Assembly (NCBI RefSeq): GCF_013031355.1
Contig: NZ_WPZO01000004.1
Span: 186,001-250,000 of the forward strand
Length of the DNA: 64,000 bases
Direction of reading: 5' to 3'
From: Ruegeria arenilitoris
Lineage (GTDB): Bacteria > Pseudomonadota > Alphaproteobacteria > Rhodobacterales > Rhodobacteraceae
A program made the translations under genes and the position numbers. The first letter of the stretch is position 1, and each line of letters opens with the position of its first letter. Of the stretch, positions 1 through 64,000 are shown piece by piece. The notes beneath the pieces are model-generated. The model had not been told where the DNA came from, did not search any database, and was given only the letters and a program-made list of their open reading frames with translations.

Positions 1-969
1 AAAGCCCGCAGTTTCCTCCACCACCACGGGGGCTTCGACAACTGGTTCTTCAAGATTTGCAACGTATTCGCTGATTGACCTGCGCTGGGGAAAGATACGC
101 GAAGCGCTGTTTTGCCCAACGGGTTGAAGTGTCGACACGCTAAGCCTGACGTCCTGCCAGTTCTCGCCGGTCTCCTGCGTCACCAGAACGCGTCGGTCGA
201 TCCGAACTTCGGGCGTGTCTGTGGTCTTCAGATCAAATTCGTATCCGGGTTGCCAGTCCGCGTTGTAGAAATCGATATAAGACAGGGAAATAGCGCCCTC
301 GGACGCTGCTTTGGCAGTGACGTCCACGGCGATGAACAGTCGCTCGTCCGTTTCTGGCAGCAAGGCAGCCAAATCGGCTTGAGCTGCGTTCAGTTGCTCT
401 TCCAGATCGACCAGTTTCTCTTCGATTTTGCGTGCTTCGATTTCGGCGGTTTGCGCAGTGTTCTCGGCGTTCAGAGATTCTTCTCCAACCATTTGGGCGA
501 TGTTGCGCAGGTTTTCAGCATCTGAACCTGCCAGACCCTCGTTCCGACCCAGATTGGACAGGAATGCGATCTTATGGCGGGCCGCCTCGGCCCTGAGCCG
601 CGCAGTTTCGGCCCTGTCCTCTACGGTCGCGATCTGGTTTTCGATATCGGTGACGCGATCCTCGGCCTGTTTGACCTCATCGCTGACGTAGTCGTGCCAC
701 GGTACATCATCTCCGCGAATAATAAGCGCGGATCGGCTGAGCCCATCGGCCTGAACCTGCATCGTTGACAACTGGGTATCCGGATCACTGGCCGGGACGC
801 CCAACAGTACCAGCCGATGTGTGCCTGCAGGGATCGAATAGGTTCCGGTTCGAAGAACTTCGACTCCTTGTGGGTATACTGTCACTTCGCTGACTTTGGT
901 GTCGATTGTGAATGTTTCGGCAGACAGCAACGTCGGCGCAAGCGCCAACAGATAAAACAGGTTTTTCAT
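1..969 (-). CDS. DUF4139 (mucoidy inhibitor MuiA-like) protein, C-terminus beyond window
   Basis: Read on the minus strand, an uninterrupted frame begins at ATG 969-967 (MKNLFYLLALAPTLLSAE) and runs off the left edge. The start is a signal peptide, so the protein is exported. The next segment has the MuiA family pattern (YPQGVEVLRTG, GTHRLVLLGVP). A long coiled coil follows at about residues 95-205, then a beta-rich DUF4139 start (YIDFYNADWQPGYEF, VTQETGENW). The biochemical role of the family is unknown; the name comes from suppression of mucoidy. It lies downstream of asd but is separated from it by a terminator, so it probably has its own promoter. The N-terminal half is complete; the rest is not visible. 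Confidence 0.8.
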   Translation of the reverse strand, partial: MKNLFYLLALAPTLLSAETFTIDTKVSEVTVYPQGVEVLRTGTYSIPAGTHRLVLLGVPASDPDTQLSTMQVQADGLSRSALIIRGDDVPWHDYVSDEVKQAEDRVTDIENQIATVEDRAETARLRAEAARHKIAFLSNLGRNEGLAGSDAENLRNIAQMVGEESLNAENTAQTAEIEARKIEEKLVDLEEQLNAAQADLAALLPETDERLFIAVDVTAKAASEGAISLSYIDFYNADWQPGYEFDLKTTDTPEVRIDRRVLVTQETGENWQDVRLSVSTLQPVGQNSASRIFPQRRSISEYVANLEEPVVEAPVVVEETAGF

Positions 970-1043
970 AAGTGCTCGCAGAGAAATGGTTCCGGCTTCC
1001 CGCAAGGGTTGCAGGCGCTTCATTTCACTACAAGAAAAAGAAA

Positions 1044-1070
1044 AAGGGCCACCCGAATTTGGTGGCCCTT
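1044..1070 (-). terminator. Rho-independent terminator of asd
   Basis: A 10-bp stem (AAGGGCCACC paired with GGTGGCCCTT, 7-nt loop) sits 24 bases past the asd stop. On the minus strand it is followed by a T-rich run (TTTTTCTTTTTCTT). Confidence 0.85.
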
Positions 1071-1093
1071 GTGGCATTTCAGTTGGAAGGGGG

Positions 1094-2116
1094 TCAGCCC
1101 TTTTTCAGAACCTCACGGCCCAGCAGTTCGGCAATCTGAACCGCGTTCAGGGCGGCACCCTTGCGCAGGTTGTCCGAGACACACCACAGGTTGATGCCGT
1201 TTTCAACGGTTGAATCCTGGCGGATGCGGCTGATGAACGTGGCGAAGTCGCCCGCGCATTCGATCGGCGAGACGTAGCCACCGGGTTCGCGTTTGTCGAT
1301 CACCATGATGCCTGGTGCCTCGCGCAGGATGTCGCGGGCTTCGTCTTCGTCCAGGAATTCTTCGAACTCGATGTTCACGGCCTCGGAGTGGCCGACGAAG
1401 ACCGGAACGCGGACGCAGGTTGCGGTGACCTTGATCGACGGATCGATGATCTTCTTGGTCTCGACAACCATCTTCCACTCTTCCTTGGTCGAGCCGTCTT
1501 CCATGAAGACGTCGATCTGCGGAATGACGTTGAAGGCGATCTGCTTCTGGAACTTGTTCGGCGGCACGTCCGTTGTGGGGTTGTAGACCGCTTTGGTCTG
1601 ATCCCACAGCTCGTCCATGCCATCCTTACCGGCACCCGAAACCGACTGATAGGTCGACACGACAACGCGCTTGATCTTGGCACGGTCGTGCAGCGGCTTC
1701 AGCGCGACAACCATCTGCGCGGTCGAGCAGTTGGGGTTGGCGATGATGTTCTTGTTTTTGTAGTCGTGGATCGCCTGCGGATTACACTCCGGCACGATCA
1801 GCGGAATGTCCGGGTCATAGCGGTAGAGCGACGAGTTATCGATCACCACGCAGCCAGCGGCCGCCGCCTTGGGGGCGTAAACCTTGGTTGCGTCCGAGCC
1901 GATGGCGAACAACGCCATGTCCCAGCCGGTGAAATCGAAGGTGTCGATGTCCTGGGTAGTCAGTGTCTTGTCGCCAAAGCTAACTTCTGTGCCCAGCGAA
2001 CGACGGCTTGCCAGAGCGGCAATTTCATCGACCGGGAACTGGCGTTCCGCCAGGATGTTCAGCATTTCGCGGCCCACGTTACCCGTGGCGCCGGCGACAA
2101 CGACGCGATAGCCCAT
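1094..2116 (-). CDS. asd: Aspartate-semialdehyde dehydrogenase
   Basis: Reduces L-aspartyl-4-phosphate to L-aspartate 4-semialdehyde with NADPH in the cytosol, the branch point to lysine/diaminopimelate, threonine and methionine. At 340 residues it has the normal length. The N-terminal Rossmann motif is GATGNVGREM (residues 9-18). The active-site cysteine lies in NPNCSTAQ (Cys130), and SVSGAGKDGMDEL is the typical segment after it. It is transcribed alone: a 111-base gap separates it from the glycosyltransferase gene upstream, and a strong terminator follows. Its product feeds the pathway that contains DapF, encoded later in this window. Confidence 0.97.
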   Translation of the reverse strand: MGYRVVVAGATGNVGREMLNILAERQFPVDEIAALASRRSLGTEVSFGDKTLTTQDIDTFDFTGWDMALFAIGSDATKVYAPKAAAAGCVVIDNSSLYRYDPDIPLIVPECNPQAIHDYKNKNIIANPNCSTAQMVVALKPLHDRAKIKRVVVSTYQSVSGAGKDGMDELWDQTKAVYNPTTDVPPNKFQKQIAFNVIPQIDVFMEDGSTKEEWKMVVETKKIIDPSIKVTATCVRVPVFVGHSEAVNIEFEEFLDEDEARDILREAPGIMVIDKREPGGYVSPIECAGDFATFISRIRQDSTVENGINLWCVSDNLRKGAALNAVQIAELLGREVLKKG

Positions 2117-2227
2117 TTCATGTCTCCAAAGTTAAGGACGCGCGTTCATAGCTGCGTTGCGGCAAAGAAAAAAGAGTTTTCGGGGTTTATTTGCCGCAAT
2201 GACGCCGATTTTACGCTGCAAATGGCA

Positions 2228-3262
2228 TCAGGCGTCGTTCAGAAGCTTCTCGTAGAGCGCCACAAGGGTTCTGGCCTCGCCGTTGATGTCGAAATTCTGT
2301 TCGACATGCGCGCGGGCGGCGATGCCAGATTGCGTCAGGGAATCGCGGTTCGCGAGCATGTCGGCGGCAGCATCAGCCAGGGCGGGGATATCACCGGGTT
2401 TCACCACGCGACCCAGCGACGGGTCGGTGACGATCTCGGAAAACGCGCCGACATCGGTGGCCACAACCGGCACGCCGCAGGCCATTGCTTCCAACGGAGT
2501 AAGCCCGAATCCCTCCCACCGTTGCGGGGCGATGAACAGGTCCAGTACCTGGTACCATTCAGCGATCTGATCGACGGTGACCTCGGGCATGAACAGGATA
2601 CGGTCGGACAGGCCCGCCTTGGCGACCTTGTCTTGCAGCTCGGCCAAAAAACCAGTGTGTTTCTCGGTGGCGCGGCCCATGACGATGCCGTGCACGTCGT
2701 CAAAGCGGCCACACAGGTCGATCATCGCGTCGACAAAAGCGTCGGTGCCTTTCTGGTGACGAATGCGGCCGTAACAGCCCAGCAGCAGGCCATCGGGCAG
2801 GCCCAGTCGGGCACGCACCGCCGCTTTGTTTTCGGGCGGGGTGAAATCCTGCAGGTTGATGCCATGCATGATCACCTGCGCGTCCCGTTCCAGATACCCG
2901 GCGGTTTTGCGAGAGGTGGCGACCACCGCGTCCATCTTCTCGATCAGCCACTTGGTGTAACCGGTATGCGCCCGCTGCGAGGCGCTGGTGAACAGCAGTT
3001 TCAGCCTCAGCCGCAGGACGTTGCGCAGGAACAGGCCCAGCAGCATCTCGGTATTGCGGCGGGCGTGCCAGACGCGCTTGGTTTTGCGTGACAGAAAAGG
3101 CAGGCGGCCCAGCGGGATATGCGGGATGTCTTCGGGCAGGCCCGGCCCGGTCGCGGCGATGTCGATCCACTGCACTTGCAGCGGCACCAGCCGGGCAATC
3201 GTCGCGGTCACGCCCGAAAGCCGGCGTTTCAGATTGGGGGCAATGACGCGCGGGTCGGACAT
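2228..3262 (-). CDS. Family 4 glycosyltransferase (LpcC-like)
   Basis: A GT-B fold, GT4-type glycosyltransferase of 344 residues. The C-terminal donor-binding domain shows GCYGRIRHQKGTDAFVDAM and the E-x7-E signature region EGFGLTPLEAMACGVPVVATDVG. It probably transfers a sugar from a nucleotide donor to lipopolysaccharide core; rhizobial LpcC mannosyltransferase has this size and architecture, but the substrate is inferred. I chose ATG 3262 because AGGAG lies just upstream and the longer frame would run into the MFS gene. That gene ends 23 bases upstream on the same strand, so the two are probably co-transcribed. Confidence 0.85.
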   Translation of the reverse strand: MSDPRVIAPNLKRRLSGVTATIARLVPLQVQWIDIAATGPGLPEDIPHIPLGRLPFLSRKTKRVWHARRNTEMLLGLFLRNVLRLRLKLLFTSASQRAHTGYTKWLIEKMDAVVATSRKTAGYLERDAQVIMHGINLQDFTPPENKAAVRARLGLPDGLLLGCYGRIRHQKGTDAFVDAMIDLCGRFDDVHGIVMGRATEKHTGFLAELQDKVAKAGLSDRILFMPEVTVDQIAEWYQVLDLFIAPQRWEGFGLTPLEAMACGVPVVATDVGAFSEIVTDPSLGRVVKPGDIPALADAAADMLANRDSLTQSGIAARAHVEQNFDINGEARTLVALYEKLLNDA

Positions 3263-3285
3263 GGGCTCTCCTGACGGTTCCAGCG

Positions 3286-4458
3286 TCAGTCGACGCTGTC
3301 GCGGCTGAATAGATAGATCACGCAACCAATGGCAAGCGTGACCGCGAAAAAGCCGAATATCGCTGTGTAGGGCGCGGTCGGGCTGATGTCCACTGTGGCC
3401 GCATGGATGCGCCCCGTGACGAATTGCGCGATGCCAACGCCGCCAATGCCAAAGAGGTTCAGCAGGGTCATGCCACGCCCCACCAGATGCGGGGCCACAA
3501 AGGCGCGGCCATGAGCCATGATGACCGGAAAGCTGGCCCCCATGAAGCCAATCACCGCCATCAGCACCACCGACAGCCAGACCGCGCTGTCGACCCACAG
3601 GCACAGCAACACCAGCGCCCCCGTGCCCAGCGCATTGCCGCCGAAGATCACCCATTTCCGCGTGCCCAGCATCCGGTCAAGGGGACCATAGGCGAATGTT
3701 CCGGCAATCATTGCGGCCCCCATGATCAGCGTCGCCGTACCAATCTGGGTGGTGCTGAGGGCGAAGATATCGCTCAGATACGGCCCGGCCCACAGCCCAC
3801 GTGTGGCCGCCGCGGGCGCATAGGCCACCAGCATCAGCGGCAGGATCGCCCAAAGCGCGGGTTCTTTCAGCAAGTCCAGTACCGATCCCCGGTGCTCGGT
3901 CTCAACCCGTTTGGGGTCATGCACGGTGACCCAGATGCCCAGTGCGATCGTCCCTGAGAACAACGCCAGCACCCACATCGTCGCACGCCATCCCATCAGC
4001 TCGACCGCCAGCGCGGTGGGGTAGGAGGCCACGAGATTGCCTACTGAACCCACGCCCAGCATCACCGCGGCCAGCGTCGCAAACCGTGCGGGCGGGTATT
4101 CCCGCGCAAAGATGTAGTAAGACGCCATCAGCACCGGAGAGCACCCGACCCCGATCAACCCCATTGCGATGGCAATGTGAAACGGCGTGCTGGCCACGGC
4201 GAACAACGCCGCACCGCCCGCGCCACCGACCAGCAACAAAACCGCTGCTGTCAGGCGCGGCCCGATCTGATCCAGTGCCCAGCCCACCGGCAACTGCATG
4301 GCGGCAAAGACCAGAAACCAAAGCCCCGAGGCAAAGGCCAGATCCTCGGGCGTGGCGCCGATATCGCGGCCCAGATCAACGCTCAGCACCGCCAGAAAGG
4401 CGCGAAAGAACTGGCTGAGCACATAGCCCAGGCACAAGACCACCAGACCTGCCTTCAT
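3286..4458 (-). CDS. Major facilitator superfamily transporter
   Basis: A 390-residue inner-membrane protein with about 12 hydrophobic helices. It has an MFS loop 2-3 motif (GWALDQIGPRLT, near residues 58-69) and a related repeat in the second half (GPLDRMLGTRKW). The substrate cannot be told from sequence. It starts 142 bases from the divergent DUF3095 gene and is followed closely by the glycosyltransferase gene, which suggests a two-gene unit. The opening MKAGLVVLCLGYVLSQF runs straight into helix 1. Confidence 0.85.
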   Translation of the reverse strand: MKAGLVVLCLGYVLSQFFRAFLAVLSVDLGRDIGATPEDLAFASGLWFLVFAAMQLPVGWALDQIGPRLTAAVLLLVGGAGGAALFAVASTPFHIAIAMGLIGVGCSPVLMASYYIFAREYPPARFATLAAVMLGVGSVGNLVASYPTALAVELMGWRATMWVLALFSGTIALGIWVTVHDPKRVETEHRGSVLDLLKEPALWAILPLMLVAYAPAAATRGLWAGPYLSDIFALSTTQIGTATLIMGAAMIAGTFAYGPLDRMLGTRKWVIFGGNALGTGALVLLCLWVDSAVWLSVVLMAVIGFMGASFPVIMAHGRAFVAPHLVGRGMTLLNLFGIGGVGIAQFVTGRIHAATVDISPTAPYTAIFGFFAVTLAIGCVIYLFSRDSVD

Positions 4459-4600
4459 GAACTGCCCCTTCCTCCCCCGGTTGTGCGGAAATGCTTGGCA
4501 CGTCCCGGTGCGTCACACAAGCTTGTGTGCTATACTGTTTTCACCGGACAGCGTTCACATTCGGGCTATCTATTGCGATACCCATCACCCCGAGGTGCCG

Positions 4601-5743
4601 ATGAAAGACGCACAGGCCGCCTTTTATGACAGCCTTCCCCTACAGCGGGACTTCACCAGCCTGGCGCAGCCAGCGCGGTTTACAGCCGTGCCGAGTGATT
4701 GGGCACTGGGTGTGGCCGATATCGTCGATTCCACCGGTGAGATTGCGCGGGGCCGCTACAAGACCGTCAACATGGTCGGCGCTGCGGTGATCTCGGCCAT
4801 GATCAACGCGCTGAAAGGGCAGGAGTTTCCCTATGTCTTCGGCGGTGATGGCGCAGGCTTTGCCATCCCCGCAAGCGCCGTCGACACCGCCCGCACGGTG
4901 CTGGCTGAGCTGCGGCGCTGGGCTGAGGAAGAGTTTGGGATCACGTTGCGCGGTGCGTTGGTGCCGGTATCCGAAATCCGTCTGGCGGGCCGGGATTTGC
5001 GGGTGGCGCGTTATGCCCCCTCGGACGGTGTGGATTACGCCATGTTCTCTGGCGGGGGTCTGGTCTGGGCCGAAGCGCAGATGAAATCCGGTGCGTTCGA
5101 GGTGCCGCCCTCTGATCCGGGCGCGCTGCCTGATCTGACCGGCCTGTCCTGCCGCTGGTCCAACAGCAAGGCGCGTCATGGTCAGATCGTCTCGTTGGTG
5201 ATCCAGCCGACGCAAAAAGCAACCGAGAGCGATTTTGCCGATCTGGCGCGATCGGTTCTGACCGCTTCGGAACGGTTGGAGCGTGCAGGCCACCCGGTGC
5301 CGGAAAACGGTCCGCCGATCAGCTGGCCGCCGCCGGATGTCGAGTTGGACGCCCGTGTCTCGCGCGCGGGGCGCAACCTGTTTGGGCAGAGGGTCAAGCT
5401 GTTAGGGCAAAACCTGCTGATCGCGCTGTTGTTCAAAACCGGCAAGCGGTTGGGCGAGTTCGATCCCGGTCACTACAAACACATGGTCAGCCGCAATGCT
5501 GATTTCCGCAAGTTCGATGACGGGCTGAAGATGACGCTGGATTGCGATCCGGCCACGCTCAAGCAAATCAGGATCATGCTGGAACAAGCGCGTGAACAGG
5601 GCAAGGTCCGCTATGGGCTGCACGCACAGGACGAGGCGATGATGACCTGCTTTGTGCCCTCGGCCATGCGGGACGACCATGTGCATTTCGTCGACGGGGC
5701 CTCGGGGGGATACGCGCAGGCCGCTGCCGCGATGCAGGGTTAG
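4601..5743 (+). CDS. DUF3095 protein, class III nucleotidyl cyclase-like
   Basis: A 380-residue protein with the DUF3095 pattern. Two acidic motifs resemble the metal sites of class III adenylate/guanylate cyclases: VADIVDSTGEIARGRYK near residues 35-51 and VFGGDGAGFAIP near 77-88. A nucleotidyl-cyclase fold is therefore likely, but no activity is established here. The C-terminal part (KRLGEFDPGHYKHMVSRNADFRKFDDGLKMTLDC) is the usual second segment of the family. I chose ATG 4601, preceded by GAGGTG, over an upstream in-frame start that would lie in the divergent promoter region. It converges with the aldolase gene, with only 4 bases between stops. Confidence 0.75.
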   Translation: MKDAQAAFYDSLPLQRDFTSLAQPARFTAVPSDWALGVADIVDSTGEIARGRYKTVNMVGAAVISAMINALKGQEFPYVFGGDGAGFAIPASAVDTARTVLAELRRWAEEEFGITLRGALVPVSEIRLAGRDLRVARYAPSDGVDYAMFSGGGLVWAEAQMKSGAFEVPPSDPGALPDLTGLSCRWSNSKARHGQIVSLVIQPTQKATESDFADLARSVLTASERLERAGHPVPENGPPISWPPPDVELDARVSRAGRNLFGQRVKLLGQNLLIALLFKTGKRLGEFDPGHYKHMVSRNADFRKFDDGLKMTLDCDPATLKQIRIMLEQAREQGKVRYGLHAQDEAMMTCFVPSAMRDDHVHFVDGASGGYAQAAAAMQG

Positions 5744-5747
5744 GGCG

Positions 5748-6518
5748 TTATTTTGCCTTCCATTTTGCCGACAACGCCCGCGCGGCTTGCGCCAGCAGCA
5801 TCACATCGATCCCCACCGCCAGAAACTGGGCGCCCATGTCCAGATAGGCTTGATTGGCCTCGTCATCGGTGCCCAGTATGCCGGGCGCTTTACCCGCGGC
5901 TTTGATCCGGGTGATGGCATCGGCGATGGTGGCGCGCACCTCGGGGGCGGCGCTGTTGCCCTGAAAACCCATGTCGGTAGACAGGTCCGCCGGGCCGATG
6001 AAGACGCCATCGACGCCATCGACCTGCAGAATATCGTCCAGCGCGGCTATCCCGGCGCGGTTTTCGACCTGCACCAGCAGACAAATCTGTTCATCGGCGG
6101 TCTGAATGTAATCCGCGACTGATCCATAGCCTGTGGCCCGCGCTGCCCCGGCTCCGACCCCGCGCAGCCCTTCGGGCGGATAGCGGCAGGCGCTAACCAG
6201 CTCGCGTGCTTGCTCGGCGCTATTGACCATCGGCACCAGAATGGTCTGCGCGCCGATATCCAGCACCATCTTGATCAGTGCCGTATCGCCCACCGGCACC
6301 CGCACCACCGGGTGCGAGGGGCTGGCCGCCAGTGCAATCAACTGATCCCGCAGCGAACGGATGTCATTCGGTGCGTGTTCCCCATCCACCACCAGCCAGT
6401 CGAAGCCGGCGGTGCCCATGATTTCGGCCGCGACGGGTTCGGCAAAGCTGCTCCAGCAACCGATCAGGCGATCGCCTTTTGTTAGAGCCTGTTTGAACGT
6501 GTTTGTGGGCGCAGCCAT
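5748..6518 (-). CDS. HpcH/HpaI family aldolase
   Basis: A 256-residue class II pyruvate aldolase of the HpcH/HpaI (2,4-dihydroxyhept-2-ene-1,7-dioate aldolase) family. It has the divalent-metal and pyruvate-site segment GFDWLVVDGEHAPNDIRSL (about residues 37-55), plus VQVENRAGIAALDDI and GVFIGPADLSTDMGF. The family cleaves 4-hydroxy-2-oxo acids to pyruvate and an aldehyde; the exact substrate is inferred. I chose ATG 6518, behind AGAGG, rather than the longer frame that overlaps the decarboxylase gene. It begins 10 bases after that gene ends, so the two form one transcript. A nearby HpaR-type regulator and FAH hydrolase fit a homoprotocatechuate-like pathway. Confidence 0.9.
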   Translation of the reverse strand: MAAPTNTFKQALTKGDRLIGCWSSFAEPVAAEIMGTAGFDWLVVDGEHAPNDIRSLRDQLIALAASPSHPVVRVPVGDTALIKMVLDIGAQTILVPMVNSAEQARELVSACRYPPEGLRGVGAGAARATGYGSVADYIQTADEQICLLVQVENRAGIAALDDILQVDGVDGVFIGPADLSTDMGFQGNSAAPEVRATIADAITRIKAAGKAPGILGTDDEANQAYLDMGAQFLAVGIDVMLLAQAARALSAKWKAK

Positions 6519-6528
6519 TTGGGAACCT

Positions 6529-7941
6529 CTAAGACAGGGAGCGGGCGATTTCGGTGATGACATCATAGGCCATGCGAACGTCATCCTCTGTGGTTTCGAA
6601 CTGACCGGCCTGAAAGCGGATCACAAGATCGCCATCGACACGGGTTTGGGTCAGATAGATGCGGCCATCATCGTTGATCGCATCGACCAGGCGCAAGTTC
6701 AGATCGTCCAAATCGGTATGTCCCTCAGGCGTATAGCGGAAAGTCCACAGCGACCACATCGGCGGGGTGACAATATGGAAGTCCGGCTCGGCCGCCAACC
6801 GATCATGCAGGTCGGTGGACCAGTTCACATGGTTGCGCAGCCGTTTGCGCAGCCCCTCCAACCCATAGGCGCGCAGTACGAACCACAGTTTCAGCGCCCG
6901 GAACCGGCGGCCCAGAGGCACTGACCATTCGGAATAGTTGATAATCCCGTCCTTACCGTGGGTCTTGAGGTATTCCGGGCTGATCGCCAGCGTCTGCACC
7001 AGATCATCGGGGTTTTTCAGGAAATGCGCGCAGCAGTCGAATTGCACACCCAGCCATTTATGCGGGTTGAACACGATGCTGTCGGCCTGCGCGATCCCGG
7101 GCCAATAGTGGCGGTATTCCGGACAGATCATCGCCGACCCCGCCCAGGCCGCGTCTACATGGGAATACAGCCCGTATTTCTGCGCAATCTTCAGGCATTC
7201 ATCCACCGGATCGGTTGCGCCGGTGCCAGTCCCTCCGACACACAGAATGACGCCTGCGGGCTGCAAACCAAGGTTTAAATCTGCCTGAATCGCCGCTTCC
7301 AGCGCCGCGGGGTCCATGCCGCGCCAGTCGCCCTTGATCGGGATGCGCACCAGATTGTCTTGTCCGATCCCGGCCACCCAGATGGCGCGATCCACCGAAG
7401 TATGCACTTCGGACGAGCAATAGATGCGCAGCGGTTTCTGCCCGAACAATCCCTGCTGGTTGCCCTGCCAGTTCAACGCTCTTTCCCGCATGGTCAGCAC
7501 CGCCGCCAGTGTTGCCGAGGAGGCGGAGTCCTGAATGACGCCGGCAAATCCTTCGGGCAGGTCCAGCGCCTGGCGCAGCCAGTCCATCATCCGCGTTTCC
7601 ATCTCGGTCGCGGCGGGCGAGGTCTGCCACAACATGCATTGCGGCGCTATGGCACTGGTCAGAAACTCGGCCAGAACCGACGGGGGCGACGTGTTCGCAT
7701 TGAAATAGGCAAAGAACCGGGGGTGCTGCCAATGGGTGATACCGGGCATCACGATATCTTCGAAATCGCGAAAGATATCCTCCATCGCCTGTGCCTGTTC
7801 CGGCGGATGGGCGGGCAGGGCGTCCAGAATCTCGCCCGGTTCGGTTCGGGCACGCACCGGTTTGTCACCCACGGTCAGGTGGTAATCCTGCGCCCATTCG
7901 GATATTTTCTTACCCCAGTCGGTGAACTCGTCCCACTTCAT
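6529..7941 (-). CDS. Pyridoxal-phosphate-dependent group II (aromatic amino acid) decarboxylase
   Basis: A 470-residue fold-type I PLP enzyme of the group II decarboxylase family (DOPA, tyrosine, tryptophan or glutamate decarboxylases). Features in order: an N-terminal swap domain (MPGITHWQHPRFFAYFNANTSPPSVLAEFL), the SASSATLAAVLTMRE loop, the VDAAWAGSAMICPEYR strand that binds the PLP ring, and the Schiff-base lysine in FNPHKWLGVQFDC. Closest in style to aromatic L-amino acid decarboxylases, but the substrate is not proven. It heads a two-gene unit with the aldolase. It is divergent from hpaR across a 235-base AT-rich spacer that probably contains both promoters. Confidence 0.9.
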   Translation of the reverse strand: MKWDEFTDWGKKISEWAQDYHLTVGDKPVRARTEPGEILDALPAHPPEQAQAMEDIFRDFEDIVMPGITHWQHPRFFAYFNANTSPPSVLAEFLTSAIAPQCMLWQTSPAATEMETRMMDWLRQALDLPEGFAGVIQDSASSATLAAVLTMRERALNWQGNQQGLFGQKPLRIYCSSEVHTSVDRAIWVAGIGQDNLVRIPIKGDWRGMDPAALEAAIQADLNLGLQPAGVILCVGGTGTGATDPVDECLKIAQKYGLYSHVDAAWAGSAMICPEYRHYWPGIAQADSIVFNPHKWLGVQFDCCAHFLKNPDDLVQTLAISPEYLKTHGKDGIINYSEWSVPLGRRFRALKLWFVLRAYGLEGLRKRLRNHVNWSTDLHDRLAAEPDFHIVTPPMWSLWTFRYTPEGHTDLDDLNLRLVDAINDDGRIYLTQTRVDGDLVIRFQAGQFETTEDDVRMAYDVITEIARSLS

Positions 7942-8176
7942 GCCAATCCTCGGATATCTGTCAGACCCGGATTTGCCCCGGGGTGAGTTTCTTCATTGTG
8001 CCAGTCATGGCGATTAAGCGCCAAAGGTCAATATTAATTGCCATGTTTACTAAATTTGAATTGCATTGGCCCAAAGTGCGCCAATTCGAAAGACTCTAAC
8101 AAGGGCCACAGGTAACATTACAACGAGGAATAGATTGGCCCGTTGCAGTATCGCGTGAATTCGGTGAAAATTCCTT

Positions 8177-8611
8177 ATGACCAATGAAGTACCATTGACG
8201 TCACGTTCATTGCCCATTGCATTACTTCGGGCCAGAGAACGGGTCATGGGGCCCATTCGCAAGATGCTGACGGATGTCGGTGTAACCGAACAGCAATGGC
8301 GCGTGCTTCGCGTCCTGGACGAGGAAGGCCCGCAAGAGCCGACCCATATTGCGGACCGGGCGTGCCTGTTGTTGCCAAGCCTCACCCGCATTCTGCAAAA
8401 GCTCGAGACCAAGGGGCTGATCCGCAGGGAAGTCCACCCGGACGACAAGCGCAGGCAGATCGTCGATATCTCAGCCAAGGGAAGGCAGATTATCCGCGAC
8501 AACATTCAGGTGACGGTCCATCTGGCCGAAGATTTGCGCACCAAGCTGGGCCCGGACCGGCACGAGGCGCTGCTGGACCTGTTGAATGAACTGCGCAATC
8601 TGGAAACGTGA
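8177..8611 (+). CDS. hpaR: MarR-family regulator, HpaR type
   Basis: A 144-residue winged-helix protein matching HpaR, the repressor of homoprotocatechuate catabolism operons. Visible are the MarR helix-turn-helix (TEQQWRVLRVLDEEGPQEPTHIADRACLLLPSLTRILQKLETKGLI) and wing (RREVHPDDKRRQIVDIS). HpaR-type proteins release DNA on binding aromatic acids. Its divergent position beside the decarboxylase-aldolase pair suggests it controls them and itself through the 7942-8176 spacer. An 11-bp GC hairpin follows the stop. Assignment to HpaR rather than another MarR subgroup rests on the overall pattern and neighbours. Confidence 0.8.
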   Translation: MTNEVPLTSRSLPIALLRARERVMGPIRKMLTDVGVTEQQWRVLRVLDEEGPQEPTHIADRACLLLPSLTRILQKLETKGLIRREVHPDDKRRQIVDISAKGRQIIRDNIQVTVHLAEDLRTKLGPDRHEALLDLLNELRNLET

Positions 8612-9134
8612 CGCCCAAAATACGAACCCCGCCGGAGTTAGGCATTCTCTCCGGCGGGGCGGCCAGACGTGTACTGGATTATGTGCCTGGCCCGAGGCCG
8701 GTTGCGTCGAATAGGTCCCGACGGTCCGACCTGCGCTTCAGAAAACGTGCCGGACCGAAATATACCGGCTCTCTGACGCAAAGACTTTGGGGGTAAAGTC
8801 TTAGGCCGTAGTTCTCTGAAGTATTCGCATCCGTTAACGCCGCGTGGTTCGCGGCTTTATGGGATGTCTTCACGTCCAGACGGGTGCATGTTTACCCGCC
8901 GTACCTGTGAGCGGCGGCCAGAGCGCGCCGTACCCCGAGTAACCGGCGTCGTCGCTCTGCCACCCTCCAATTTAGAACTGTTCCGGTGTTTTCCAAGACA
9001 GGGCACCCGGATTGTGAACGGAATTTGCTCAGTTTTTTGTGTTCTGCAGTGCCGGGCGTGCGCAAAACCGGGCGTCTTGTCCCCTCGGATTGCGGCGCTA
9101 AGATGCGGGCTGGCTGAAACAAAAGGGGGCCGCG
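8612..9134. other. Non-coding stretch with three inverted repeats
   Basis: I see no convincing gene in these 523 bases; the open frames lack Shine-Dalgarno sites and family resemblance. There are three inverted repeats: an 11-bp perfect stem at 8627-8637/8649-8659; an 8-bp stem (AAGACTTT/AAAGTCTT, loop GGGGGT) at 8781-8802; and GCCGCG/CGCGGC at 8839-8855 followed by TTTAT. The last bases hold the promoter and leader of the FAH gene. Confidence 0.5.
8627..8659 (+). terminator. GC-rich stem-loop after hpaR, no U-tract
   Basis: A perfect 11-bp stem (CCCCGCCGGAG/CTCCGGCGGGG, 11-nt loop) starts 16 bases after the hpaR stop. No T-run follows, so it may work as a transcript-end stabiliser or an imperfect terminator. 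Confidence 0.5.
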
Positions 9135-9833
9135 ATGCCAGATACTGTGTTTTCTTTACCCGAGCCGATTGCGATTCCGGTTCTGGGGCAACAGGCGGCG
9201 TATCCGGTGGGGAGGATTTTCTGTGTCGGCCGCAACTATGCAGCGCATGCAGCCGAGATGGGGCACGAGGTCGATCGTGAGGCGCCGTTCTATTTCACCA
9301 AATCTGCCCCAAACGCGGCGCTGACCGGAGCAACCGTGCCTTACCCGCCGGGCACCGATAATTTTCATCACGAGATGGAGCTGGCCGTGGCCATCGGCAA
9401 ACCCGTCTTTCGCGCCACCAGCGAACAGGCCTGGGACTCGGTTTACGCCTATGGCTGTGCGCTGGACATGACCCGCCGCGACCTGCAAATCCGCGAGCGC
9501 AACAAGCAGCGCCCCTGGGATTTGGGCAAGGATCTGGAGGCCGGGGCAGTGTTTGCGCCGCTGACTCGTGCCGCTGACTGGTCGCCGGCGGATGACACCC
9601 GCATTCATCTGAGCGTGAATGGCGAGGTCCGTCAGGACGCAACGCTGAATGAGCTGATCTGGAAGATCGACGAGATCATCAGCCATCTGTCCGGCTATTA
9701 CCATCTGCGGCCCGGAGACCTGATTCTGACCGGCACGCCCGCCGGTGTCGGTCCGGTTCAGGCCGGGGATGTGATCGAGGGTGGCATTGATGGGTTGCAG
9801 CCGATCCGACTGACGCTAACGGACGCAGAATAG
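9135..9833 (+). CDS. Fumarylacetoacetate hydrolase family protein
   Basis: A 232-residue FAH-fold enzyme. It contains the family opening (IFCVGRNYAAHAAEMG), the metal ligands in NFHHEMELAVAIG and GCALDMTRRDLQ, and the closing GDLILTGTPAGVGPVQAGD. The family hydrolyses or isomerises acylpyruvates; members of this length include fumarylpyruvate hydrolase and HpcE-like isomerases, and the substrate here is not determined. The start is ATG 9135 with GGGGGCC just before it. It lies in the aromatic-catabolism neighbourhood but has its own promoter region, 523 bases from hpaR. It converges with the glycosylase gene at a 3-base gap. Confidence 0.88.
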   Translation: MPDTVFSLPEPIAIPVLGQQAAYPVGRIFCVGRNYAAHAAEMGHEVDREAPFYFTKSAPNAALTGATVPYPPGTDNFHHEMELAVAIGKPVFRATSEQAWDSVYAYGCALDMTRRDLQIRERNKQRPWDLGKDLEAGAVFAPLTRAADWSPADDTRIHLSVNGEVRQDATLNELIWKIDEIISHLSGYYHLRPGDLILTGTPAGVGPVQAGDVIEGGIDGLQPIRLTLTDAE

Positions 9834-9836
9834 ACC

Positions 9837-11045
9837 CTATTTAGGGTCTTTCAACCAGTCTTTCGCAAACACCACATCGTCCAGCCCGGCAAAACGACGG
9901 ACGCGGTCCAGTTCCGATTGCAGGCGCCGGGTGCGGGCCTCTGACCAGCGCACAGACCGCTCCGGCCACAGCGCGCTGACTTGCAGGACGCCCCGATCGC
10001 GCTGGGCTTTCATGTCGATGCGGCCAATCATCCGGTCGCCCTCCAGCAGAGGGAAGACGTAATACCCGTAGGTCCGCTTTGCGGCAGGGACGAAAACCTC
10101 GATCCGGTAGTGGAACCCGAACAGCCGCTCGGCCCGGTTGCGGTCGCGCAACATGGGATCAAACGGACTGAGCACCCGGATGCGCCCCGGCGGTGCGGGC
10201 AGGTCAGCCGCCGCAAGGCCGGGCCGGACCAGCAGTTTCCGCGCCTGTCCGTTGGCACATGTAACTTCGATTTCTTCCAATACCCCCTGTGTTAGACCCT
10301 TTTCGCACCAGTTTTTCGCCTCGGCCACGCTGACCGTGTCCCAGAAGGCCGCCAGCTCTCCGGGCGTGGCAAAACCCAGTCGGTCCAGTGCGGCGTTGCA
10401 CAGCCAATCCACGGTTGCCTCGGCATCGCAGGCCATCTTGCCCGGGCACAGATGCGTGTCGATCACCCTTTCGGTTAGGTCATAGCGTTTCTGAAACCCG
10501 TTGCGGCCTATCACCGTCAGGGCCCCTGACCGCCACAGAAACTCCAGCGCGGTTTTGGAGGGATGCCAGTCCCACCAACCGCCGGACCCTTTCTTTTCGT
10601 CCTTGCCCACATCCGAGGATGATACCGGCCCGTGGTCGCGGATATGCTGCAGAACGGTGGCGAATTGCTGTTCGAACCCGTCGCGACGCCAGTTCTTCCA
10701 GCGAGACTTTAATAGCGCCTCGTCGCGTTGAAACCGCAGGTGCCAGTGCGGGTAGAATTCCATCGGAATGACCGCGGCGTCATGGGTCCAGTGCTCGAAC
10801 AGTGCCTTGTCGCGCTCATAGAGGCGTTTGAGGTTCTTCGCGCGGTAGGACGGCCGCCGCGAAAACAGGATCATGTCATGGGCCCGGGCGACAGTGTTGA
10901 TGCTGTCCAGTTGCACAAAACCCAGCCGGTGGATCAGGTCCAGCAGATCAGCGCCCTTGGCCCCACCCGAAGGCTGTTCGGCCAGCGCATGGCGGTCCAT
11001 GAACAGGGCACGGGCCGCCTTGTTGTCCAGCCGTTGCAGCGCCAC
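9837..11045 (-). CDS. YcaQ/AlkX-type DNA glycosylase (HTH_42, AZL family)
   Basis: A 402-residue winged-helix protein of the AlkZ-like family (formerly DUF1006). E. coli YcaQ/AlkX unhooks interstrand crosslinks and Streptomyces AlkZ acts on azinomycin adducts. The catalytic Q-phi-D/Q motif is seen as VQLDSINTVARAHD (near residues 45-58), the Q-phi-D form of YcaQ/AlkX rather than the Q-phi-Q form of AlkZ. Later markers are WWDWHPSKTALEFLWRSGAL and RIRVLSPFDPMLRDRNRAERLFGF. The start is GTG 11045 (MALQRLDNKAARALFMDRH); an internal ATG at 10997 would cut into the conserved N-terminus. It starts 4 bases after the LacI-type regulator gene ends, so it is the second gene of that transcript. Confidence 0.85.
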   Translation of the reverse strand: MALQRLDNKAARALFMDRHALAEQPSGGAKGADLLDLIHRLGFVQLDSINTVARAHDMILFSRRPSYRAKNLKRLYERDKALFEHWTHDAAVIPMEFYPHWHLRFQRDEALLKSRWKNWRRDGFEQQFATVLQHIRDHGPVSSSDVGKDEKKGSGGWWDWHPSKTALEFLWRSGALTVIGRNGFQKRYDLTERVIDTHLCPGKMACDAEATVDWLCNAALDRLGFATPGELAAFWDTVSVAEAKNWCEKGLTQGVLEEIEVTCANGQARKLLVRPGLAAADLPAPPGRIRVLSPFDPMLRDRNRAERLFGFHYRIEVFVPAAKRTYGYYVFPLLEGDRMIGRIDMKAQRDRGVLQVSALWPERSVRWSEARTRRLQSELDRVRRFAGLDDVVFAKDWLKDPK

Positions 11046-11049
11046 AGCG

Positions 11050-12090
11050 TCAGCGCCGTTTCAGCGTATCACCATAGCTGATCTTGGGGGTCAGGGTCAC
11101 GCGGGTGTCGATCTCGGCATCCGGTTCGGCCAGTTGTGCGGCGATGATCTCAGCCGCCTTGCGCCCGATTTCCAACCGGCAGGCATCCATCGTGGCTAAT
11201 TTGCGGGGCAGACCCTGCAGCAGTTCGACATTGTTGAACCCGGCCAGACCGATCTGCCCCGGCACATCGATGCCCTGTTCCAGCAGATACAGCAACCCGC
11301 CGGCACCAATCATGTCATTGGAATAATACAGAAAATCCAGCTCTGGCGACCGCTCCAGCATGGCTTGCGTCATCTCGCGCCCCTTAGCCAGGGCCGAGCC
11401 GCCGGAATAGAACTCGCGATCCTCGATCTCTACACCGTTCTTGCCCAGAACTTCGGTGAAGCCTTCAAACCGCTTCCGCGCACGGTGGTCCAGCGGCATC
11501 TTGGTGCCCATGAAGCCGATATGCTGATATCCGGCCTTCAGGATCGCCTCGGCCATTTCACGCCCGGCGCGACGGTGCGAGATGCCGACCATCGCGTCCA
11601 CGGGCTTGCCATCGGTATCCATAATCTCAACCACCGGAATTCCGGCCGAATCCAGCATGGCCCGGGCAGCCTCGGTATGTTCCAGCCCGGCGATGATCAC
11701 TCCCGATGGCCGCCACGAGAGCATCTCGTACAGCACTTTTTCTTCTTTCTCGGGCAGATAGTCGGTGACGCCGACCACGGGCTGCAACTCGGTATCTTCC
11801 AGCACCTGATTGATACCGGTCAGAACCTCGGGGAAGACCATGTTCGACAGCGATGGGATGATCACCGCGACCAGGTTGACCCGGCTTGAGGCCAGCGCGC
11901 CTGCGATCTTGTTGGGGACATATCCCAGCTCTTTCGCGGCGGCCAGAACGCGGGTGCGGGTGGCGTCTGACACGTCGCCCCGGTTTCTCAGAACCCGGCT
12001 GACCGTCATCTCTGACACTCCGGACGCTTCGGACACATCACGAAGGGTAAGCGGGCGTTTTGTTTCTGTGGTCACGGAGGGCACCTGCAC
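11050..12090 (-). CDS. LacI-family transcriptional regulator (GntR/gluconate-like)
   Basis: A 346-residue regulator. Its N-terminal LacI helix-turn-helix is LTLRDVSEASGVSEMTVSRVLRNRGDVSDATR (about residues 14-45), then the hinge helix NKIAGALASSRVNLVAVIIPSLSN and a periplasmic-binding-protein-like sugar domain. The pattern resembles gluconate-utilisation repressors of the GntR type, though the effector is unknown. Its only close partner is the downstream DNA glycosylase gene, a pairing that does not reveal a target. A short promoter region lies between it and tRNA-Arg. ATG 12090 fits the family start. Confidence 0.85.
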   Translation of the reverse strand: MQVPSVTTETKRPLTLRDVSEASGVSEMTVSRVLRNRGDVSDATRTRVLAAAKELGYVPNKIAGALASSRVNLVAVIIPSLSNMVFPEVLTGINQVLEDTELQPVVGVTDYLPEKEEKVLYEMLSWRPSGVIIAGLEHTEAARAMLDSAGIPVVEIMDTDGKPVDAMVGISHRRAGREMAEAILKAGYQHIGFMGTKMPLDHRARKRFEGFTEVLGKNGVEIEDREFYSGGSALAKGREMTQAMLERSPELDFLYYSNDMIGAGGLLYLLEQGIDVPGQIGLAGFNNVELLQGLPRKLATMDACRLEIGRKAAEIIAAQLAEPDAEIDTRVTLTPKISYGDTLKRR

Positions 12091-12190
12091 TGTTGTTTTG
12101 CCCGATGGTAGCGTGAACAGGACGCGATTTACAACTGTTGTGCAAAACTCATGACAACCGAAAAAAACCGCGTTACAGAGAGCCTTGCGC

Positions 12191-12267
12191 GGCCCCGTGG
12201 CTCAACTGGATAGAGCAGCCCCCTCCTAAGGGGCAGGTTGCAGGTTCGAATCCTGCCGGGGTCGCCA
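12191..12267 (+). tRNA. tRNA-Arg(CCT)
   Basis: A full cloverleaf of 77 bases including an encoded CCA. The acceptor stem is GGCCCCG/CGGGGTC with one G-U pair, the anticodon stem GCCCC/GGGGC with loop CTCCTAA, and the T arm GCAGGTTCGAATCCTGC. Anticodon CCT reads AGG. Confidence 0.97.
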
Positions 12268-12270
12268 GTT

Positions 12271-13287
12271 TCAGGCAGTTTCGGTCTGTGGTTCAACGGT
12301 GCTCCAGACGCAATCATGGTCTGACAACGGTGTTCCTGTAGCGGAAATCGAGGTCAGAATTCCGCTTTCTACAGGTGCGAATCCTCGACCTGCCAGCCAG
12401 TCCAGTTTCATTTTGCGGTCCGGGTGCGGGGTGATCAGGCTTGGCCGTGTCGTCAGCCCCGGCGGGGTAAAAGCCCAGGAATAGCCATGGCCCTCGGCCA
12501 GATCGAACAGGGTTTCCCGCCGCCAGTCGAAATCGGGTGGAAGGTGGTTGCCGGTGTTCAGGTCTCCGCCAATAAGGACCGGCAGACCGGGGGCAAAGGC
12601 GTCGAGTTTCTGCAGCAACAGATCAAATTGAGCGTGCCGGTGCGCCGTGTCCGCGTTACTTTCCAAATGGGTCGAGACCACGCAGATGGGGCCGCTGGCA
12701 TTTGGGATCACGGCGGCGATGGCCATGCGGCCGCCGACGCGGGGTTGCTCGGGGTCGGCCGCACCGGCCTCGGGCGCGAACCAGTGGCCGTGGTCGTCCA
12801 GACGGATCAACGCGGTGCGTTCAAATGGCACCGAGGACAGGATTGCGTTGCCGTGCCAGCCGTGTTCGTTGAATTCATCCGTGCAGAAAGACCGTTCGGT
12901 CGGGCCGCCCAGATCAAGTTCGTGAAACTCCACCCCGAAGGCGTAGACCATGCCCAAAGCACGCGCCATCTCTTCGGTTGTGTGGCGTTGAGACGTGCGG
13001 GCCATACCATGATCGACCTCGGACAGAAGCACGACGTCCGGGGCAATCGGTTTAAGGTGGGCGGCGGTGTCTTCGGGGAACAGGCAGCGCTCCACATTCC
13101 AGGCCGCGACGGTGAATTGGGCGGGCAGTTGGGTAGCCGATGCCTCACCCCCCACCTGCAGCGCGTTCATGGCAGGCAGGCCGGACAACAGGCCCCGGTG
13201 CGCCTCGGACGTACGGGGTGCGGCCAGAATCTCCTGACGCTGATCCGGGGTCACAGCGGGGAGAACACGCAAACTTTCTGTAATCAA
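12271..13287 (-). CDS. Endonuclease/exonuclease/phosphatase-fold protein, last gene of the ugp operon
   Basis: A 338-residue EEP-superfamily phosphohydrolase with all catalytic elements: Asn in AAWNVE, Glu in LLSEVDHG, His in VVSTHLES, Asp/Asn in IGGDLNTGN, Asp in KLDWLAGR and the closing LSDHD. It has no signal peptide, so it is probably cytoplasmic. The start appears to be TTG 13287, overlapping the ugpC stop (TTGA). Its place after ugpC is where E. coli has ugpQ, a glycerophosphodiesterase of an unrelated fold. I infer a role in splitting imported glycerophosphodiesters, but a sphingomyelinase- or nuclease-like activity is possible. It ends 3 bases from the convergent tRNA-Arg. Confidence 0.8.
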
Positions 13288-14330
13288 AGGACTTTTCCCG
13301 TTTCCGCATCGAACAGCCGCAGGGCGTCGGGTTTGAGAGTGACGCGGGTTTCGCCGGTTTGAACGTCGTGGTCTTTGTTGACCATCACAGTAAAGGGCTG
13401 ATCCGCAATCGCACCGTGCAGCAGGCGGTGGGCGCCGAGTTCTTCCAGAATATCGACGCGGAAAGTGACCGAGCCCTGTTCGTCCAGCTCAACATCCTCG
13501 GGGCGTATGCCCATCGTGACCGGGCCGGCATAAGAGCCGGGGGCAGGCATCAGCCCGTCATACCCGTTGATCCGGACCTGCTGATCGGCCACCTCGGCCT
13601 CGATCAGGTTCATCGGCGGTGCGCCCATGAACGAGGCAACAAAGGTCGAGGCCGGGTTGTGGTAGATCTCGGTCGGGGTGCCGATCTGTTCGATCTGGCC
13701 TGCGTTCAGAACGATGATGCGATCCGCCATCGTCATCGCCTCGACCTGATCATGGGTCACGTAGACGGCGGTGGTACCAAGGCGGCGTTGCAGGGCCTTG
13801 ATCTCGATCCGCATCTGGTTGCGCAGTTTCGCGTCAAGATTCGACAGCGGTTCATCGAACAGGAACAGCGCCGGGTCGCGGACCACCGCGCGGCCCATGG
13901 CAACCCGCTGACGCTGGCCACCGGACAGCTGCGCCGGTTTGCGGTCCAGATACTCGGTCAGGTTCAGCATCTTGGCGGCGTCTTCCACCTTGGCGGCAAT
14001 CTCGGACGCCGGGGTACCGCGGTTCTTCAGCCCGTAGCCGATATTCTTGCGCACCGTCATATGCGGGTACAAAGCGTAGTTCTGGAACACCATCGCGATG
14101 TCCCGATCCGCCGGGTCCACATTGTTGACCACCCGGTCGCCGATTTTCAGCGTACCCTCGGTGATATCTTCCAGCCCCGCAATCATCCGCAGCAGGGTGG
14201 ATTTACCGCAGCCCGAAGGGCCGACTAGGACGACGAACTCGCCATCCTGAATGGTGAAGCTGGTGCTTTTAACCGCCTTAAAGCCGTTGGGATAGACCTT
14301 GCGGATGCCCTCTAAAGAAACCTGAGCCAT
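13284..14330 (-). CDS. ugpC: sn-Glycerol-3-phosphate ABC transporter, ATP-binding protein
   Basis: A 348-residue CUT1/MalK-type ATPase that energises the UgpAE channel. Walker A is GPSGCGKST (residues 37-45), the signature LSGGQRQR (135-142), Walker B LFLFDEP (155-161), and the H-loop lies in [17 protein letters not shown]. The C-terminal TOBE-like domain ([13 protein letters not shown] onward) is where MalK-type proteins receive regulation. The gene starts 11 bases after ugpE and overlaps the downstream EEP gene. Assignment to Ugp rather than another sugar importer follows from the strongly UgpB-like binding protein in the operon. Confidence 0.92.
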
Positions 14331-14341
14331 GCGCGTATTCC

Positions 14342-15235
14342 TTATTTATCGGATTCTGTGAGGCCCTTGACGAACCAGTTCTGGAAGAAGATGACGATGG
14401 CCACGGGTGGAATCATCGCCACGATGGCCAGCGCCAGGGCCTGCCCGTGTTCGGGGATCTGACTGTCGGTATAGGACAGCACGATCTGCTTGATGCCCCG
14501 GACCAACGTAAAGAAGCTTTCGTCGGTGGTGATCAGGGTCGGCCACAGATACTGGTTCCAGCCAAAGACGAACATGATGATGAAGATCGCCGCGATCATC
14601 GTCCGGCTAAGCGGGACGAGGATGTCGATGAAGAATTTCCACGGGCCTGCACCGTCGATCCGGGCGGCCTCGGCCAGTTCCTCAGGTACGGACATGAAGA
14701 ATTGGCGGAAGAAGAAGGTCCCCGTTGCCGAAGCGATCAGTGGCACAATCAGGCCGGTATAGGTGTTGGTAAGGCCCAGCTTCTGGATCGCCTCGTAGGA
14801 CGGCAGGATGCGCACCTCAAGCGGCAGCAGCAGGGTGGTGAAGATCATCCAGAAGGCCAGTGTCGCAAAACGCAGACGGAAATAGACAATCGCATAGGCG
14901 GCCATCATCGAGATGATGATCTTGCCCACGGCAAAGCCGATGCCGAGAATGAACGAGTTCATCAACATCAGCGTTCCGTCAACTGTCTGGGTAAAGCCGC
15001 CCTTTTCAAGCATGGCGGCGTGGAAATTCTTGCCCAGATCGTCGCCGATCGTCAGTTGCAGCCCTTCGCGGTGAATCGTCACCGCATCATGGCTGGCCGT
15101 GGTCAGCGCCAGCAGCGGCGGCAGGATCATCAGCAGCGAACCGAGGATCAAGACGACGTGATCTCCGACCGTTTCCCAGCGAATGCGGCGGGGGCGGTGG
15201 GTGACGGCGGGTGTTTCAAGCGTTGTGTCAGCCAT
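14342..15235 (-). CDS. ugpE: sn-Glycerol-3-phosphate ABC transporter permease
   Basis: A 297-residue inner-membrane permease with about six helices. It has the cytoplasmic EAA loop ([28 protein letters not shown], about residues 185-212) that docks on UgpC. The unusually long N-terminal periplasmic loop between helices 1 and 2 ([14 protein letters not shown]...) is typical of UgpE. It follows ugpA by 11 bases and precedes ugpC by 11, a tight operon. Confidence 0.9.
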
Positions 15236-15246
15236 GACTAGCCCCC

Positions 15247-16128
15247 TCAGGTATAGTGAATCCGGCGTTCGACCAGCCGGAACTGAAAGACGGTCAGGAT
15301 CAGCACCAGAACCATCAGGATCACCGATTGCGCAGACGAGCCGCCCAGATCATTGCCCCGGAAGCCATCCAGATAAACCTTGTAGACCAGCGTCATCGGG
15401 TTGTTGCCGGGTTCCCCCTTCATCAGCGCGTCGATGATGCCGAACGTGTCGAACAGGGCGTAGGTGATGTTGATGATCAGCAGGAAGAATGCGGTCGGCG
15501 CCAGCAGCGGGAAGGTGACCTGCCAGAACCGCCCGGTGGCCGAGCGGTTGTCGATCATCGCCGCCTCGCGCACGGAGCGCGGGATGGATTGCAGGCCCGA
15601 CAGGAAAAAGATGAAATTGACCGGGATCTGCTTCCAGACCGACACGATGATCATCGCGGTCGCGGTGGCGTTGTAGTCGACGCCCAGTTTGAAATCCCAC
15701 CCGAACATCTGGAAAAACTTGGTCATCGGGCCGGTGCTCTGGTCAAAGAACAGGATACCTAGGAAGCCCGCGACCGGCGGTGCGATCGCATAGACCCACA
15801 TCAGCAGCGTCCGATAGGTCTTGGCTCCACGCAGCACCTTGTCTGCCTTCACCGCCAGCAGCAGCGCGATGGCCAGCGAGAAAAACGTGACGAGGATGGA
15901 AAAGACAACCGTGAACCAGGCGATGCGCTTGTACTGATCGTTGCCCATCAACGAGGTGTAATTGTCCGCCCCGACAAAGGTTGATCCGAACCCGAACGGG
16001 TCCTGCAGAAAGAACGATGATTGCAGCGCCCAGCCCGCAGGCCAGTAAAAGAAAATGCCGATGATCATCAATTGTGGCAGCAGCAGCGCCACAGGTAGCC
16101 AGATATTGTCGAAGCCCGCGCGTTTCAT
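15247..16128 (-). CDS. ugpA: sn-Glycerol-3-phosphate ABC transporter permease
   Basis: A 293-residue MalF/UgpA-type permease with six predicted helices and the EAA loop (SVREAAMIDNRSATGRFWQVTFPLL, about residues 185-209). It pairs with UgpE to form the channel and receives substrate from UgpB. A hairpin lies in the 72-base gap after ugpB, consistent with lower expression of the membrane parts than of the binding protein. The start ATG 16128 leads directly into helix 1. Confidence 0.9.
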   Translation of the reverse strand: MKRAGFDNIWLPVALLLPQLMIIGIFFYWPAGWALQSSFFLQDPFGFGSTFVGADNYTSLMGNDQYKRIAWFTVVFSILVTFFSLAIALLLAVKADKVLRGAKTYRTLLMWVYAIAPPVAGFLGILFFDQSTGPMTKFFQMFGWDFKLGVDYNATATAMIIVSVWKQIPVNFIFFLSGLQSIPRSVREAAMIDNRSATGRFWQVTFPLLAPTAFFLLIINITYALFDTFGIIDALMKGEPGNNPMTLVYKVYLDGFRGNDLGGSSAQSVILMVLVLILTVFQFRLVERRIHYT

Positions 16129-16151
16129 GACCCGTCCGTAAGAATGAGAAG

Positions 16152-16182
16152 GGATGGCCGCGCCGTGACGACGCGACCATCC
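16152..16182 (-). other. Intercistronic hairpin between ugpB and ugpA
   Basis: An 11-bp stem with one mismatch (GGATGGCCGCG against CGCGACCATCC, 9-nt loop) lies in the short gap between the binding-protein gene and the permease genes. Such stems often stabilise the upstream message and lower the downstream yield. No T-run follows on the transcribed strand. Confidence 0.5.
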
Positions 16183-16200
16183 TGGGGGTGATCCCGGGGT

Positions 16201-17505
16201 TTAACCCTGGGTCTTGGCGAAGCGGGCCAGCAGTTCGTTGGCTTCTGCTTCGATGTTTTCAAAGGCGGTATTCACGTCGGTTTCACCGGTCAGGATACGG
16301 CCATATTCGCGGTTCATGATGTCGCGGATCTGGACGTAGAAGCCCATGCGGTAACCCTTGGTGTTCTCACCGGCCTTGGCCTGCAGCTGATTCACGCCCA
16401 CGGCCGCTGCGGGGAAGCGGTCATAGTGGCCGTCGGTCTTGGCAAGCTCATAGGCGGCCTCGGTGATCGGCACGTAACCGGTTTCCTGGTGCCAGAAATA
16501 CTGGGTTTCAGGCGAAGTGAGGAAGCGGAAGAACTCGGCGGTTGCCTTGTTTTCCTCGTCCGACTTGCCCGACATGGCGAACAGGGCGGCACCACCGATG
16601 AAGGTCTGGGTCGGCTCGGGGGTCACGGCTTCCCAATAGGGCAGTTCCACTGCGCTGAACTCAAACGGCAGGTCTTTTTGCAGCAGGCCGCCGAACGAGC
16701 CGGACGAGCCCAGCCACATGGCAACCTTGCCTTCTTCGAACGGCTTGGCGTTGTCGCCCCAGCCGGTGCCGTACCATTCGAACAGACCGTTGTCTTTCCA
16801 CTCGGTCACGGCGGTGAAGTGCGCCTTGATGGCGTCGTTGTTGACGAGAATCTGGGTGTCGGTGCCGTCATAGCCGTTGTTGTTGGTCGCAAACGGCAGG
16901 TCATGACGCGACATGAAGTTCTCGGTGAAGATCCAGGGCAGGTGCGACTGGCTGAGCGCGATATAGCCTGCGTCTTTCAGCGCCGGAGCGGTGGTCGACT
17001 GGAACTCTTCCCAGGTTTTTGGCGGGGTGACGCCTGCGGCTTCCAGCGCGTCGACGTTGTAATACAGGATCGGGGTGGACGAGTTGAACGGCATCCCGAT
17101 CATCTTGCCGTCGCTGTCGGCGTAGAAATAGCGAACGCCGGCGATGTAGTCGTTGATGTCGAAGTTGACACCGTTGTCGGCCAGCAGGTCCTGGACCGGA
17201 ACAGTCGCGCCCTTTGCCGCGATCACGGTGGCGGCACCGGCGTCAAACACCTGCATGACGTTTGGCTGCTCGCCCGCGCGGAAGGCGGCGATACCGGCGG
17301 TCAGCGTTTCTTCGTAGCTGCCCTTGTAGATCGGAGTGATCTTGTATTCGTCCTGCGACGCGTTGAACTTCTCGGCAATCTTGTTGACGGTTTCGCCCAG
17401 CTGTCCGCCATGGGCGTGCCACCACGTGATTTCGGTTTCTGCAAAGGCCGCGGTCGCGGTGAACGCGAGGGCTGCGGCAGTTGCGCAGAACTTCAGGTTG
17501 GTCAT
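16201..17505 (-). CDS. ugpB: sn-Glycerol-3-phosphate ABC transporter, periplasmic binding protein
   Basis: A 434-residue exported binding protein that closely tracks E. coli UgpB: TEITWWHAHGGQLGETVNKI, YKGSYEETLTAGIAAFRAGE, MPFNSSTPILYYNVDALEAAG, FATNNNGYDGTD and FWHQETGYVPITEAAYEL. The signal peptide is MTNLKFCATAAALAFTATAAFA. I chose ATG 17505, which has AGGA upstream; the longer frame has no signal peptide. It is the first gene of ugpBAEC-EEP. It faces a LacI-type regulator gene across a 234-base spacer that must hold both promoters. The substrate is glycerol-3-phosphate or glycerophosphodiesters by family. Confidence 0.93.
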   Translation of the reverse strand: MTNLKFCATAAALAFTATAAFAETEITWWHAHGGQLGETVNKIAEKFNASQDEYKITPIYKGSYEETLTAGIAAFRAGEQPNVMQVFDAGAATVIAAKGATVPVQDLLADNGVNFDINDYIAGVRYFYADSDGKMIGMPFNSSTPILYYNVDALEAAGVTPPKTWEEFQSTTAPALKDAGYIALSQSHLPWIFTENFMSRHDLPFATNNNGYDGTDTQILVNNDAIKAHFTAVTEWKDNGLFEWYGTGWGDNAKPFEEGKVAMWLGSSGSFGGLLQKDLPFEFSAVELPYWEAVTPEPTQTFIGGAALFAMSGKSDEENKATAEFFRFLTSPETQYFWHQETGYVPITEAAYELAKTDGHYDRFPAAAVGVNQLQAKAGENTKGYRMGFYVQIRDIMNREYGRILTGETDVNTAFENIEAEANELLARFAKTQG

Positions 17506-17739
17506 TTCGATCCTCCGGTTCGATACCGGCCCCTTGCAGCAAAGAGACCGGTGGCAATAGTTGCCAGGTTGTTGCGCAGGCTCTCCTGCAGCGTTGTTCA
17601 AACGTGCAGTCCTCCGACCTGCTCTGCGAGCCGCGTCTGGATTCTGCACACGTGCTCACATAATGTTAACGTATGACAGTTCGATGAAAGATTTCTAGCA
17701 ATATTGACAAATTTATCAAAAAAAGAGGACTGAATTGGT

Positions 17740-18753
17740 GTGACAGACGACAGCAGCAAACCTGCCGAAAGGCCTCGCCGCGTGACGGCGCAAGCCGTTG
17801 CCGATGCGGCCGGAGTGTCGCGTTCCGCGGTTTCACGCGCGTTTACGCCTGGCGCTTATCTTGATGCAAACAAACGAAAAAAGATCCAGAAGATGGCCGC
17901 GCGCATGGGCTATCAGCCCAACGCTCTGGCGGCGGGGTTAAAGGGTGGCCGGTCGCATCTGGTGGCGGTTTTTGTTGGCAACATGCGCAACACCTATGAT
18001 TCCGAATTCGTGAACCGTCTGGTGGGTCAGCTGAACGCTTTGAACAAGTGGCCGATTCTCATTGATGGCGGTGATGACCACGCCGAAGCGGCCATTGATC
18101 AGGTGATGCGGTACCCGCTGGACGCTCTGATTCTGCGGGGCGGCAGTATGCCCGGCGCACTGGTCGAGCAGTGCAGCAAATTTGGAGTACCGATGATTTC
18201 ATCCGGCCGGATCGTGGATGCGCCGGGGGTGGATAACGTGTGCTGCCGGAACGCCGATGGCATGCGCATCGCCACGCAGACCCTTATTGATCGGGGCCGC
18301 AAGCGGTTCGGCTTTATTGCCGGTGCGGAGTGTTTTGCCTCATCCGCCGATCGCCGGGCGGGTTTGATGGAGGCTCTGGATCAGGCCGGGCTGTCGTTGA
18401 TCGCGGAAGAGGCGGGCGAGTTTACCGTCGAGGCCGGGTACGATGCGTCGATGAACCTGTTGCGGGGCAACAGCCTGGATGCACTGGTTTGTGCCAATGA
18501 CGCCAGTGCAATCGGTGCGCTGACCGCGGCGCGCGAACTTGGCGTGGATGTGCCAGGGGCCCTGTCGATTGTGGGCTTTGATGATATCGAAATGGCCGGA
18601 TGGCCGACCTTCAATCTGAGCACCGTGAGCAACCCCATCGACGACGCGGTCGAGCACGTGATCCACTTGCTGGAACGTCGGTTGTCCGAACCCGCAAGAA
18701 CCAGCGAAACCCTCCTGATCGACCCCTATTTCGTGCCGCGCGGGACGCACTGA
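17740..18753 (+). CDS. LacI-family regulator divergent to ugpBAEC
   Basis: A 337-residue regulator with an N-terminal LacI helix-turn-helix (VTAQAVADAAGVSRSAVSRAFTPGAYLDANKRKKI, about residues 15-49) and a sugar-binding-like domain ending in SIVGFDDIEMAGWPTFNLSTV. The start is GTG 17740 with AGAGGA eight bases upstream. Its divergent position makes it the likely controller of the ugp operon. This would differ from E. coli, where ugp is a PhoB target. The effector is not predictable from sequence. Confidence 0.87.
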   Translation: MTDDSSKPAERPRRVTAQAVADAAGVSRSAVSRAFTPGAYLDANKRKKIQKMAARMGYQPNALAAGLKGGRSHLVAVFVGNMRNTYDSEFVNRLVGQLNALNKWPILIDGGDDHAEAAIDQVMRYPLDALILRGGSMPGALVEQCSKFGVPMISSGRIVDAPGVDNVCCRNADGMRIATQTLIDRGRKRFGFIAGAECFASSADRRAGLMEALDQAGLSLIAEEAGEFTVEAGYDASMNLLRGNSLDALVCANDASAIGALTAARELGVDVPGALSIVGFDDIEMAGWPTFNLSTVSNPIDDAVEHVIHLLERRLSEPARTSETLLIDPYFVPRGTH

Positions 18754-18771
18754 ACACCCGCGTTGCACCAA

Positions 18772-19824
18772 TCAGGGGCGCAGCTTCTCGGCGCCATGCG
18801 CCTCGATCCCGGCAGGTTCGGGAAAACGGGCGCGGGTGCGGTTGGCAAACGCCACGAGTGAAAGCATCACGGGCACCTCGACCAGAACGCCCACCACGGT
18901 GGCCAGGGCCGCGCCCGAATTCAGGCCGAACAGACTGATGGCGACAGCGACGGCCAACTCAAAAAAGTTCGACGTGCCGATCATGGCGCAGGGGGCGGCG
19001 ATTCGGTGGGGCACTTTCAGCGCGTAAGCCGCGCCATAGGCCAAGGCGAAGATGCCGTAGCTCTGAATCAGGATTGGCACCGCGATCAGGACGATCACCA
19101 GCGGTTTCGCCAGAATGGTCTGTCCCTGCAGGCCGAACAGGATGACCACCGTTGTGATCAGGCCCAGCACCGACCACGGTTTCACCCAGGCCGAAAATGC
19201 GTCAATGGCGTCTTGCGAGCCCAGTTTGCGGCGCGTGATCAACCCGGCGATCAGCGGCAGCACCACATAAAGAACCGTCGCCAGCACCAGCGTCTGCCAT
19301 GGGACCGAGATATCGGTCACGCCCAGCAAAAACGCCACAATGGGGGCAAAAGCCACCACCATGATCAGATCGTTCACCGAGACCTGCACCAGCGTATAGG
19401 TCGGATCGCCTTTGGTCAGTTGCGACCACACGAAAACCATCGCGGTGCAGGGGGCCGCGCCCAGCAGGATCAGACCGGCGGTGTATTGCGCGGCATCCTC
19501 GGGCTGAATCCACGGCGCGAAGACATAGTCGAAGAATAGCACCGCCAGCAGCGCCATGGTGAAAGGCTTGATCAGCCAGTTGACCACCAGCGTCACGATC
19601 AACCCTTTGGGCTGGCGTGCCACGCCCGCAACGGCGCCGAAGTCGACGCCTACCATCATCGGATAGACCATGGCCCAGATGAGCACGGCCACAACCAGAT
19701 TGACGCTGGCCACCTCAGCCGAGGCGATCAGCCCGATCAGCCCCGGCGCGGCCAGACCAATCAGAATACCCGCAATCATGGCGAGGGCGACCCAGACGGT
19801 CAGGTAGCGTTCGAAAATGCTCAT
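18772..19824 (-). CDS. acr3: ACR3-family arsenite efflux carrier
   Basis: A 350-residue inner-membrane protein with ten predicted helices. The ACR3 cysteine is in [25 protein letters not shown], and the second landmark is [23 protein letters not shown]. It exports As(III) using the proton gradient. I chose ATG 19824, which overlaps the arsJ stop by 4 bases (ATGA); the longer open frame is antisense-like sequence inside arsJ. It is the last gene of the arsenic operon. Confidence 0.92.
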
Positions 19825-21086
19825 GAGTAGGCCTCGTTTGTTTGATCGGTCAGCTTGCCCGACGTCAGCGCCGCCAGTGCCACCATCACGGCAGCGGTGC
19901 CCAGAACCAGAGGCAGCCCGCCGATTTGATAGGTCAGGCCCGACAACACGGTGCCCACCAGGCGACCCGTTGCGTTGGCCATGTAGTAGAAGCCGACATC
20001 CATCGTCACCCGTTCGGACTTGGTGAAGGCCAGGATCAGGTAGGAATGCAGCGACGAATTGACCGCAAAGATCGCCCCGAACACCAGCAGACCCAGAACC
20101 AGCGTGACGGTCAGCCATGTCTGCGGCCCCGAGGATACCAATACCGCAACCGTCAACGCCGCCGGAATGCAGAACAGGGCGGTGGCCCAGCTGCGGGCGG
20201 CATGGATCAGGTCGCCTTCGCTGCGCTCGGATGCGCGCAGGATCTTGGGTGCGCTGGCCTGAACGGCTCCGTACAGGATCACCCAGACGGCCATGAAGGT
20301 GCCGATCATGAAGAACGCCGCGCGGTTGCCCTCCTCGGTGCCGTCGGACAGCACGGCATAGAAATAGATCGGGATGCCCACCACAAACCACACGTCCCGC
20401 GCGCCGAACAGGAATACCCGCGCTGCCGACAGCCAGTTCACGTTTGAGGATTTCGAGAAAACCTCGGAGAATTTTGCGCCCTTGCGTCCCTTGGGCAGGC
20501 CGGGTGGCATGAACTGGATGACGGCCACCAAAATAACCGCCAACACAATCGCCATGGCTAGCGTGGCCCAGACAAAGCCCAGCGTCGCTAGCAAAGCAGC
20601 CCCCAGCAGGAAACCCAAGCCTTTGACGGCATTCTTCGAGCCGGTCAGAACAGCAACCCAGCGAAACAGGCCACCGCCTTCGGTCGGCGCCAGCAGTTTC
20701 ACCGCGGATTTTGAGGACATCTTGGCCAGATCTTTGGCGACACCACTGGCCCCCTGCACGATCATCACAAAGGCAACTTTGGCCGGAATCGCCCAGTTAG
20801 GGTCTAGTTGTGTGAGAACAAGCAGCGCCGCCACCTGCAACGCCAGCCCCGCATACAAGGTCGAGGTCAGCCCGAACCGCGCCGCGATCCAGCCTGCCGC
20901 AAGGTTGGTCCCCATCCCGGCGATTTCATAAAGAACAAACAGATACGCCAGCTGGACCGGCGAGAACCCCATCGTATGAAAGTGCAGCAGCACCAGCATA
21001 CGCAGGGCCCCGTCGGTCAGCATAAAGGCCCAATAGGCCGCCGTGACCGCAACATAGGCCGACAGTCCTTCGGGCCGGGTGGTCAC
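19821..21086 (-). CDS. arsJ: ArsJ organoarsenical (1-arseno-3-phosphoglycerate) efflux permease, MFS type
   Basis: A 421-residue MFS protein with about 12 helices and the ArsJ pattern ([67 protein letters not shown]). In characterised systems ArsJ works with a dedicated GAPDH: the dehydrogenase makes the unstable 1-arseno-3-phosphoglycerate from arsenate, and ArsJ expels it. The partner gene overlaps immediately upstream (stop 21083, start 21086), matching this pairing. Confidence 0.92.
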
Positions 21087-22081
21087 AGCGATGCCCCAAC
21101 CTTCAGCGCGACATCGACCAGACGGTGCGCATAGCCCATCTCGTTGTCATACCAAGCATAGATTTTCACCTGCGTCCCGTTCACCACCATGGTCGAGGGC
21201 GCATCGACGATCGAAGACCGTTCGTCATTGGTGTAATCGGTTGAGACCAGCGGGCGCGTTTCATAGCCCAGAATGCCCTTCAACTCGCCCTCGGCTGCGG
21301 CTTTGAAGAAGGCGTTGACCTCTTCAGCAGTGGTTTCACGCTCCACCTCGAACACGCAGTCGGTCAGCGAGGCATTCAGCAGCGGTACGCGGACTGCGTG
21401 GCCGTTCAGACGGCCTTTCAATTCGGGATAGATCAGCGTGATCGCAGTGGCCGAGCCGGTGGTGGTCGGGATCAGAGAGTTCAGTGCCGAACGCGCGCGG
21501 CGCAGGTCCTTGGCGGGACGGTCCACGATGGTTTGCGTGTTGGTCACGTCATGGATCGTGGTCATCGAGCCGTGGCGGATGCCAAGGTTTTCGTGGATCA
21601 CCTTGACCACCGGAGCGAGACAGTTGGTGGTGCAGGACGCCGCCGTCACGATGTGATGCGTGGCCGGATCATAGGTGTCTTCGTTGACGCCCATGACGAT
21701 ATTGGTGGTGGGGCCGTCCTTGACCGGGGCCGAGACGACAACCTTTTTAACACCGGCTGCGAAATAGGGCGCCAGCTTGGCCTCGCTCTTGAAAACGCCG
21801 GTGCAGTCGATCACCACGTCCACACCATCCAGAGGCAATTCGTCCAGATATTTGGTGCCGATAAAGGGCAGGCGCGTGCCGTTGATGGTGACGCTTTCGG
21901 CATCGTGCGAAAATTCGGCGTCCCAACGACCATGTACCGTGTCAAACTCCAGCAGATGCGTGTGCATCTCGGGATCGCCGACGCTGTCATTGATCCAAGC
22001 GATCTTGGCGCCCTTCTCCAGCAACGGTTTCAGGGCCAGTTTTCCCATCCGGCCCAGGCCGTTTACAGCGTAAGTCGTCAT
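21083..22081 (-). CDS. ArsJ-associated glyceraldehyde-3-phosphate dehydrogenase
   Basis: A 332-residue GAPDH. The NAD-binding start is [21 protein letters not shown] and the catalytic cysteine lies in [22 protein letters not shown]. The usual N-terminal GFGRIGR of glycolytic enzymes is replaced by GLGRMGK, consistent with the ars-linked subgroup. It accepts arsenate in place of phosphate to give 1-arseno-3-phosphoglycerate for ArsJ. Both ends overlap neighbours by 4 bases (arsR-arsC upstream, arsJ downstream), so translation is probably coupled. Confidence 0.93.
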
Positions 22082-22911
22082 TTCGTGTCCTCAAGTGACG
22101 TCCTGCCGATGTCATCGACAGCAGTTTGCAATGCAATCCGGTCCAGGCTTTCGACCGGCAGCGAGGTAAAGGCTTCGATCCGGCGCTTCAGCGCGCCATA
22201 GGCATTTTGGAAGGCCAGGCTTTTTTCCGCATCGGTGCCTGTAGCCTTGACCGGATCCACCATACCCCAATGGCCGCTGATCGGCTGGCCTTCCCAGGCC
22301 GGGCATTCTTCGTTGGCGGCCTGGTTGCAGACGGTAAAGACAAAATCCATCTCGGGCGCGCCAGCTGCGGCGAACTCGGACATGTGCTTGGAACGCAGGA
22401 CCGAAGTATCATGCCCTTTGTCCTTCAACACCTGCACGGCAAAAGGATTGAGTGCCGATGTCGGCTGGGTTCCGGCAGAATAGACGTTGAACCGGTCGTT
22501 ACCCAGTTCGCGCAGCAGCGACTCGGCAAAGATCGAGCGGGCAGAGTTGCCCACGCACAGAAACAGTACATTGAACTTGCGGTCCGTCATGGTGTCATTT
22601 CCTTGGCTGAAAGGCATGCAGATATCAGGGCGGCCACGGCAGCAATCGAGGACCAGAAAATCCAGCATGTGCTGCACGTTCTTCATATCGACCGAATAGA
22701 GAAGAGAGGTTCCCGACCGTTCCTGCGTCACCAGCCCCGAGCGTTGCAGCGCGTTCAGATAGTTCGACAATGTGCTGGCCTTGATATCCAGCTCGGTTGC
22801 AAGCTCACCGGCGGGCACAGTGTCAGGAAAGCGTCGCATCAACATGCGAAACACCGAGATGCGCTGCGGGTGGCCGAGGATGGCGAGTTGGTCGGTAATC
22901 TGTTCTGTCAT
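22078..22911 (-). CDS. ArsR-ArsC fusion: arsenic-responsive repressor joined to arsenate reductase
   Basis: A 277-residue two-domain protein. Residues 1-105 form an ArsR winged helix ([28 protein letters not shown]) with an As(III)-site motif [10 protein letters not shown] (Cys90, Cys91, Cys98), like the C-terminal site of Acidithiobacillus ArsR. Residues 108-277 form a low-molecular-weight-phosphatase-type Ars[11 protein letters not shown] (catalytic Cys119), the resolving cysteines in [13 protein letters not shown], and HWGMVDP. It both senses arsenite and reduces arsenate. It is the first gene of the operon, and its start lies in a perfect palindrome that is the likely operator. Fusions of this kind are known; an internal ATG before [10 protein letters not shown] could also give free ArsC. 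Confidence 0.9.
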
Positions 22912-22925
22912 ATTTCATGAAATAT
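22910..22925 (-). promoter_or_regulatory. Palindromic operator at the ars operon start
   Basis: A perfect 16-bp palindrome, ATATTTCATGAAATAT, overlaps the arsR-arsC start codon. ArsR proteins bind AT-rich inverted repeats at their own promoter, so this is the likely autoregulatory site. No Shine-Dalgarno is visible before the ATG, which may mean a very short leader. Confidence 0.6.
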
Positions 22926-23100
22926 AGAAATAATGATTGTACAGCAATCCGTGAATCGCGTCGTTACAAAAAATTCACAGTCAAATACGCGGGTGCGATG
23001 TTTTAGGGCAGAAGATCAGGTGCGTGGGAGTGCGACTCCGCGATACGTCACGGAACCGGTAGGTGAATTCACAAACATCGAGGCTTGCGCGCGCAACCCC

Positions 23101-23116
23101 GACCGTTTAAACGGTC
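23101..23116. promoter_or_regulatory. Perfect 16-bp palindrome upstream of tRNA-Thr
   Basis: GACCGTTTAAACGGTC is a perfect inverted repeat ending 8 bases before the tRNA-Thr. Its role is unknown; it could be a protein site or part of the tRNA promoter region. Confidence 0.35.
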
Positions 23117-23124
23117 CTTCGCTT

Positions 23125-23200
23125 GCCTCAATAGCTCAGCTGGTAGAGCAGGTCCTTCGTAAGGACAAGGTCGGGGGTTCGAGTCCCTCTTGAGGCACCA
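23125..23200 (+). tRNA. tRNA-Thr(CGT)
   Basis: A 76-base cloverleaf with encoded CCA. The acceptor stem is GCCTCAA/TTGAGGC and the anticodon loop TTCGTAA gives CGT (reads ACG). The T arm is GGGGGTTCGAGTCCCTC. Confidence 0.96.
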
Positions 23201-23229
23201 CGTTTTCCAATTGCTCAGGTCGTTGACGC

Positions 23230-25158
23230 TCAGGCGCGTTTCTCGCCAATCGTTGTCACGCCCAGAACCGACAGCACCTTAGCTTCGATCTGTTCGGCGT
23301 TCATGCCCGCGACAGCATACATATCTGCCGGGCTGGCCTGATCGATGAAGGTATCCGGCAGCACCATCGAGCGGTACTTCAATCCGTGATCGAATACGCC
23401 CTCATCCGCCAGCAGTTGCGCCACGTGGCTGCCGAAACCGCCGATTGCGCCTTCTTCGATGGTGATAAGGGCCTCATGATTTGCTGCCAGATCGAGGATC
23501 AGCTCGCGGTCCAGCGGTTTGGCAAAGCGGGCATCGGCGATGGTCGGGGTGATGCCCCGGGCCGAGAGTGCTTCGGCGGCTTTCTGAACCTCGGCCAGGC
23601 GGGTGCCAAAAGACAGCAGCGCCACGCGTGCGCCTTTCTGGATCATCCGGCCTTTGCCGATTTCCATCACCTCACCGCGTTCGGGCAGATCAACACCTAC
23701 GCCTTCGCCACGCGGATAACGGAACGCAATGGGACCGTCGTCATGGGCAGCAGCAGTGGCGACCATATGCACGAGTTCTGCCTCATCCGCGGCGGCCATC
23801 ACGACTAAGCCGGGCAGGTTGGCCAGATAGGCGATGTCAAACGACCCCGCATGGGTGGCGCCGTCGGCGCCCACAAGGCCAGCGCGGTCGATAGCAAAGC
23901 GCACCGGCAGGCGCTGAATAGCGACGTCATGCACGACCTGATCGTAGCCGCGCTGCAGGAAGGTGGAATACATCGCGCAGAACGGCTTCATCCCACCGGC
24001 TGCCAGCGCTGCGGCAAAGGTCACGCCGTGCTGTTCGGCAATCGCTACGTCGAAACAGCGCGAGGGGTAGCGCTCCGCAAACAAGCTCAGCCCGGTGCCA
24101 TCCGGCATAGCAGCGGTCACGGCCACGATCTTGTCATCACGCCCGGCCTCTTCCACCAGCGTTTTACCAAAGACCGAGGTATAAGACGGCGCGTTGGACG
24201 GGGCCTTGTGCTGCTTGCCAGTCACCACATCGAACTTGGCCGTCGCATGACCTTTGTCCCGGGCCTGTTCGGCAGGGGCATATCCCTTACCCTTTTTGGT
24301 CAGCACATGAATCAGGATCGGGCCGGTTGCTCGTGTCTTGACCGTCCGCAGAACCGGAAGCAGCTGGTCCATGTCGTGCCCGTCGAGGGGGCCGATATAG
24401 GAAAAGCCCAACTCTTCGAACAAGGTGCCACCCACGGCCATGCCTTTCAGCATTTCCTTGGCGCGTTTCGCACCCTCGCGGAATGGTTCGGGAAGCAGTG
24501 ACACCGCGCCTTTGGCGGCGGCTTTCAGATCGTGGAACGGGGCCTCGGTATAGATCCGCGACAGATAGCTGGACAGCGCACCGACAGGCGGTGCGATGCT
24601 CATTTCATTGTCATTCAGGATGACGATCAGGCGTTTCCCAAGATGCCCCGCGTTGTTCATCGCCTCGAACGCCATGCCAGCGGACATCGAGCCATCACCG
24701 ATCACCGCTATCGCATCGCCTAGCCCCTCGGGTGTCACACCACCCAGATCGCGTGCGACGGCGAAACCCAGCGCGGCACTGATCGAGGTGGAACTATGTG
24801 CCGCGCCGAAGGGGTCATAGGGGCTCTCGCTGCGCTTGGTGAAGCCGCTCAGGCCGTCTTTCATACGCAGGGTACGGATACGGTCGCGGCGTTCGGTCAG
24901 GATTTTGTGCGGATAGCACTGGTGTCCCACGTCCCAGATGATCTTGTCTCGCGGCGTGTCAAAGACAGCGTGCAACGCGGTGGTCAGTTCGACCACGCCC
25001 AGGCCCGCACCCAGATGCCCGCCGGTGACGGACACGGCCGAAATCGTCTCGGCCCGCAATTCCTGCGCCACCTGATGCAGTTGCGCGTCCGAAAACTGCT
25101 TGAGATCCGCAGGGCGGCTCACAAGATCCAGCAGGGGCGTGTTCGGGCGGTCAGACAT
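23230..25158 (-). CDS. dxs: 1-Deoxy-D-xylulose-5-phosphate synthase
   Basis: A 642-residue thiamine-diphosphate enzyme that condenses pyruvate and glyceraldehyde-3-phosphate, the first step of the MEP isoprenoid pathway. Landmarks are [22 protein letters not shown] and [17 protein letters not shown] at the N-terminus, the ThDP motif [18 protein letters not shown], and the transketolase-type pyrimidine domain ([17 protein letters not shown]). I chose ATG 25158 ([11 protein letters not shown]), behind AGGAA, over a longer frame that overlaps ispA. It follows ispA by 16 bases. Confidence 0.97.
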
Positions 25159-25174
25159 TTGGCGCGTTCCTGGC

Positions 25175-26041
25175 TTAGCTGTCCCGGGCAATAACGAAGC
25201 GGGCGGCGTCCTTCAAGGTTTCAGCCGTAGCACCGTACCCATCCAATGCGGCGCAGGCTTCGTCGACCAGCTCTACAGCACGGGCCTTGGCCGCATTCAG
25301 GCCCAACAGGGATACAAACGTGGCCTTGCCGGCCTCAGCATCTTTTTGCAGGCGTTTCCCGGCCTTTTCGGCATCACCTTCCACATCAAGGATGTCATCC
25401 GCGATCTGAAAAGCAAGGCCAAGGGCTTGGGCATATTGGCGCAAGGGTTCCGGATCGGCCAGCGCCAGCCGAGCCCCCGCACAGGCCGACCATTCGATCA
25501 GGGCGCCGGTCTTGCCCGCCTGAAGGCGCGTAATTTCGTCCAATGTCAGCGGCGCAGCCGCCGATTCCGCCGCAATATCCAACGCCTGACCCAGCACCAT
25601 GCCTTGCGCCCCGCTGGCATTTGCCAGCGTCAGGGCCAGTTCCGCGCGGACCTCGGCAGTGCCGACCTCGGGCCGTGTGCACAGTTCAAAGGCCAGCGTT
25701 TGCAGCGCATCGCCCGCCAGAACGGCAGTGCCGTCGTCCCATTTCACATGCACGGTCGGGCGCCCGCGCCGCAGGTCGTCGTCATCCATGCAGGGCAAAT
25801 CGTCATGCACCAGCGAATAGGCGTGCAGCGCTTCGATCCCAACGGCTGGCCAAATCGCGCGCCCTTCGTCCACGCCATGCAGGCGTGCGCTTTCCAGCAC
25901 CAGAAACCCGCGCAACCGCTTGCCGCCCTCGGTGGCATAGGCCATCGCCCGGGTTACATCCAGATCGTCCAGCGCACCCAGAACCAGATCGAACTGATCC
26001 TGAATACGCGCCGCATCCTGCGCTAGCTTTTCGCGAAACAT
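25175..26041 (-). CDS. ispA: Polyprenyl (farnesyl) diphosphate synthase
   Basis: A 288-residue all-helical prenyltransferase. The first aspartate-rich motif is [19 protein letters not shown] (about residues 82-100) and the second is [19 protein letters not shown]. It chains isopentenyl units to geranyl/farnesyl diphosphate for quinones, carotenoids and undecaprenol. It lies directly after xseB and before dxs, the common alphaproteobacterial order. Confidence 0.94.
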
Positions 26042-26284
26042 TTACTGACCTTCGACAGGCGTCGTCCCGGTCGGCTGACCATTGGCGTCCAGAGTGATCG
26101 CGGCCACCTTTTCCTCGGCCCGTTTCAGCTCATCCTCGCAGCGCTTTTTCAACGCCGCCCCGCGCTCGTACAGCGCGATGGACTGGTCCAGCGCCACGTC
26201 GCCGCGCTCCAACTGGCCGACCACGGCCTCAAGCTCTTTCATCGCCTGTTCGAATGTCATCTGATCAACGGGAGTATCGGTCAT
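26042..26284 (-). CDS. xseB: Exodeoxyribonuclease VII small subunit
   Basis: An 80-residue protein with the XseB signature MTFEQAMKELEAVVGQLERGDVALDQSIALYERGAALKKRCEDEL. It binds XseA to form the ssDNA-degrading exonuclease VII; xseA is not in this window. It overlaps the end of the HDAC-like gene by 4 bases, and its stop abuts the ispA start. Confidence 0.93.
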   Translation of the reverse strand: MTDTPVDQMTFEQAMKELEAVVGQLERGDVALDQSIALYERGAALKKRCEDELKRAEEKVAAITLDANGQPTGTTPVEGQ

Positions 26285-27207
26285 CGGGCTGCCTTCATCA
26301 ATTCTTCCACATGGGCGCGGGTGGCCTCGGCCAGTGCGTTCAGATCATACCCGCCTTCCAAAGTCGAGACGATACGTCCTTCGCACAGCTCGTTGGCAAG
26401 TTTGCATAGCTCTGCCGTGACCCAGGCGAAATCGCCGGTGGACCAGTTCAGATTGGCCAGCGGATCGTCCTGATGCGCGTCAAACCCGGCTGAGATGATG
26501 ATCAGTTCCGGCTTGAAAGCGCGCAGGCGCGGGAAGGCTTGCGTTTCATAAGCCCTGCGCATCTCTGCCCCACCTGTCCCGGGGGCCAGAGGGATGTTGA
26601 GAATGGTCTCAAAGGCGCCGGTCTCATCCGGACGCCCCGATCCGGGCCACAAAGGCATCTGTTGGCTGGTGATCACCAGCGCGCGTTTTTCATCCCACAG
26701 CAGATCCTGCGTGCCATTGCCGTGATGCACATCGAAATCCACCACCGCAACCCGGTTCAACCCGTGGTGATCCAGCGCGTGCTTGGCTGCCAGCGCCGCG
26801 TTTCCGAACAGGCAGAAGCCCATCGCTGTGTCTGTTTCCGCATGATGACCCGGCGGCCGGATCGCACAGAAGGCGTTCGGGGCCTCTCCGCGCAATACCA
26901 TATCCACAGCGCGCACCACGGCCCCGGCGGCACGGTAGGCCGCATCGACCGAGCCCGGAGACATGAACGTATCCCCGTCAATCTGTGCAAACCCCTCTGC
27001 CGGGCGCGCGCTGCGAATGTCTCGAATGTAGCTTTCCGGATGCACCCGCAACAGATCGTCATCCGCCGCCAAAGGGGCCGTCACCCGGTTTAAATCCAGT
27101 GACTCCAGCGCGTGCAGAATATGCTCCAACCGCGCCACCCGTTCCGGATGCCCGTCCGGTGTCACATGCCCAAGGCAATCCGCATGATTCAAAAGGGCGG
27201 TTTTCAT
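26281..27207 (-). CDS. Histone deacetylase-family (acetoin utilisation-type) amidohydrolase
   Basis: A 308-residue class II-like HDAC-fold enzyme with a complete zinc site: RPPGHHAETDTAMGF (tandem His), VVDFDVHHGNGTQDLLW (Asp/His ligands), SAGFDAHQDDPLANL and the closing LEGGYDLNALAE. Bacterial members remove acyl groups from polyamines or protein lysines; the substrate here is unknown. It is the promoter-proximal gene of the HDAC-xseB-ispA-dxs string. Confidence 0.9.
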   Translation of the reverse strand: MKTALLNHADCLGHVTPDGHPERVARLEHILHALESLDLNRVTAPLAADDDLLRVHPESYIRDIRSARPAEGFAQIDGDTFMSPGSVDAAYRAAGAVVRAVDMVLRGEAPNAFCAIRPPGHHAETDTAMGFCLFGNAALAAKHALDHHGLNRVAVVDFDVHHGNGTQDLLWDEKRALVITSQQMPLWPGSGRPDETGAFETILNIPLAPGTGGAEMRRAYETQAFPRLRAFKPELIIISAGFDAHQDDPLANLNWSTGDFAWVTAELCKLANELCEGRIVSTLEGGYDLNALAEATRAHVEELMKAAR

Positions 27208-27276
27208 CAGAATCCCCTGTTCATCTGGCCAAAAACATCCTCGCCGAAGGCATAAAATCGCCGCGCAGCGGCCAAA

Positions 27277-27978
27277 TCAATCCGGCGCCAGCATATATCC
27301 GGCGCCGCGTACCGTCTGCAGGTACCGTGGCTGCTTTGGGTCCTGTTCGATTTTCCGACGCAGACGGGTGATCTGCACGTCCACAGCGCGCTCCTGCGCC
27401 TGACCCTTGTCGCGGCCCAGATCCTCGACCAGTTTGGCGCGGCTGATCGGTTCACCCGGCTGGGCCGAGAAGATCTTCATCAACTGGCTCTCGGTTGCTG
27501 TCAAACGCACAGGCTCTTCGCCCTGCCACATCTCGCCGCGTTCCACGTCATAACGGATCGGCCCAAGGTTCAGAATCTTGGTCGCGGTATCCAGCGCCGG
27601 GGTTTCCGGCATCCGCCGCAAGATCGCATTGATCCGAAGCAGCAGCTCTTTCGGTTCAAACGGTTTGGCAAGATAGTCGTCCGCACCCGCTTCAAGCCCG
27701 GCGATGCGGTGCTCGGTCTCTCCGCGTGCGGTCAACAGCAGGATTGGAGTAGTATGGGTTTCGCGCAGCGTTCTGGTCAGGCTCACGCCATCCTCGCCGG
27801 GCATCATCACGTCCATCACGATCATGTCGAAGTCCAGCCCGGACAACACACGCCGTGCGTGTGCCGCATCACGGGCCGCCGTGACCAGAAAACCGCTCCG
27901 CATCAGAAACTTCTTGAGCAGATCACGAATACGCTCATCGTCGTCAACGATCAGCAGATGGGCGTCCATTTCGCTCAT
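27277..27978 (-). CDS. petR: OmpR-family response regulator (PetR-like)
   Basis: A 233-residue regulator. Its receiver domain has the acidic pair in LLIVDDDERIRDLL, phospho-acceptor Asp in FDMIVMDVMMPGEDG, and Lys in DDYLAKPFEPKELLLR. The C-terminal OmpR/PhoB winged helix contains LTATESQLMKIF and VDVQITRLRRKIEQDPKQPRYLQTVRGAGYML. Its start overlaps the stop of the MarR-type gene by 4 bases. In Rhodobacter capsulatus this pair is petP-petR, upstream of petABC; here petABC is 11 kb away. No histidine kinase gene lies beside it. Confidence 0.82.
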   Translation of the reverse strand: MSEMDAHLLIVDDDERIRDLLKKFLMRSGFLVTAARDAAHARRVLSGLDFDMIVMDVMMPGEDGVSLTRTLRETHTTPILLLTARGETEHRIAGLEAGADDYLAKPFEPKELLLRINAILRRMPETPALDTATKILNLGPIRYDVERGEMWQGEEPVRLTATESQLMKIFSAQPGEPISRAKLVEDLGRDKGQAQERAVDVQITRLRRKIEQDPKQPRYLQTVRGAGYMLAPD

Positions 27979-28487
27979 GAGGTGGTATCCCGCAGTTTCG
28001 TATAGGCATGACGCATATCAGCATCCATCATCGCTTCAAGCACTTTACGAAATCCTGACACGGCCTCGGGGCCTGCGTCCTTATACGCCGCGCGCATCCG
28101 CACGCGCTGGGCTTCGGACAGTTTGGTCTCAAGCGCCTTGCCTTTTTCGGTCAGAAACAGATGCCGTTCCCGCTTGTCCACCGTGCCGACGCGGCTTTCG
28201 ACCAGGCCATCCTCGATCAGCGTCCGCAACACCCGGTTCAGAGACTGTTTTGTCACCCCGAGAATAGCCAGCAGGTTGTTCACCGTCGTCCCCGGCGCGC
28301 GGTTGATGAAGTGGATCGCCCGATGATGCGCCCGGCCATAGGCCATCTGCGCCAGAATGCGATCAGGGTCGGCGGTAAAGCCGCGATATGCGAAAAACAT
28401 CGCCTCGATCCCCTGCCGAAGCTGTTCGTCGGTCAAAAACAACAGGCTTTCACCGCCAAAGACTTGGGCGGGACGCGTATCCGACAT
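27975..28487 (-). CDS. petP: MarR-family regulator (PetP-like)
   Basis: A 170-residue winged-helix protein with the MarR core: FINRAPGTTVNNLLAILGVTKQSLNRVLRTLIEDGLVESRVGTVDKRERHLFLTEKGKAL. I chose ATG 28487 (MSDTRPAQVFGG), which has GAGG six bases upstream, over the ATG at 28499. Pairing with a downstream OmpR-type regulator by ATGA overlap matches the PetP-PetR couple of Rhodobacter. It is divergent to ilvE, with both promoters in 28488-28646. Confidence 0.8.
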   Translation of the reverse strand: MSDTRPAQVFGGESLLFLTDEQLRQGIEAMFFAYRGFTADPDRILAQMAYGRAHHRAIHFINRAPGTTVNNLLAILGVTKQSLNRVLRTLIEDGLVESRVGTVDKRERHLFLTEKGKALETKLSEAQRVRMRAAYKDAGPEAVSGFRKVLEAMMDADMRHAYTKLRDTTS

Positions 28488-28646
28488 AGTATGCCTCATT
28501 CGTTACTCGTGCCGAGTTTATGTCAGCGTTGTTGACATTCCAAGAGTGGACAGGTATCGAATCGCAGTTTCTGCGCAACTTTATGTCCGCATCGGACTTA
28601 ATTGGCGCAACAATCGGAAAATTCAACCCAAGGCTGGAGGTTTCGC

Positions 28647-29513
28647 ATGGCGGGTTATGATGATCGTGATGGCACCATCTGGTTGGATGGCAAACTTGTG
28701 CCCTGGCGCGAGGCCAATGTGCACATCCTGACCCATGCGATGCACTATGCGTCCTCGGTCTTTGAAGGAGAGCGCGCCTATAACGGCAAGATCTTCAAAA
28801 GCCGCGAACATTCCGAACGTCTGATTGCCTCGGCCGAGGCTTTGGATATGCCGATGCCCTATTCGGTGGACGAAATCGAGGCCGCCAAGGAAGAAGCGCT
28901 GAAGGCCAGCGGCCTGCAGGACGCTTATGTCCGTGCGCTGGTCTGGCGCGGATCGGGCGAAGATATGGGCGTGGCGTCGGCCAAGAACCCGGTGCGCATG
29001 GCCGTGGCCGTCTGGCCGTGGGGCGCCTATTACGGCGACGCCAAGATGCAGGGCGCCAAGCTGGACATCGCGGAATGGAAACGCCCCAGCCCGGAAACCA
29101 TCCCGGTCCACGCCAAGGCGGCGGGCCTCTACATGATCTGCACCATTTCCAAGCACAAGGCCGAGGCCAAGGGCTGCTCGGACGCGCTGTTCATGGACTG
29201 GCGCGGCTACGTGGCCGAAGCGACCGGCGCCAACGTGTTTTTCGTCAAGGATGGTGAGGTGCACACGCCGCTGGCAGATTGCTTCCTGAACGGCATTACC
29301 CGTCAGACCGTGATCCAGATGCTGAAAGACAAAGGCATCACTGTCCACGAACGCCGCATCAAGCCCGAGGAAATGGCTGATTTCGAACAGTGCTGGCTGA
29401 CCGGCACCGCCGCCGAGGTCACCCCGGTCGGGCAGATCGGTGATTATACCTTCGAGGTCGGAGACCTGACCCGTGAGATCGCTGCCGAGTATGAGGCGCT
29501 GGTCCGCGCCTGA
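28647..29513 (+). CDS. ilvE: Branched-chain amino acid aminotransferase
   Basis: A 288-residue fold-type IV PLP enzyme for the last step of Leu, Ile and Val synthesis. Features are ILTHAMHYASSVFEGERAY near the N-terminus, PLP lysine 157 in PVHAKAAGLYM, VAEATGANVFFVKDG and TGTAAEVTPVGQIGDY. I chose ATG 28647, behind GGAGG, rather than an upstream in-frame non-ATG start. A strong terminator follows. Confidence 0.95.
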   Translation: MAGYDDRDGTIWLDGKLVPWREANVHILTHAMHYASSVFEGERAYNGKIFKSREHSERLIASAEALDMPMPYSVDEIEAAKEEALKASGLQDAYVRALVWRGSGEDMGVASAKNPVRMAVAVWPWGAYYGDAKMQGAKLDIAEWKRPSPETIPVHAKAAGLYMICTISKHKAEAKGCSDALFMDWRGYVAEATGANVFFVKDGEVHTPLADCFLNGITRQTVIQMLKDKGITVHERRIKPEEMADFEQCWLTGTAAEVTPVGQIGDYTFEVGDLTREIAAEYEALVRA

Positions 29514-29536
29514 TCCGAGCGACACACGATTTATGG

Positions 29537-29564
29537 AACCCCCGCTATTGGCGGGGGTTTTTCT
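29537..29564 (+). terminator. Rho-independent terminator of ilvE
   Basis: A 9-bp stem AACCCCCGC/GCGGGGGTT with a 5-nt loop is followed by TTTTTCTTT. Confidence 0.9.
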
Positions 29565-29639
29565 TTGCCCGCCGTTCAAGACTTTGTGCAGATCGTCCCG
29601 TTGGCTGGACGAACGCGCAACCGGGTGTAGGTTAACCCC

Positions 29640-30590
29640 ATGTTGGACCTGCTCAGCGATATCCTCACCCGCCTGTCCCTGCGTGGGACATTCTACTTTC
29701 GAACCTCTTTCACACCGCCGTTTGGTATTCAGGTGCCCGCCTACCAGAACGTCGCCCGGTTTCATTTCGTTCAGCGCGGGGAATTGAAAGTTTACGTCTC
29801 TAACACAGGCGAAACGCTGCGTCTGAAGCAGGGCGACCTGATTCTGATCCCGCATGGCGCGGCACATGCCCTGCTGTGTAATGAGGTCAAACCGATGGAC
29901 GCGCTGCCGCTTGAGCAGGTCCTGGACGATGCCGGATACCAAGGTGACGGCGTGTTGATTTATGGCGGCGAGGATAAAAGCCGAGACACGCAACTGATCT
30001 GTGGTCACTTCTCGTTCACCGGCCCTCCGGGACGGCAAGGGAGCGGGCATATGCTGATCGACCGGCTGCCACCCTATATCCTGATCGAAAACTACGGCGA
30101 AGAGGCCGGGGCCTGGATCGAAGCCACCCTACGCATGATCGGGTCCGAGGTCAGCGGCGCCCGGATCGGCGGCGATCTGATCGCGTTGAAACTGTCCGAG
30201 GTGTTGTTTGCACAAGCCATTCGTGCCCATTTGGAGCATCAAAGCCCAAGCGAATCCGCGTTGGCCGGGTTTGCCGATCCCCGCATCTCACGCGCACTGA
30301 CCGCCTTTCATCAGGCCCCGGCGCAGGAGTGGAGCGTTGAATCGCTGGCGCGCGAGGCCGGTATGTCACGCACCGCCTTCGCACAGCTCTTTGCCGAGAA
30401 GATGGGAACTACACCGATGCAATACCTGACCGACTGGCGGATGCAGATCGCCTGTCACGGATTGACCGAGGCGCGCTGGAACGTGGCGGATGCGGCGGCC
30501 GAGGTCGGCTATGCTTCCGAGGCTGCGTTTTCCCGGGTATTCAAAAAGCAGATCGGCCTCTCCCCGGCTGCGTATCGGTCGATGCACTGA
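29640..30590 (+). CDS. AraC-family regulator with N-terminal cupin domain
   Basis: A 316-residue regulator. The first half is a cupin-like sensor (YQNVARFHFVQRGELKVYV, LKQGDLILIPHGAAHALLC). The last ~100 residues form a double HTH (WSVESLAREAGMSRTAFAQLFAEKMGTTPMQYLTDWRMQIA and WNVADAAAEVGYASEAAFSRVFKKQIGLSPAAYR). This cupin-AraC class often senses small or redox-active molecules. The next gene on the same strand, the SPW-type membrane protein, is a possible target, but nothing in the sequence proves it. Confidence 0.88.
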   Translation: MLDLLSDILTRLSLRGTFYFRTSFTPPFGIQVPAYQNVARFHFVQRGELKVYVSNTGETLRLKQGDLILIPHGAAHALLCNEVKPMDALPLEQVLDDAGYQGDGVLIYGGEDKSRDTQLICGHFSFTGPPGRQGSGHMLIDRLPPYILIENYGEEAGAWIEATLRMIGSEVSGARIGGDLIALKLSEVLFAQAIRAHLEHQSPSESALAGFADPRISRALTAFHQAPAQEWSVESLAREAGMSRTAFAQLFAEKMGTTPMQYLTDWRMQIACHGLTEARWNVADAAAEVGYASEAAFSRVFKKQIGLSPAAYRSMH

Positions 30591-30699
30591 TCGCACCCAG
30601 TTCTGAACGATCTGCACAGTTTCACGAACGATCCGGAATTAAACGTCCGAATACTCTTTCCTAGTTTGGGGTCATGCCAAGAAAGGAAAGGAAATTTCA

Positions 30700-31065
30700 A
30701 TGTCTGTTCGTTTCGTTACCCGCACCATCCACGCCTATCTGGACTACCCGGTCGCCTTTGCGCTTATGGGGCTGCCCTTTGTTCTGGGGCTGGGGCAATC
30801 CAACCCGATGGCCCTGTGGCTGTCTGTTGCAACTGGTGTTGCGGCCTTTGTGCTGACCGTGCTGACCGATCACCACCTCGGCATCTGGCGGGTGCTGCCC
30901 TACAAGTTCCATCTGGCCGTTGATCTGCTGGTCGGCGTCGTGTTTCTGGCCGCGCCAAGCCTGTTTGGGTTCTCGGGGCTGGATGCGATATACTATTGGC
31001 TGAACGGCGCAGCGGTGGTCGCCGTCATCTCGCTCAGCACGCCAGAACAGGGTTTGACCGCCTGA
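30700..31065 (+). CDS. SPW-repeat-like integral membrane protein
   Basis: A 121-residue protein with four predicted membrane helices in two similar halves (YLDYPVAFALMGLPFVLGLG and FHLAVDLLVGVVFLAAPSLFGF), the arrangement of SPW-repeat proteins. The function is unknown. GAAAGGAAAGG upstream supports ATG 30700. It is a single gene between the AraC regulator and phoD and is followed by a long hairpin. Confidence 0.7.
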   Translation: MSVRFVTRTIHAYLDYPVAFALMGLPFVLGLGQSNPMALWLSVATGVAAFVLTVLTDHHLGIWRVLPYKFHLAVDLLVGVVFLAAPSLFGFSGLDAIYYWLNGAAVVAVISLSTPEQGLTA

Positions 31066-31115
31066 GCAGGTTTTCCACAGGTGTCACAATTTCATCGTGA
31101 TACTTTCAAGAATCT

Positions 31116-31144
31116 GAGCCGCTTGTTTTACAAACAGGCGGCTC
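31116..31144 (+). terminator. Strong stem-loop between the SPW-like gene and phoD
   Basis: A 13-bp stem with one G-U pair (GAGCCGCTTGTTT against AAACAGGCGGCTC) closes a 3-nt loop. No long T-run follows, so it could be a weak terminator or an mRNA-stabilising structure. Confidence 0.55.
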
Positions 31145-31198
31145 ACTGCCGCTCACCAATCGCGTGACCCAAAAGGGTCGCCAGACAGGAGAGCCACC

Positions 31199-32767
31199 AT
31201 GACCCAAATCCTTCGCCCCAACCGCCGCGCCTTTCTGGCTGGCAGCACTGCCTTTGCCGCGTCGCTGTCCATGCCTGCGATCAGTCGCGCCGCGTCCCGT
31301 CCCGTCTTTACCCATGGCGTGCAGTCCGGCGATGTGGACATGAGCTCGGGCATGATCTGGACCCGCACGGATCGCCCTGCGCGGGTGATGATGGAGGTCT
31401 CAACCACCGAGAGCTTTGCCGACGTCCGCAAGTTGACCCCGATGGATGCGATCCCGAACAGCGATTTCGCGGTGAAGCGGCTGGTCGAGGGGCTGCCCTC
31501 GGATCAGGAAATCTTCTACCGGTTTGTGGCTGCTGATCTGAGCGACATCAATGTCGTATCAGAGCCTATTATTGGTCAATTCCGCACTGCACCGTCCGAG
31601 CGTCGCAATATCCGCTTTGCATGGTCGGGTGATACGGCAGGGCAAGGCTGGGGCATCGATGACGAAGGTATGCGCACCTATGCCACCATGGCGCAGCACC
31701 GGCCGGATTTCTTTATCCACTCGGGCGACACGGTTTATGCCGATGGTCCGATGCAGGATGAGGTTGAGAAAGACGGCCAGTTGATCTGGAAAAACACCAC
31801 CCTGATTGACGAGAAACGCAAGGTGGCCGAGTCGTTGGACGAATTTCGCGCCCAGTGGAAATACAACATGATGGACGCGCATGTGCGCGCGATGAACGCC
31901 GTCTGCCCGACATTCTTCCAGTGGGATGACCATGAGGTGGTCAACAACTGGTCGGATGCCAAGGACCTGATCTCGGACGACCGCTATACCGAGAAATCGG
32001 TGCATGTACTGCAATCCCGCGCGGGCCGTGCCTTTCACGAGATGACACCGCTGCGGATCACGCCGGCCGAGCCGGGGCGTGTGTATCGCAAGATCTCGTA
32101 TGGTCCGATGCTGGACGTGTTCTTTCTGGATCTGCGTAGCTATCGCGGGCCGAACGGGTCTTCGATGGAGGATGAAATCACCGACAAGTCGCGCATTCTT
32201 GGCGCCGAACAGCTGGCGTGGCTGAAACGTGAATTGGCCGCGTCGCAGGCCACATGGAAGGTGATCGCCTCTGATATGCCCATCGGTCTGATCGTTTGGG
32301 ACCGGTGGAAGGATCAGAAAGGGGCCGAGGCGATCGCGAACGGGGATAGTGGCCGGGCCAAGGGGCGCGAGTTGGAAATTGCCGATCTGCTGCGTTTCAT
32401 CAAGACCGAAGGGGTTACCAACACGGTCTGGTTCACGGCGGATGTACACTATACGGCTGCGCACTATTATGACCCTAACAAAGCGCAATTCCAGGATTTT
32501 GAGCCGTTCTGGGAATTCGTGTCCGGCCCGCTGCACGCCGGAACCTTTGGTCCGAACGCGCTGGACGGCACTTTTGGGCCAGAGGTGAAGTTCGCCAAAG
32601 CGCCGACCAAGGAGCAGGGCGCCAATCTGCCCCCCAGTGCAGGCCTGCAGTTCTTTGGCTTGGTCGATATCGACGGCGCAACCCAGCAGATGACCGTGCG
32701 CCTGATGGATCGTGCCGATACCGAATTGTGGTCGGTCACACTGGACCCGCAGCCGCAGGGGATCTGA
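31199..32767 (+). CDS. phoD: PhoD-type alkaline phosphatase/phosphodiesterase, Tat-exported
   Basis: A 522-residue exported metallophosphoesterase. The twin-arginine signal is PNRRAFLAGSTAFAAS (Arg9-Arg10). The N-terminal PhoD domain starts FTHGVQSGDVDMSSGMIWTR. Catalytic metal-site segments are FAWSGDTAGQGWG, IHSGDTVYADGPM, FFQWDDHEVVNNWSD and VWFTADVHYTAAHYYDP. The family releases phosphate from mono- and diesters in the periplasm, using Fe/Ca. AGGAGAGCC precedes the ATG, and a terminator follows. Confidence 0.94.
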   Translation: MTQILRPNRRAFLAGSTAFAASLSMPAISRAASRPVFTHGVQSGDVDMSSGMIWTRTDRPARVMMEVSTTESFADVRKLTPMDAIPNSDFAVKRLVEGLPSDQEIFYRFVAADLSDINVVSEPIIGQFRTAPSERRNIRFAWSGDTAGQGWGIDDEGMRTYATMAQHRPDFFIHSGDTVYADGPMQDEVEKDGQLIWKNTTLIDEKRKVAESLDEFRAQWKYNMMDAHVRAMNAVCPTFFQWDDHEVVNNWSDAKDLISDDRYTEKSVHVLQSRAGRAFHEMTPLRITPAEPGRVYRKISYGPMLDVFFLDLRSYRGPNGSSMEDEITDKSRILGAEQLAWLKRELAASQATWKVIASDMPIGLIVWDRWKDQKGAEAIANGDSGRAKGRELEIADLLRFIKTEGVTNTVWFTADVHYTAAHYYDPNKAQFQDFEPFWEFVSGPLHAGTFGPNALDGTFGPEVKFAKAPTKEQGANLPPSAGLQFFGLVDIDGATQQMTVRLMDRADTELWSVTLDPQPQGI

Positions 32768-32780
32768 TCGCTCGTCACAT

Positions 32781-32811
32781 CGCGCCCCGAAGAATTTTGG
32801 GGCGTGTTTTT
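32781..32811 (+). terminator. Rho-independent terminator of phoD
   Basis: The stem CGCGCCCC/GGGGCGTG with a 10-nt loop is followed by TTTTT. Confidence 0.85.
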
Positions 32812-32961
32812 GCCCTTGAAAATTCCGACTAAAATAGTCAGATAACGCATAACGCCAGATGCAAGAGCATCCGGCACAGGGTTTCGAGGCGGTTTGCGGG
32901 CTTAGCGCATGAAACGGTGAGAGCTTGCCGCCGCCTCGGAAACGAATGATCGGGGTAAGAC

Positions 32962-33156
32962 ATGGGCGATCCGCTGGACGAAATCATGGCACGGCACGAA
33001 GCAGCCACAGCTTGCGGCTGTTGCTGTGACGATGACTTTTGCGCCTATGTCGACAAAACACCCAAAGCAGAACGCGACTTGCCTGAAACCTTGCCAGCCA
33101 GTGCCGCAAGTCGTCGTGGCTCGGTTCGGTTTCTCAATGAAAATCCGATGGGGTAA
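32962..33156 (+). CDS. Small Cys-rich hypothetical protein
   Basis: A 64-residue reading frame with no recognised family. It has a compact cysteine cluster near residues 18-27 (ACGCCCDDDFCAYVDK), which could bind a metal, and no signal peptide or membrane helix. GGGGTAAG precedes the ATG. It converges with cobO, 34 bases apart, and stands alone between the phoD terminator and cobO. Codon choice looks like that of its neighbours, but the gene is short, so it remains a prediction. Confidence 0.5.
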   Translation: MGDPLDEIMARHEAATACGCCCDDDFCAYVDKTPKAERDLPETLPASAASRRGSVRFLNENPMG

Positions 33157-33190
33157 CAGCCCCGGGGCGGGGCTGTACAAGCTCTAAACC

Positions 33191-33790
33191 TTAGAAATCA
33201 ACGCCGCGCTGGGCTTTGATACCAGCTTGGAACGGGTGCTTTTCTTCGGTCATTTCGGTAACCAGATCGGCATAGTCACGCAGCGCTTGCGGCGCATCGC
33301 GGCCGGTCAGGAACACACTGGTCTTGTCGGACCGTTCGTTCAAACCGTCGATCACCTGATCCACCGACAGGTATTCATAGCGCAGGGCGATGTTGATCTC
33401 GTCCAGAACCACCAGATCATAGTCACCGCTGGCCATCAGGGCGCGGGCCTTGTCAAAGGCGGCGTTGGCGGCGGCGATGTCACGCTCCTTGTCCTGTGTG
33501 TCCCAGGTGAAGCCTTCACCCATCGTGTGCCAGGTCACCAGATCGCGTTCCTCGAAAAAACGCCGCTCGCCGGTTTTCCACTTGCCTTTGATGAACTGCA
33601 CCACGGCGACCTTCTGGCCCCAACCAAGCGCCCGGATCACCACGCCAAACGCGGCCGAGGATTTGCCCTTGCCTTTGCCGGTGTTGATCAGAACCAGCCC
33701 GCGCTCCGGGTCGACGGCCTCGGACACTTTCTTGCGGTGCTGGGCCTGCACCTTCTGCATCTTTTCCTTGTGATCTTGTGCGTCGCTCAT
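33191..33790 (-). CDS. cobO: Cob(I)yrinic acid a,c-diamide adenosyltransferase
   Basis: A 199-residue ATP:corrinoid adenosyltransferase of the CobA/CobO type. The P-loop is NTGKGKGKSSAAFG (about residues 36-49), then VVQFIKGKWKTGERRFF, MGEGFTWDTQDKERD and VVLDEINIALRYEYL. It attaches the adenosyl group to cobalt in B12 synthesis and salvage. It is monocistronic; the EamA gene upstream starts a separate unit. Confidence 0.95.
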   Translation of the reverse strand: MSDAQDHKEKMQKVQAQHRKKVSEAVDPERGLVLINTGKGKGKSSAAFGVVIRALGWGQKVAVVQFIKGKWKTGERRFFEERDLVTWHTMGEGFTWDTQDKERDIAAANAAFDKARALMASGDYDLVVLDEINIALRYEYLSVDQVIDGLNERSDKTSVFLTGRDAPQALRDYADLVTEMTEEKHPFQAGIKAQRGVDF

Positions 33791-33847
33791 GAGCGGAACC
33801 TTTCTTGATTTGCGCCCAACCTAAGCGAAGTTTGCCAAAGGTAAAGA

Positions 33848-34783
33848 TCAGGCCTTTGGGTCCGGGGCCGATTTGTCCTTGCCCCGATCCACGCCCAGTT
33901 GGCGTTCACGCAGGATAACCAGCACGTTGCCCGCAATGACCAGCGCCGCGCCACCCAGCATGACAAGTGTCGGCCACTCATCGAACCACACATAGCCGAT
34001 GACTATGGCAAACAGCATGGTCGTGTAATCATAAGGGGCCAGCATTGAGGCCTGTCCAAAGCGATAGGACGAGGTCACCAGAATCTGTGCCACGCCGCCG
34101 ATCAACCCCATTGTAGCCAGTATTAGAGCCTGTTCCCATGTTGGCATCGTCCAACCCCAAAAGGCTGTCAGAGACGACAGCAATGTAGCGGTCAGCGAGA
34201 AATAGAACACCACCGCAGCGGGATGGTCGATCTGCACCAATTGCCGGATGTGTATCTGCACAAAGGCCCGCGCCATGGTGGCCACCAGCACGCAGAGCGC
34301 GCCGATGGTGGCGGCGGTGTCCATATTGTTGCCGCCCAGCCGGGGCCAGATCATGATCAGCACCCCCAGAAGGCCGATGGCAACAGCGCCAATGCGGATC
34401 ATGCGAATACGCTCGCCCAGCATGATCGCGGCCAGAATCAGGGTGAAGATCGGGGTGGCATAGCCAATTGCCGTGACCTCGGGCAGGGGCAGCAGGCTGA
34501 GGCCGGTAAAGGTCAGGCCCATGGCGCTCGTGCCCAGAACGCCGCGCCAGAAATGCCCCATGGGTTTCTTGACCACCAACCCCTGCGCCAACTCACCGCG
34601 ATAGACCAGCCAGCCGATGATCACCGGAACCGCAAAGAGCGAGCGGAAGAATACTATCTCTCCGGGTGGGAAATCGTCCGACAAGGCTTTGACCAGCGCC
34701 TGCATTGCGGTGAACAGAACCAGCGCGCTGAGTTTCAGCGATACGGCCAGCACAGGTCGATGCGATGTTAAGGGTTTTGCCAT
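33848..34783 (-). CDS. DMT-superfamily (EamA) exporter
   Basis: A 311-residue protein with ten predicted helices in two EamA halves (about residues 12-140 and 155-285), ending in a charged cytoplasmic tail. Such carriers export amino acids or other metabolites; the substrate is unknown. It ends 57 bases before cobO on the same strand. Confidence 0.85.
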   Translation of the reverse strand: MAKPLTSHRPVLAVSLKLSALVLFTAMQALVKALSDDFPPGEIVFFRSLFAVPVIIGWLVYRGELAQGLVVKKPMGHFWRGVLGTSAMGLTFTGLSLLPLPEVTAIGYATPIFTLILAAIMLGERIRMIRIGAVAIGLLGVLIMIWPRLGGNNMDTAATIGALCVLVATMARAFVQIHIRQLVQIDHPAAVVFYFSLTATLLSSLTAFWGWTMPTWEQALILATMGLIGGVAQILVTSSYRFGQASMLAPYDYTTMLFAIVIGYVWFDEWPTLVMLGGAALVIAGNVLVILRERQLGVDRGKDKSAPDPKA

Positions 34784-34815
34784 CGGCGCGACCCTGCTCT
34801 TTTGTCAGTCAAAGA

Positions 34816-35490
34816 TCAATGATCGGTGCGGGAACTCGACCAGTCGGCAGGCAGGGGGTGGCCGATCTCGTCGGCAAACTCTTCCAGGAACCGGATCATC
34901 CGTTGGGTACGTTGCCGCGCCAATGCCGCGCCGCCTTCGGTCAGCATGTCATCCGGCAGTGCCAACAGCTTGACCTTCCAATGGTCGATCGAAAAGGCAA
35001 GATCGTCCAGCGGGCGGTTCGCAGCAAAAGGATCGGCGGCATCATACAGCGTCCGCCCCAATGCGCCCGAGACCGAGAAGTTTCGCGCAACCCCGATCGC
35101 CCCAAGCGCATCCAGCCGGTCCGCATCGCGCAGAATGCAGGCCTCGGGCGTTTCGGGCGTGATATTGGCCGAGAAACTATGCGCTTCGATGGCGTGCTGG
35201 ATGGCGCTGATCTGGGTGTCGTTATAGCCCAATTCTCGCAGGATAGGCTCTGATTTCTGCGCCGACTTGCGCGAGGCCAGATGGCGTTTGGGGTCGTCTT
35301 TCGGCAGATTGACCAGATCATGCAGGTAACAGGCGGCCAGCAACACGGACCGGTCTGTCGCCCCATCCGCGATGTTCTGAGCATTCACCCAGACCCGGTC
35401 CAGATGGGCCAGATCGTGTGCCGGATCGGTTTCCATCCGCTGCGCGACGACGGCGCGCAGGCGCGAGCGCAGATCAGCCGATCCGTCCAC
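34816..35490 (-). CDS. HD-domain phosphohydrolase (YedJ-like)
   Basis: A 224-residue HD-superfamily hydrolase. The metal ligands are in [15 protein letters not shown] and [16 protein letters not shown], with [34 protein letters not shown] downstream. It probably hydrolyses nucleotides or another phosphate ester. The start is GTG 35490, so it overlaps the end of aroC by 17 bases, with GGAGAG as ribosome site. Translation is probably coupled to aroC. Confidence 0.88.
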
Positions 35491-36574
35491 GGTTCTCTCC
35501 GATCTGGCCGCGGTGCAGCAGCAGGTGGTCGAGGATCACGCAGGCCATCATTGCCTCACCCACCGGCACCGCGCGGATGCCGACGCAGGGGTCGTGGCGG
35601 CCTTTGGTGATGATCTCGGTTTCCTCTCCCGATTTGGTGATGGTCTTGCGCGTGGTCAGGATGGACGAGGTCGGTTTGACCGCAAACCGTACCACAACAT
35701 CCTGCCCGGTCGAGATGCCGCCCAGAATGCCCCCGGCATGGTTGCTGCTGTATTGTGGGCCGTCCTGACCCATGAAAATCTCATCTGCATTGGCTTCACC
35801 GGTCAGTTCAGCGGCGGCCATGCCTTCGCCGATCTCAACGCCTTTGACTGCGTTGATTGACATCATCGCAGCGGCCAGATCCGTGTCTAACTTGGCGTAA
35901 ACAGGTGCGCCCAGCCCGGCGGGAACGCCGCGGGCCACAACCTCGACCACCGCACCGACCGAGTTGCCGGACTTGCGAAGGTCGTCCAAATAGGTGGCCC
36001 AATCCTCCGCGGCTTGGGCATCGGGTGTCCAGAACGGGTTCTGTTCAATCTGCGACCAGTCGAAATTGGCGCGGTCGATCTTGTGCGGGCCGATTTGCGT
36101 CATATAGCCGGTGATCTGCACATTCGGTGCGATCTGCTTGATCGCCTCGCGGGCCAATCCACCTGCGGCGACTCGCGACGCGGTTTCGCGGGCCGAGCTG
36201 CGCCCGCCACCGCGGTAGTCGCGGATACCGTATTTCTGCCAGTAGGTGATGTCGGCGTGGCCCGGACGGAACTTGTGCATGATATCGCCGTAGTCTTTCG
36301 AGCGCTGATCGGTGTTCTCGATCATCAACTGGACGGGTGTGCCGGTGGTCTGGCCTTCAAACACGCCAGACAGGATTTTGACCTGATCGGGTTCACGCCG
36401 CTGGGTGGTAAATTTGTTCTGCCCCGGTTTGCGCTTGTCCAGCCAGTGCTGGATCATCGCCTCGTCAATCGTCACGCCCGGCGGGCAGCCGTCGACGGTG
36501 GCACCCAAGGCGGGCCCGTGGCTTTCACCCCAGGTGGTGACGCGGAAGAGGTGTCCAAAGCTGTTCATCGACAT
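35474..36574 (-). CDS. aroC: Chorismate synthase
   Basis: A 366-residue FMN-dependent enzyme that makes chorismate from EPSP, the last shikimate step. Landmarks are [18 protein letters not shown] at the N-terminus, [37 protein letters not shown], the [14 protein letters not shown] loop and the closing [19 protein letters not shown]. It is followed with overlap by the HD hydrolase gene. An isolated hairpin upstream separates it from ribH. Confidence 0.97.
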
Positions 36575-36636
36575 GGGGCGTGCTCCTTTGAGGGTTGTGA
36601 TTAGCGGGCAAGGCCCGTGGCCTCAAGCGGATTTGC

Positions 36637-36660
36637 GGTTGGGGCAAGGGCGCCCCAACC
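36637..36660 (-). terminator. Stem-loop between ribH and aroC
   Basis: A 9-bp stem GGTTGGGGC/GCCCCAACC with a 6-nt loop sits just past the ribH stop on its strand. There is no T-run, so termination strength is uncertain. Confidence 0.5.
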
Positions 36661-36668
36661 AAGTGTGC

Positions 36669-37109
36669 CTATGCCGCACGGGTTAGTTCGGCACGGGTTT
36701 TAGTGATCATTAGGGCGGCTTGCGCGGCCTCGCGCCCCTTTTCTACGAAATGCGCGCGGTAGATGGCGTTGTGGTGATTGGTTTCCTGATATTGATGCGG
36801 GGTTAGCGACACCGACAGGACCGGAACACCGGTATCCATGCCTGCACGCATCAGGCCATCAACCACGGCTTGGGCCACAAAATCGTGCCGGTAGATGCCG
36901 CCATCCACCACAAAAGCGGCACAGGCTACGGCAGCGTATTGGCCGGTCTGGGCCAGATCGCGGGCCAGCAAGGGCATCTCGAACGCGCCGGGGACGTCGA
37001 AGACATCGACCTGTTCCGCGGGGATGAGTTGGAGGAACCCGTCCAGCGCACGGTCCACGATATCGGAATGCCAGTTGGCTTTGATAAAAGCATAGCGGGT
37101 GTGTGTCAT
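36669..37109 (-). CDS. ribH: 6,7-Dimethyl-8-ribityllumazine synthase (RibH2-like)
   Basis: A 146-residue lumazine synthase that joins 5-amino-6-ribitylamino-uracil with 3,4-dihydroxy-2-butanone-4-phosphate. Visible are the N-terminal FIKANWHSDIVDRALDGF, the VFDVPGAFEMPLLARDL strand, and FVVDGGIYRHDFVAQAVVDGL in place of the classic GAVIRGxTxH loop. That replacement is seen in type II (RibH2) enzymes of Rhizobiales. I chose ATG 37109, six bases after AGGAG; ATG 37112 is adjacent. Its leader is an FMN riboswitch, and no other rib gene lies beside it. Confidence 0.9.
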   Translation of the reverse strand: MTHTRYAFIKANWHSDIVDRALDGFLQLIPAEQVDVFDVPGAFEMPLLARDLAQTGQYAAVACAAFVVDGGIYRHDFVAQAVVDGLMRAGMDTGVPVLSVSLTPHQYQETNHHNAIYRAHFVEKGREAAQAALMITKTRAELTRAA

Positions 37110-37179
37110 CATGATCTCCTTTCGTAACAGACACGTCACCCAAGGCGATCACGGGCAGGCGCGCCGCATCACCGGCACG

Positions 37180-37322
37180 CTGCACGTTCTCTTTCATCCG
37201 GACTTTAACCGTCGGCTCTGGCCTCTCACCAGATCTGCTGACACCCCGGCACGGGGCCGCTCGCGGGCTTACGGGTCATGCCCGCATACCGCCGGTGGGG
37301 AATTTCACCCCGCCCTGAGAAC
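37180..37322 (-). promoter_or_regulatory. FMN riboswitch (RFN element) upstream of ribH
   Basis: On the minus strand the conserved RFN blocks appear in order: GGGGTGAAATTCCCCACCGG with CGGTA; a variable arm; GTCAGCAGATCTGGTGAGA; then CCAGAGCCGACGGTTAAAGT and CCGGATGAAAGAGAACG. It ends about 70 bases before the ribH start. FMN binding should switch off ribH. Confidence 0.93.
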
Positions 37323-37438
37323 GGGGTGGAATGTGCCAAGGCCCGTTCACTTCTGCAAGAGGCTTTGCTTGCCACCGAATTGACGGGTTTCGTTTCCATG
37401 GTCGTCCTGTAAGGTCGCTGCAACCAAGGAGAGCGCGA

Positions 37439-38047
37439 ATGAAACTCTATCACAGTCCAACCTCGCCCTATGTCCGCAAGGTGATGGTTTTGCTGCACGA
37501 AACCCGCCAGCTTGAAGATGTCGAGGTGTTGAACGTCGCCACCACTCCGTTGGCTCCTGCGGACGAGCTGCAGGGCAAGGTGCCGCTGAGACGCATTCCG
37601 GCGCTGGAGCGACCCGATGGTCCGACGCTGTTCGACAGCCGCGTGATCTGCGCCTTTCTGGACGCGCGCATCAAGGCGGGAATGTACCCCGAGGGCACCG
37701 GGCGTTGGGACGTGCTGACGTTGGAGGCGCTGGCTGACGGTATTTTGGATTCGGCGGTGGGGATGGCCTATGAGGCGCGCCTGCGCCCCGAGGACAAACA
37801 GTGGGACACGTGGCTGGATGCGCAATGGGGCAAGATTGAACGGGCCTGTGCCGCGTTGAACCAGCGCTGGATGGCGCATCTGTCGGGGCCGCTGGATATG
37901 GGGCAGGTGGCCGTGGCCTGTGCGCTGGGCTATCTGGACCTGCGACACGACGCGCGGAACTGGCGCAAAGGTAATGACGCGCTGAGCGAGTGGTTTGCCA
38001 CCTTCAACGAACGGCCCAGCATGGCGGCGACCCGTCCCGAGGGTTAA
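37439..38047 (+). CDS. Glutathione S-transferase family protein
   Basis: A 202-residue GST-like protein. The thioredoxin-fold N-terminal domain starts MKLYHSPTSPYVRKVMVLLHE, with the cis-Pro and Glu-Ser-type motif as KVPLRRIPALERPDGPTLFDSRVI. An all-helical C-terminal domain follows. The active-site residue is probably Ser8 or Ser10 rather than Cys. I chose ATG 37439, behind AAGGAGAG; an upstream in-frame start lies inside the divergent FMN-riboswitch promoter region. The substrate is unknown. Confidence 0.87.
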   Translation: MKLYHSPTSPYVRKVMVLLHETRQLEDVEVLNVATTPLAPADELQGKVPLRRIPALERPDGPTLFDSRVICAFLDARIKAGMYPEGTGRWDVLTLEALADGILDSAVGMAYEARLRPEDKQWDTWLDAQWGKIERACAALNQRWMAHLSGPLDMGQVAVACALGYLDLRHDARNWRKGNDALSEWFATFNERPSMAATRPEG

Positions 38048-38059
38048 CCCGATTCAGGT

Positions 38060-38088
38060 GCGCTGGCCGTGACTTGCAGGGCCAGCGC
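38060..38088. terminator. Bidirectional stem-loop between convergent GST and cytochrome c genes
   Basis: A 9-bp perfect stem GCGCTGGCC/GGCCAGCGC with an 11-nt loop lies in the 49-base gap between two convergent genes. It has no T-run on either side. Confidence 0.5.
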
Positions 38089-38096
38089 GTGGTCGA

Positions 38097-38543
38097 TCAG
38101 GGTGCGCTGAACGTGGCGAGATAGGCCGCGATGTCGTCGGCGCCTTTTTTTAGCTTCACGCTCATGTTCGGGCGCGCGGTTTCGTCATCCAGATATTCTT
38201 GAATGAAACCAATCGGGTCCTGCGAATAGGCGGAGATGTTTTCCTCGGTCCAGACCAGACCTTCTTCGCCGGCGCGGATCATGTCATCGGTGAACATGCC
38301 GACGGGGAGACGCTCGCTCCCATAGCGGTAGTCATTCTCGGCACCGGCGACGCGGCCCACCACGCCAAAGAGATTCGGTCCGGTGATGCCGCCTTTGACC
38401 AGAACCTCGCCGTCTTTGATGATCGCATGGCAGGAAGAGCAGCGGTTATAGAGTTTTTCACCTTTGGCCGGGTCACCGGCAGCTGCGGCATGTGACGCAA
38501 GGGCAATCGTAAGAGTCAACGCAGTTGGAATGAGCTTTGGCAT
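38097..38543 (-). CDS. Cytochrome c2-type class I cytochrome c
   Basis: A 148-residue periplasmic protein. Its signal peptide is MPKLIPTALTLTIALASHAAAA, the heme site CSSCH is at residues 35-39, and the probable axial Met lies in RPNMSVKLKKGADDIAAYL. The class I order GITGPNLFGVVGR fits cytochrome c2, the electron carrier between the bc1 complex and terminal oxidases. petABC begins about 480 bases away on the opposite strand, so the two may share control. AGGA precedes the ATG. Confidence 0.9.
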   Translation of the reverse strand: MPKLIPTALTLTIALASHAAAAGDPAKGEKLYNRCSSCHAIIKDGEVLVKGGITGPNLFGVVGRVAGAENDYRYGSERLPVGMFTDDMIRAGEEGLVWTEENISAYSQDPIGFIQEYLDDETARPNMSVKLKKGADDIAAYLATFSAP

Positions 38544-39019
38544 GGAAAATGTCCTGCTGAGGTTGGGATTAATTCGGCCCTTCGGAGATTCCCGCTAAAA
38601 GTGCAATCGAAATCAGGCCTGCGTAAGCTCCTATAAAATATCTATTTTTAACTCAGTTTTTTCGCGGTCACGGATTTCCTGAAAGTGGGAAATTGCATGG
38701 CGAAAATGGGTCAGAAATTTGCAAATCAGGCAGCCTGTGATGAGGGGATGACTGATCCTGGTGGCCCGTGTACGCCGGACCCGAATCACATGGATGGCGA
38801 ATTAGGCTGATTGGCGGATTTCCCCACTTAAACCCGTCCAAAACTTGAAAAATCAGCCCCCCGTTGTGACATGAATGCCCATATGCGGCGTAGTGCGCGC
38901 CTATGACCGCTGGACGAACCGATTTCTCCCGGCTAGATAGCCGCGATGAGACGCCGCTTTGATGCGGTGCTGATGCATGTTTGCCCGCAACTGCGGGCGC
39001 CGGAATCGGAGAAAACCTC
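38544..39019. other. Divergent promoter region between cytochrome c2 and petABC
   Basis: No gene is evident in these 476 bases. The middle part (38625-38660) is AT-rich and probably holds promoter elements. A small inverted repeat GCCCGCAACTGCGGGC lies at 38983-38998, just before the petA ribosome site. Confidence 0.5.
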
Positions 39020-39604
39020 GTGTCCCACGCAGAAGACAACGAAGGCACCCGCAGAGATTTCCTCTACTACGTCGCTGGCGGCGCAGGTGTCGTTGCGACG
39101 GGTGCAGCCGTATGGCCCCTGATCAACCAAATGAACCCATCGGCAGACGTTCAGGCGCTGTCCTCGATCCGCGTGGACGTGAGCGGCGTTGAGCCGGGTA
39201 CGCAGCTGACCGTGAAATGGCTGGGTAAACCCGTGTTCATCCGTCACCGCACCGGTGCCGAGATCACCGAAGCGCAAGAGCAGGACGCCGAAGGCGTAGA
39301 CGCACTGCCCGATCCGCTGGCGCGCAACTTCAACCTGCCCGCGGATGCGCCTGCGACCGACGAAAACCGCGTGATGCCGTCGCCCGAAGGCGAAGCGCCC
39401 GGCGCATGGATCGTTCAGATGGGCGTGTGTACCCACCTGGGTTGTGTGCCTCTGGGTGATGCCGGTGACTTTGGCGGCTGGTTCTGCCCCTGCCACGGCT
39501 CGCACTACGACCTTGCCGGTCGTATCCGCAAAGGCCCCGCGCCCGAAAACCTGCCCGTCCCGCCCGTTGAGTGGGTGGACAACAGCACCATCAGACTCGG
39601 CTAA
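39020..39604 (+). CDS. petA: Ubiquinol-cytochrome c reductase Rieske iron-sulfur subunit
   Basis: A 194-residue membrane-anchored protein of the bc1 complex. The N-terminal anchor carries a Tat-like [22 protein letters not shown]. The [2Fe-2S] ligands are in CTHLGC (137-142) and CPCHGSH (156-162). I chose GTG 39020 ([14 protein letters not shown]), preceded by GGAG; the upstream in-frame start has no ribosome site. It is the first gene of petABC. Confidence 0.96.
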
Positions 39605-39618
39605 GGGAGACCCAACTT

Positions 39619-40950
39619 ATGTCCGGAATTCCCCACGATCATTACGAGCCGAAGACAAACGGCGAAAAGTGGCTGAACAGCCGCCTGCCGATTGTCGGCC
39701 TGATCTACGACACCATCATGATCCCCACCCCCAAGAACCTGAACTGGTGGTGGATCTGGGGCATCGTCCTGGCGTTCTGCCTGGCGCTGCAGATCGTCAC
39801 CGGTATCGTTCTGGTGATGCACTACACCCCGCATGTTGATCTGGCCTTCGCCAGCATCGAACACATCATGCGCAACGTGAATGGCGGCTATATGCTGCGC
39901 TACCTGCACATGAACGGCGCGTCGCTGTTCTTTGTTGCGGTTTACATCCACATCTTCCGCGGCCTGTTCTACGGCTCGTACAAAGCCCCGCGTGAGATCA
40001 CGTGGATCATCGGGATGCTGATCTACCTGATGATGATGGGCACCGCCTTCATGGGCTACGTTCTGCCCTGGGGTCAGATGTCCTTCTGGGGTGCGACCGT
40101 GATCACCGGCCTGTTTGGCGCGATCCCGTTTGTGGGTGACGCGATCCAGACCTGGCTGCTGGGCGGACCCGCGGTGGACAATGCCACGCTGAACCGCTTC
40201 TTCTCGCTGCACTACCTGCTGCCGTTCGTTATCGCGGCGCTGGTAATCGTGCACATCTGGGCCTTCCACACCACCGGCAACAACAACCCCACGGGTGTTG
40301 AAGTGCGCCGTGGCTCGAAAGCCGAGGCCGAGAAAGACACGCTGCCATTCTGGCCCTACTTCGTGATCAAGGACCTGTTCGCGCTGGCCGTGATCCTGGT
40401 TGTGTTCTGGGCGGTTGTCGGCTTCATGCCGAACTATCTGGGCCACCCGGACAACTACATCGAAGCCAACCCGCTGGTGACACCTGCACACATCGTGCCC
40501 GAATGGTACTTCCTGCCGTTCTACGCGATCCTGCGTGCCTTCACCGGTGAGGTCTGGGTTGTTCAGTTCGCCAGCTTCATTACCGGTGGCATCGTCGACG
40601 CCAAGTTCTTTGGTGTGATCGCGATGTTCGGTGCGATCCTGGCCATGGCCCTGGCGCCCTGGCTGGACACCTCGAGCGTGCGTTCGGGCAAGTACCGTCC
40701 GATGTTCAAATGGTGGTTCTACCTGCTGGTCATCGACTTCTTTGCCCTGATGTGGCTGGGTGCGATGCCCGCGGAAGAGCCCTATGCGACCTTCTCGCTG
40801 ATCGCGTCTGCCTACTGGTTCGCTTATTTCTTCGTGATCCTGCCGATCCTCGGCGTGATCGAGAAGCCTCTGGCACAGCCCGAGACCATCGAAGAAGACT
40901 TCAACGCGCATTATGGCAAGGCTGACGCCGACGCCACGCCGGCCGAGTAA
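39619..40950 (+). CDS. petB: Cytochrome b of the bc1 complex
   Basis: A 443-residue membrane protein with eight core helices. Heme-ligand histidines lie in [27 protein letters not shown] and [28 protein letters not shown], and the Qo-site PEWY motif is in [17 protein letters not shown]. It carries both b hemes and the quinol sites. ATG 39619 lies 14 bases after the petA stop, behind AAGGGAGA. Confidence 0.97.
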
Positions 40951-40967
40951 GAAGAGGGACCGGAAAC

Positions 40968-41753
40968 ATGTTCAAGAAACTTGCAATCGGTGCCGCGTTT
41001 GCTCTGGCCCTTGCTCCTGCTGCGTCTTTCGCAGCAGGCGGCGGCGAGCAGCATATCGAGGATTTCGACTTCTCGTTCGAGGGGCCGTTTGGCACCTGGG
41101 ACAAGGGCCAGCTGCAGCGCGGTCTGCAGATCTATACCGAGGTCTGCGCAGCCTGCCACGGCCTGCAATACGTGCCGCTGCGGACGCTGGAAGACCTGGG
41201 CTATTCGGAAGAAGAAGTTATCGCCTATGCGGCGGGCAACTTCGAAGTGTTCGATCCCGAGCTGGATGATTTCCGCCCGGCCATCCCGACCGATCACTTC
41301 CCGGCCAATAACGGTGTTGGCGCGCCGGACCTGAGCCTGATGGCCAAGGCCCGCGCCGGTTTCCACGGCCCCTACGGTCTGGGTATCAACCAGCTGTTCA
41401 AAGGCATGGGCGGCGCGGAATACATCGCCTCGCTGCTGGATGGCTATACCGGCCATGAAAAGGAAGAGGCCGGCGCGGTCTTGTACGAAAACACCGCCTT
41501 CCCCGGTGGCTGGATTTCGATGGCACCGCCGCTGTCCGACGATCAGGTTGAATTTGCCGATGGCCACCCGGCCACGGTTGAGGCCATGTCCGAGGATGTC
41601 GCTGCCTTCCTGATGTGGACGGCCGAACCGAAGATGATGGAGCGCAAATACTCGGGCTTCGTCGGCGTGATCTTCCTGTCGCTATTGTCGGTGCTGCTGT
41701 ACCTCGTCAACAAACGCCTGTGGGCCGCTGTAAAGGGGAAGAAGAAGCACTAA
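40968..41753 (+). CDS. petC: Cytochrome c1 of the bc1 complex
   Basis: A 261-residue protein. The signal peptide is [22 protein letters not shown], the heme motif CAACH is at residues 60-64, the Met ligand lies in [15 protein letters not shown], and a C-terminal anchor helix ([16 protein letters not shown]) is followed by a basic tail. It receives electrons from the Rieske protein and passes them to cytochrome c2. It is last in the operon, before a strong terminator. Confidence 0.97.
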
Positions 41754-41777
41754 GCGCTGATCTTCCTTAGAATAAAG

Positions 41778-41809
41778 AACCCCCGCGCCACTGGCTGCGG
41801 GGGTTTTTT
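41778..41809 (+). terminator. Rho-independent terminator of petABC
   Basis: A 9-bp stem AACCCCCGC/GCGGGGGTT with a 10-nt loop is followed by TTTTTT overlapping the stem base. Confidence 0.93.
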
Positions 41810-41891
41810 GTTTGGGGGGTGAAGTGGCCAGCCCCTTCTTGGCCTGCGACCAAATCAACCTTGAGGTATTTTGGGCCAGATGAAGAGTGGA

Positions 41892-43148
41892 TCAGGCTGT
41901 GAGTTGGGTTTCGGTTGCGCCAGTGATGGTGGCGGTCACGATCTGCCCTTCGGTCTGAGGGGTTCCGAACGACACCTCGGTGAATTGCTCGGTACGGCCC
42001 ATATGCGGGTTTTCCATCAGGATGTGATGGGTTTTGCCGATCTGGTCGCTCAGATGTTTGACGACCTGAGCCTCGCCCGCAGTGCGCAGCCGGGCGGCGC
42101 GGTCCTTGATGATGGTGCCGTTGATCTGCTGCGGTATGCGGGCCGCCGGGGTGCCTTCGCGCTTGGAATAGGGGAAGACGTGCAGCCAGGTTAGATCGCA
42201 GTCGGTGACAAGTTTCAGCGAGTTCTCGAAATGCGCCTCGGACTCGGTGGGAAAGCCCGCGATGATGTCAGCGCCAAAGGTCATCTCGGGGCGCAGCTTG
42301 CGGGCTTCTTCAGTGAAGCGGATGGCGTCGTCGCGTAGGTGGCGGCGTTTCATCCGTTTCAGGATCAGGTCGTCCCCGTGCTGCAGTGACAGGTGCAGAT
42401 GCGGCATCAGGCGCGGCTCGGTCGCGATGGCCTGCATCAGGTTCTCGTCCACCTCGATCGAGTCGATTGAGCTGATCCGCAGGCGCGGCAGATCGGGCAC
42501 TAGTTTGAGAATGCGCATCACCAGATCGCCCAGCTTGGGCTGAGCAGGCAGGTCCGCGCCCCACGAGGTCAGGTCAACGCCGGTCAGAACCACTTCGTTA
42601 TAACCCCGGTCCACCAGCCGCTTGATCTGGTCTACTACAACTCCTGCAGGGACGCTGCGAGAGTTACCGCGGCCATAAGGAATGATGCAGAAGGTGCAGC
42701 GGTGATCACAGCCATTTTGGACCTGCACATAAGCGCGGGAACGGGTGCCAAACCCGTCGATCAGGTGACCGGCGGTTTCGGTAACCGACATGATGTCATC
42801 GACCTGTACGGCTTCGGTCTGGCCGATGAAATCCGCCGCCATGCCTTTCCAGGTGTCAGGCTGCATCTTCTCGGTATTTCCGATGACCGCATCAACCTCT
42901 TCCATTCCGGCAAAGGTTTCGGGTTCGGTCTGTGCTGCGCATCCCGTCACGATCAGCCGTGCATTGGGATTTTCACGGCGCAGCTTGCGAATCTCCTGCC
43001 GTGCCTTGCGCACCGCCTCAGCCGTGACTGCGCAGGTGTTCACCACAACCGCGTCGGTCAGGCCCGCCTGTTGCGACAGTTCCTTCATCGCCTCGGTCTC
43101 ATAGGCGTTCAGGCGGCAGCCCAGCGTGGTGAATTTCGGCGCGCTCAT
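41892..43148 (-). CDS. mtaB: tRNA t6A37 methylthiotransferase MtaB
   Basis: A 418-residue radical-SAM methylthiotransferase that makes ms2t6A37 in tRNA. The N-terminal UPF0004 cysteines are in TLGCRLNAYETE, VVNTCAVTAEA and IVTGCAAQ. The radical-SAM cluster is in CDHRCTFCIIPYGRGNSRS, and a C-terminal TRAM-like region follows. I chose ATG 43148, which overlaps the dapF stop by 4 bases (ATGA). The order dapF-mtaB is common in Rhodobacterales. Confidence 0.95.
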   Translation of the reverse strand: MSAPKFTTLGCRLNAYETEAMKELSQQAGLTDAVVVNTCAVTAEAVRKARQEIRKLRRENPNARLIVTGCAAQTEPETFAGMEEVDAVIGNTEKMQPDTWKGMAADFIGQTEAVQVDDIMSVTETAGHLIDGFGTRSRAYVQVQNGCDHRCTFCIIPYGRGNSRSVPAGVVVDQIKRLVDRGYNEVVLTGVDLTSWGADLPAQPKLGDLVMRILKLVPDLPRLRISSIDSIEVDENLMQAIATEPRLMPHLHLSLQHGDDLILKRMKRRHLRDDAIRFTEEARKLRPEMTFGADIIAGFPTESEAHFENSLKLVTDCDLTWLHVFPYSKREGTPAARIPQQINGTIIKDRAARLRTAGEAQVVKHLSDQIGKTHHILMENPHMGRTEQFTEVSFGTPQTEGQIVTATITGATETQLTA

Positions 43149-43987
43149 CCCAGTGTCCTCAGGAATTCCGGCGTCAGAGTACCTGAGAATACGTGGCAGG
43201 TGGGTCCGGTCATCCACACGCCATCCTCGCGCCAGTCGATCCAGATGGTGCCGCCGTCCAGATCGATCTGCACCTTGCGCCCAGTCAGGCCGCGCCGTGC
43301 AGCGGCCACGGCGGTTGCGCAGGAGGATGATCCCGAGGCCAGCGTGATGCCCACGCCCCGCTCCCACACACGCATCCGGATGTGGTCGGGGCCTATGACC
43401 TGTGCCACCTGCACATTGGTACGTTCGGGATACAGCGGGTGGTATTCATAGCGCGCGCCAAATTCTGTCAGAGGGATGGCTTCGGCGTCCTCGACAAAGA
43501 AAGTGCAGTGCGGATTGCCCATCCCAGTGGCGGTTGGCCCGCCCTCGATCGGCAGCTCGAGTGTGTCCGCCTCTTCGGCCAGCGGAATCTCGTGCCAGTC
43601 CAGCTGCGGCGGCCCCATGTTAACCGAGGTCAGCCCGTCGCCCGCATCGCGTGCGTACAGCGTGCCGCGTTCGGTGGTCAGCGTCAGGTCGGACTTGCCG
43701 GTTTCCTCCATCAGGAAACGCGCAATGCAGCGCGTCGCATTCCCACATGCGGCCGAGGTCGATCCGTCAGCGTTGTAGAACACCAGATGCGCATCCGATT
43801 CGCCGTTTTCGATCACCGCCAACTGATCGAACCCGACACCAAACTGCCGGTGCCCGATTCCTCTTGCCAGGTCAGGCGTAATCTCAACGCTATGCGCGCG
43901 CGCATCCACAATGACAAAGTCATTGCCCAGCCCGTGCATCTTCATGAAGGGCAAACCGGAGGTCAGTATTCGTTGCATGGCGCGCAT
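43145..43987 (-). CDS. dapF: Diaminopimelate epimerase
   Basis: A ~280-residue PLP-independent epimerase converting LL- to meso-diaminopimelate for lysine and peptidoglycan. Present are the N-terminal FMKMHGLGNDFVIVDAR, the first catalytic cysteine in TSAACGNATRC, and MGNPHCTFF. The second catalytic cysteine, normally in ACGTGA, is replaced by serine here: GITLASGSSSCATAV, read directly as GCC TCG GGA. A cysteine follows five residues later. Whether this is a lineage trait or a loss of function is unclear. I prefer ATG 43987 (MRAMQRIL), behind AGGG; ATG 43978 and 44014 are alternatives. Confidence 0.9.
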   Translation of the reverse strand: MRAMQRILTSGLPFMKMHGLGNDFVIVDARAHSVEITPDLARGIGHRQFGVGFDQLAVIENGESDAHLVFYNADGSTSAACGNATRCIARFLMEETGKSDLTLTTERGTLYARDAGDGLTSVNMGPPQLDWHEIPLAEEADTLELPIEGGPTATGMGNPHCTFFVEDAEAIPLTEFGARYEYHPLYPERTNVQVAQVIGPDHIRMRVWERGVGITLASGSSSCATAVAAARRGLTGRKVQIDLDGGTIWIDWREDGVWMTGPTCHVFSGTLTPEFLRTLG

Positions 43988-44199
43988 ATAACCCTGCGTT
44001 GGAAAGGAATCCACCCTGTGGTGAAGATTCCTGAAAAAAGGGGTTGACCCCCCCGCGCCACCTGCCTAATTAGGCCGCCTATCGGGTCGCCGGAAACAAG
44101 TTAAGTGAAGGCGAAACGAGGCGCAAAATAAGGACTTGCACCCGGTCGGGAAAATGCCTTAGAGAGCGCCACGGATCGACAAGATCCAGACAAAAGAGT

Positions 44200-44275
44200 G
44201 GGCCGTTAGCTCAGTTGGTAGAGCAACTGACTTTTAATCAGTGGGTCGCAGGTTCGAATCCTGCACGGCTCACCA
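44200..44275 (+). tRNA. tRNA-Lys(TTT), insertion target of the element
   Basis: A complete 76-base cloverleaf with CCA. The acceptor stem is GGGCCGT/ACGGCTC, the anticodon loop CTTTTAA gives TTT, and the T arm is GCAGGTTCGAATCCTGC. Its 3' part is duplicated at 52593, marking an integration site. Confidence 0.97.
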
Positions 44276-44276
44276 C
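44231..44276 (+). repeat. attL: 46-bp direct repeat within tRNA-Lys
   Basis: From the anticodon loop to the base after CCA, identical to 52593-52638. The bases on either side of the match differ between copies, so the repeat ends are exact. Confidence 0.93.
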
Positions 44277-44341
44277 TTTTTTCATTAATAACAAGCACTT
44301 ACGAGGATTCGTTTAGAGCGCGTATCGTGGCGTACGGCTTG

Positions 44342-44361
44342 CCGGAAGCAATACGGAAGCA
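44342..44361 (+). repeat. Left arm-type repeat pair
   Basis: CCGGAAGCAATACGGAAGCA holds two CGGAAGC copies 11 bases apart. It matches 52443-52462 at 19 of 20 positions, so the same motif flanks both att cores and probably binds the integrase arm domain. Confidence 0.6.
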
Positions 44362-44541
44362 CTGTGACAAAGATTTAAGTGTGCCTATTGGATCACTATG
44401 ACGCGGCGCGGCTATTGGCAGTGGTAGTAGCCGGACGCAACCTTTGGAACGCAGGGACACAACATTCCGGACAGGTCATATAAGGCCACACAGCTGTCGT
44501 TCACTGCGGCTGCAGCACCCAGCACATCGAACGGCAGCATT

Positions 44542-44691
44542 ATGGTGGAAATGTGTCGTAGTGGCGGCGATGCCGCGACAAGCAGACAACGCGTAGGTTC
44601 GGAGAGCCGGGTGCGAGACTATTTGATGACATTTTCAATTTCTTTGGCGTATGTATCAGTTGGCCTTCTTGCCGGTATTCCTTTCGCCTAG
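44542..44691 (+). CDS. Possible small tail-anchored membrane protein
   Basis: A 49-codon frame from ATG 44542 ends in a clear membrane helix (FSISLAYVSVGLLAGIPFA) right before the stop. A shorter version could start at GTG 44611, which has GGAG six bases upstream (26 codons). There is no recognised family. Small single-helix proteins are common in mobile elements as toxins or membrane modulators, but nothing here shows which. Coding status is uncertain. Confidence 0.25.
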   Translation: MVEMCRSGGDAATSRQRVGSESRVRDYLMTFSISLAYVSVGLLAGIPFA

Positions 44692-45002
44692 CGGTGAGGC
44701 ACACCAAACTCTAAGGCTCTTCAAATGGTTGCGGATCTGTTTCCAAAAGGTAAACAGTGTTTCCACCAATGGGGATTCGCCCTCAGGGTGAAACAGTGTC
44801 ATCCTGATGAAATGGGGCGACGCGCCTTATTTTTATGACCTAATTCTTCCCCAAGGGGCCAATGTGGATGGCGCGTCGTCCTTCGTGATCTTCAACATCC
44901 TTGGCGTTTAGACGTTACTATCCAACGGACACTCATACGGAAAATCGTAGTGTGGAACTTACGAAGACCACTCAATAAAAGACGGCATTAACCAAATCGC
45001 AA

Positions 45003-45602
45003 TTATTCGCAGCGACCCAGAATGGAGTTGGGTGTGCGAAACACGCAGCTTTTCCCGCTCACACAGTGAATATCCTGAACGCAAACATTCAACTCTGCGC
45101 ACAAGAATGTATTCGAGTCAAAATGCGCTCCTACGAGTACTTTCCCGATCGGGCAAGCATGCATACCGCTTCTTTGGGTTGAAGTGTCGATTTCCGGTGT
45201 GCCGAAATCGCCAAAATAGGACTGTGTGACAACATCATAAGACTGACAGTTGAACCCATTTCCATCGACGTGAACACCCACTACTGCTTCACTTGGACCG
45301 CACCAATGCATCGAGCCGCCAGGAAACGCGAACTGATTGTCCGTCCTGATACCCCAACTTTGACGTGCCGGAAAATCCAGCGCCCATTCCAGAGGCCCTG
45401 TACATAGCAATAAGTTCTGATCAACGTGCACTCCGGCAACCAGGAACCCTGGAGGGCAGCTATGCATTCCGTTTTGTTGAGTCGGTGGCTCATTGTCACC
45501 ATCAACAAACTCCGCTGCTTGAGAGGTCGACGCATTGCCAAAAACGAAAGCGTAGAGGGCAAAGATCGAAGCTATACTTTTAAGAGTATTTGTTATGGTC
45601 AT
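45003..45602 (-). CDS. Exported protein with three Cys-bearing GMHxC repeats
   Basis: A 199-residue protein of unknown function. Residues 1-30 are a signal peptide (FALYAFVFGNASTSQAA). Three 23-residue repeats follow at about 45-67, 97-119 and 146-168, near-regular at ~50-residue steps. Each has a Gly/Ser-Met-His-x-Cys start, a V-G-x-H-x-D-x-N core and a closing Cys, e.g. GMHACPIGKVLVGAHFDSN. Each repeat thus has its own cysteine pair, suggesting disulfide-closed modules with a conserved His-x-Asp. The C-terminus (CVQDIHCVSGKSCVFR, LGRCE) is a separate small Cys-rich motif like those in secreted knot proteins. It is cargo of the tRNA-Lys element, transcribed alone. Confidence 0.7.
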   Translation of the reverse strand: MTITNTLKSIASIFALYAFVFGNASTSQAAEFVDGDNEPPTQQNGMHSCPPGFLVAGVHVDQNLLLCTGPLEWALDFPARQSWGIRTDNQFAFPGGSMHWCGPSEAVVGVHVDGNGFNCQSYDVVTQSYFGDFGTPEIDTSTQRSGMHACPIGKVLVGAHFDSNTFLCAELNVCVQDIHCVSGKSCVFRTPNSILGRCE

Positions 45603-45724
45603 GACTTAACTCCTATTTTTGAAGAAAATTCAGACTTTGGAATTATACCATATTTTTACAATATTTGCGGATTTGCCGTGCGTCCTTTGAGCATCAGACA
45701 ATAATCACCGGCAAAACAAAGAAA

Positions 45725-45745
45725 GCCCGACCGCATAGGTCGGGC
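45725..45745 (-). terminator. Rho-independent terminator, minus strand
   Basis: An 8-bp stem GCCCGACC/GGTCGGGC with a 5-nt loop is followed, on the minus strand, by TTTCTTTGTTTTG. It lies 95 bases past the 87-residue gene and supports minus-strand transcription there. Confidence 0.75.
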
Positions 45746-45839
45746 CGCCTAGGCTCAGGACTCATAGCCAATAGATGACGAGAACGCTACGTCCGCAAAC
45801 TCGCCGTTATTATGCAGTTCGTCCAATGTCCGGTTTGCG

Positions 45840-46103
45840 TCATTCGCGACTTGCTGCACGAGCCAAGCTCAAAACATCGGTCAAGGTCCGCTCAGGGCTC
45901 AAAAGGACCTGTTCTGTCTCACCGCAGAAAACGACCGCTACGAGCCCATCTTGCCGAATGCTGCGGCAGCCACGAACGTCAGCTTCGCTACCGCAGAACG
46001 CTTGGATCATGCACAATAGGCCGACAAAGATGCCCAGAGTGACGAACCTTCGTATCAGAGTATCCAAACGACTCGCCCCCCCGCCCGAAGTCGTTTGGGG
46101 CAT
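45840..46103 (-). CDS. Hypothetical protein with one membrane helix
   Basis: An 87-residue frame with a strong ribosome site (GGAGGGAT) before ATG 46103 and a terminator downstream. It has one predicted membrane helix (FVTLGIFVGLLCMIQAF, about residues 20-36). A Cys-containing domain follows (GCRSIRQDGLVAVVFCGETEQVLLSPERT). No family is recognised. Overlapping plus-strand frames have no ribosome site and look like shadows. Confidence 0.5.
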   Translation of the reverse strand: MPQTTSGGGASRLDTLIRRFVTLGIFVGLLCMIQAFCGSEADVRGCRSIRQDGLVAVVFCGETEQVLLSPERTLTDVLSLARAASRE

Positions 46104-46259
46104 ATCCCTCCAGTGCCATTGAACACATGTGGTCAGGAAAGCGGCTCTCAGACACTGTCGTTTGATAGGCTGAGAGGAACCTCGGCACCATCAGCCAACT
46201 ATTTGAGAATCGACAACGTTTCTGATATTCTAAACACATAAGTTTTGAGGTTCTTTAAA

Positions 46260-46760
46260 ATGTTCAAACAAATACCGATAGGGATTTTGCGAGGTATATT
46301 GGCGAATGTTCGACCTCAGCGCGCCTCTGCAATTCTAACAACAGTTTGTGTCACAGTTGCAATCTTCAGTGCCTCTTCTGTCACTGCTGAGGAGAAGCCG
46401 GATGACCGCGAGTATATAGAAAATGAAGCGCTCCAACGCTGGTACTTGAAAAGCATGTGCGCGGAACTTGAGCGAAATGCCTACACTCACAAAGCAATGC
46501 ACAACCGCGAGAAACTCATGCGTTATTGCAGCGGTCAGGAAGGGTTGCCTCCTATTCGGTTCTTTCCGCAGATATTGGTCGCGCACATACCTGGGGACGC
46601 CGAGTATCCGGTTGACGACGGTCTGGACAAGTGTGATTGGGACAATGACGACCCGGGCGGTTGCGATGTCTTTGCCGATGTTTGTCTTGGGGGGTTGAAT
46701 GGCACTGGCTGGTGTGACGACGATGGATGCTGGTGCCAGTATGATCCGGACATCGACTAG
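46260..46760 (+). CDS. Exported protein with acidic, Cys-rich C-terminus
   Basis: A 166-residue protein with no recognised family. The N-terminus has a basic stretch, then a hydrophobic signal segment (ASAILTTVCVTVAIFSASSVTA) with likely cleavage before EEKPDD. The middle is helical and charged. The last 45 residues hold six of the cysteines among many Asp/Gly (KCDWDNDDPGGCDVF, GWCDDDGCWCQYDPDID), reminiscent of calcium- or metal-binding secreted domains. I chose ATG 46260, behind GAGG, over an upstream TTG. It is the only longer plus-strand gene in the element and points the opposite way to the replication block. Confidence 0.6.
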   Translation: MFKQIPIGILRGILANVRPQRASAILTTVCVTVAIFSASSVTAEEKPDDREYIENEALQRWYLKSMCAELERNAYTHKAMHNREKLMRYCSGQEGLPPIRFFPQILVAHIPGDAEYPVDDGLDKCDWDNDDPGGCDVFADVCLGGLNGTGWCDDDGCWCQYDPDID

Positions 46761-47074
46761 CGTCCCGCTCGGTCAGGCCCTTACCAGTAGCTCTGAATCC
46801 AGCGTCGATTGAGCATGCTGTTCTGTTTCCAATAACTGGTGAGATACTCGGAACTGCGCTATCAACTGGGCAAGTAATGCCGCCATTGGCGCAAGCGCGG
46901 CGAATTCACCTTATGTCCGCTCACCTGCTTTTTGCCACCTCGTTCTAAACGTCCGGAATGCGCGGTTCGTAGCCCACTGCATGAGCGAAAACCTGGAATG
47001 GGATTAAAGGCAGCTAAGGGCTCAAACTGCCCAAATGGACACGGCACAAAAGAAGGCGGGTGCTCGTCAGTGGT
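46761..47074. other. Non-coding stretch inside the element
   Basis: I see no gene, strong hairpin or repeat in these 314 bases. They separate the convergent 46260 gene and the initiator gene. Confidence 0.5.
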
Positions 47075-48226
47075 TTACGCAATGAACCGATATCTGTTCT
47101 TGGCTTCATGCAGCTTGTTTGCGGCGCGCTCAGGGTCCGCTCTTATGTTCTCTGCGAGCCTGTCTCCAACACTATCCATGAAATCACTCAACTCACTTTC
47201 GTGAGTATCTTCTAGTGCAGCAAGCGTGATCCCGAGGCCTGCCATTTGCGCCGAAATCAACCTAATTTGTTCGGCGCGGTGTACGTGCTTAACGCTTGTT
47301 GCGGCGACGTGGCTGCGCATTTCCAATAAGTCGTCCTCTGACGATCCAGTAACCAAATTCCAAATTTCATGATTGGGCCATCGCGCCCGGTTTCCATCCC
47401 CGTGATCAGGTTCGCAATATCGTATCTTCTTTAGCGCCTCTGCAATGACATCGCCGAACAGAGCATCGAATTGCGGCCATGTCCTGATCTGCCAACGGTC
47501 CTTGAGCAAGTCCTTCCCGGCCCGTACCTCAACACGCCAGACGCGGCTCTGAGACGCATCAGAATGGTCCATAGGGGGTTTACCAGCCCGCTCTAGGTTG
47601 GCGTTCCAGATGTCCCACCAGAGCGGTTTCTTCTTATCAATCACTTCGCGGCGTTTATCATAGATGATAACTTGCCGCCCCGGCATTTTGCCGACAGTGA
47701 CTGAGGTAAACTGACCTGACTTGCCATTGCTGCGCATATCATCTTGAGCAGTAAGATAGTCGGTGCGGTTCGTGTGGCTGTGAATGACGAAGTTTTCAGG
47801 AACGAGTTCAAACTCTGGCGCAAGGATATCAACGCAGAAATCGGCTCGACCGATACTGACTTGATGCGCCTCGAATCGAATTCCTAGCCTTGTTAGGGTC
47901 TTGTCAACATAGGAGCGCGCGTACCCAAGCCCTTGTGTCGCAAGAAGTGTTGAGCCTACGGAAATTCGGATACCCCACGGGTCGCGTGCATTTGGTTTCT
48001 TGAAAAACCAAGTGACGTCCAGGGGCCCGCCTTTGAGGATAAAGCGATATCCGTTGCCACCGTGAGGCAACAAATCAAAGTCCGCGCCACCATAGCTGAA
48101 CGGAACGGGATGCCGCTCTTCCTCGGCTCGTTCCCGTTCGGTGTTCAGTAAGTCGAACAGTTCCTGAGAGATATTCGCCTGAATCGAAAGTGCGATGGTA
48201 TCGAATCCGCGATGTACAACGTGCAT
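47075..48226 (-). CDS. Rep_trans/NicK-like replication initiator or relaxase
   Basis: A 383-residue protein resembling the Rep_trans family (rolling-circle initiators of pT181-type plasmids; relaxases such as ICEBs1 NicK). Visible: an N-terminal domain MHVVHRGFDTIALSIQAN; VSIGRADFCVDILAPEF, with acidic residues where the family has metal ligands; QVIIYDKRREVIDKKKPLWWD, matching the family YDK tyrosine segment; and SRVWRVEVRAGKDLL, the conserved Glu region. It would nick one strand and stay bound through tyrosine. It is downstream of the HTH and PC4-like genes, and its leader holds three strong hairpins that may include the nick site. No signal peptide. Confidence 0.68.
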   Translation of the reverse strand: MHVVHRGFDTIALSIQANISQELFDLLNTERERAEEERHPVPFSYGGADFDLLPHGGNGYRFILKGGPLDVTWFFKKPNARDPWGIRISVGSTLLATQGLGYARSYVDKTLTRLGIRFEAHQVSIGRADFCVDILAPEFELVPENFVIHSHTNRTDYLTAQDDMRSNGKSGQFTSVTVGKMPGRQVIIYDKRREVIDKKKPLWWDIWNANLERAGKPPMDHSDASQSRVWRVEVRAGKDLLKDRWQIRTWPQFDALFGDVIAEALKKIRYCEPDHGDGNRARWPNHEIWNLVTGSSEDDLLEMRSHVAATSVKHVHRAEQIRLISAQMAGLGITLAALEDTHESELSDFMDSVGDRLAENIRADPERAANKLHEAKNRYRFIA

Positions 48227-48257
48227 TATTGGGGTCTCCTTGGGTTCCGGTATTTCC

Positions 48258-48286
48258 AGAGGGGGGTGCTACAATCACCCCCCTCT
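48258..48286. other. 11-bp perfect hairpin just upstream of the initiator gene
   Basis: AGAGGGGGGTG/CACCCCCCTCT with a 7-nt loop (CTACAAT) lies 32 bases before the initiator start. It could be a nick-site cruciform (double-strand origin or oriT), a terminator for the plus strand (TTT follows), or a translation-control stem. Confidence 0.55.
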
Positions 48287-48330
48287 TTCGGCGAATGCCG
48301 CGCGATTTGGTTGAGGTTTGGAAAAGGGGC

Positions 48331-48402
48331 GGGCGCTACGCGCCCTTCGATAGTGCCTCCGGCGGGGCAGCTATTGTTTTGGGGCCGGGCTGGACGCCCG
48401 GC
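48331..48402. other. Two further GC hairpins in the initiator leader
   Basis: Stem GGGCGC/GCGCCC (loop TAC) at 48331-48345 and stem GCCGGGC/GCCCGGC (5-nt loop) at 48384-48402. With the one at 48258, there are three in the 181-base gap between the PC4-like gene and the initiator gene. Confidence 0.55.
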
Positions 48403-48407
48403 GGATT

Positions 48408-48632
48408 TCATTGGCTGGCTGCGGCCTGCTTCCGAGAAATCCAATTCTCTGCTCGTTCAGCGCATTTGGCGACGTTCAGTAGATCATTGTGAGAAAACGC
48501 GCTGGTGGTGCGCCAGTCGCCTTCCCCGTTCTTGTAGGACCGTGAGATATCGACAGAGAAGAAACCGTCATTGTCCCAGATCGTTGCTGTGATAAGCCCG
48601 ATTTTAAATTTGAAGGTGGATTGCTGTGTCAT
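48408..48632 (-). CDS. Small PC4-like element protein
   Basis: A 74-residue protein. The pattern FKFKIGLITATIWDNDGFFSVDISRSYKNGEGDWRTTSAFSHNDL is a beta-rich stretch, followed by a helix (LLNVAKCAERAENWI). This resembles the PC4/ssDNA-binding fold and small proteins often found beside phage- or plasmid-type replication genes; the fold is an inference. I chose ATG 48632, behind AAGGAG; the longer frame reads through the ribosome site. It lies between the HTH gene and the initiator gene on the same strand. Confidence 0.6.
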   Translation of the reverse strand: MTQQSTFKFKIGLITATIWDNDGFFSVDISRSYKNGEGDWRTTSAFSHNDLLNVAKCAERAENWISRKQAAASQ

Positions 48633-48765
48633 GGTGAACTCCTTGCTTGAATTGTTTGGCAGACACAGAAGGGGCGCAGGGTGGCGACACCCCACGCCCC
48701 TGAGAGCCATCCGGCCCCAAAATCCCGCTCAGCGCTGCCAACTCTGAGCGGGCAAAACTCGAATG

Positions 48766-48990
48766 TTAGGAAGGTGCGGTGCTGGTGTTGGCGACGCGCT
48801 TTTCGGCAATCCACTTTTGCAGATCGCGGCGCGTGTATCGGACAGAGCGACCGGACACTTTTACGAACAATGGTCCACCGCCACGCACCCGCCAGTTCTG
48901 CAAGGCACGAACGGAGTAGCAAAGGTAACTGGCGGCCTCTTTTTCGTCGATAAGCCGGTCTAAGTAGTCAGGATCAATCTGTGCTTGCAT
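48766..48990 (-). CDS. AlpA/excisionase-type helix-turn-helix protein
   Basis: A 74-residue MerR-like winged HTH: LIDEKEAASYLCYSVRALQNWRVRGGGPLFVKVSGRSVRYTRRDLQKWIAEKRV, the classic helix_turn_helix_17/AlpA pattern. Such proteins serve as excisionases or activators of integrase genes. The three 10-bp phased repeats beside attR are possible binding sites. ATG 48990 follows a GAGGCGA ribosome site, and the gene is the first of the HTH-PC4-Rep block. Confidence 0.82.
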   Translation of the reverse strand: MQAQIDPDYLDRLIDEKEAASYLCYSVRALQNWRVRGGGPLFVKVSGRSVRYTRRDLQKWIAEKRVANTSTAPS

Positions 48991-49093
48991 GGTCGCCTCG
49001 CTGCATTTCGTTTCGTTGCAACCAGAATGCAGCGTAGGCGCGGATTATTCTAATGTCATATATGGCTCAAAACTTGTCCATTTATGACATCCC

Positions 49094-49762
49094 CTATTTT
49101 TTAAGGCCAAACACGCGCAATGCCGCGTTGCCGATGGCTTGCGATGTCGGGAACCTGTGGCTGGGATCAACCCAGAAGAAAGCATATAGGAGACTGAAGA
49201 AATCGCTTTTGTAAGGTTGGTCAGCGTCGGTTTCGTCGTAGCGGTGCTTCTCCATCGGATCCCGGCCAGTATAGTGCTGGAAAACCTGCGCGAGCCTTTG
49301 AATTGTATCTTCTAGATTTTCATTTTGCTTCGGTCTGGCACGCGGACGCTTGTGCTGTTCCAGTGCCTCGCCGATCAGGAATTGAATGTTCGGCAATTTC
49401 TCTTGAACCGCATCTACGAGATGTTCGCTGTAGCCAAGACCTTCGTGACCAGAACCCAAAGAGTCTTCAAAGTAGTTTTCCGGCTCGTTACCCATACCCA
49501 CCTCGTCAAATTCCCATTGGATGGAAGGTGGCAGGTTGGAAAGCTGCTCCAGCAAAGAACTGATGGTCTTGTCCAATTTGCTGTAGATCGCTTTGCGCTC
49601 TTTCGCGGGCAGTGGTGTTATGCGCCGGTCTTTGGGGTGGTAGTGCTGAGCAATCCAACCAATGTCCGCAACAAACCCTTCCGCGATTGGTAAGGGGAGT
49701 TGCATCTGCTTCCACATGTTTTCGAAATCCAATTCGCTTTTCTCGTCCTGGTTATCCAGCAT
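49094..49762 (-). CDS. Hypothetical protein of the element
   Basis: A 222-residue, charged, mainly helical cytoplasmic protein with no recognised motif. The segment RPKQNENLEDTIQRLAQVFQHYTGRDPMEKHRYDETD and an aromatic end (FFSLLYAFFWVDPSHRFPTSQAIGNAALRVFGL) recall accessory proteins of integrated plasmid-like elements, but no function can be given. Its upstream region carries three copies of an inverted CCCTATGTAA-type motif, so it may be controlled by whatever binds there. Confidence 0.6.
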   Translation of the reverse strand: MLDNQDEKSELDFENMWKQMQLPLPIAEGFVADIGWIAQHYHPKDRRITPLPAKERKAIYSKLDKTISSLLEQLSNLPPSIQWEFDEVGMGNEPENYFEDSLGSGHEGLGYSEHLVDAVQEKLPNIQFLIGEALEQHKRPRARPKQNENLEDTIQRLAQVFQHYTGRDPMEKHRYDETDADQPYKSDFFSLLYAFFWVDPSHRFPTSQAIGNAALRVFGLKK

Positions 49763-49809
49763 AAACCCTGAGCCTGTATTGTTATTTAACGTATGGTTGA
49801 TGTGTGGTG

Positions 49810-49872
49810 CCCTATGTAACGTAACCTATACGTAGGGCGCTTAATCCCTTGCTGCTTTCCCTATGTAAGGTA
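49810..49872. repeat. Iteron-like module, copy 1
   Basis: Contains CCCTATGTAACGTA (49810-49823, +), ACCTATACGTAGGG (49824-49837, the inverted form) and CCCTATGTAAGGTA (49859-49872, +). Inverted and forward units are 21 bases apart, exactly as in copy 2 at 50616. Confidence 0.65.
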
Positions 49873-50049
49873 ACGTTACTGAACAACCCGCAGAACTGAG
49901 GTTCTCTTACTTTAGGCAGCGAACACTGAGCTTCTTGGGCACGGCCCTTGAGGCGTGCCGCATTGCTCAAGAAGTAGATGGTGGCACAGCGCCGTAAGAA
50001 AAGGGAACACACCTTCATGCTCCCCTTTCCTTGTTGTTGTTTGGAAGCT

Positions 50050-50415
50050 TTAGCCAGTCACACCGATTTGGGGGCAATTCTTCGTCTGCATGGCCTGCGT
50101 GATGGCGTCGTAGTTCCCTTTGGCTGCCGCCAATTGGTCAGCATGATCCTGTGTCGCAGCCATAGCCAACGCGGCAGGCCAGAACAGAACCAGTGTCACG
50201 CCTGTGATAACCGCGTCATCCGTTGCCGCTTTCTTTTGGTCTGCCGTCAACTTGTTAACGTTGCTTGCAATCTGGTTGCGTTCGGCGTGCAACTGCTGGC
50301 ACGAACGCCCATCGAAGATAGCTGGGCTGACATACGTGGCACCGACCTTATCCGGCGACTGCGCGCAGGCAGCAACGAAAGGCAACAGGGCAACGGCAGT
50401 GAAAAACCTGCGCAT
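50050..50415 (-). CDS. Small lipoprotein
   Basis: A 121-residue protein starting MRRFFTAVALLPFVAACAQS, a lipoprotein signal with lipidated Cys17. The mature part has a conserved-looking DGRSCQQLHAERNQIASNVNKL helix, a hydrophobic stretch (AVITGVTLVLFWPAALAMAA) and an end NYDAITQAMQTKNC, so two cysteines may pair. Similar short lipoproteins are common and uncharacterised. AAAGGAG precedes ATG 50415; the longer frame has no ribosome site. Confidence 0.7.
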   Translation of the reverse strand: MRRFFTAVALLPFVAACAQSPDKVGATYVSPAIFDGRSCQQLHAERNQIASNVNKLTADQKKAATDDAVITGVTLVLFWPAALAMAATQDHADQLAAAKGNYDAITQAMQTKNCPQIGVTG

Positions 50416-50615
50416 GAAATACTCCTTTACATACATGCGGTTATGGCTCGGACTGACTACGAAAATGAGGCTTAACAGTGGCAACCTGAGACTTTTTCGG
50501 TGTCCGATTTGAATTTTCTAGCAGGCACTGATTCATATCAGTTTTTGCCTGGCTAACCCACGCAGGGTCGAAAGATTCGCCGCGACCGAGTTGGAGCCAT
50601 CAACTAATCAGGTAT

Positions 50616-50664
50616 ACCTATATGTAGGGCGTCGCGGCTCCTGAGTTGGTTCCTATGTAATGTA
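50616..50664. repeat. Iteron-like module, copy 2
   Basis: ACCTATATGTAGGG (50616-50629) and TCCTATGTAATGTA (50651-50664), inverted to each other with a 21-base spacer. Order and spacing match copy 1. Confidence 0.65.
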
Positions 50665-50925
50665 GCTGAACACAACAACCCTTGGTGGTGTAGTGGGGGC
50701 GCGGAGTTCAAGGAGCGCAAATCATCACGACGCCCTGCGTGCTTTGCTTCACACGAACCGCAGATTCAATTGGCGCTGAAACCAGCAAGCCGAGCCAAGT
50801 TCACTTCCGGTAATTTGCGGGGGAGGTCCAACGATGAATCATGCAGGGCGGTAACCCAAATTCTTGGAATCACCTGTTTTACATGGCTGCTGACTTCAAT
50901 CAACACGTAAGACATCCACGGCTTT

Positions 50926-50934
50926 TGTGGATAA
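50926..50934 (-). promoter_or_regulatory. DnaA box
   Basis: TGTGGATAA is the complement of the consensus TTATCCACA. It sits within an imperfect inverted repeat (TCCAC...GTGGA), next to AT-rich DNA. Confidence 0.55.
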
Positions 50935-51085
50935 GTACGCGGATAATTTGGTGTTGAGTACGCGTTTCATCTTAAAAACTAAAGGTTTCGCTCTGTTTGC
51001 CTAAAATTTAAGCGGCAAATTTCATGTTTGTTTTACAAAGACTTTTTGCGCCTTTTTTTCTCGCGTCAAAAAGGAACACGGCTGT

Positions 51086-51111
51086 TGCGCGTTGTTTTTT
51101 GGCAACGCGCA
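51086..51111. other. 9-bp hairpin with T-rich loop
   Basis: TGCGCGTTG/CAACGCGCA with loop TTTTTTGG. It may be part of an origin or a terminator-like structure downstream of int on the minus strand. Confidence 0.45.
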
Positions 51112-51226
51112 TGAGGCCGGGAGATTCGGTGTACAACCTTACCTAGCGGCACCTGAGCCTAATACCCGTCAGCAAGTCTCACCTTGCGACTTTACCGCTA
51201 ACGCAGCGGGTCCCAGCAATGTGAGG

Positions 51227-52411
51227 CTATTGAACAACCCGCAAAGGGGTGGTCCGTACCTCTTTACGCACGGCACGTGCTAGACGGGCTGCAACCGATC
51301 CCGCTGCCCGTTGTACGGCATCATCTGCGAGATGTGCATAGCGCAGGGTCGTGGTCAGGTTCTTGTGACCCATAATCTCCTTAAGGGTGAACGGGTCGAT
51401 CCCGTCTTTCATCGCCACTGAGGCATAAGTGTGCCTGAGATCGTGTATACGGACATCGTCCAGACCCGCAGACTTACGTATTCGTCGCCACGGTTTTTGC
51501 AGGTTGTTGAGCGGTCCGGTCTCGGACTCGCCCAATATGACATAGGGATTGCCCGGTTGGCGGGGGAGGTCCATCAGGATGTCATAGGCTTCCCTCGGCA
51601 GGGGAATACGGCGGCGACCAGTCTTACTGTCTGGCAATTCCAGATGATGCGAGGTTACATAGTCCCAGCGCAGCGTCAGAATCTCGCTGAGGCGGCATCC
51701 AGTGTAAATCAGCAGCAGGAGAGCTGAGACCACGTAGACAGTCTCCGAGCCCTCTTCCAGCGCCTCTGCCAGCACTTCACCAAGCCGTATCTGTTCAGCG
51801 TCCGATAGGTAACGTTTCTTCTCTTCTTCGCGGAATTTCTTGATCCGGCGCGCGGGGTTCGATCCCGGTTGCCGCAATCCCCAATCCTCGGCCAAATTGA
51901 ACAGCTTCGACAACATCGCCGCCGCCCGGTTGGCCTGATAGGGCGTTTCCCGCAGCCCGTGATGAAAGGTGACCACATCGGCGCTAGTCACCTCAGCAAT
52001 CGGGATTGGGCCAAGTTTGGGACGGATGAACCGGCGAATGACACTGTGATAGTCGCGCGCGGTGGTCGGCTTGCAATGCTGGTCGACATATTCCTCTAGG
52101 AACCGGTCACAAAGACCCGCCACGGTTGGCGCGCGCCTTTTGGCCTGTCTCTCGGCAGAAGGGTCCGACCCACGCGCGACATCGCCCAAAAGCTGCTTCG
52201 CCTGCGTCCGCGCTTCCTCAGCGGTTAGAACGCCGTGCTGACCGATGGTGATCCGTCGCGTCCGGCGTCCGGCCCGGTACTGAACCAGATAGGTCTTCTT
52301 GCCGGACGGATAGACCCGCAGCCCAAAGCCGCGCATGTCCCGGTCCCAGACAAGGTATTCCTTGGCCTCAACGGCAAGCCCCTCAACGGCGCGCTTGGTC
52401 AGCTTGAACAT
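51227..52411 (-). CDS. int: Tyrosine recombinase (P4-type integrase)
   Basis: A 394-residue integrase. The N-terminal arm-binding DUF4102-like domain (LTKRAVEGLAVEAKEYLVWDRDMRGFGLRVYPSGKKTYLVQYR) is followed by a SAM-like core domain and the catalytic domain. Catalytic residues are Arg240 (TGCRLSEI), Lys263, His323/Arg326 (HDLRHTYAS), His349 (MGHKNLTTT) and Tyr358 (LRYAH). It integrates the element at the 3' half of tRNA-Lys. It lies 180 bases from attR and points into the element. The gap holds arm-type and phased repeats through which integrase and excisionase may control its promoter. Confidence 0.95.
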   Translation of the reverse strand: MFKLTKRAVEGLAVEAKEYLVWDRDMRGFGLRVYPSGKKTYLVQYRAGRRTRRITIGQHGVLTAEEARTQAKQLLGDVARGSDPSAERQAKRRAPTVAGLCDRFLEEYVDQHCKPTTARDYHSVIRRFIRPKLGPIPIAEVTSADVVTFHHGLRETPYQANRAAAMLSKLFNLAEDWGLRQPGSNPARRIKKFREEEKKRYLSDAEQIRLGEVLAEALEEGSETVYVVSALLLLIYTGCRLSEILTLRWDYVTSHHLELPDSKTGRRRIPLPREAYDILMDLPRQPGNPYVILGESETGPLNNLQKPWRRIRKSAGLDDVRIHDLRHTYASVAMKDGIDPFTLKEIMGHKNLTTTLRYAHLADDAVQRAAGSVAARLARAVRKEVRTTPLRVVQ

Positions 52412-52427
52412 ACCCAGAACACTCCTT

Positions 52428-52462
52428 GCTTCCGGCCTGCTTCCGGAAGCTATACGGAAGCA
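52428..52462. repeat. Right arm-type repeats
   Basis: Holds GCTTCCGG (52429-52436, inverted), the palindrome GCTTCCGGAAGC (52439-52450) and CCGGAAGCTATACGGAAGCA (52443-52462). The last matches the left-end copy at 44342 at 19 of 20 positions. Confidence 0.6.
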
Positions 52463-52550
52463 AATGGCGGCGAACTCTGGAGTAATTCATGAATTCAAGG
52501 CGCAACGAAGGTCAACTTAAATTACTGTTTTCACTTCATTTTTGTCAATG

Positions 52551-52580
52551 TGGCGAAATCTGGCGAAATGCGGAGAAATG
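52551..52580 (+). repeat. Three 10-bp phased direct repeats beside attR
   Basis: Blocks TGGCGAAATC, TGGCGAAATG and CGGAGAAATG lie end to end, exactly one helical turn apart, 12 bases from the attR core. Excisionases commonly bind such phased repeats. Confidence 0.6.
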
Positions 52581-52592
52581 GCTCTGGCCGTT

Positions 52593-52638
52593 CTTTTAAT
52601 CAGTGGGTCGCAGGTTCGAATCCTGCACGGCTCACCAC
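52593..52638 (+). repeat. attR: second copy of the tRNA-Lys 46-bp repeat
   Basis: Identical to 44231-44276. It contains only the tRNA's anticodon loop through CCA and lacks the 5' half, so it is not a functional tRNA gene. Confidence 0.93.
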
Positions 52639-52770
52639 CTTTTAGTACTGCGAATGAAGCAAAAGAATACAGATTTGGAGCATAGGTCTGCAGGTCTGGT
52701 TTTTGCTCAGTGACCACTTGAAAAGGTCCATGTTCGAACCTTGGATCATTGAGTTTTGATTTACTGCTCA

Positions 52771-53328
52771 TCACTCAGCGGTAATGCCGAACCCCAAGTA
52801 GACTGCTGGTACTTTGTTCGTGAGCCAAACACTGTTGTCGGCCTGGAAAAAATCAAAGCCGTCCTTGAACATTTTCAGCGCATCGACGCGCAAGACGACT
52901 GGTTTTCCGTGCCGCTGGCCAACGCTCTCGGCCGTGTCGGGATCCAAAGAAAAGTGAACTTGGCGACGACGCCCTGGATTCAGCCCGTCAGAGAAAATCG
53001 AGTCCAGATTTGCGCTGGCCGTTCCATGGTAGAGTTCGTCGGGCGGGCATTGGGCTTCCAGACCCAGATCCACGTCAATTGAGTGACCTTGAGCTGCTCG
53101 GATATGTAGGCGACCCTCAGACAGAGTGAAGCGTTTTTTGTCGCTGCTCTCAACCAGTTGAAAAAGTTCATCGCGGCTAAGCTTTCGGTTGGCTTTTTTC
53201 AAGTTCTTCAGCAGGTCATCAACTCGAGCCCAGCCATGCTGATCCAGCCGAAGACCGATCTCTTCGGGTTTGTGCCGAAGCACCAAACTCAAGAATTTAC
53301 TCTCTCTACTCACAAATGAACTTCTCAC
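52771..53328 (-). CDS. kptA: RNA 2'-phosphotransferase (Tpt1/KptA)
   Basis: A 185-residue KptA enzyme that moves an RNA 2'-phosphate to NAD+, giving ADP-ribose 1'',2''-cyclic phosphate. Features are SKFLSLVLRHKPEEIGLRLDQHGWARVDDLL (with catalytic RH), SHGYSI-like GHSIDVDLGL, LYHGTASANLDSIFSDGLNPGRRRQVHFSLD and VVLRVDALKMFKDGFDFFQADNSVWLT. Bacterial roles are unclear, since bacteria lack the eukaryotic tRNA-splicing phosphate; repair or ADP-ribosylation has been proposed. It lies just outside attR in low-density DNA. Confidence 0.93.
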   Translation of the reverse strand: MRSSFVSRESKFLSLVLRHKPEEIGLRLDQHGWARVDDLLKNLKKANRKLSRDELFQLVESSDKKRFTLSEGRLHIRAAQGHSIDVDLGLEAQCPPDELYHGTASANLDSIFSDGLNPGRRRQVHFSLDPDTAESVGQRHGKPVVLRVDALKMFKDGFDFFQADNSVWLTNKVPAVYLGFGITAE

Positions 53329-53682
53329 AAAATTTGATTTATAAAACGCTTATTATGGAGCCTGCCAGTACGAAATCTCGATGAAACCCAGAAAAGTCTT
53401 TGAGCCGCTATGAAAGGCGGACTCGTATTGATTGGAGAGTTCTCTCGCCCGCGCATTCGACCGGCGAGACGTAGCCCCTTTGATGATGCGTTGAGACTGA
53501 CGTCGTATGAAAAAATTCCCGGCGCTGTAGTTTTTGGCGTCGTGGACGATACTACGGCTCCTGCTGCGCAATTGACGAGCAATGACCGAGCCGCTGTCGG
53601 TTTTGGGCTTTTTGATCATCAAAGGTTGGCTGCAAGGCGAACTCAATTTGTGTTTTCCAAAGGCCCCCACAGGGGCCCCTGT
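53329..53682. other. Region between kptA and nnrS without a clear gene
   Basis: Several short frames exist on both strands, but none has a ribosome site or clear family. One minus-strand frame (53353-53670) reads RSIVHDAKNY and GSKTFLGFIEISYW, faintly like the C-terminal part of an IS5-type transposase. This may be a decayed insertion-sequence remnant. Confidence 0.3.
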
Positions 53683-54903
53683 CTATCCTCTTGCCCCGTG
53701 TGTCGGCGTGATCCGGGTCTTGGGGCTTTTGCCGCTGAGCACAGGTCGGACCGCTGGACCCAAGAGAGCAGGACGCAGGGCGATCAAGTAACACATCCAG
53801 CTGATGCACCAGAACAGGGCCGCGGAGTTTTCCAGGTATTCGCCATGGGCGGTAAGCGGTGCGGTAAGGCGGGTTGCGATGGCGCACCACAGTAACATCA
53901 TGGCGCAGGTCAGGCTGCGCGGCGCGCGTAGCGAACCCTCTGATGTGTGGGAGGCGGCGCGGCCGGTGAAGGCCATGATCATGCCAGAAATCGCCCCAAT
54001 GGTGAGGGCGTGCAGGGCGTCTTGCATGGGGTAGGCCGCTGGATAAAACCACAGTGATCCCATCAGCAAAAGCCCGAGGGGAAGCCAGAGAAAGGCCCCG
54101 TGTAGCCCGAAGAGCAACGGGTTTCGCCATGTGCCGAAGCTGCGCCAGCGGGGCATCGCGGCAAGCAGGGAAAGGGCGGCGAGGATCAACAAGACATTTG
54201 CGAAATCGGCAGCGTCCAGAAACAAGGCAATTGCGCTGCAGCACAACGTGGCGATGGTGATCACGCGCAGCCCTTCGTTGTAGGGCAAGTCCAGCACGGG
54301 CAGGTTTTGGTGTTGACGCCAGGTGTTGGTGAAAGCCGGAACGGCACGAACGCCGATAGTGGCAATCAGGATGGCAAAGCCGATCAGCACTGCGCGCGCA
54401 AGGGATAGGCTGGCGGCGATATCACCGGAATCGGCAAGGGTCATGTAAGTGGCTTCGACCAGACCCAGAGCCAGCATTGCGAAGGCAAACGGAGCTTTGA
54501 CATAGGCGCCTGCGGTCGCGATGCGCCATATCAACAGGCCAAACAACGCGATGAAATAGAGCCCGTTACAGATCAGGATCAGGCTGAGGGGGAGGCGATC
54601 AGCCATGGCCGTTGTGAGACGGCCCAAGACCCAGAACCCCATCAGTAGTTTCAAAATCAGACCCTGTTCGGGGGGCTTGGCCACCCAGTTGGGCAGGGCG
54701 GTCAGCAGGTAGCCGCCGACAGCCAACGCGGCAAAGCCGAACAGCAGCTCATGCACATGCCACAGCACGCTTGGCTCGAACGCCGGGGCGGGCAGGCCCA
54801 GACGCACGCCCAAAGGCCACCACCCCATACAGATCAGCGCCCAAAGCGCCGCGCCGCTGAACATTGGGCGATAGGGCGCGGCCCAGAACGATTGCGAGGT
54901 CAC
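53683..54903 (-). CDS. nnrS: NnrS family heme-copper membrane protein
   Basis: A 406-residue protein with about 12 helices. NnrS motifs are YRPMFSGAALWAL, WHVHELLFGFAALAVGGYLLTALPNW (His ligands), MQDALHALTIGAISGMIMAFTGRAASH and FWCISWMCYLIALRPAL. NnrS binds heme and copper and protects against nitric oxide stress in denitrifiers. The start is probably GTG 54903, overlapping the ubiV stop (GTGA); the longer frame lies inside ubiV. It ends the ubiTUV-nnrS transcript. Confidence 0.9.
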   Translation of the reverse strand: MTSQSFWAAPYRPMFSGAALWALICMGWWPLGVRLGLPAPAFEPSVLWHVHELLFGFAALAVGGYLLTALPNWVAKPPEQGLILKLLMGFWVLGRLTTAMADRLPLSLILICNGLYFIALFGLLIWRIATAGAYVKAPFAFAMLALGLVEATYMTLADSGDIAASLSLARAVLIGFAILIATIGVRAVPAFTNTWRQHQNLPVLDLPYNEGLRVITIATLCCSAIALFLDAADFANVLLILAALSLLAAMPRWRSFGTWRNPLLFGLHGAFLWLPLGLLLMGSLWFYPAAYPMQDALHALTIGAISGMIMAFTGRAASHTSEGSLRAPRSLTCAMMLLWCAIATRLTAPLTAHGEYLENSAALFWCISWMCYLIALRPALLGPAVRPVLSGKSPKTRITPTHGARG

Positions 54904-55811
54904 TCTGCCGGGACGGCCCGGTCGGCGGACCAGTCCGCACCACATGCGCCTTGCAGGAACCCATCGGAAAAGCGGGCACCCGGCGTGAGGGATTGAAGCT
55001 CTGCCGCCGTCATTTCCGCTGTGGTGTCTCCTTGCAGAAGAGCGTGATAGGCTGCGCAGATGGCAGGGAAACCCTGTGATTGCGGTGAAAGGCGCAGGGC
55101 GGTGACGCCTGCGCGCGCCAGCGTGTCGGCCTGGTAAACGGAAGTTGCATGTGTATCCGACAGGGTCTGCACACCATTCATGGTCATGAACGGCTGACCT
55201 TCCAGTGTTTTAACCTCCAGCCCGTCCGGATCGTCTTCGCAGGCAAATTGACAGTTGTCTTTGGTACGACCGTGCATGCGTGCGTGATAGCAGCGGCCCG
55301 AGATCGCTAGGGGCAGGCGGCCATGCCCCCAGACCTCGACAGCAACGCCAAGATCTGTGGCGGTTTTAGCCAGCACCTCAACGCTTTCCAATGGCAGTTC
55401 GGGGGGCAGGCAGACCCGAGTGGCACCCAGCGAGGCCAGCCATGTCAGCGTGCCTTCGTTGTAGACATTGACCAGCGGACCAACCCAGAACGGCGTGCCC
55501 TTGGAAAGATGGGGCAGGGCAGACAGGTCGTTGACCTCGACCGGCAGTCCCATTTCGACAAGATCGGCGGTCAGCTTGCGCTCGCGCTTCAGGGTGACCA
55601 GTGCAAGGCTGGTCAGGGCCACCTCTTTGCCTGCGTTTTGCAGCGTTTCGATCGCCTCGGCGATATGCTCCTGATAAAACGGCAGGCGTTTGGAACAGAC
55701 CAGTTCACCCAGAACGACGCGGGCAACGGGCGTATCGGCCAGTGAGGTGTGAAACTCCAGCCAACGGTCTTTGGACCAGAAGAACTGGGTCGGCCCAGCG
55801 GTGAGATCCAT
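54900..55811 (-). CDS. ubiV: UbiV, O2-independent ubiquinone hydroxylation factor (U32 family)
   Basis: A 303-residue peptidase-U32-like protein. Cysteines for a [4Fe-4S] cluster are placed as in UbiV: LGELVCSKRLPF, then ISGRCYHARMHGRTKDNCQFACEDD. UbiU and UbiV form a complex that hydroxylates the ubiquinone ring without oxygen, probably with prephenate as O donor. ATG 55811 follows TGGAGATAAG. It starts 3 bases after ubiU ends. Confidence 0.92.
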   Translation of the reverse strand: MDLTAGPTQFFWSKDRWLEFHTSLADTPVARVVLGELVCSKRLPFYQEHIAEAIETLQNAGKEVALTSLALVTLKRERKLTADLVEMGLPVEVNDLSALPHLSKGTPFWVGPLVNVYNEGTLTWLASLGATRVCLPPELPLESVEVLAKTATDLGVAVEVWGHGRLPLAISGRCYHARMHGRTKDNCQFACEDDPDGLEVKTLEGQPFMTMNGVQTLSDTHATSVYQADTLARAGVTALRLSPQSQGFPAICAAYHALLQGDTTAEMTAAELQSLTPGARFSDGFLQGACGADWSADRAVPAE

Positions 55812-55814
55812 GGC

Positions 55815-56798
55815 TTATCTCCAGGTTTTCTTGTAGGCGCCGGTGGTCATGGCCTGACCCTCGGACAGACGGGCCAACATGCCCTCGGGCAGCGGGCGGC
55901 CTGCATCCAGCGCATCCACGGCGGCGCGGAAGTTGCGCACCACCTGCGCGACGTAGGAACGCGACCGCTGGCGGCCTTCAATCTTGAGCGCGGTGACGCC
56001 TGCCTTTTGCAACTGCGGGATCAGCTTTTCAGCGTTCAGGCTGACCGGGTCTTCGAACAGGTGGCCGGTTTTCTCACCAGCGCTGAAGCAGCCTTTGCAA
56101 AGGGTCGGATAGGGGGCGGCTTCGCCTTTGTTGACGCGGTGAATGATGTAGCCGCCCAGCCGCGCATCCAGCACCCCGTTTTCCTCACGGTATTCCACAT
56201 GGCTGGCCGGAGAGCAGACGCCGTTCATGTTGGGCGATTTGCCGGTGGCATAAGACGAGAGTGAACAGCGGCCCTCGGCCATCACACACAGGCCGCCAAA
56301 GACGAACACCTCGGTTTCGACCTCGGTTTCGGCGTTGATCGCGGCGATTTCCGGCACCGAGAGCACGCGCGGCAGCACCACACGTTTCACGCCAAAGGTC
56401 TCGGCATAGTAGTTGATGACATCCGCATTGGCGGCGGCGGCCTGTACCGAGAGGTGACGGCGCAGGGTGGGATGATGGCGTGCAGTGTGGGCCAGAAGGC
56501 CGGCATCGGCCAGGATCACCGCATCGGCGCCGCAGGTTTCCGCATCCGCCACGGCGCTGTGCCAGATGGCCTCGTGCCCGGCGCGCGGAAATGTGTTGAT
56601 GGCGACCAGAACCTTGGCTCCGTGCTGATGGGCAAAGGCTACGCCCTCGCGCATTTCCGCGCGGTCGAAGTTCAGGCCGGGAAAGTTCCGGGCGTTGGTT
56701 TCATCGGCAAAGCCGCAGTAAATCGTATGCGCGCCCGCCTTTACTGCCGCACGCAACGCGGCGGGGGTGCCGGCGGGGCAGACAATTTCCATTACCAT
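55815..56798 (-). CDS. ubiU: UbiU, O2-independent ubiquinone hydroxylation factor (U32 family)
   Basis: A 327-residue U32 protein, partner of UbiV. It opens MEIVCPAGTPAALRAAVKAGAHTIYCGF. The iron-sulfur cysteines are in AEGRCSLSSYATGKSPNMNGVCSPASH and LCKGCFSAGE. The start at ATG 56798, behind GAGGC, overlaps the ubiT stop; a second ATG at 56792 forms TAATG with that stop. It is the middle gene of ubiT-ubiU-ubiV. Confidence 0.93.
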   Translation of the reverse strand: MVMEIVCPAGTPAALRAAVKAGAHTIYCGFADETNARNFPGLNFDRAEMREGVAFAHQHGAKVLVAINTFPRAGHEAIWHSAVADAETCGADAVILADAGLLAHTARHHPTLRRHLSVQAAAANADVINYYAETFGVKRVVLPRVLSVPEIAAINAETEVETEVFVFGGLCVMAEGRCSLSSYATGKSPNMNGVCSPASHVEYREENGVLDARLGGYIIHRVNKGEAAPYPTLCKGCFSAGEKTGHLFEDPVSLNAEKLIPQLQKAGVTALKIEGRQRSRSYVAQVVRNFRAAVDALDAGRPLPEGMLARLSEGQAMTTGAYKKTWR

Positions 56799-57361
56799 AG
56801 TTCTGCCTCTTCAGGTCTGCTCAGGTTAACGCCGGTTCTTCGCTCGATCAGTGCAAGAACCCTCTGCATGGAATGCGCCAATGGGCCGGACAGGTCCGAG
56901 AGTTCCTGGGCGAAGTCCAGCTCGGCATCATCGACGGCGTTGCGCAGGGCCAGCGCTGCGGCCGTATCGCCTTCGATCACCAGATCGCGCGAAAAGAACA
57001 GCGCGTCGCCGTCATAGGCGCCGTGAACAAGCCCCAAAAGGGCGGCCAGCGGTCCGGCGATCCGTGCAGCACCGTCGCCGCGGCCGCGCGTGACCGTCAC
57101 CCGCGGGTTGCCGCCGTTCGGATCAAGACAGATCACAAAAGGCAGGTCGGTCGGATCAAGGATAAATCGCGTGTGATCATACTCACCTAGCCGACGGAAC
57201 ATGCCCGGGTGCTTTTGAGCGATTTTGCGGGAAAAGGCGGACAGGATGGCCGACAAGGGGGTGAACGGCAAAACGCGCAACGGAAAGGTGGCCACCTGCG
57301 GAAAGCGCGGAATCATAGCGGGCGATTGGGACAAGCAGGGCTCCTTTGGCACGGTCGACAT
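56792..57361 (-). CDS. ubiT: UbiT, SCP2-domain lipid carrier for anaerobic ubiquinone synthesis
   Basis: A ~189-residue SCP2-type protein (FPLRVLPFTPLSAILSAFSRKI, VTVTRGRGDGAARIAGPLAALLGLVHGAYDGDALFFSRDLVIEGDT). UbiT binds isoprenoid quinone intermediates and acts with UbiU and UbiV. I chose ATG 57361 (MSTVPKEP), with AAGAG upstream, 44 bases past a perfect FNR/Dnr box; ATG 57316 is an alternative. The longer open frame crosses the divergent ubiD promoter and is not real. Confidence 0.88.
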   Translation of the reverse strand: MSTVPKEPCLSQSPAMIPRFPQVATFPLRVLPFTPLSAILSAFSRKIAQKHPGMFRRLGEYDHTRFILDPTDLPFVICLDPNGGNPRVTVTRGRGDGAARIAGPLAALLGLVHGAYDGDALFFSRDLVIEGDTAAALALRNAVDDAELDFAQELSDLSGPLAHSMQRVLALIERRTGVNLSRPEEAELW

Positions 57362-57404
57362 GTCTCTTGCCGGGCAGACATAAGGGGTTGCACGCTGTCG
57401 CAAG

Positions 57405-57418
57405 TTGACGATTGTCAA
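57405..57418. promoter_or_regulatory. FNR/Dnr-type box between ubiT and ubiD
   Basis: TTGACGATTGTCAA is a perfect TTGAC-N4-GTCAA palindrome in the 113-base divergent spacer. It implies induction of both units under low oxygen or nitric oxide by an FNR/Dnr-type activator. Confidence 0.82.
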
Positions 57419-57474
57419 TTTCGAGGTGGATTTTCGCTGATAGGCAGGCCGGGCTTTCTTGAACAGGATCTCTC

Positions 57475-58983
57475 GTGCGATCGTTGCCCTCTTTCCCCAG
57501 CCTGCGCAGTTTCCTTGACTGGTGCGGGGACACCAATCAGTTGCTGACAGTATCGGAACCCGTCTCTGTTCTTCACCAGATGACGGCGGTTCACCGCAAC
57601 GTGCTGGAACGGGCTGGCCCGGTGTTGCGGTTCGATTTTCCGGTGTTGGACGGAGGTATAACTTCAAAAATGCCGGTTGTCGCGAACCTGTTCGGGACCA
57701 CCGAACGCGTGTGCGCCGGGCTTGGGATCAAACCGGAGGAGCTGGACGAGATGGGCGCGTTTCTTGCCGCGCTCAAAACCCCGACGCCTCCGGACGGGTT
57801 GCGGGATGCCCTGTCGCGCTGGCCAATGTTGAAGGCCGCTCTGGCGACGCGGCCCAAAATCACCAAGTCCGGCCCCAGCCAGCAGGTCGTGCTGGAAGGG
57901 TCGGATATCGATCTGGCCGCCATCCCGGTGCAAACGCATTGGCCGGGCGATGCGGCGCCGCTTGTGACCTGGCCGGTGGTCATCACCCGACCGCATGGGT
58001 CTGAGGCGGGCAATGTCACATCCTATAATGCGGGCATCTACCGCGCACAGGTCTTGGACCGGGACAAGCTGATCATGCGATGGCTGCCCCATCGTGGTGG
58101 CGCGGCCCATCACCGAAGTTGGGCCAAACAAGGGGAAAAGACCCCGGTCGCAGTTGTTCTGGGGGCGGACCCGGCCACGCTGTTGTCGGCCGCGCTGCCT
58201 TTGCCCGAGACCGTTTCGGAAATGACCTTTGCCGGCGCGCTCAACGGCGCCCGGCCCCGCATGGTGGCCGCCAAGTCGGTGCCCCTGATGGTTCCGGCCG
58301 AGGCCGAGATCATCCTTGAAGGTTGGGTTTCCCCCACCGAAACCGCACCCGAGGGGCCGTTCGGGGATCACACCGGATACTACAATAGGGCCGAGCCTTT
58401 CCCGGTCATGCAAGTCACGGCCGTGACCCATCGGCAGGACCCGCTGTACCTGTCCACCTATACCGGCCGCCCGCCGGACGAGCCCGCGATCGTTGGCGAG
58501 GTTTTCAACCGCCTCGCGCTGCCCACCATTCGCGCTCAGATACCCGAGGTCCGCGATCTGTGGCTGCCGCCCGCCGCGTGCTCGTACCGCATGGCCGTTG
58601 TCAGCATCGACAAACGCTATCCCGGTCAGGCGCGGCGGGTGATGATGGCGCTGTGGGGGATGCTGCCGCAATTCAGCTATACCAAGATGATCGTGGTCGT
58701 GGATGACGATATCGACCCCGCAAACTGGGATGACATCGCCTGGGCGCTTGCCACGCGCATGGACCCGGGGCGGGATGTGATGACGCTGGAAAACACGCCG
58801 ATGGACTATCTGGATTTTGCCTCTCCGCAACCGGGGCTGTCCGGAAAAATGGGCATCGATGCTACGACCAAGATCGAAAGCGAAACCAGCCGGGAATGGG
58901 GAACCGTGATGAAAACGGCAGACAAGGACGCGGAGTTTGCCGCCAATCTTGTTTCGCGCCTGATGGGGGGAGCAGCGTCGTGA
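57475..58983 (+). CDS. ubiD: UbiD family decarboxylase (prenylated-FMN)
   Basis: A 502-residue UbiD-type enzyme. It begins LRSFLDWCGDTNQLLTVSEPVS. The prFMN/Mn region is NVTSYNAGIYRAQVLDRDKLIMRWLPHRGGAAHH, and the catalytic E-R-E-type segment is APEGPFGDHTGYYN. It removes the carboxyl group of 3-polyprenyl-4-hydroxybenzoate in ubiquinone synthesis. The start is GTG 57475, behind AGGA; the FNR/Dnr box is centred about 63 bases upstream. It overlaps ubiX by 4 bases. Confidence 0.92.
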   Translation: MRSLPSFPSLRSFLDWCGDTNQLLTVSEPVSVLHQMTAVHRNVLERAGPVLRFDFPVLDGGITSKMPVVANLFGTTERVCAGLGIKPEELDEMGAFLAALKTPTPPDGLRDALSRWPMLKAALATRPKITKSGPSQQVVLEGSDIDLAAIPVQTHWPGDAAPLVTWPVVITRPHGSEAGNVTSYNAGIYRAQVLDRDKLIMRWLPHRGGAAHHRSWAKQGEKTPVAVVLGADPATLLSAALPLPETVSEMTFAGALNGARPRMVAAKSVPLMVPAEAEIILEGWVSPTETAPEGPFGDHTGYYNRAEPFPVMQVTAVTHRQDPLYLSTYTGRPPDEPAIVGEVFNRLALPTIRAQIPEVRDLWLPPAACSYRMAVVSIDKRYPGQARRVMMALWGMLPQFSYTKMIVVVDDDIDPANWDDIAWALATRMDPGRDVMTLENTPMDYLDFASPQPGLSGKMGIDATTKIESETSREWGTVMKTADKDAEFAANLVSRLMGGAAS

Positions 58984-59588
58984 GCCAACACCGTGTGATA
59001 TTGGGCGTGGCCGGAGCGTCGGGTGCAGCGCTCGGGCTGTCGGTGGCCCGGCAGTTGTCGGATCTGGGTGTTGAGATCGACCTTGTCACCAGCGACGCGG
59101 CAAGGCGCACGCTGCTTGAAGAATGTGGGGGCGATGCGTTTGACACCCTCAGGGGATTGGCCACCCGCCATCATTCCATCAGCAACATTGGTGCCAGTAT
59201 CGCCTCAGGGTCGGTCCCGGTCTCCGGAATGATCGTCGCGCCGTGTTCTATGCGATCTTTGGCAGCCATTGCGCATGGCCTGGATGACAACCTGCTGACC
59301 CGCGCCGCCAGCGTGCAACTCAAGGAGCGCAGGCGGCTGGTCCTGCTGACCCGCGAGGCGCCGCTAACACTGGTGCATCTTCGGAACATGACAACCGTGA
59401 CCGAGATGGGCGCAATTGTTCTGCCGCCGGTCCCGGCCTTCTATCTGAAGCCGCAATGCGTGTCGGATATCGTCACTCAGATTGCAGGTCGTGCGATCGA
59501 TCTGTTGGGGGTTTCTGCCCCGGTGGCAAGACAATGGGCCGAAGAGGGGTTGATGTCTGGCTCTAGTGCCGTGCCCGTGCGGTTCTGA
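58980..59588 (+). CDS. ubiX: UbiX flavin prenyltransferase
   Basis: A 202-residue flavoprotein that makes the prenylated FMN used by UbiD. Motifs are ILGVAGASGAALGLSVARQL (flavin loop), ASIASGSVPVSGMIVAPCSMRSLAAIAHG, LLTRAASVQLKERRRLVLLTREAPL and LPPVPAFYLKPQ. The start is GTG 58980, overlapping the ubiD stop (GTGA), behind GGGGAG. Its 3' end overlaps the convergent permease gene by 26 bases. Confidence 0.94.
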   Translation: MSQHRVILGVAGASGAALGLSVARQLSDLGVEIDLVTSDAARRTLLEECGGDAFDTLRGLATRHHSISNIGASIASGSVPVSGMIVAPCSMRSLAAIAHGLDDNLLTRAASVQLKERRRLVLLTREAPLTLVHLRNMTTVTEMGAIVLPPVPAFYLKPQCVSDIVTQIAGRAIDLLGVSAPVARQWAEEGLMSGSSAVPVRF

Positions 59589-60576
59589 ATAGCAGCAGAA
59601 ACACAAACACCGAACCGATCGAGGTCGTCACGATCCCCACCGGCAATTCCTGTGGTGCCAGAAGAAGCCTGCTGAGGATGTCCGACCCCGTCAGCAAGGC
59701 AGCGCCTACAATCGCAGCGGTGGGCAGTAGCCGGTTGTGCAGCGGTCCAGCGATACCGCGGGCGATATGCGGCACCATCAGGCCGACAAAGCCAATCACC
59801 CCCGCGACCGAGACAAAAACGGCGGTTGCAAGGGCCGCCGTGAAGAACATGCTGAACCGCAGGCCCTGGACAGGTACGCCCAGCGTTGCGGCGGTCAGGT
59901 CTCCGGTCAGCAGGGCATCCAGCCAGCGGCTGCGATACAGCGAATAGGACAGGATCAGCAGCAGTCCGGCGCAGACCAGCGGGAAGGTTTCCCACCGGGC
60001 CAGACCCAGCCCGCCCAGCATCCAGAAGATGACCGAATGCGCGGCGCGGCTGTCGCCTGCGAAGATCAGGTAATTGGTAATGGCCGAGAACAGGAATGAC
60101 ACTGCCAAACCGGCCAGGATCAGTTTTTCCGGCGCGCTTGTGCGCAGCCCATGCACCAGAGCCAGCACGATGCCCGAGGCCACAAGGCCACCGCAAAACG
60201 CCGCCAGTGGCAGGGTCCAGAACCCCAGAATGTCTCCGGTCACAGTGATGACGAATACGGCTCCGGCGGCTGCGCCCGAGGACAGGCCGAAAAGAAAAGG
60301 GTCAGCCAGATCGTTGCGCGTCGTGGTTTGCAGAACCACGCCAACAATACCCAGCCCGGCGCCAATGACAGCCGCGAACAGGGCGCGGGGCAGGCGCAGG
60401 TCGAAGACGATCCGGTGCAGGGGGGACATGTCCCCATCCGTCAGGCCAGTGCCCAGCAACACAGCGTCAAACGCATCCCGCGCAGGGATGGGCGTGGTGC
60501 CGTAAACAGTCGAAATCAGTAAGAGGGCGGCCAGAATGACCGCCCCCAATATCAGCACAAGGCCCAATCGGCCCAT
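59563..60576 (-). CDS. btuC: FecCD-type ABC permease (BtuC-like)
   Basis: A 337-residue permease with about ten helices and the FecCD/BtuC pattern (DLRLPRALFAAVIGAGLGIVGVVLQTTTRNDLADPFLFGLSSGAA, LAGLAVSFLFSAITNYLIF, VAGVIGFVGLMVPHIARGIAG). The family carries B12 or Fe-siderophores; the cobalamin riboswitch at the operon head makes B12 or a corrinoid the likely cargo. The gene starts 1 base after the binding-protein gene ends. Confidence 0.85.
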   Translation of the reverse strand: MGRLGLVLILGAVILAALLLISTVYGTTPIPARDAFDAVLLGTGLTDGDMSPLHRIVFDLRLPRALFAAVIGAGLGIVGVVLQTTTRNDLADPFLFGLSSGAAAGAVFVITVTGDILGFWTLPLAAFCGGLVASGIVLALVHGLRTSAPEKLILAGLAVSFLFSAITNYLIFAGDSRAAHSVIFWMLGGLGLARWETFPLVCAGLLLILSYSLYRSRWLDALLTGDLTAATLGVPVQGLRFSMFFTAALATAVFVSVAGVIGFVGLMVPHIARGIAGPLHNRLLPTAAIVGAALLTGSDILSRLLLAPQELPVGIVTTSIGSVFVFLLLFRTARARH

Positions 60577-60577
60577 T

Positions 60578-61525
60578 TCAGTTGAGGCCTGGGTGCATGG
60601 CCTGAGCCATTTTCGAGATAGCCTCGATATTTGCCGGTCCGGGGGTCAGCTCCTCGTAGCGCAGGCCGATCCAGCGCTCGTTCTTGACAGCGTCCGTCTG
60701 CGACATCACCGGATGGTCCTGCAGGAACTTGAACGTATCCGCTGCGCCATTGCCGGTCTGATAGTCCAGCAGCACCAGGAACTCCGGGTTGGATGCGGCA
60801 ACGGCCTCCCACGAGGTGCGGCCCCAGCTGGTGTCCATGTCATGGGTGACGTTCTCGCCGCCCGCAGCTGCGATCATCGCGTCGGGGATAGCGAATTTAC
60901 CAGCGGTGAAGGGCGCGTCCGCCGGGCCGTCCAGAAGGAAGACACGGGGTTTGGCCAGATCGGCGGTCTGGGCTTCGATGGCTGCCAATTCGTCTTTCCA
61001 GCTGTCCACCAGCGCTTCGGCCTTGTCGTCGACATGCATCACCTTGCCCAGACGCAGCACGTCGTCGAACAGCAGATCCATGCTGGCCTCGGGGCGTTCC
61101 TTGTCCAGATGCACGCAGCTTTCGGTCAGGATCATGGTCTTGATGCCAAAGGGCTCAAGCGTATCCGGCGTCACGTCGCCGCCGGGTTTCATGCCGTAAT
61201 ACCAACCGGCAAAGAACAGGTCGGGTTCAACCGCGACGAGGTTTTCAACGGTCGGGTATTTCGGCGCAAGCTCGGGGATGTCACCGCGCAGGGTGTCGAA
61301 TTCGGGGCTGGTCTTGTACCAGCCGGTGATGCCTGTCAGGCCCACGATCTTGTCCTGCAGACCCAGCGCAAAGGCCATGTCGGTCATGTTCATGTCATGC
61401 ACGACCAGCCGCTCGGGCTGAGTTTCGAAAACCAGTGGCGCGCCGCAATTGTCGACCGTCACCTCATGTGCAAAGGCGCCGCCTGCGAAGGCGGTGATCA
61501 GGGCCGCAGACCAGATTTGTTTCAT
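60578..61525 (-). CDS. btuF: Periplasmic binding protein (BtuF/FepB-like)
   Basis: A 315-residue class III binding protein with signal peptide MKQIWSAALITAFAGGAFA. Domain 1 has LVVHDMNMTDMAFALGLQDKIVGLTGITGW. The connecting helix and domain 2 follow (PRVFLLDGPADAPFTAGKFAIPDAMIAAAGG, WGRTSWEAVAASNPEFLVLLDYQ). The riboswitch context suggests a corrinoid ligand, but sequence alone cannot exclude a siderophore. Confidence 0.83.
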   Translation of the reverse strand: MKQIWSAALITAFAGGAFAHEVTVDNCGAPLVFETQPERLVVHDMNMTDMAFALGLQDKIVGLTGITGWYKTSPEFDTLRGDIPELAPKYPTVENLVAVEPDLFFAGWYYGMKPGGDVTPDTLEPFGIKTMILTESCVHLDKERPEASMDLLFDDVLRLGKVMHVDDKAEALVDSWKDELAAIEAQTADLAKPRVFLLDGPADAPFTAGKFAIPDAMIAAAGGENVTHDMDTSWGRTSWEAVAASNPEFLVLLDYQTGNGAADTFKFLQDHPVMSQTDAVKNERWIGLRYEELTPGPANIEAISKMAQAMHPGLN

Positions 61526-61544
61526 TGGGGGGAGTTTCCTTGCT

Positions 61545-62330
61545 TTAGTTTGAAACGGGTGTTTTTCGAATATCCAGCGCCGGGATCACCCGGCCTTCGT
61601 GCTGGAAACACAGGTAGTCGACACCGAACGTGTCGCGCACATGCGCGGGCGTCAGAACCTCGGCCACGGGGCCAAAGCTGGTCAGGCGCGTGGATTTCAT
61701 CAGTGCCACATGGGTGGCGAATTCGGGGATCATGACCAGATCATGCACGATCATCACCACCGTAATGCCCAGCTCGGCCACCAGCGACAGCATCCGGCCC
61801 TTGGCGTCCGGGTCCAGATGGTTGGTGGGCTCATCTAGGAACAGCAGCGACGGGTTCTGCGCCAGCGCCCGCGCGATATGGGCCCGCTGACGTTCGCCGC
61901 CGGACAGCAGGGCCATCCGCTTGCCTGCCAACGCGCCCAGCCCGGTCAGGTCCAGTATCCGGTCAAGCTCAGCCGCGTGAGCGTCAGCAGATCGGTCGGA
62001 GCGGATCGGAATCTGACCCAGCGCAACGTAATCGCGCAGCAGCAACCGACCGTCCGGAAACTCCTGCTGGCTGACCACGGCGATCATGCGCGCACGTTCT
62101 GATGCGGACATCTGTTTCAGGCTACGCCCGTTGATCAGGACATCACCCAGAACCATCTCAGCGGCACCGCACAGAAGGTTCAGAAGCGTTGTTTTTCCGG
62201 CCCCGTTTGGCCCGGCAATGGCCAGGATTGCGCCCTTGTCCAGTTCAAATGATGCACCCTGCAGCAGGACATCGCCGTTGAGCGCAAAGTACTCTAGGTC
62301 ACGTGCGACCAGAAACGCGGGGTTTGTCAT
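61545..62330 (-). CDS. btuD: ABC transporter ATP-binding protein (BtuD-like)
   Basis: A 261-residue ATPase. Walker A is GPNGAGKTT (40-48), the Q-loop is in VVSQQEF, the signature is LSGGERQR (142-149), and Walker B is LLFLDEPTNHLD (162-173), followed by VVMIVHDLVM. It couples to the FecCD-type permease. It overlaps DUF1636 by 4 bases (ATGA) and precedes the binding-protein gene by 19 bases. Confidence 0.88.
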   Translation of the reverse strand: MTNPAFLVARDLEYFALNGDVLLQGASFELDKGAILAIAGPNGAGKTTLLNLLCGAAEMVLGDVLINGRSLKQMSASERARMIAVVSQQEFPDGRLLLRDYVALGQIPIRSDRSADAHAAELDRILDLTGLGALAGKRMALLSGGERQRAHIARALAQNPSLLFLDEPTNHLDPDAKGRMLSLVAELGITVVMIVHDLVMIPEFATHVALMKSTRLTSFGPVAEVLTPAHVRDTFGVDYLCFQHEGRVIPALDIRKTPVSN

Positions 62331-62683
62331 GGGTGCTCCTCCACGTTCAGGCAGGGCATACGGGCCAAGGTTTTGGTGAACAATGCGCGCGGACGGTCGG
62401 TGGCATTGGTCCAGCCGTCGGCTCTGTCGTGGAATTGCCGTGCAAACTCGGTCACTGCGTTGATGTCGCGTTCTGATTGAATATCACCGAACAGGTACTG
62501 CGCTTTGCCAACGGCCTGAAATCCAACAGTTGTCGGCCTTTCGCATCCCGCCATGCAATCGACAGTCCTCACCGCAAAGCCCGCAGGCAGATTGCCCTCC
62601 AACGCGGTGCGCAAGGCATCAGCATTCTCTGGCCCCTTGCAGGTCTCGCAGATCAGTAGGAAATGATCAGGTGTTTCCGGCAT
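62327..62683 (-). CDS. DUF1636 metal-type protein
   Basis: A 118-residue cytoplasmic protein with four paired cysteines, CETCKG near residues 13-18 and DCMAGCERP near 42-50. The arrangement resembles thioredoxin-like [2Fe-2S] ferredoxins. DUF1636 genes cluster with cobalamin and cobalt genes, but the function is unknown. ATG 62683 has GGAG six bases upstream. Its start region overlaps the end of a short upstream reading frame by 17 bases, suggesting coupling. Confidence 0.8.
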   Translation of the reverse strand: MPETPDHFLLICETCKGPENADALRTALEGNLPAGFAVRTVDCMAGCERPTTVGFQAVGKAQYLFGDIQSERDINAVTEFARQFHDRADGWTNATDRPRALFTKTLARMPCLNVEEHP

Positions 62684-62753
62684 TGCCCGCTCCGCTCGTT
62701 TTCAAACGCGCAGAGAAGGTGCCAATCATAGGAACACGTGTCAGACGTGTCAT
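62667..62753 (-). CDS. Short leader peptide between riboswitch and DUF1636
   Basis: A 28-codon frame beginning MTRLTRVPMIGTFSARLK, basic and without a membrane helix. It is preceded by a near-perfect ribosome site, GGAAGGAGG, five bases from the second of two adjacent ATGs (62756 and 62753). It stops at 62667, after the DUF1636 start, so ribosomes finishing it would reach that start. It may be a translation-coupling leader or a true small protein. Confidence 0.45.
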   Translation of the reverse strand: MTRLTRVPMIGTFSARLKTSGAGNAGNT

Positions 62754-62802
62754 CATAGCCTCCTTCCAGGACGCCCCGCCCCGGGTTGGTTGAACATATG
62801 AT

Positions 62803-62943
62803 GGCAGGTCTCCTGACTTGCGGGTCGATGCTAGGCCATCCTTCCCGGCCCAAAAGGCCAGTGGGTGTATGGCGTCACTCACCGCTTACAGTTGCGGGGG
62901 CAGTCACGGAGTTGGCCAATTGACAGGGCCGCACCGTATTCCC
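62803..62943 (-). promoter_or_regulatory. Cobalamin riboswitch
   Basis: On the minus strand the B12-aptamer blocks are in order: GGGAATACGGTG; GACTGCCCCCGCAACTGTAA with GCGGTGAG; CCACTGGCC with CCGGGAAGG; then GCAAGTCAGGAGACCTGCC at the 3' end. It ends about 50 bases before the leader peptide and controls DUF1636-btuDFC. Confidence 0.94.
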
Positions 62944-63129
62944 TTTTCATCCCCTTTTTGGGGGAACCATCACCAGATTGACTGCCCGAGATGGTCCGAT
63001 GCGTCAATCATAAATTTGATTCTTGGAGGTTTGTTTTCCGGCGCAGCCCTACAGCGACCGAGCGCCTTGCAAAGACGACATCTGCAGAAACCCACTGGAA
63101 TGATCCGGGCAGGGCGATAAAGTCCGATC

Positions 63130-63894
63130 ATGCGATATTGGTTTCCTCTTATGACGATTCTGGCGTTGGCTCTGTGCGGCCCGTCTGCAGCTGTAGCCCA
63201 GGGGGTTGCGCTGGACTGGTCCGATCTGCCGGATCCGTCCGTCCAGGTCTTCGACGACCCGTATCGCGATCTCAGCCCCGAACAGTTCGACGACGTGCTT
63301 TTCGCCGTACGCCTGCGCGGCAGGCTGCATCAGGATGTGGGCAGCCCCGAAGAACGGCTGAAATGGCAGGAGCTTCTGATTGAGACTGAGGACGCCCTGG
63401 CGTCGGATGGAATCGATATCGACTGGCTGCTGGACCAGCGGAATGTCGTGGCCCAGAACCGAGAGCGGGCCGGGACTGCAGGAAACCCCGAATTCGATGG
63501 TCAGACTGTGACGCTGGCAGGGTTTGCCATTCCGGCACCACCGGATGCGGACGGCAATGCCATAGCTTATCTGGTGCCTCAGCGTGGGATGTGCAGCCAC
63601 ATGCCGCCTCCGCCGCCCAATCAGATGATCCGGGTGCGGCTGAATGAGGACTGGACGCCCAGCTATGTCCACGAGCCCGTTCGACTGACCGGAAAGCTGA
63701 CCATCGATCCGTCCGAACAGAACATGATGGTGGTGGACGGGTTTTTGCCCATGCGCGCGACGTTCCTATTGGACACCGACAGCGTCGAAACCCTGGAAAC
63801 TCAGGGCGAACGGCTGGAGTGGACGCAAGGCATTGCCGATCGTATTCGTGCCGCAGGCAACCGCAAAACCGGCGGGAGCAAGGCGTCAGAGTGA
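63130..63894 (+). CDS. DUF3299 exported protein
   Basis: A 254-residue protein with signal peptide MRYWFPLMTILALALCGPSAAVA. The C-terminal DUF3299 domain reads FDGQTVTLAGFAIPAP, YLVPQRGMCSHMPPPPPNQMIRV and VRLTGKLTIDPSEQNMMVVDGFLPM. The family function is unknown; it is often next to export-type permease genes. It overlaps the next gene by 4 bases (GTGA). Confidence 0.83.
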   Translation: MRYWFPLMTILALALCGPSAAVAQGVALDWSDLPDPSVQVFDDPYRDLSPEQFDDVLFAVRLRGRLHQDVGSPEERLKWQELLIETEDALASDGIDIDWLLDQRNVVAQNRERAGTAGNPEFDGQTVTLAGFAIPAPPDADGNAIAYLVPQRGMCSHMPPPPPNQMIRVRLNEDWTPSYVHEPVRLTGKLTIDPSEQNMMVVDGFLPMRATFLLDTDSVETLETQGERLEWTQGIADRIRAAGNRKTGGSKASE

Positions 63895-64000
63895 GGTTGC
63901 CGCTGGATCAGCAATACCCCCGGACAACCTTGCCGTTTGGAGCAGGTCGTCTTTGGCGATTTGACAAACTGCTGTTTCGGGGTGCGCTGAGGTATCTTAT
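63891..64000 (+). CDS. N-terminus of a following gene, cut by the window edge
   Basis: From GTG 63891, overlapping the DUF3299 stop (GTGA), a frame stays open to the end: MRLPLDQQYPRTTLPFGAGR, then LWRFDKLLFRG. Too short to assign. The overlap suggests an operon partner of the DUF3299 protein. Confidence 0.5.
   Translation, partial: MRLPLDQQYPRTTLPFGAGRLWRFDKLLFRGALRYL

Follow-up and report, generated by a model that had tools for sequence, protein, structure and literature searches.

Actinomycete AICEs such as pSAM2 carry an int-xis-rep module at tRNA genes and replicate by the rolling-circle mechanism. The PICMIs of Vibrionaceae encode int, alpA, and prim, all mandatory in the published model; according to the available text of their description, alpA and prim are separated by a single variable gene in many subfamilies, and defense genes occupy the interval from prim to the attachment gene fis (PMC10803314). 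For MOBT/Rep_trans elements, nick sites are placed within the loop of a GC hairpin in the accessible part of PMC9371924.

The window analyzed here is a stretch of 64,000 nucleotides in which an element of approximately 8.4 kb is inserted at the tRNA-Lys gene of a marine bacterium. We regard it, with moderate confidence, as an excisable, rolling-circle-replicating, site-specific integrative element that is moved by a helper, with conjugative mobilization as the leading route. Its features are as follows (a dot marks features given no strand):

44200..44275, +, tRNA-Lys(ttt), integration target, intact (ARAGORN)
44231..44281, +, attL, tRNA-Lys 3′ part plus a few bases, 50/51 identical to the distal copy
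44339..44365,., putative integrase arm-type sites (GGAAGC repeats) adjoining attL, from sequence
45003..45602, -, cargo, 199 aa, putative signal peptide and repeated Cys motif (both by eye), ORF
46260..46760, +, cargo protein, signal-peptide-like N-terminus (by eye), ORF listed from 46245
47075..48226, -, Rep, 383 aa, Rep_trans-type rolling-circle initiator or MOBT-like nickase (PF02486 in relatives, fold, residues)
48258..48286, -, GC hairpin AGAGGGGGGT-GATTGTAGC-ACCCCCCTCT, putative replication origin/nick site, conserved upstream of Rep
48408..48632, -, small protein, 74 aa, PC4-like topology, putatively ssDNA-binding, weak (alignment, AF2 model)
48766..48990, -, AlpA/excisionase-like HTH_17 protein (PF12728, 8e-8; phrog_66, 4e-10)
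49094..49762, -, variable-slot gene, 222 aa, between AlpA and Int, related copies elsewhere
50050..50415, -, small lipoprotein-like gene (by eye), accessory, 98% in G412 and 34% in L088
51227..52411, -, tyrosine integrase, 394 aa, with arm-binding domain (PF00589, PF13356, PF14659)
52426..52463,., putative arm-type sites (palindromic GCTTCC/GGAAGC) adjoining attR, inverted repeat I1
52593..52643, +, attR, partial tRNA-Lys 3′ copy, direct repeat

The first-pass annotation had described a 46-bp exact repeat of the tRNA-Lys 3′ half bounding about 8.4 kb, and this is confirmed by copies at 44231 and 52593 (start-to-start distance 8362). The direct repeat is 51 bp long with one mismatch, its first 46 bp are exact, and it is the sole direct-repeat family longer than 26 nt found between 43000 and 54500. 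A tandem tRNA remnant, which had been raised as an alternative, is rejected because the copy at 52593 lacks the tRNA 5′ half and is not called by ARAGORN; elements at several tRNA species behave alike. The GGAAGC motif reaches a density of 7.6 per kb within the 250 nt just inside attL and 8.6 per kb within the 260 nt just inside attR, compared with 0.69 per kb in the interior, and is present near these ends in 41 and 43 of 45 elements, respectively. The terminal GGAAGC repeats, the hairpin, and the 222-aa gene had been missed in the first-pass annotation.

Between the repeats, the tyrosine integrase (PF00589, 4e-20; PF13356, 4e-18) and the AlpA-like HTH protein were recovered as previously annotated, the phrog_66 family matched by the latter being annotated as “excisionase and transcriptional regulator.” Three proteins had been considered exported, and those encoded at 45003–45602, 46260–46760, and 50050–50415 do look exported, with N-termini judged by eye only. 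The cargo of the window element, namely the first two of these proteins, has no family match in Pfam, PHROGs, or NCBIfam, and the protein at 45003–45602 matched only itself among 41 genomes. The 222-aa slot gene received no functional assignment from these searches and has related copies in L061, L088, and L098; elsewhere this slot holds three further clusters, none of which is linked by hhalign (best E 0.014, probability 3%). As for the “PC4-like” protein, the gene stands, whereas its PC4 identity is weak: no sequence match was found, and the five top PDB hits of its AF2 model (pLDDT 92.8) are PC4 structures at E 0.12–0.23 and TM ≤0.38, so that it is weakly PC4-like and putatively ssDNA-binding.

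The gene set corresponds to neither a complete ICE nor a phage, as had been stated, with no conjugation or virion family among the nine element ORFs scanned. The window ORFs scanned contain no match to T4SS or T4CP genes, to Zot/G1P, coat, assembly, packaging, or capsid families, or to a primase, which leaves the int + alpA + prim set of PICMIs incomplete. Zot, an inovirus marker, has no match in the source genome.

The Rep_trans/NicK-like protein of the earlier annotation is present within the element, and its assignment to Rep_trans comes from its relatives and predicted fold. On its own, the window Rep matches nothing in Pfam above noise; PF02486 is matched by 14 of 25 aligned Rep family members (best 3.1e-5). 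The top four PDB hits of the predicted fold are chains of 4cij (E 1.7e-11 to 3.7e-11), a plasmid-type rolling-circle initiator from Geobacillus that is the nearest fold to the model, at modest TM-scores (0.35–0.38 by query, 0.47–0.51 by target). Judged from the alignment, Rep has the Rep_trans/MOBT catalytic residues: D9, D129, D133, Y189, K191, and E233 are invariant in 25/25 members and E194 is conserved in 90% or more. For RelSt3, the available text of PMC6499999 reports a motif III Tyr, Lys at +2, and Glu at +5 plus acidic residues, which fit Y189, K191, and E194 and D9, D129/D133, and E233 when mapped by motif and order without superposition. The N-terminal HTH typical of MOBT relaxases is absent, as the Rep model opens with a strand at residue 2, and NicK likewise lacks it in the accessible part of PMC9371924. 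Because the window element has no T4CP and Rep has no N-terminal HTH, Rep may be just a replication initiator. Two plasmids were reached by tblastn with Rep: one of Paenibacillus, through its “replication initiation protein” (E 3e-3), and a 1,750-bp one of Synechococcus, through a frame that carries no annotation (E 1e-5).

A GC hairpin of the form GGGGGGT-loop-TGTARC-ACCCCCC is located just 5′ of Rep in 89/89 unique Rep-upstream regions. Its core pattern occurs once in the window (0 expected), and the hairpins of L176 and L179 carry compensatory stem changes. We rejected a terminator because the loop is conserved and the window copy is not followed by a T-run. The loop TGTARC (GYTACA on the other strand) differs from the published CT'AA nick and is a candidate nick site only. 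The two small-plasmid records (Paenibacillus and Synechococcus) show no G-run hairpin with a TGTARC-type loop, and pPOP15.9 has a 9-bp hairpin with a different loop approximately 190 nt upstream of its rep.

Including that of the window, 45 distinct tRNA-bounded elements of 5.9–13 kb were identified, all with an Int match (some partial). They share a common order and strand of tRNA, cargo, Rep, small protein, AlpA, variable gene, Int, and att; the simple ORF caller used missed several short genes and gave approximate starts. Other Rhodobacterales have the int-HTH-PC4-Rep order at tRNA-Lys, and it was likewise found at tRNA-Met, -Thr, -Arg, and -Asn, and elements are arranged in tandem arrays in L092 and L123. 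The cargo is variable, and in 12 of the 22 elements scanned it strongly matches defense models (a plain count of hits). Rep relatives were detected in 32/394 genomes of the source bacterium's family and in 93 stretches of the named-genome scan. The earlier suggestion of a poorly described roseobacter family holds for the family and fails for the restriction to roseobacters, as relatives are found in Qipengyuania, Novosphingobium, Altererythrobacter, Sneathiella, Kordiimonas, and Rhodospirillaceae. The family is widespread and apparently undescribed: the available portions of PMC11389934 and PMC11476347 do not describe such elements, and that of PMC12324425 is unrelated to them.

Occupancy varies within the genus. 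Among 20 tRNA-Lys loci retrieved out of 24 other same-genus genomes, two hold related elements (G412 and G410) and one a decayed copy (G408), and this patchy occupancy led us to reject a vertically inherited island. An empty site is represented by G401, in which the conserved right flank begins approximately 45 bp past the tRNA. The matching position in the window's genome is 69189, so that 44276–69188 is extra there and the element constitutes the first 8.4 kb; none of the same-genus tRNA-Lys loci showed an empty site joined precisely to the 52644 flank.

We propose that the element may excise and recircularize via the tyrosine integrase with the AlpA-like factor, and that the circular form would be nicked by the Rep_trans-type Rep at the hairpin just 5′ of rep and would then replicate by rolling circle, perhaps with the PC4-like small protein on the single strand. 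Since transfer genes are lacking, transfer would depend on a helper, most likely through mobilization of the nicked strand by a resident T4SS conjugative element. Persistence could result from its role as a cargo carrier; more than half of the scanned sister elements have anti-phage defense in their cargo. VirB4 (T4SS) is present in 16/32 carriers vs. 97/362 other genomes (p 0.008, uncorrected for genome size or phylogeny), a modest association with half of the carriers lacking VirB4. We mildly prefer conjugation over phage transfer.

The strongest competing explanation, which we consider rather unlikely, is a satellite resembling PICMI or I55, in which infection by a virulent or temperate tailed phage leads to excision, rolling-circle copies, packaging, and transduction, and the defense cargo protects the host from competing phages. 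The PICMI layout of int, alpA, a replication gene, a variable gene, and defense genes is near that of the window family (PMC10803314, available text), and I55-type elements encode intY, alpA, often an inovirus Gp2-like protein, and in most cases defense genes, with a jumbo phage moving I55 (PMC12595487, available text). However, the window element has no packaging or capsid family, and two Reps (window and L162) had no tblastn match among 50,697 phage records. Two Rep-based IMG/VR scans also found no family Rep, although these scans miss relatives, as a family Rep was subsequently recovered by pattern from a 59-kb IMG/VR contig (L249). GpA terminase shows no positive association (7/32 carriers vs. 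126/362 others, p 0.17), a test that other terminase types and virulent helpers would escape.

An inovirus-derived, RS1-like satellite, with an inovirus-type origin and single-stranded circles packed by a helper filamentous phage, is improbable. The strict hairpin pattern has one match in IMG/VR, an integrated inovirus with Zot, secretin, G2P-type Rep, HTH_17, tyrosine integrase, and tRNA-Arg, whose Rep reading frame has the hairpin at its start. The relaxed pattern gave 83 stretches on 80 contigs, compared with 7 stretches for the scrambled loop control, and 54/80 contigs have a Zot relative by an iterated profile from one seed protein that may include other P-loop proteins. The best BFVD hits of the Rep model are also named Inoviridae proteins. 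However, Zot is found in 0/32 carriers vs. 4/362 others, which lowered our estimate, and neither coat nor assembly families were matched in the window element. When profiles were compared, the family Rep showed no significant similarity to the Rep of the L185 inovirus; among the 80 relaxed-pattern contigs, the family Rep profile matched L249 only and the iterated G2P profile L185 only. Moreover, ORFs directly beside the inovirus hairpins are short and not Rep, and in about 10 of 17 contigs laid out the first long ORF (Rep by eye) begins 400–710 nt past the hairpin, unlike in the window family. A genomic island no longer mobile and retained for its cargo is very improbable: decayed copies (G408 and L087) and truncated Int and Rep (L084 and L094) do exist, but the Int, AlpA, small protein, Rep, hairpin, and both att sites of the window look intact, and same-site elements in two other species have a core 85–90% identical and different cargo.

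More tentatively than for helper-dependent mobility itself, we suggest that an unnamed Alphaproteobacteria family might use an integrase/AlpA operon, a filamentous-phage-type origin, and Rep_trans as a chassis carrying one defense system each, moved between genera and tRNA sites as an ssDNA circle by the machinery of others. If true, hairpin, Rep, AlpA, and Int at a tRNA would constitute a compact signature of a defense-gene vehicle in marine alphaproteobacteria, and one- or two-gene cargoes between tRNA and rep would be ready targets for new defense systems. Relaxase-like Rep_trans elements, so far mainly from Firmicutes, would then reach another phylum, and a connection of inovirus origins with the Rep_trans nickases of plasmids and ICEs could be tested.

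Compared with known systems, the family resembles inoviruses in that both have a GGGGGT...TGTARCACCCCC-type hairpin and Rep proteins whose folds are distantly similar, and differs from inoviruses and RS1-type satellites in its tRNA-targeting integrase operon, in having no Zot or coat genes found, and in carriers without Zot. It shares with AICEs (pSAM2) an int-xis-rep-type module at tRNA and putatively rolling-circle replication, whereas no TraB-like translocase was found in the window element and the hosts are unrelated.

Similar to PICMIs as described in the available text of PMC10803314, these elements are small, with int, alpA, one replication gene, a variable gene beside alpA, and defense genes next to the attachment gene. 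They differ in having Rep_trans rather than a primase, a tRNA site rather than the site downstream of fis of the PICMI prototype, and the most variable slot between AlpA and Int rather than between alpA and prim; the hosts are different, and no helper phage is known for the window family. Pseudomonas I55-type islands, in the accessible portion of PMC12595487, likewise have a tyrosine integrase, AlpA, HTH, defense cargo, no transfer genes, an inovirus Gp2-like protein, and direct repeats at a small-RNA gene, but they range from under 20 to over 70 kb, vs. 5.9–13 kb here, and use a tmRNA site, with RadC and YqaJ frequent and no hairpin mentioned in that portion.

Compared with Firmicutes MOBT/Rep_trans ICEs and IMEs (ICESt3, Tn916, ICEBs1, and IME_Sag2603_tRNAlys), the window family is found in Alphaproteobacteria, carries defense cargo, has a loop other than CT'AA and no N-terminal HTH, and the window element yielded neither a TcpA nor a T4SS gene. 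According to the available parts of PMC9371924, PMC6499999, and PMC5704250, it shares with them the PF02486 nickase with the same catalytic residues, a GC hairpin (the nick site there, PMC9371924, and putatively so here), and, with some Firmicutes IMEs, a tyrosine integrase acting at the tRNA 3′ end.

The 8.4-kb insert at the tRNA-Lys gene of the window (G000:C26:186001-250000) is one of 45 distinct tRNA-bounded elements with the same order of Rep and integrase genes, and its features are as follows.

44200-44275, intact tRNA-Lys(ttt)
44231-44281 and 52593-52643, direct repeat (attL and attR)
47075-48226, minus strand, 383-aa Rep_trans-type protein (Rep)
48258-48286, hairpin AGAGGGGGGT-GATTGTAGC-ACCCCCCTCT upstream of Rep
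48408-48632, minus strand, 74-aa protein
48766-48990, minus strand, AlpA-like HTH_17 protein (AlpA)
49094-49762, minus strand, 222-aa protein
51227-52411, minus strand, tyrosine integrase (Int)

The first-pass annotation had proposed a 46-bp exact repeat and a lack of transfer and virion genes, and both points held: the two att copies are identical at 50 of 51 positions, with 46 bp exact, and the nine element ORFs scanned against Pfam, PHROGs and NCBIfam matched no type IV secretion, coupling, virion or packaging family. Among weak HTH matches, AlpA hit a "terminase small subunit" PHROG (E 0.006), which was taken as an HTH match. From right to left, the minus-strand genes between the att copies encode the integrase, a lipoprotein-like protein, the 222-aa protein, AlpA, the 74-aa protein and Rep. 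To the left of this block lie two unknown cargo proteins with signal-peptide-like N-termini, which Pfam, PHROGs and NCBIfam left unmatched; for one of them, a search of 41 genomes found no relative. The lipoprotein-like gene is flanked by direct repeats at 49811-49889 and 50616-50681, 792 nt apart (CCTATGTAA...AACAACCC, 77%; ACCTATACGTAGGGCG, 94%), as if the gene itself were an inserted cassette. A Tpt1/KptA RNA 2′-phosphotransferase gene (52771-53328) lies immediately beyond attR.

The tRNA-Lys locus was fetched for 20 of 24 other genomes of the genus, one of them ending at a contig end. Related elements occupy it in G412 and G410, with shared core stretches 85-90% identical, a distal att copy, and DNA differing from the window in the 44.4-47.0 kb part, and the G408 locus is a decayed remnant. 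In four further genomes (G416, G411, G403 and G402) unrelated DNA lies between the tRNA and a second att copy. Only about 100 nt adjoining the tRNA are in common in G396 and G417, and likewise in G416 beyond its second att copy. At the other fetched loci no core match was found. The conserved right flank begins about 45 bp past the tRNA in G401 and at 69189 in the window's genome, which indicates a hotspot with about 25 kb of variable DNA. Within this hotspot (44276-69188, from the window and fetched stretch L181), the element forms the first 8.4 kb and other variable DNA the next 16.5 kb; none of the fetched same-genus loci showed an empty site that continues exactly into the 52644 flank.

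Of 394 genomes from the same family, 32 gave Rep matches, some of them fragments, and a scan of named-genome contigs confirmed 93 relatives, of which 80 were kept. By record title, most of the latter come from Rhodobacterales, including Ruegeria, Celeribacter, Roseovarius, Loktanella, Sulfitobacter and Amylibacter. Further carriers are Qipengyuania, Novosphingobium, Altererythrobacter, Sneathiella, Kordiimonas, Magnetospira and one Rhodospirillaceae MAG. In the copy on the Ruegeria TM1040 megaplasmid, Rep, the small protein and the gene that lies between AlpA and Int are each annotated "hypothetical protein". A locus was accepted when Rep lay between a tRNA and a perfect copy of that tRNA's 3′ part at a distance of 3-14 kb; 54 of 104 loci (80 from named genomes, 24 from the comparison set) passed, nine of them fetched twice, leaving 45 distinct elements including that of the window. 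The 50 failures include G410, with a mismatched att pair, and many loci near contig ends.

All 45 elements contain an Int match (some partial) and keep the same gene order and strand, AlpA being detectable in 41 and the 74-aa protein in 33. Element size is 5.9-13.1 kb (median 8.0) and the att repeat 25-59 bp (median 47), at tRNA-Lys (14), tRNA-Met (14), tRNA-Thr (10), tRNA-Arg (5) and tRNA-Asn (2). When each element was compared with its closest neighbour by Int, the tRNA targets agreed for 34 of 44 (a single short Int was left out; shuffling gave a mean of 10.9 and at most 22); with Rep as the basis they agreed for 21 of 45 (shuffling gave a mean of 10.6 and at most 21). The motif GGAAGC occurs 7.6 and 8.6 times per kb just inside the two att sites versus 0.69 elsewhere (about tenfold), beside them in 41 and 43 of the 45 elements, as expected of putative integrase arm sites. 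Two elements occupy different tRNAs of one genome in Pseudooceanicola antarcticus (Rep 97% and Int 92% identical) and in Roseovarius MMSF_3281 (Rep 92%, Int 72%), and tandem pairs with an att copy between them were found at tRNA-Thr (L123) and in L092, which has a similar repeat and no tRNA within the fetched stretch.

Genes between attL and Rep vary in nearly every element, and at least four protein clusters, which hhalign finds unrelated, fill the position between AlpA and Int. Called cargo proteins of 22 elements (window not included) were scanned against PADLOC, and 12 gave matches at E <= 1e-20. Outer limits were assumed for L090, L096 and the first L092 element, where no att repeat/tRNA pair was found.

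PADLOC matches at E <= 1e-20, by element
L081, L085, L090: type IIG restriction
L082: dCTP deaminase
L083: C5 methyltransferase and PD-Lambda-5-like protein
L086: beta and capP
L088: ThsB TIR
L089: Dsr1
L092, first element: type I methyltransferase
L092, second element: AriA-like ATPase
L093: type I methyltransferase with specificity subunit
L094: type III restriction

A methyltransferase alone is weaker evidence of defence. Lesser defence matches occur in L064 (KAP NTPase in Pfam; PifA, 1e-9), L096 and L099, and no strong assigned PADLOC match in L061, L084, L091, L095, L097, L098 or L100; part of the matches were counted as totals with no protein named, and one strong PtuA match among these is unplaced. 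L095 has a single called cargo gene (10509-15437), whose 1643-aa product contains RTX repeats. L084 and L094 have lost AlpA and the small protein; in these a truncated Int abuts a truncated Rep (L084) or fuses with it in frame (L094); both keep their cargo, in L094 the type III restriction genes.

Among 25 aligned Rep members, 14 match PF02486 (best 3e-5) and 21 match phrog_1159, of unknown function (best 2e-9). A profile search of PDB sequences ranked 4cij first at an E of only 0.2, and the AF2 model (pLDDT 86.5) likewise has 4cij, the structure of a rolling-circle initiator from Geobacillus, as its best fold match, with all four chains on top (E 1.7e-11 to 3.7e-11; TM 0.35-0.38 by query, 0.47-0.51 by target), followed by TATA-binding proteins (7e-5). 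Three named best matches in BFVD are Inoviridae proteins. Six residues (Y189, K191, E233, D9, D129 and D133) never vary, and E194 is kept in 90% or more, a pattern that fits the residues reported for RelSt3 (PMC6499999), namely a Tyr followed by Lys at +2 and by Glu at +5, together with three acidic positions. Most MOBT relaxases have an N-terminal HTH, whereas the window's Rep lacks it and ends in a C-terminal helical domain.

The hairpin, with a TGTA[AG]CAC motif (one mismatch allowed), is present in all 89 unique Rep-upstream regions (102 before identical ones were removed), ending 19-41 nt ahead of the predicted Rep start. A perfect stem of at least 7 bp was found in 86 and of at least 9 bp in 48, compared with at least 9 bp anywhere in 16 of 1780 shuffled regions; stem changes appear compensatory in L176 (GGGGCGT/ACGCCCC) and L179 (ACGGGGGT/ACCCCCGT), and the window has a single copy of the core pattern, against 0 expected. 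Published MOBT/Rep_trans nick sites, CT'AA, sit in loops of GC hairpins of this sort (PMC9371924); the family's loop resembles these but has another sequence.

The strict hairpin pattern hit a single IMG/VR contig, L185, an integrated inovirus with Zot and a secretin, a Phage_CRI/G2P-type Rep (1e-11), HTH_17, a tyrosine integrase and tRNA-Arg. The hairpin lies within the long reading frame of this Rep, and we took the portion past the hairpin as the protein. A relaxed pattern gave 83 stretches (7 with a scrambled loop) on 80 mostly short contigs, and an iterated profile search found a Zot relative in 54 of these contigs. The element thus has a hairpin of a kind conserved in inoviruses. About 10 of 17 contigs laid out have a 390-430-aa ORF beginning 400-710 nt past the hairpin, read by eye as Rep. 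Many of the Zot-encoding IMG/VR contigs among L186-L264 share GGGGGTGCTGTAACACCCCC as a hairpin that hardly varies, frequently a few hundred nt ahead of a long ORF resembling Rep; this hairpin is a candidate inovirus plus origin. One 59-kb IMG/VR contig contains a family member (L249:1-7711) with AlpA, hairpin and Rep (E 4e-95), cargo that by our reading of the ORFs may be HerA- and SIR2-like, and, in place of the 74-aa protein, one that we take to be DUF736-like.

In the literature seen, with subscription journals poorly covered, no description of this tRNA-bounded Rep/AlpA/Int family was found, and novelty is provisional; the accessible part of a Sulfitobacter mobile-element paper (PMC13386836) mentions no such elements. 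MOBT profile matches in marine contigs have been tabulated, one of 11.7 kb nearest a Rhodobacteraceae plasmid (PMC11104534).

The element would probably be transferred by conjugative mobilisation with a helper. Among the 394 genomes, nearly one per genus, VirB4 (PF03135) was found in 16 of 32 carriers versus 97 of 362 others (Fisher p 0.008), GpA terminase (PF05876) in 7 versus 126 (p 0.17) and Zot (PF05707) in 0 versus 4 (4 of 394 overall). Dropping five carriers with short or broken matches by our own choice (G004, G013, G089, G212 and G243) gave 15/27 versus 98/367 for VirB4 (p 0.003) and 6/27 versus 127/367 for GpA (p 0.21). Because VirB4 is commoner in carriers and GpA and Zot are not, conjugative help is favoured, in a comparison that genome size and relatedness confound. 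In the window's own genome VirB4 was matched, GpA and Zot were not. Packaging by a phage is the somewhat less probable route. Half of the carriers lack VirB4, and the co-occurrence counts do not bear on virulent phages or on terminases of other types. Known satellites bear on the same alternative, since PICMIs have much of their layout in common with the family (PMC10803314), and I55-type islands, of which I55 is moved by transduction, resemble it in integrase, AlpA, Gp2-like protein and defence genes (PMC12595487).
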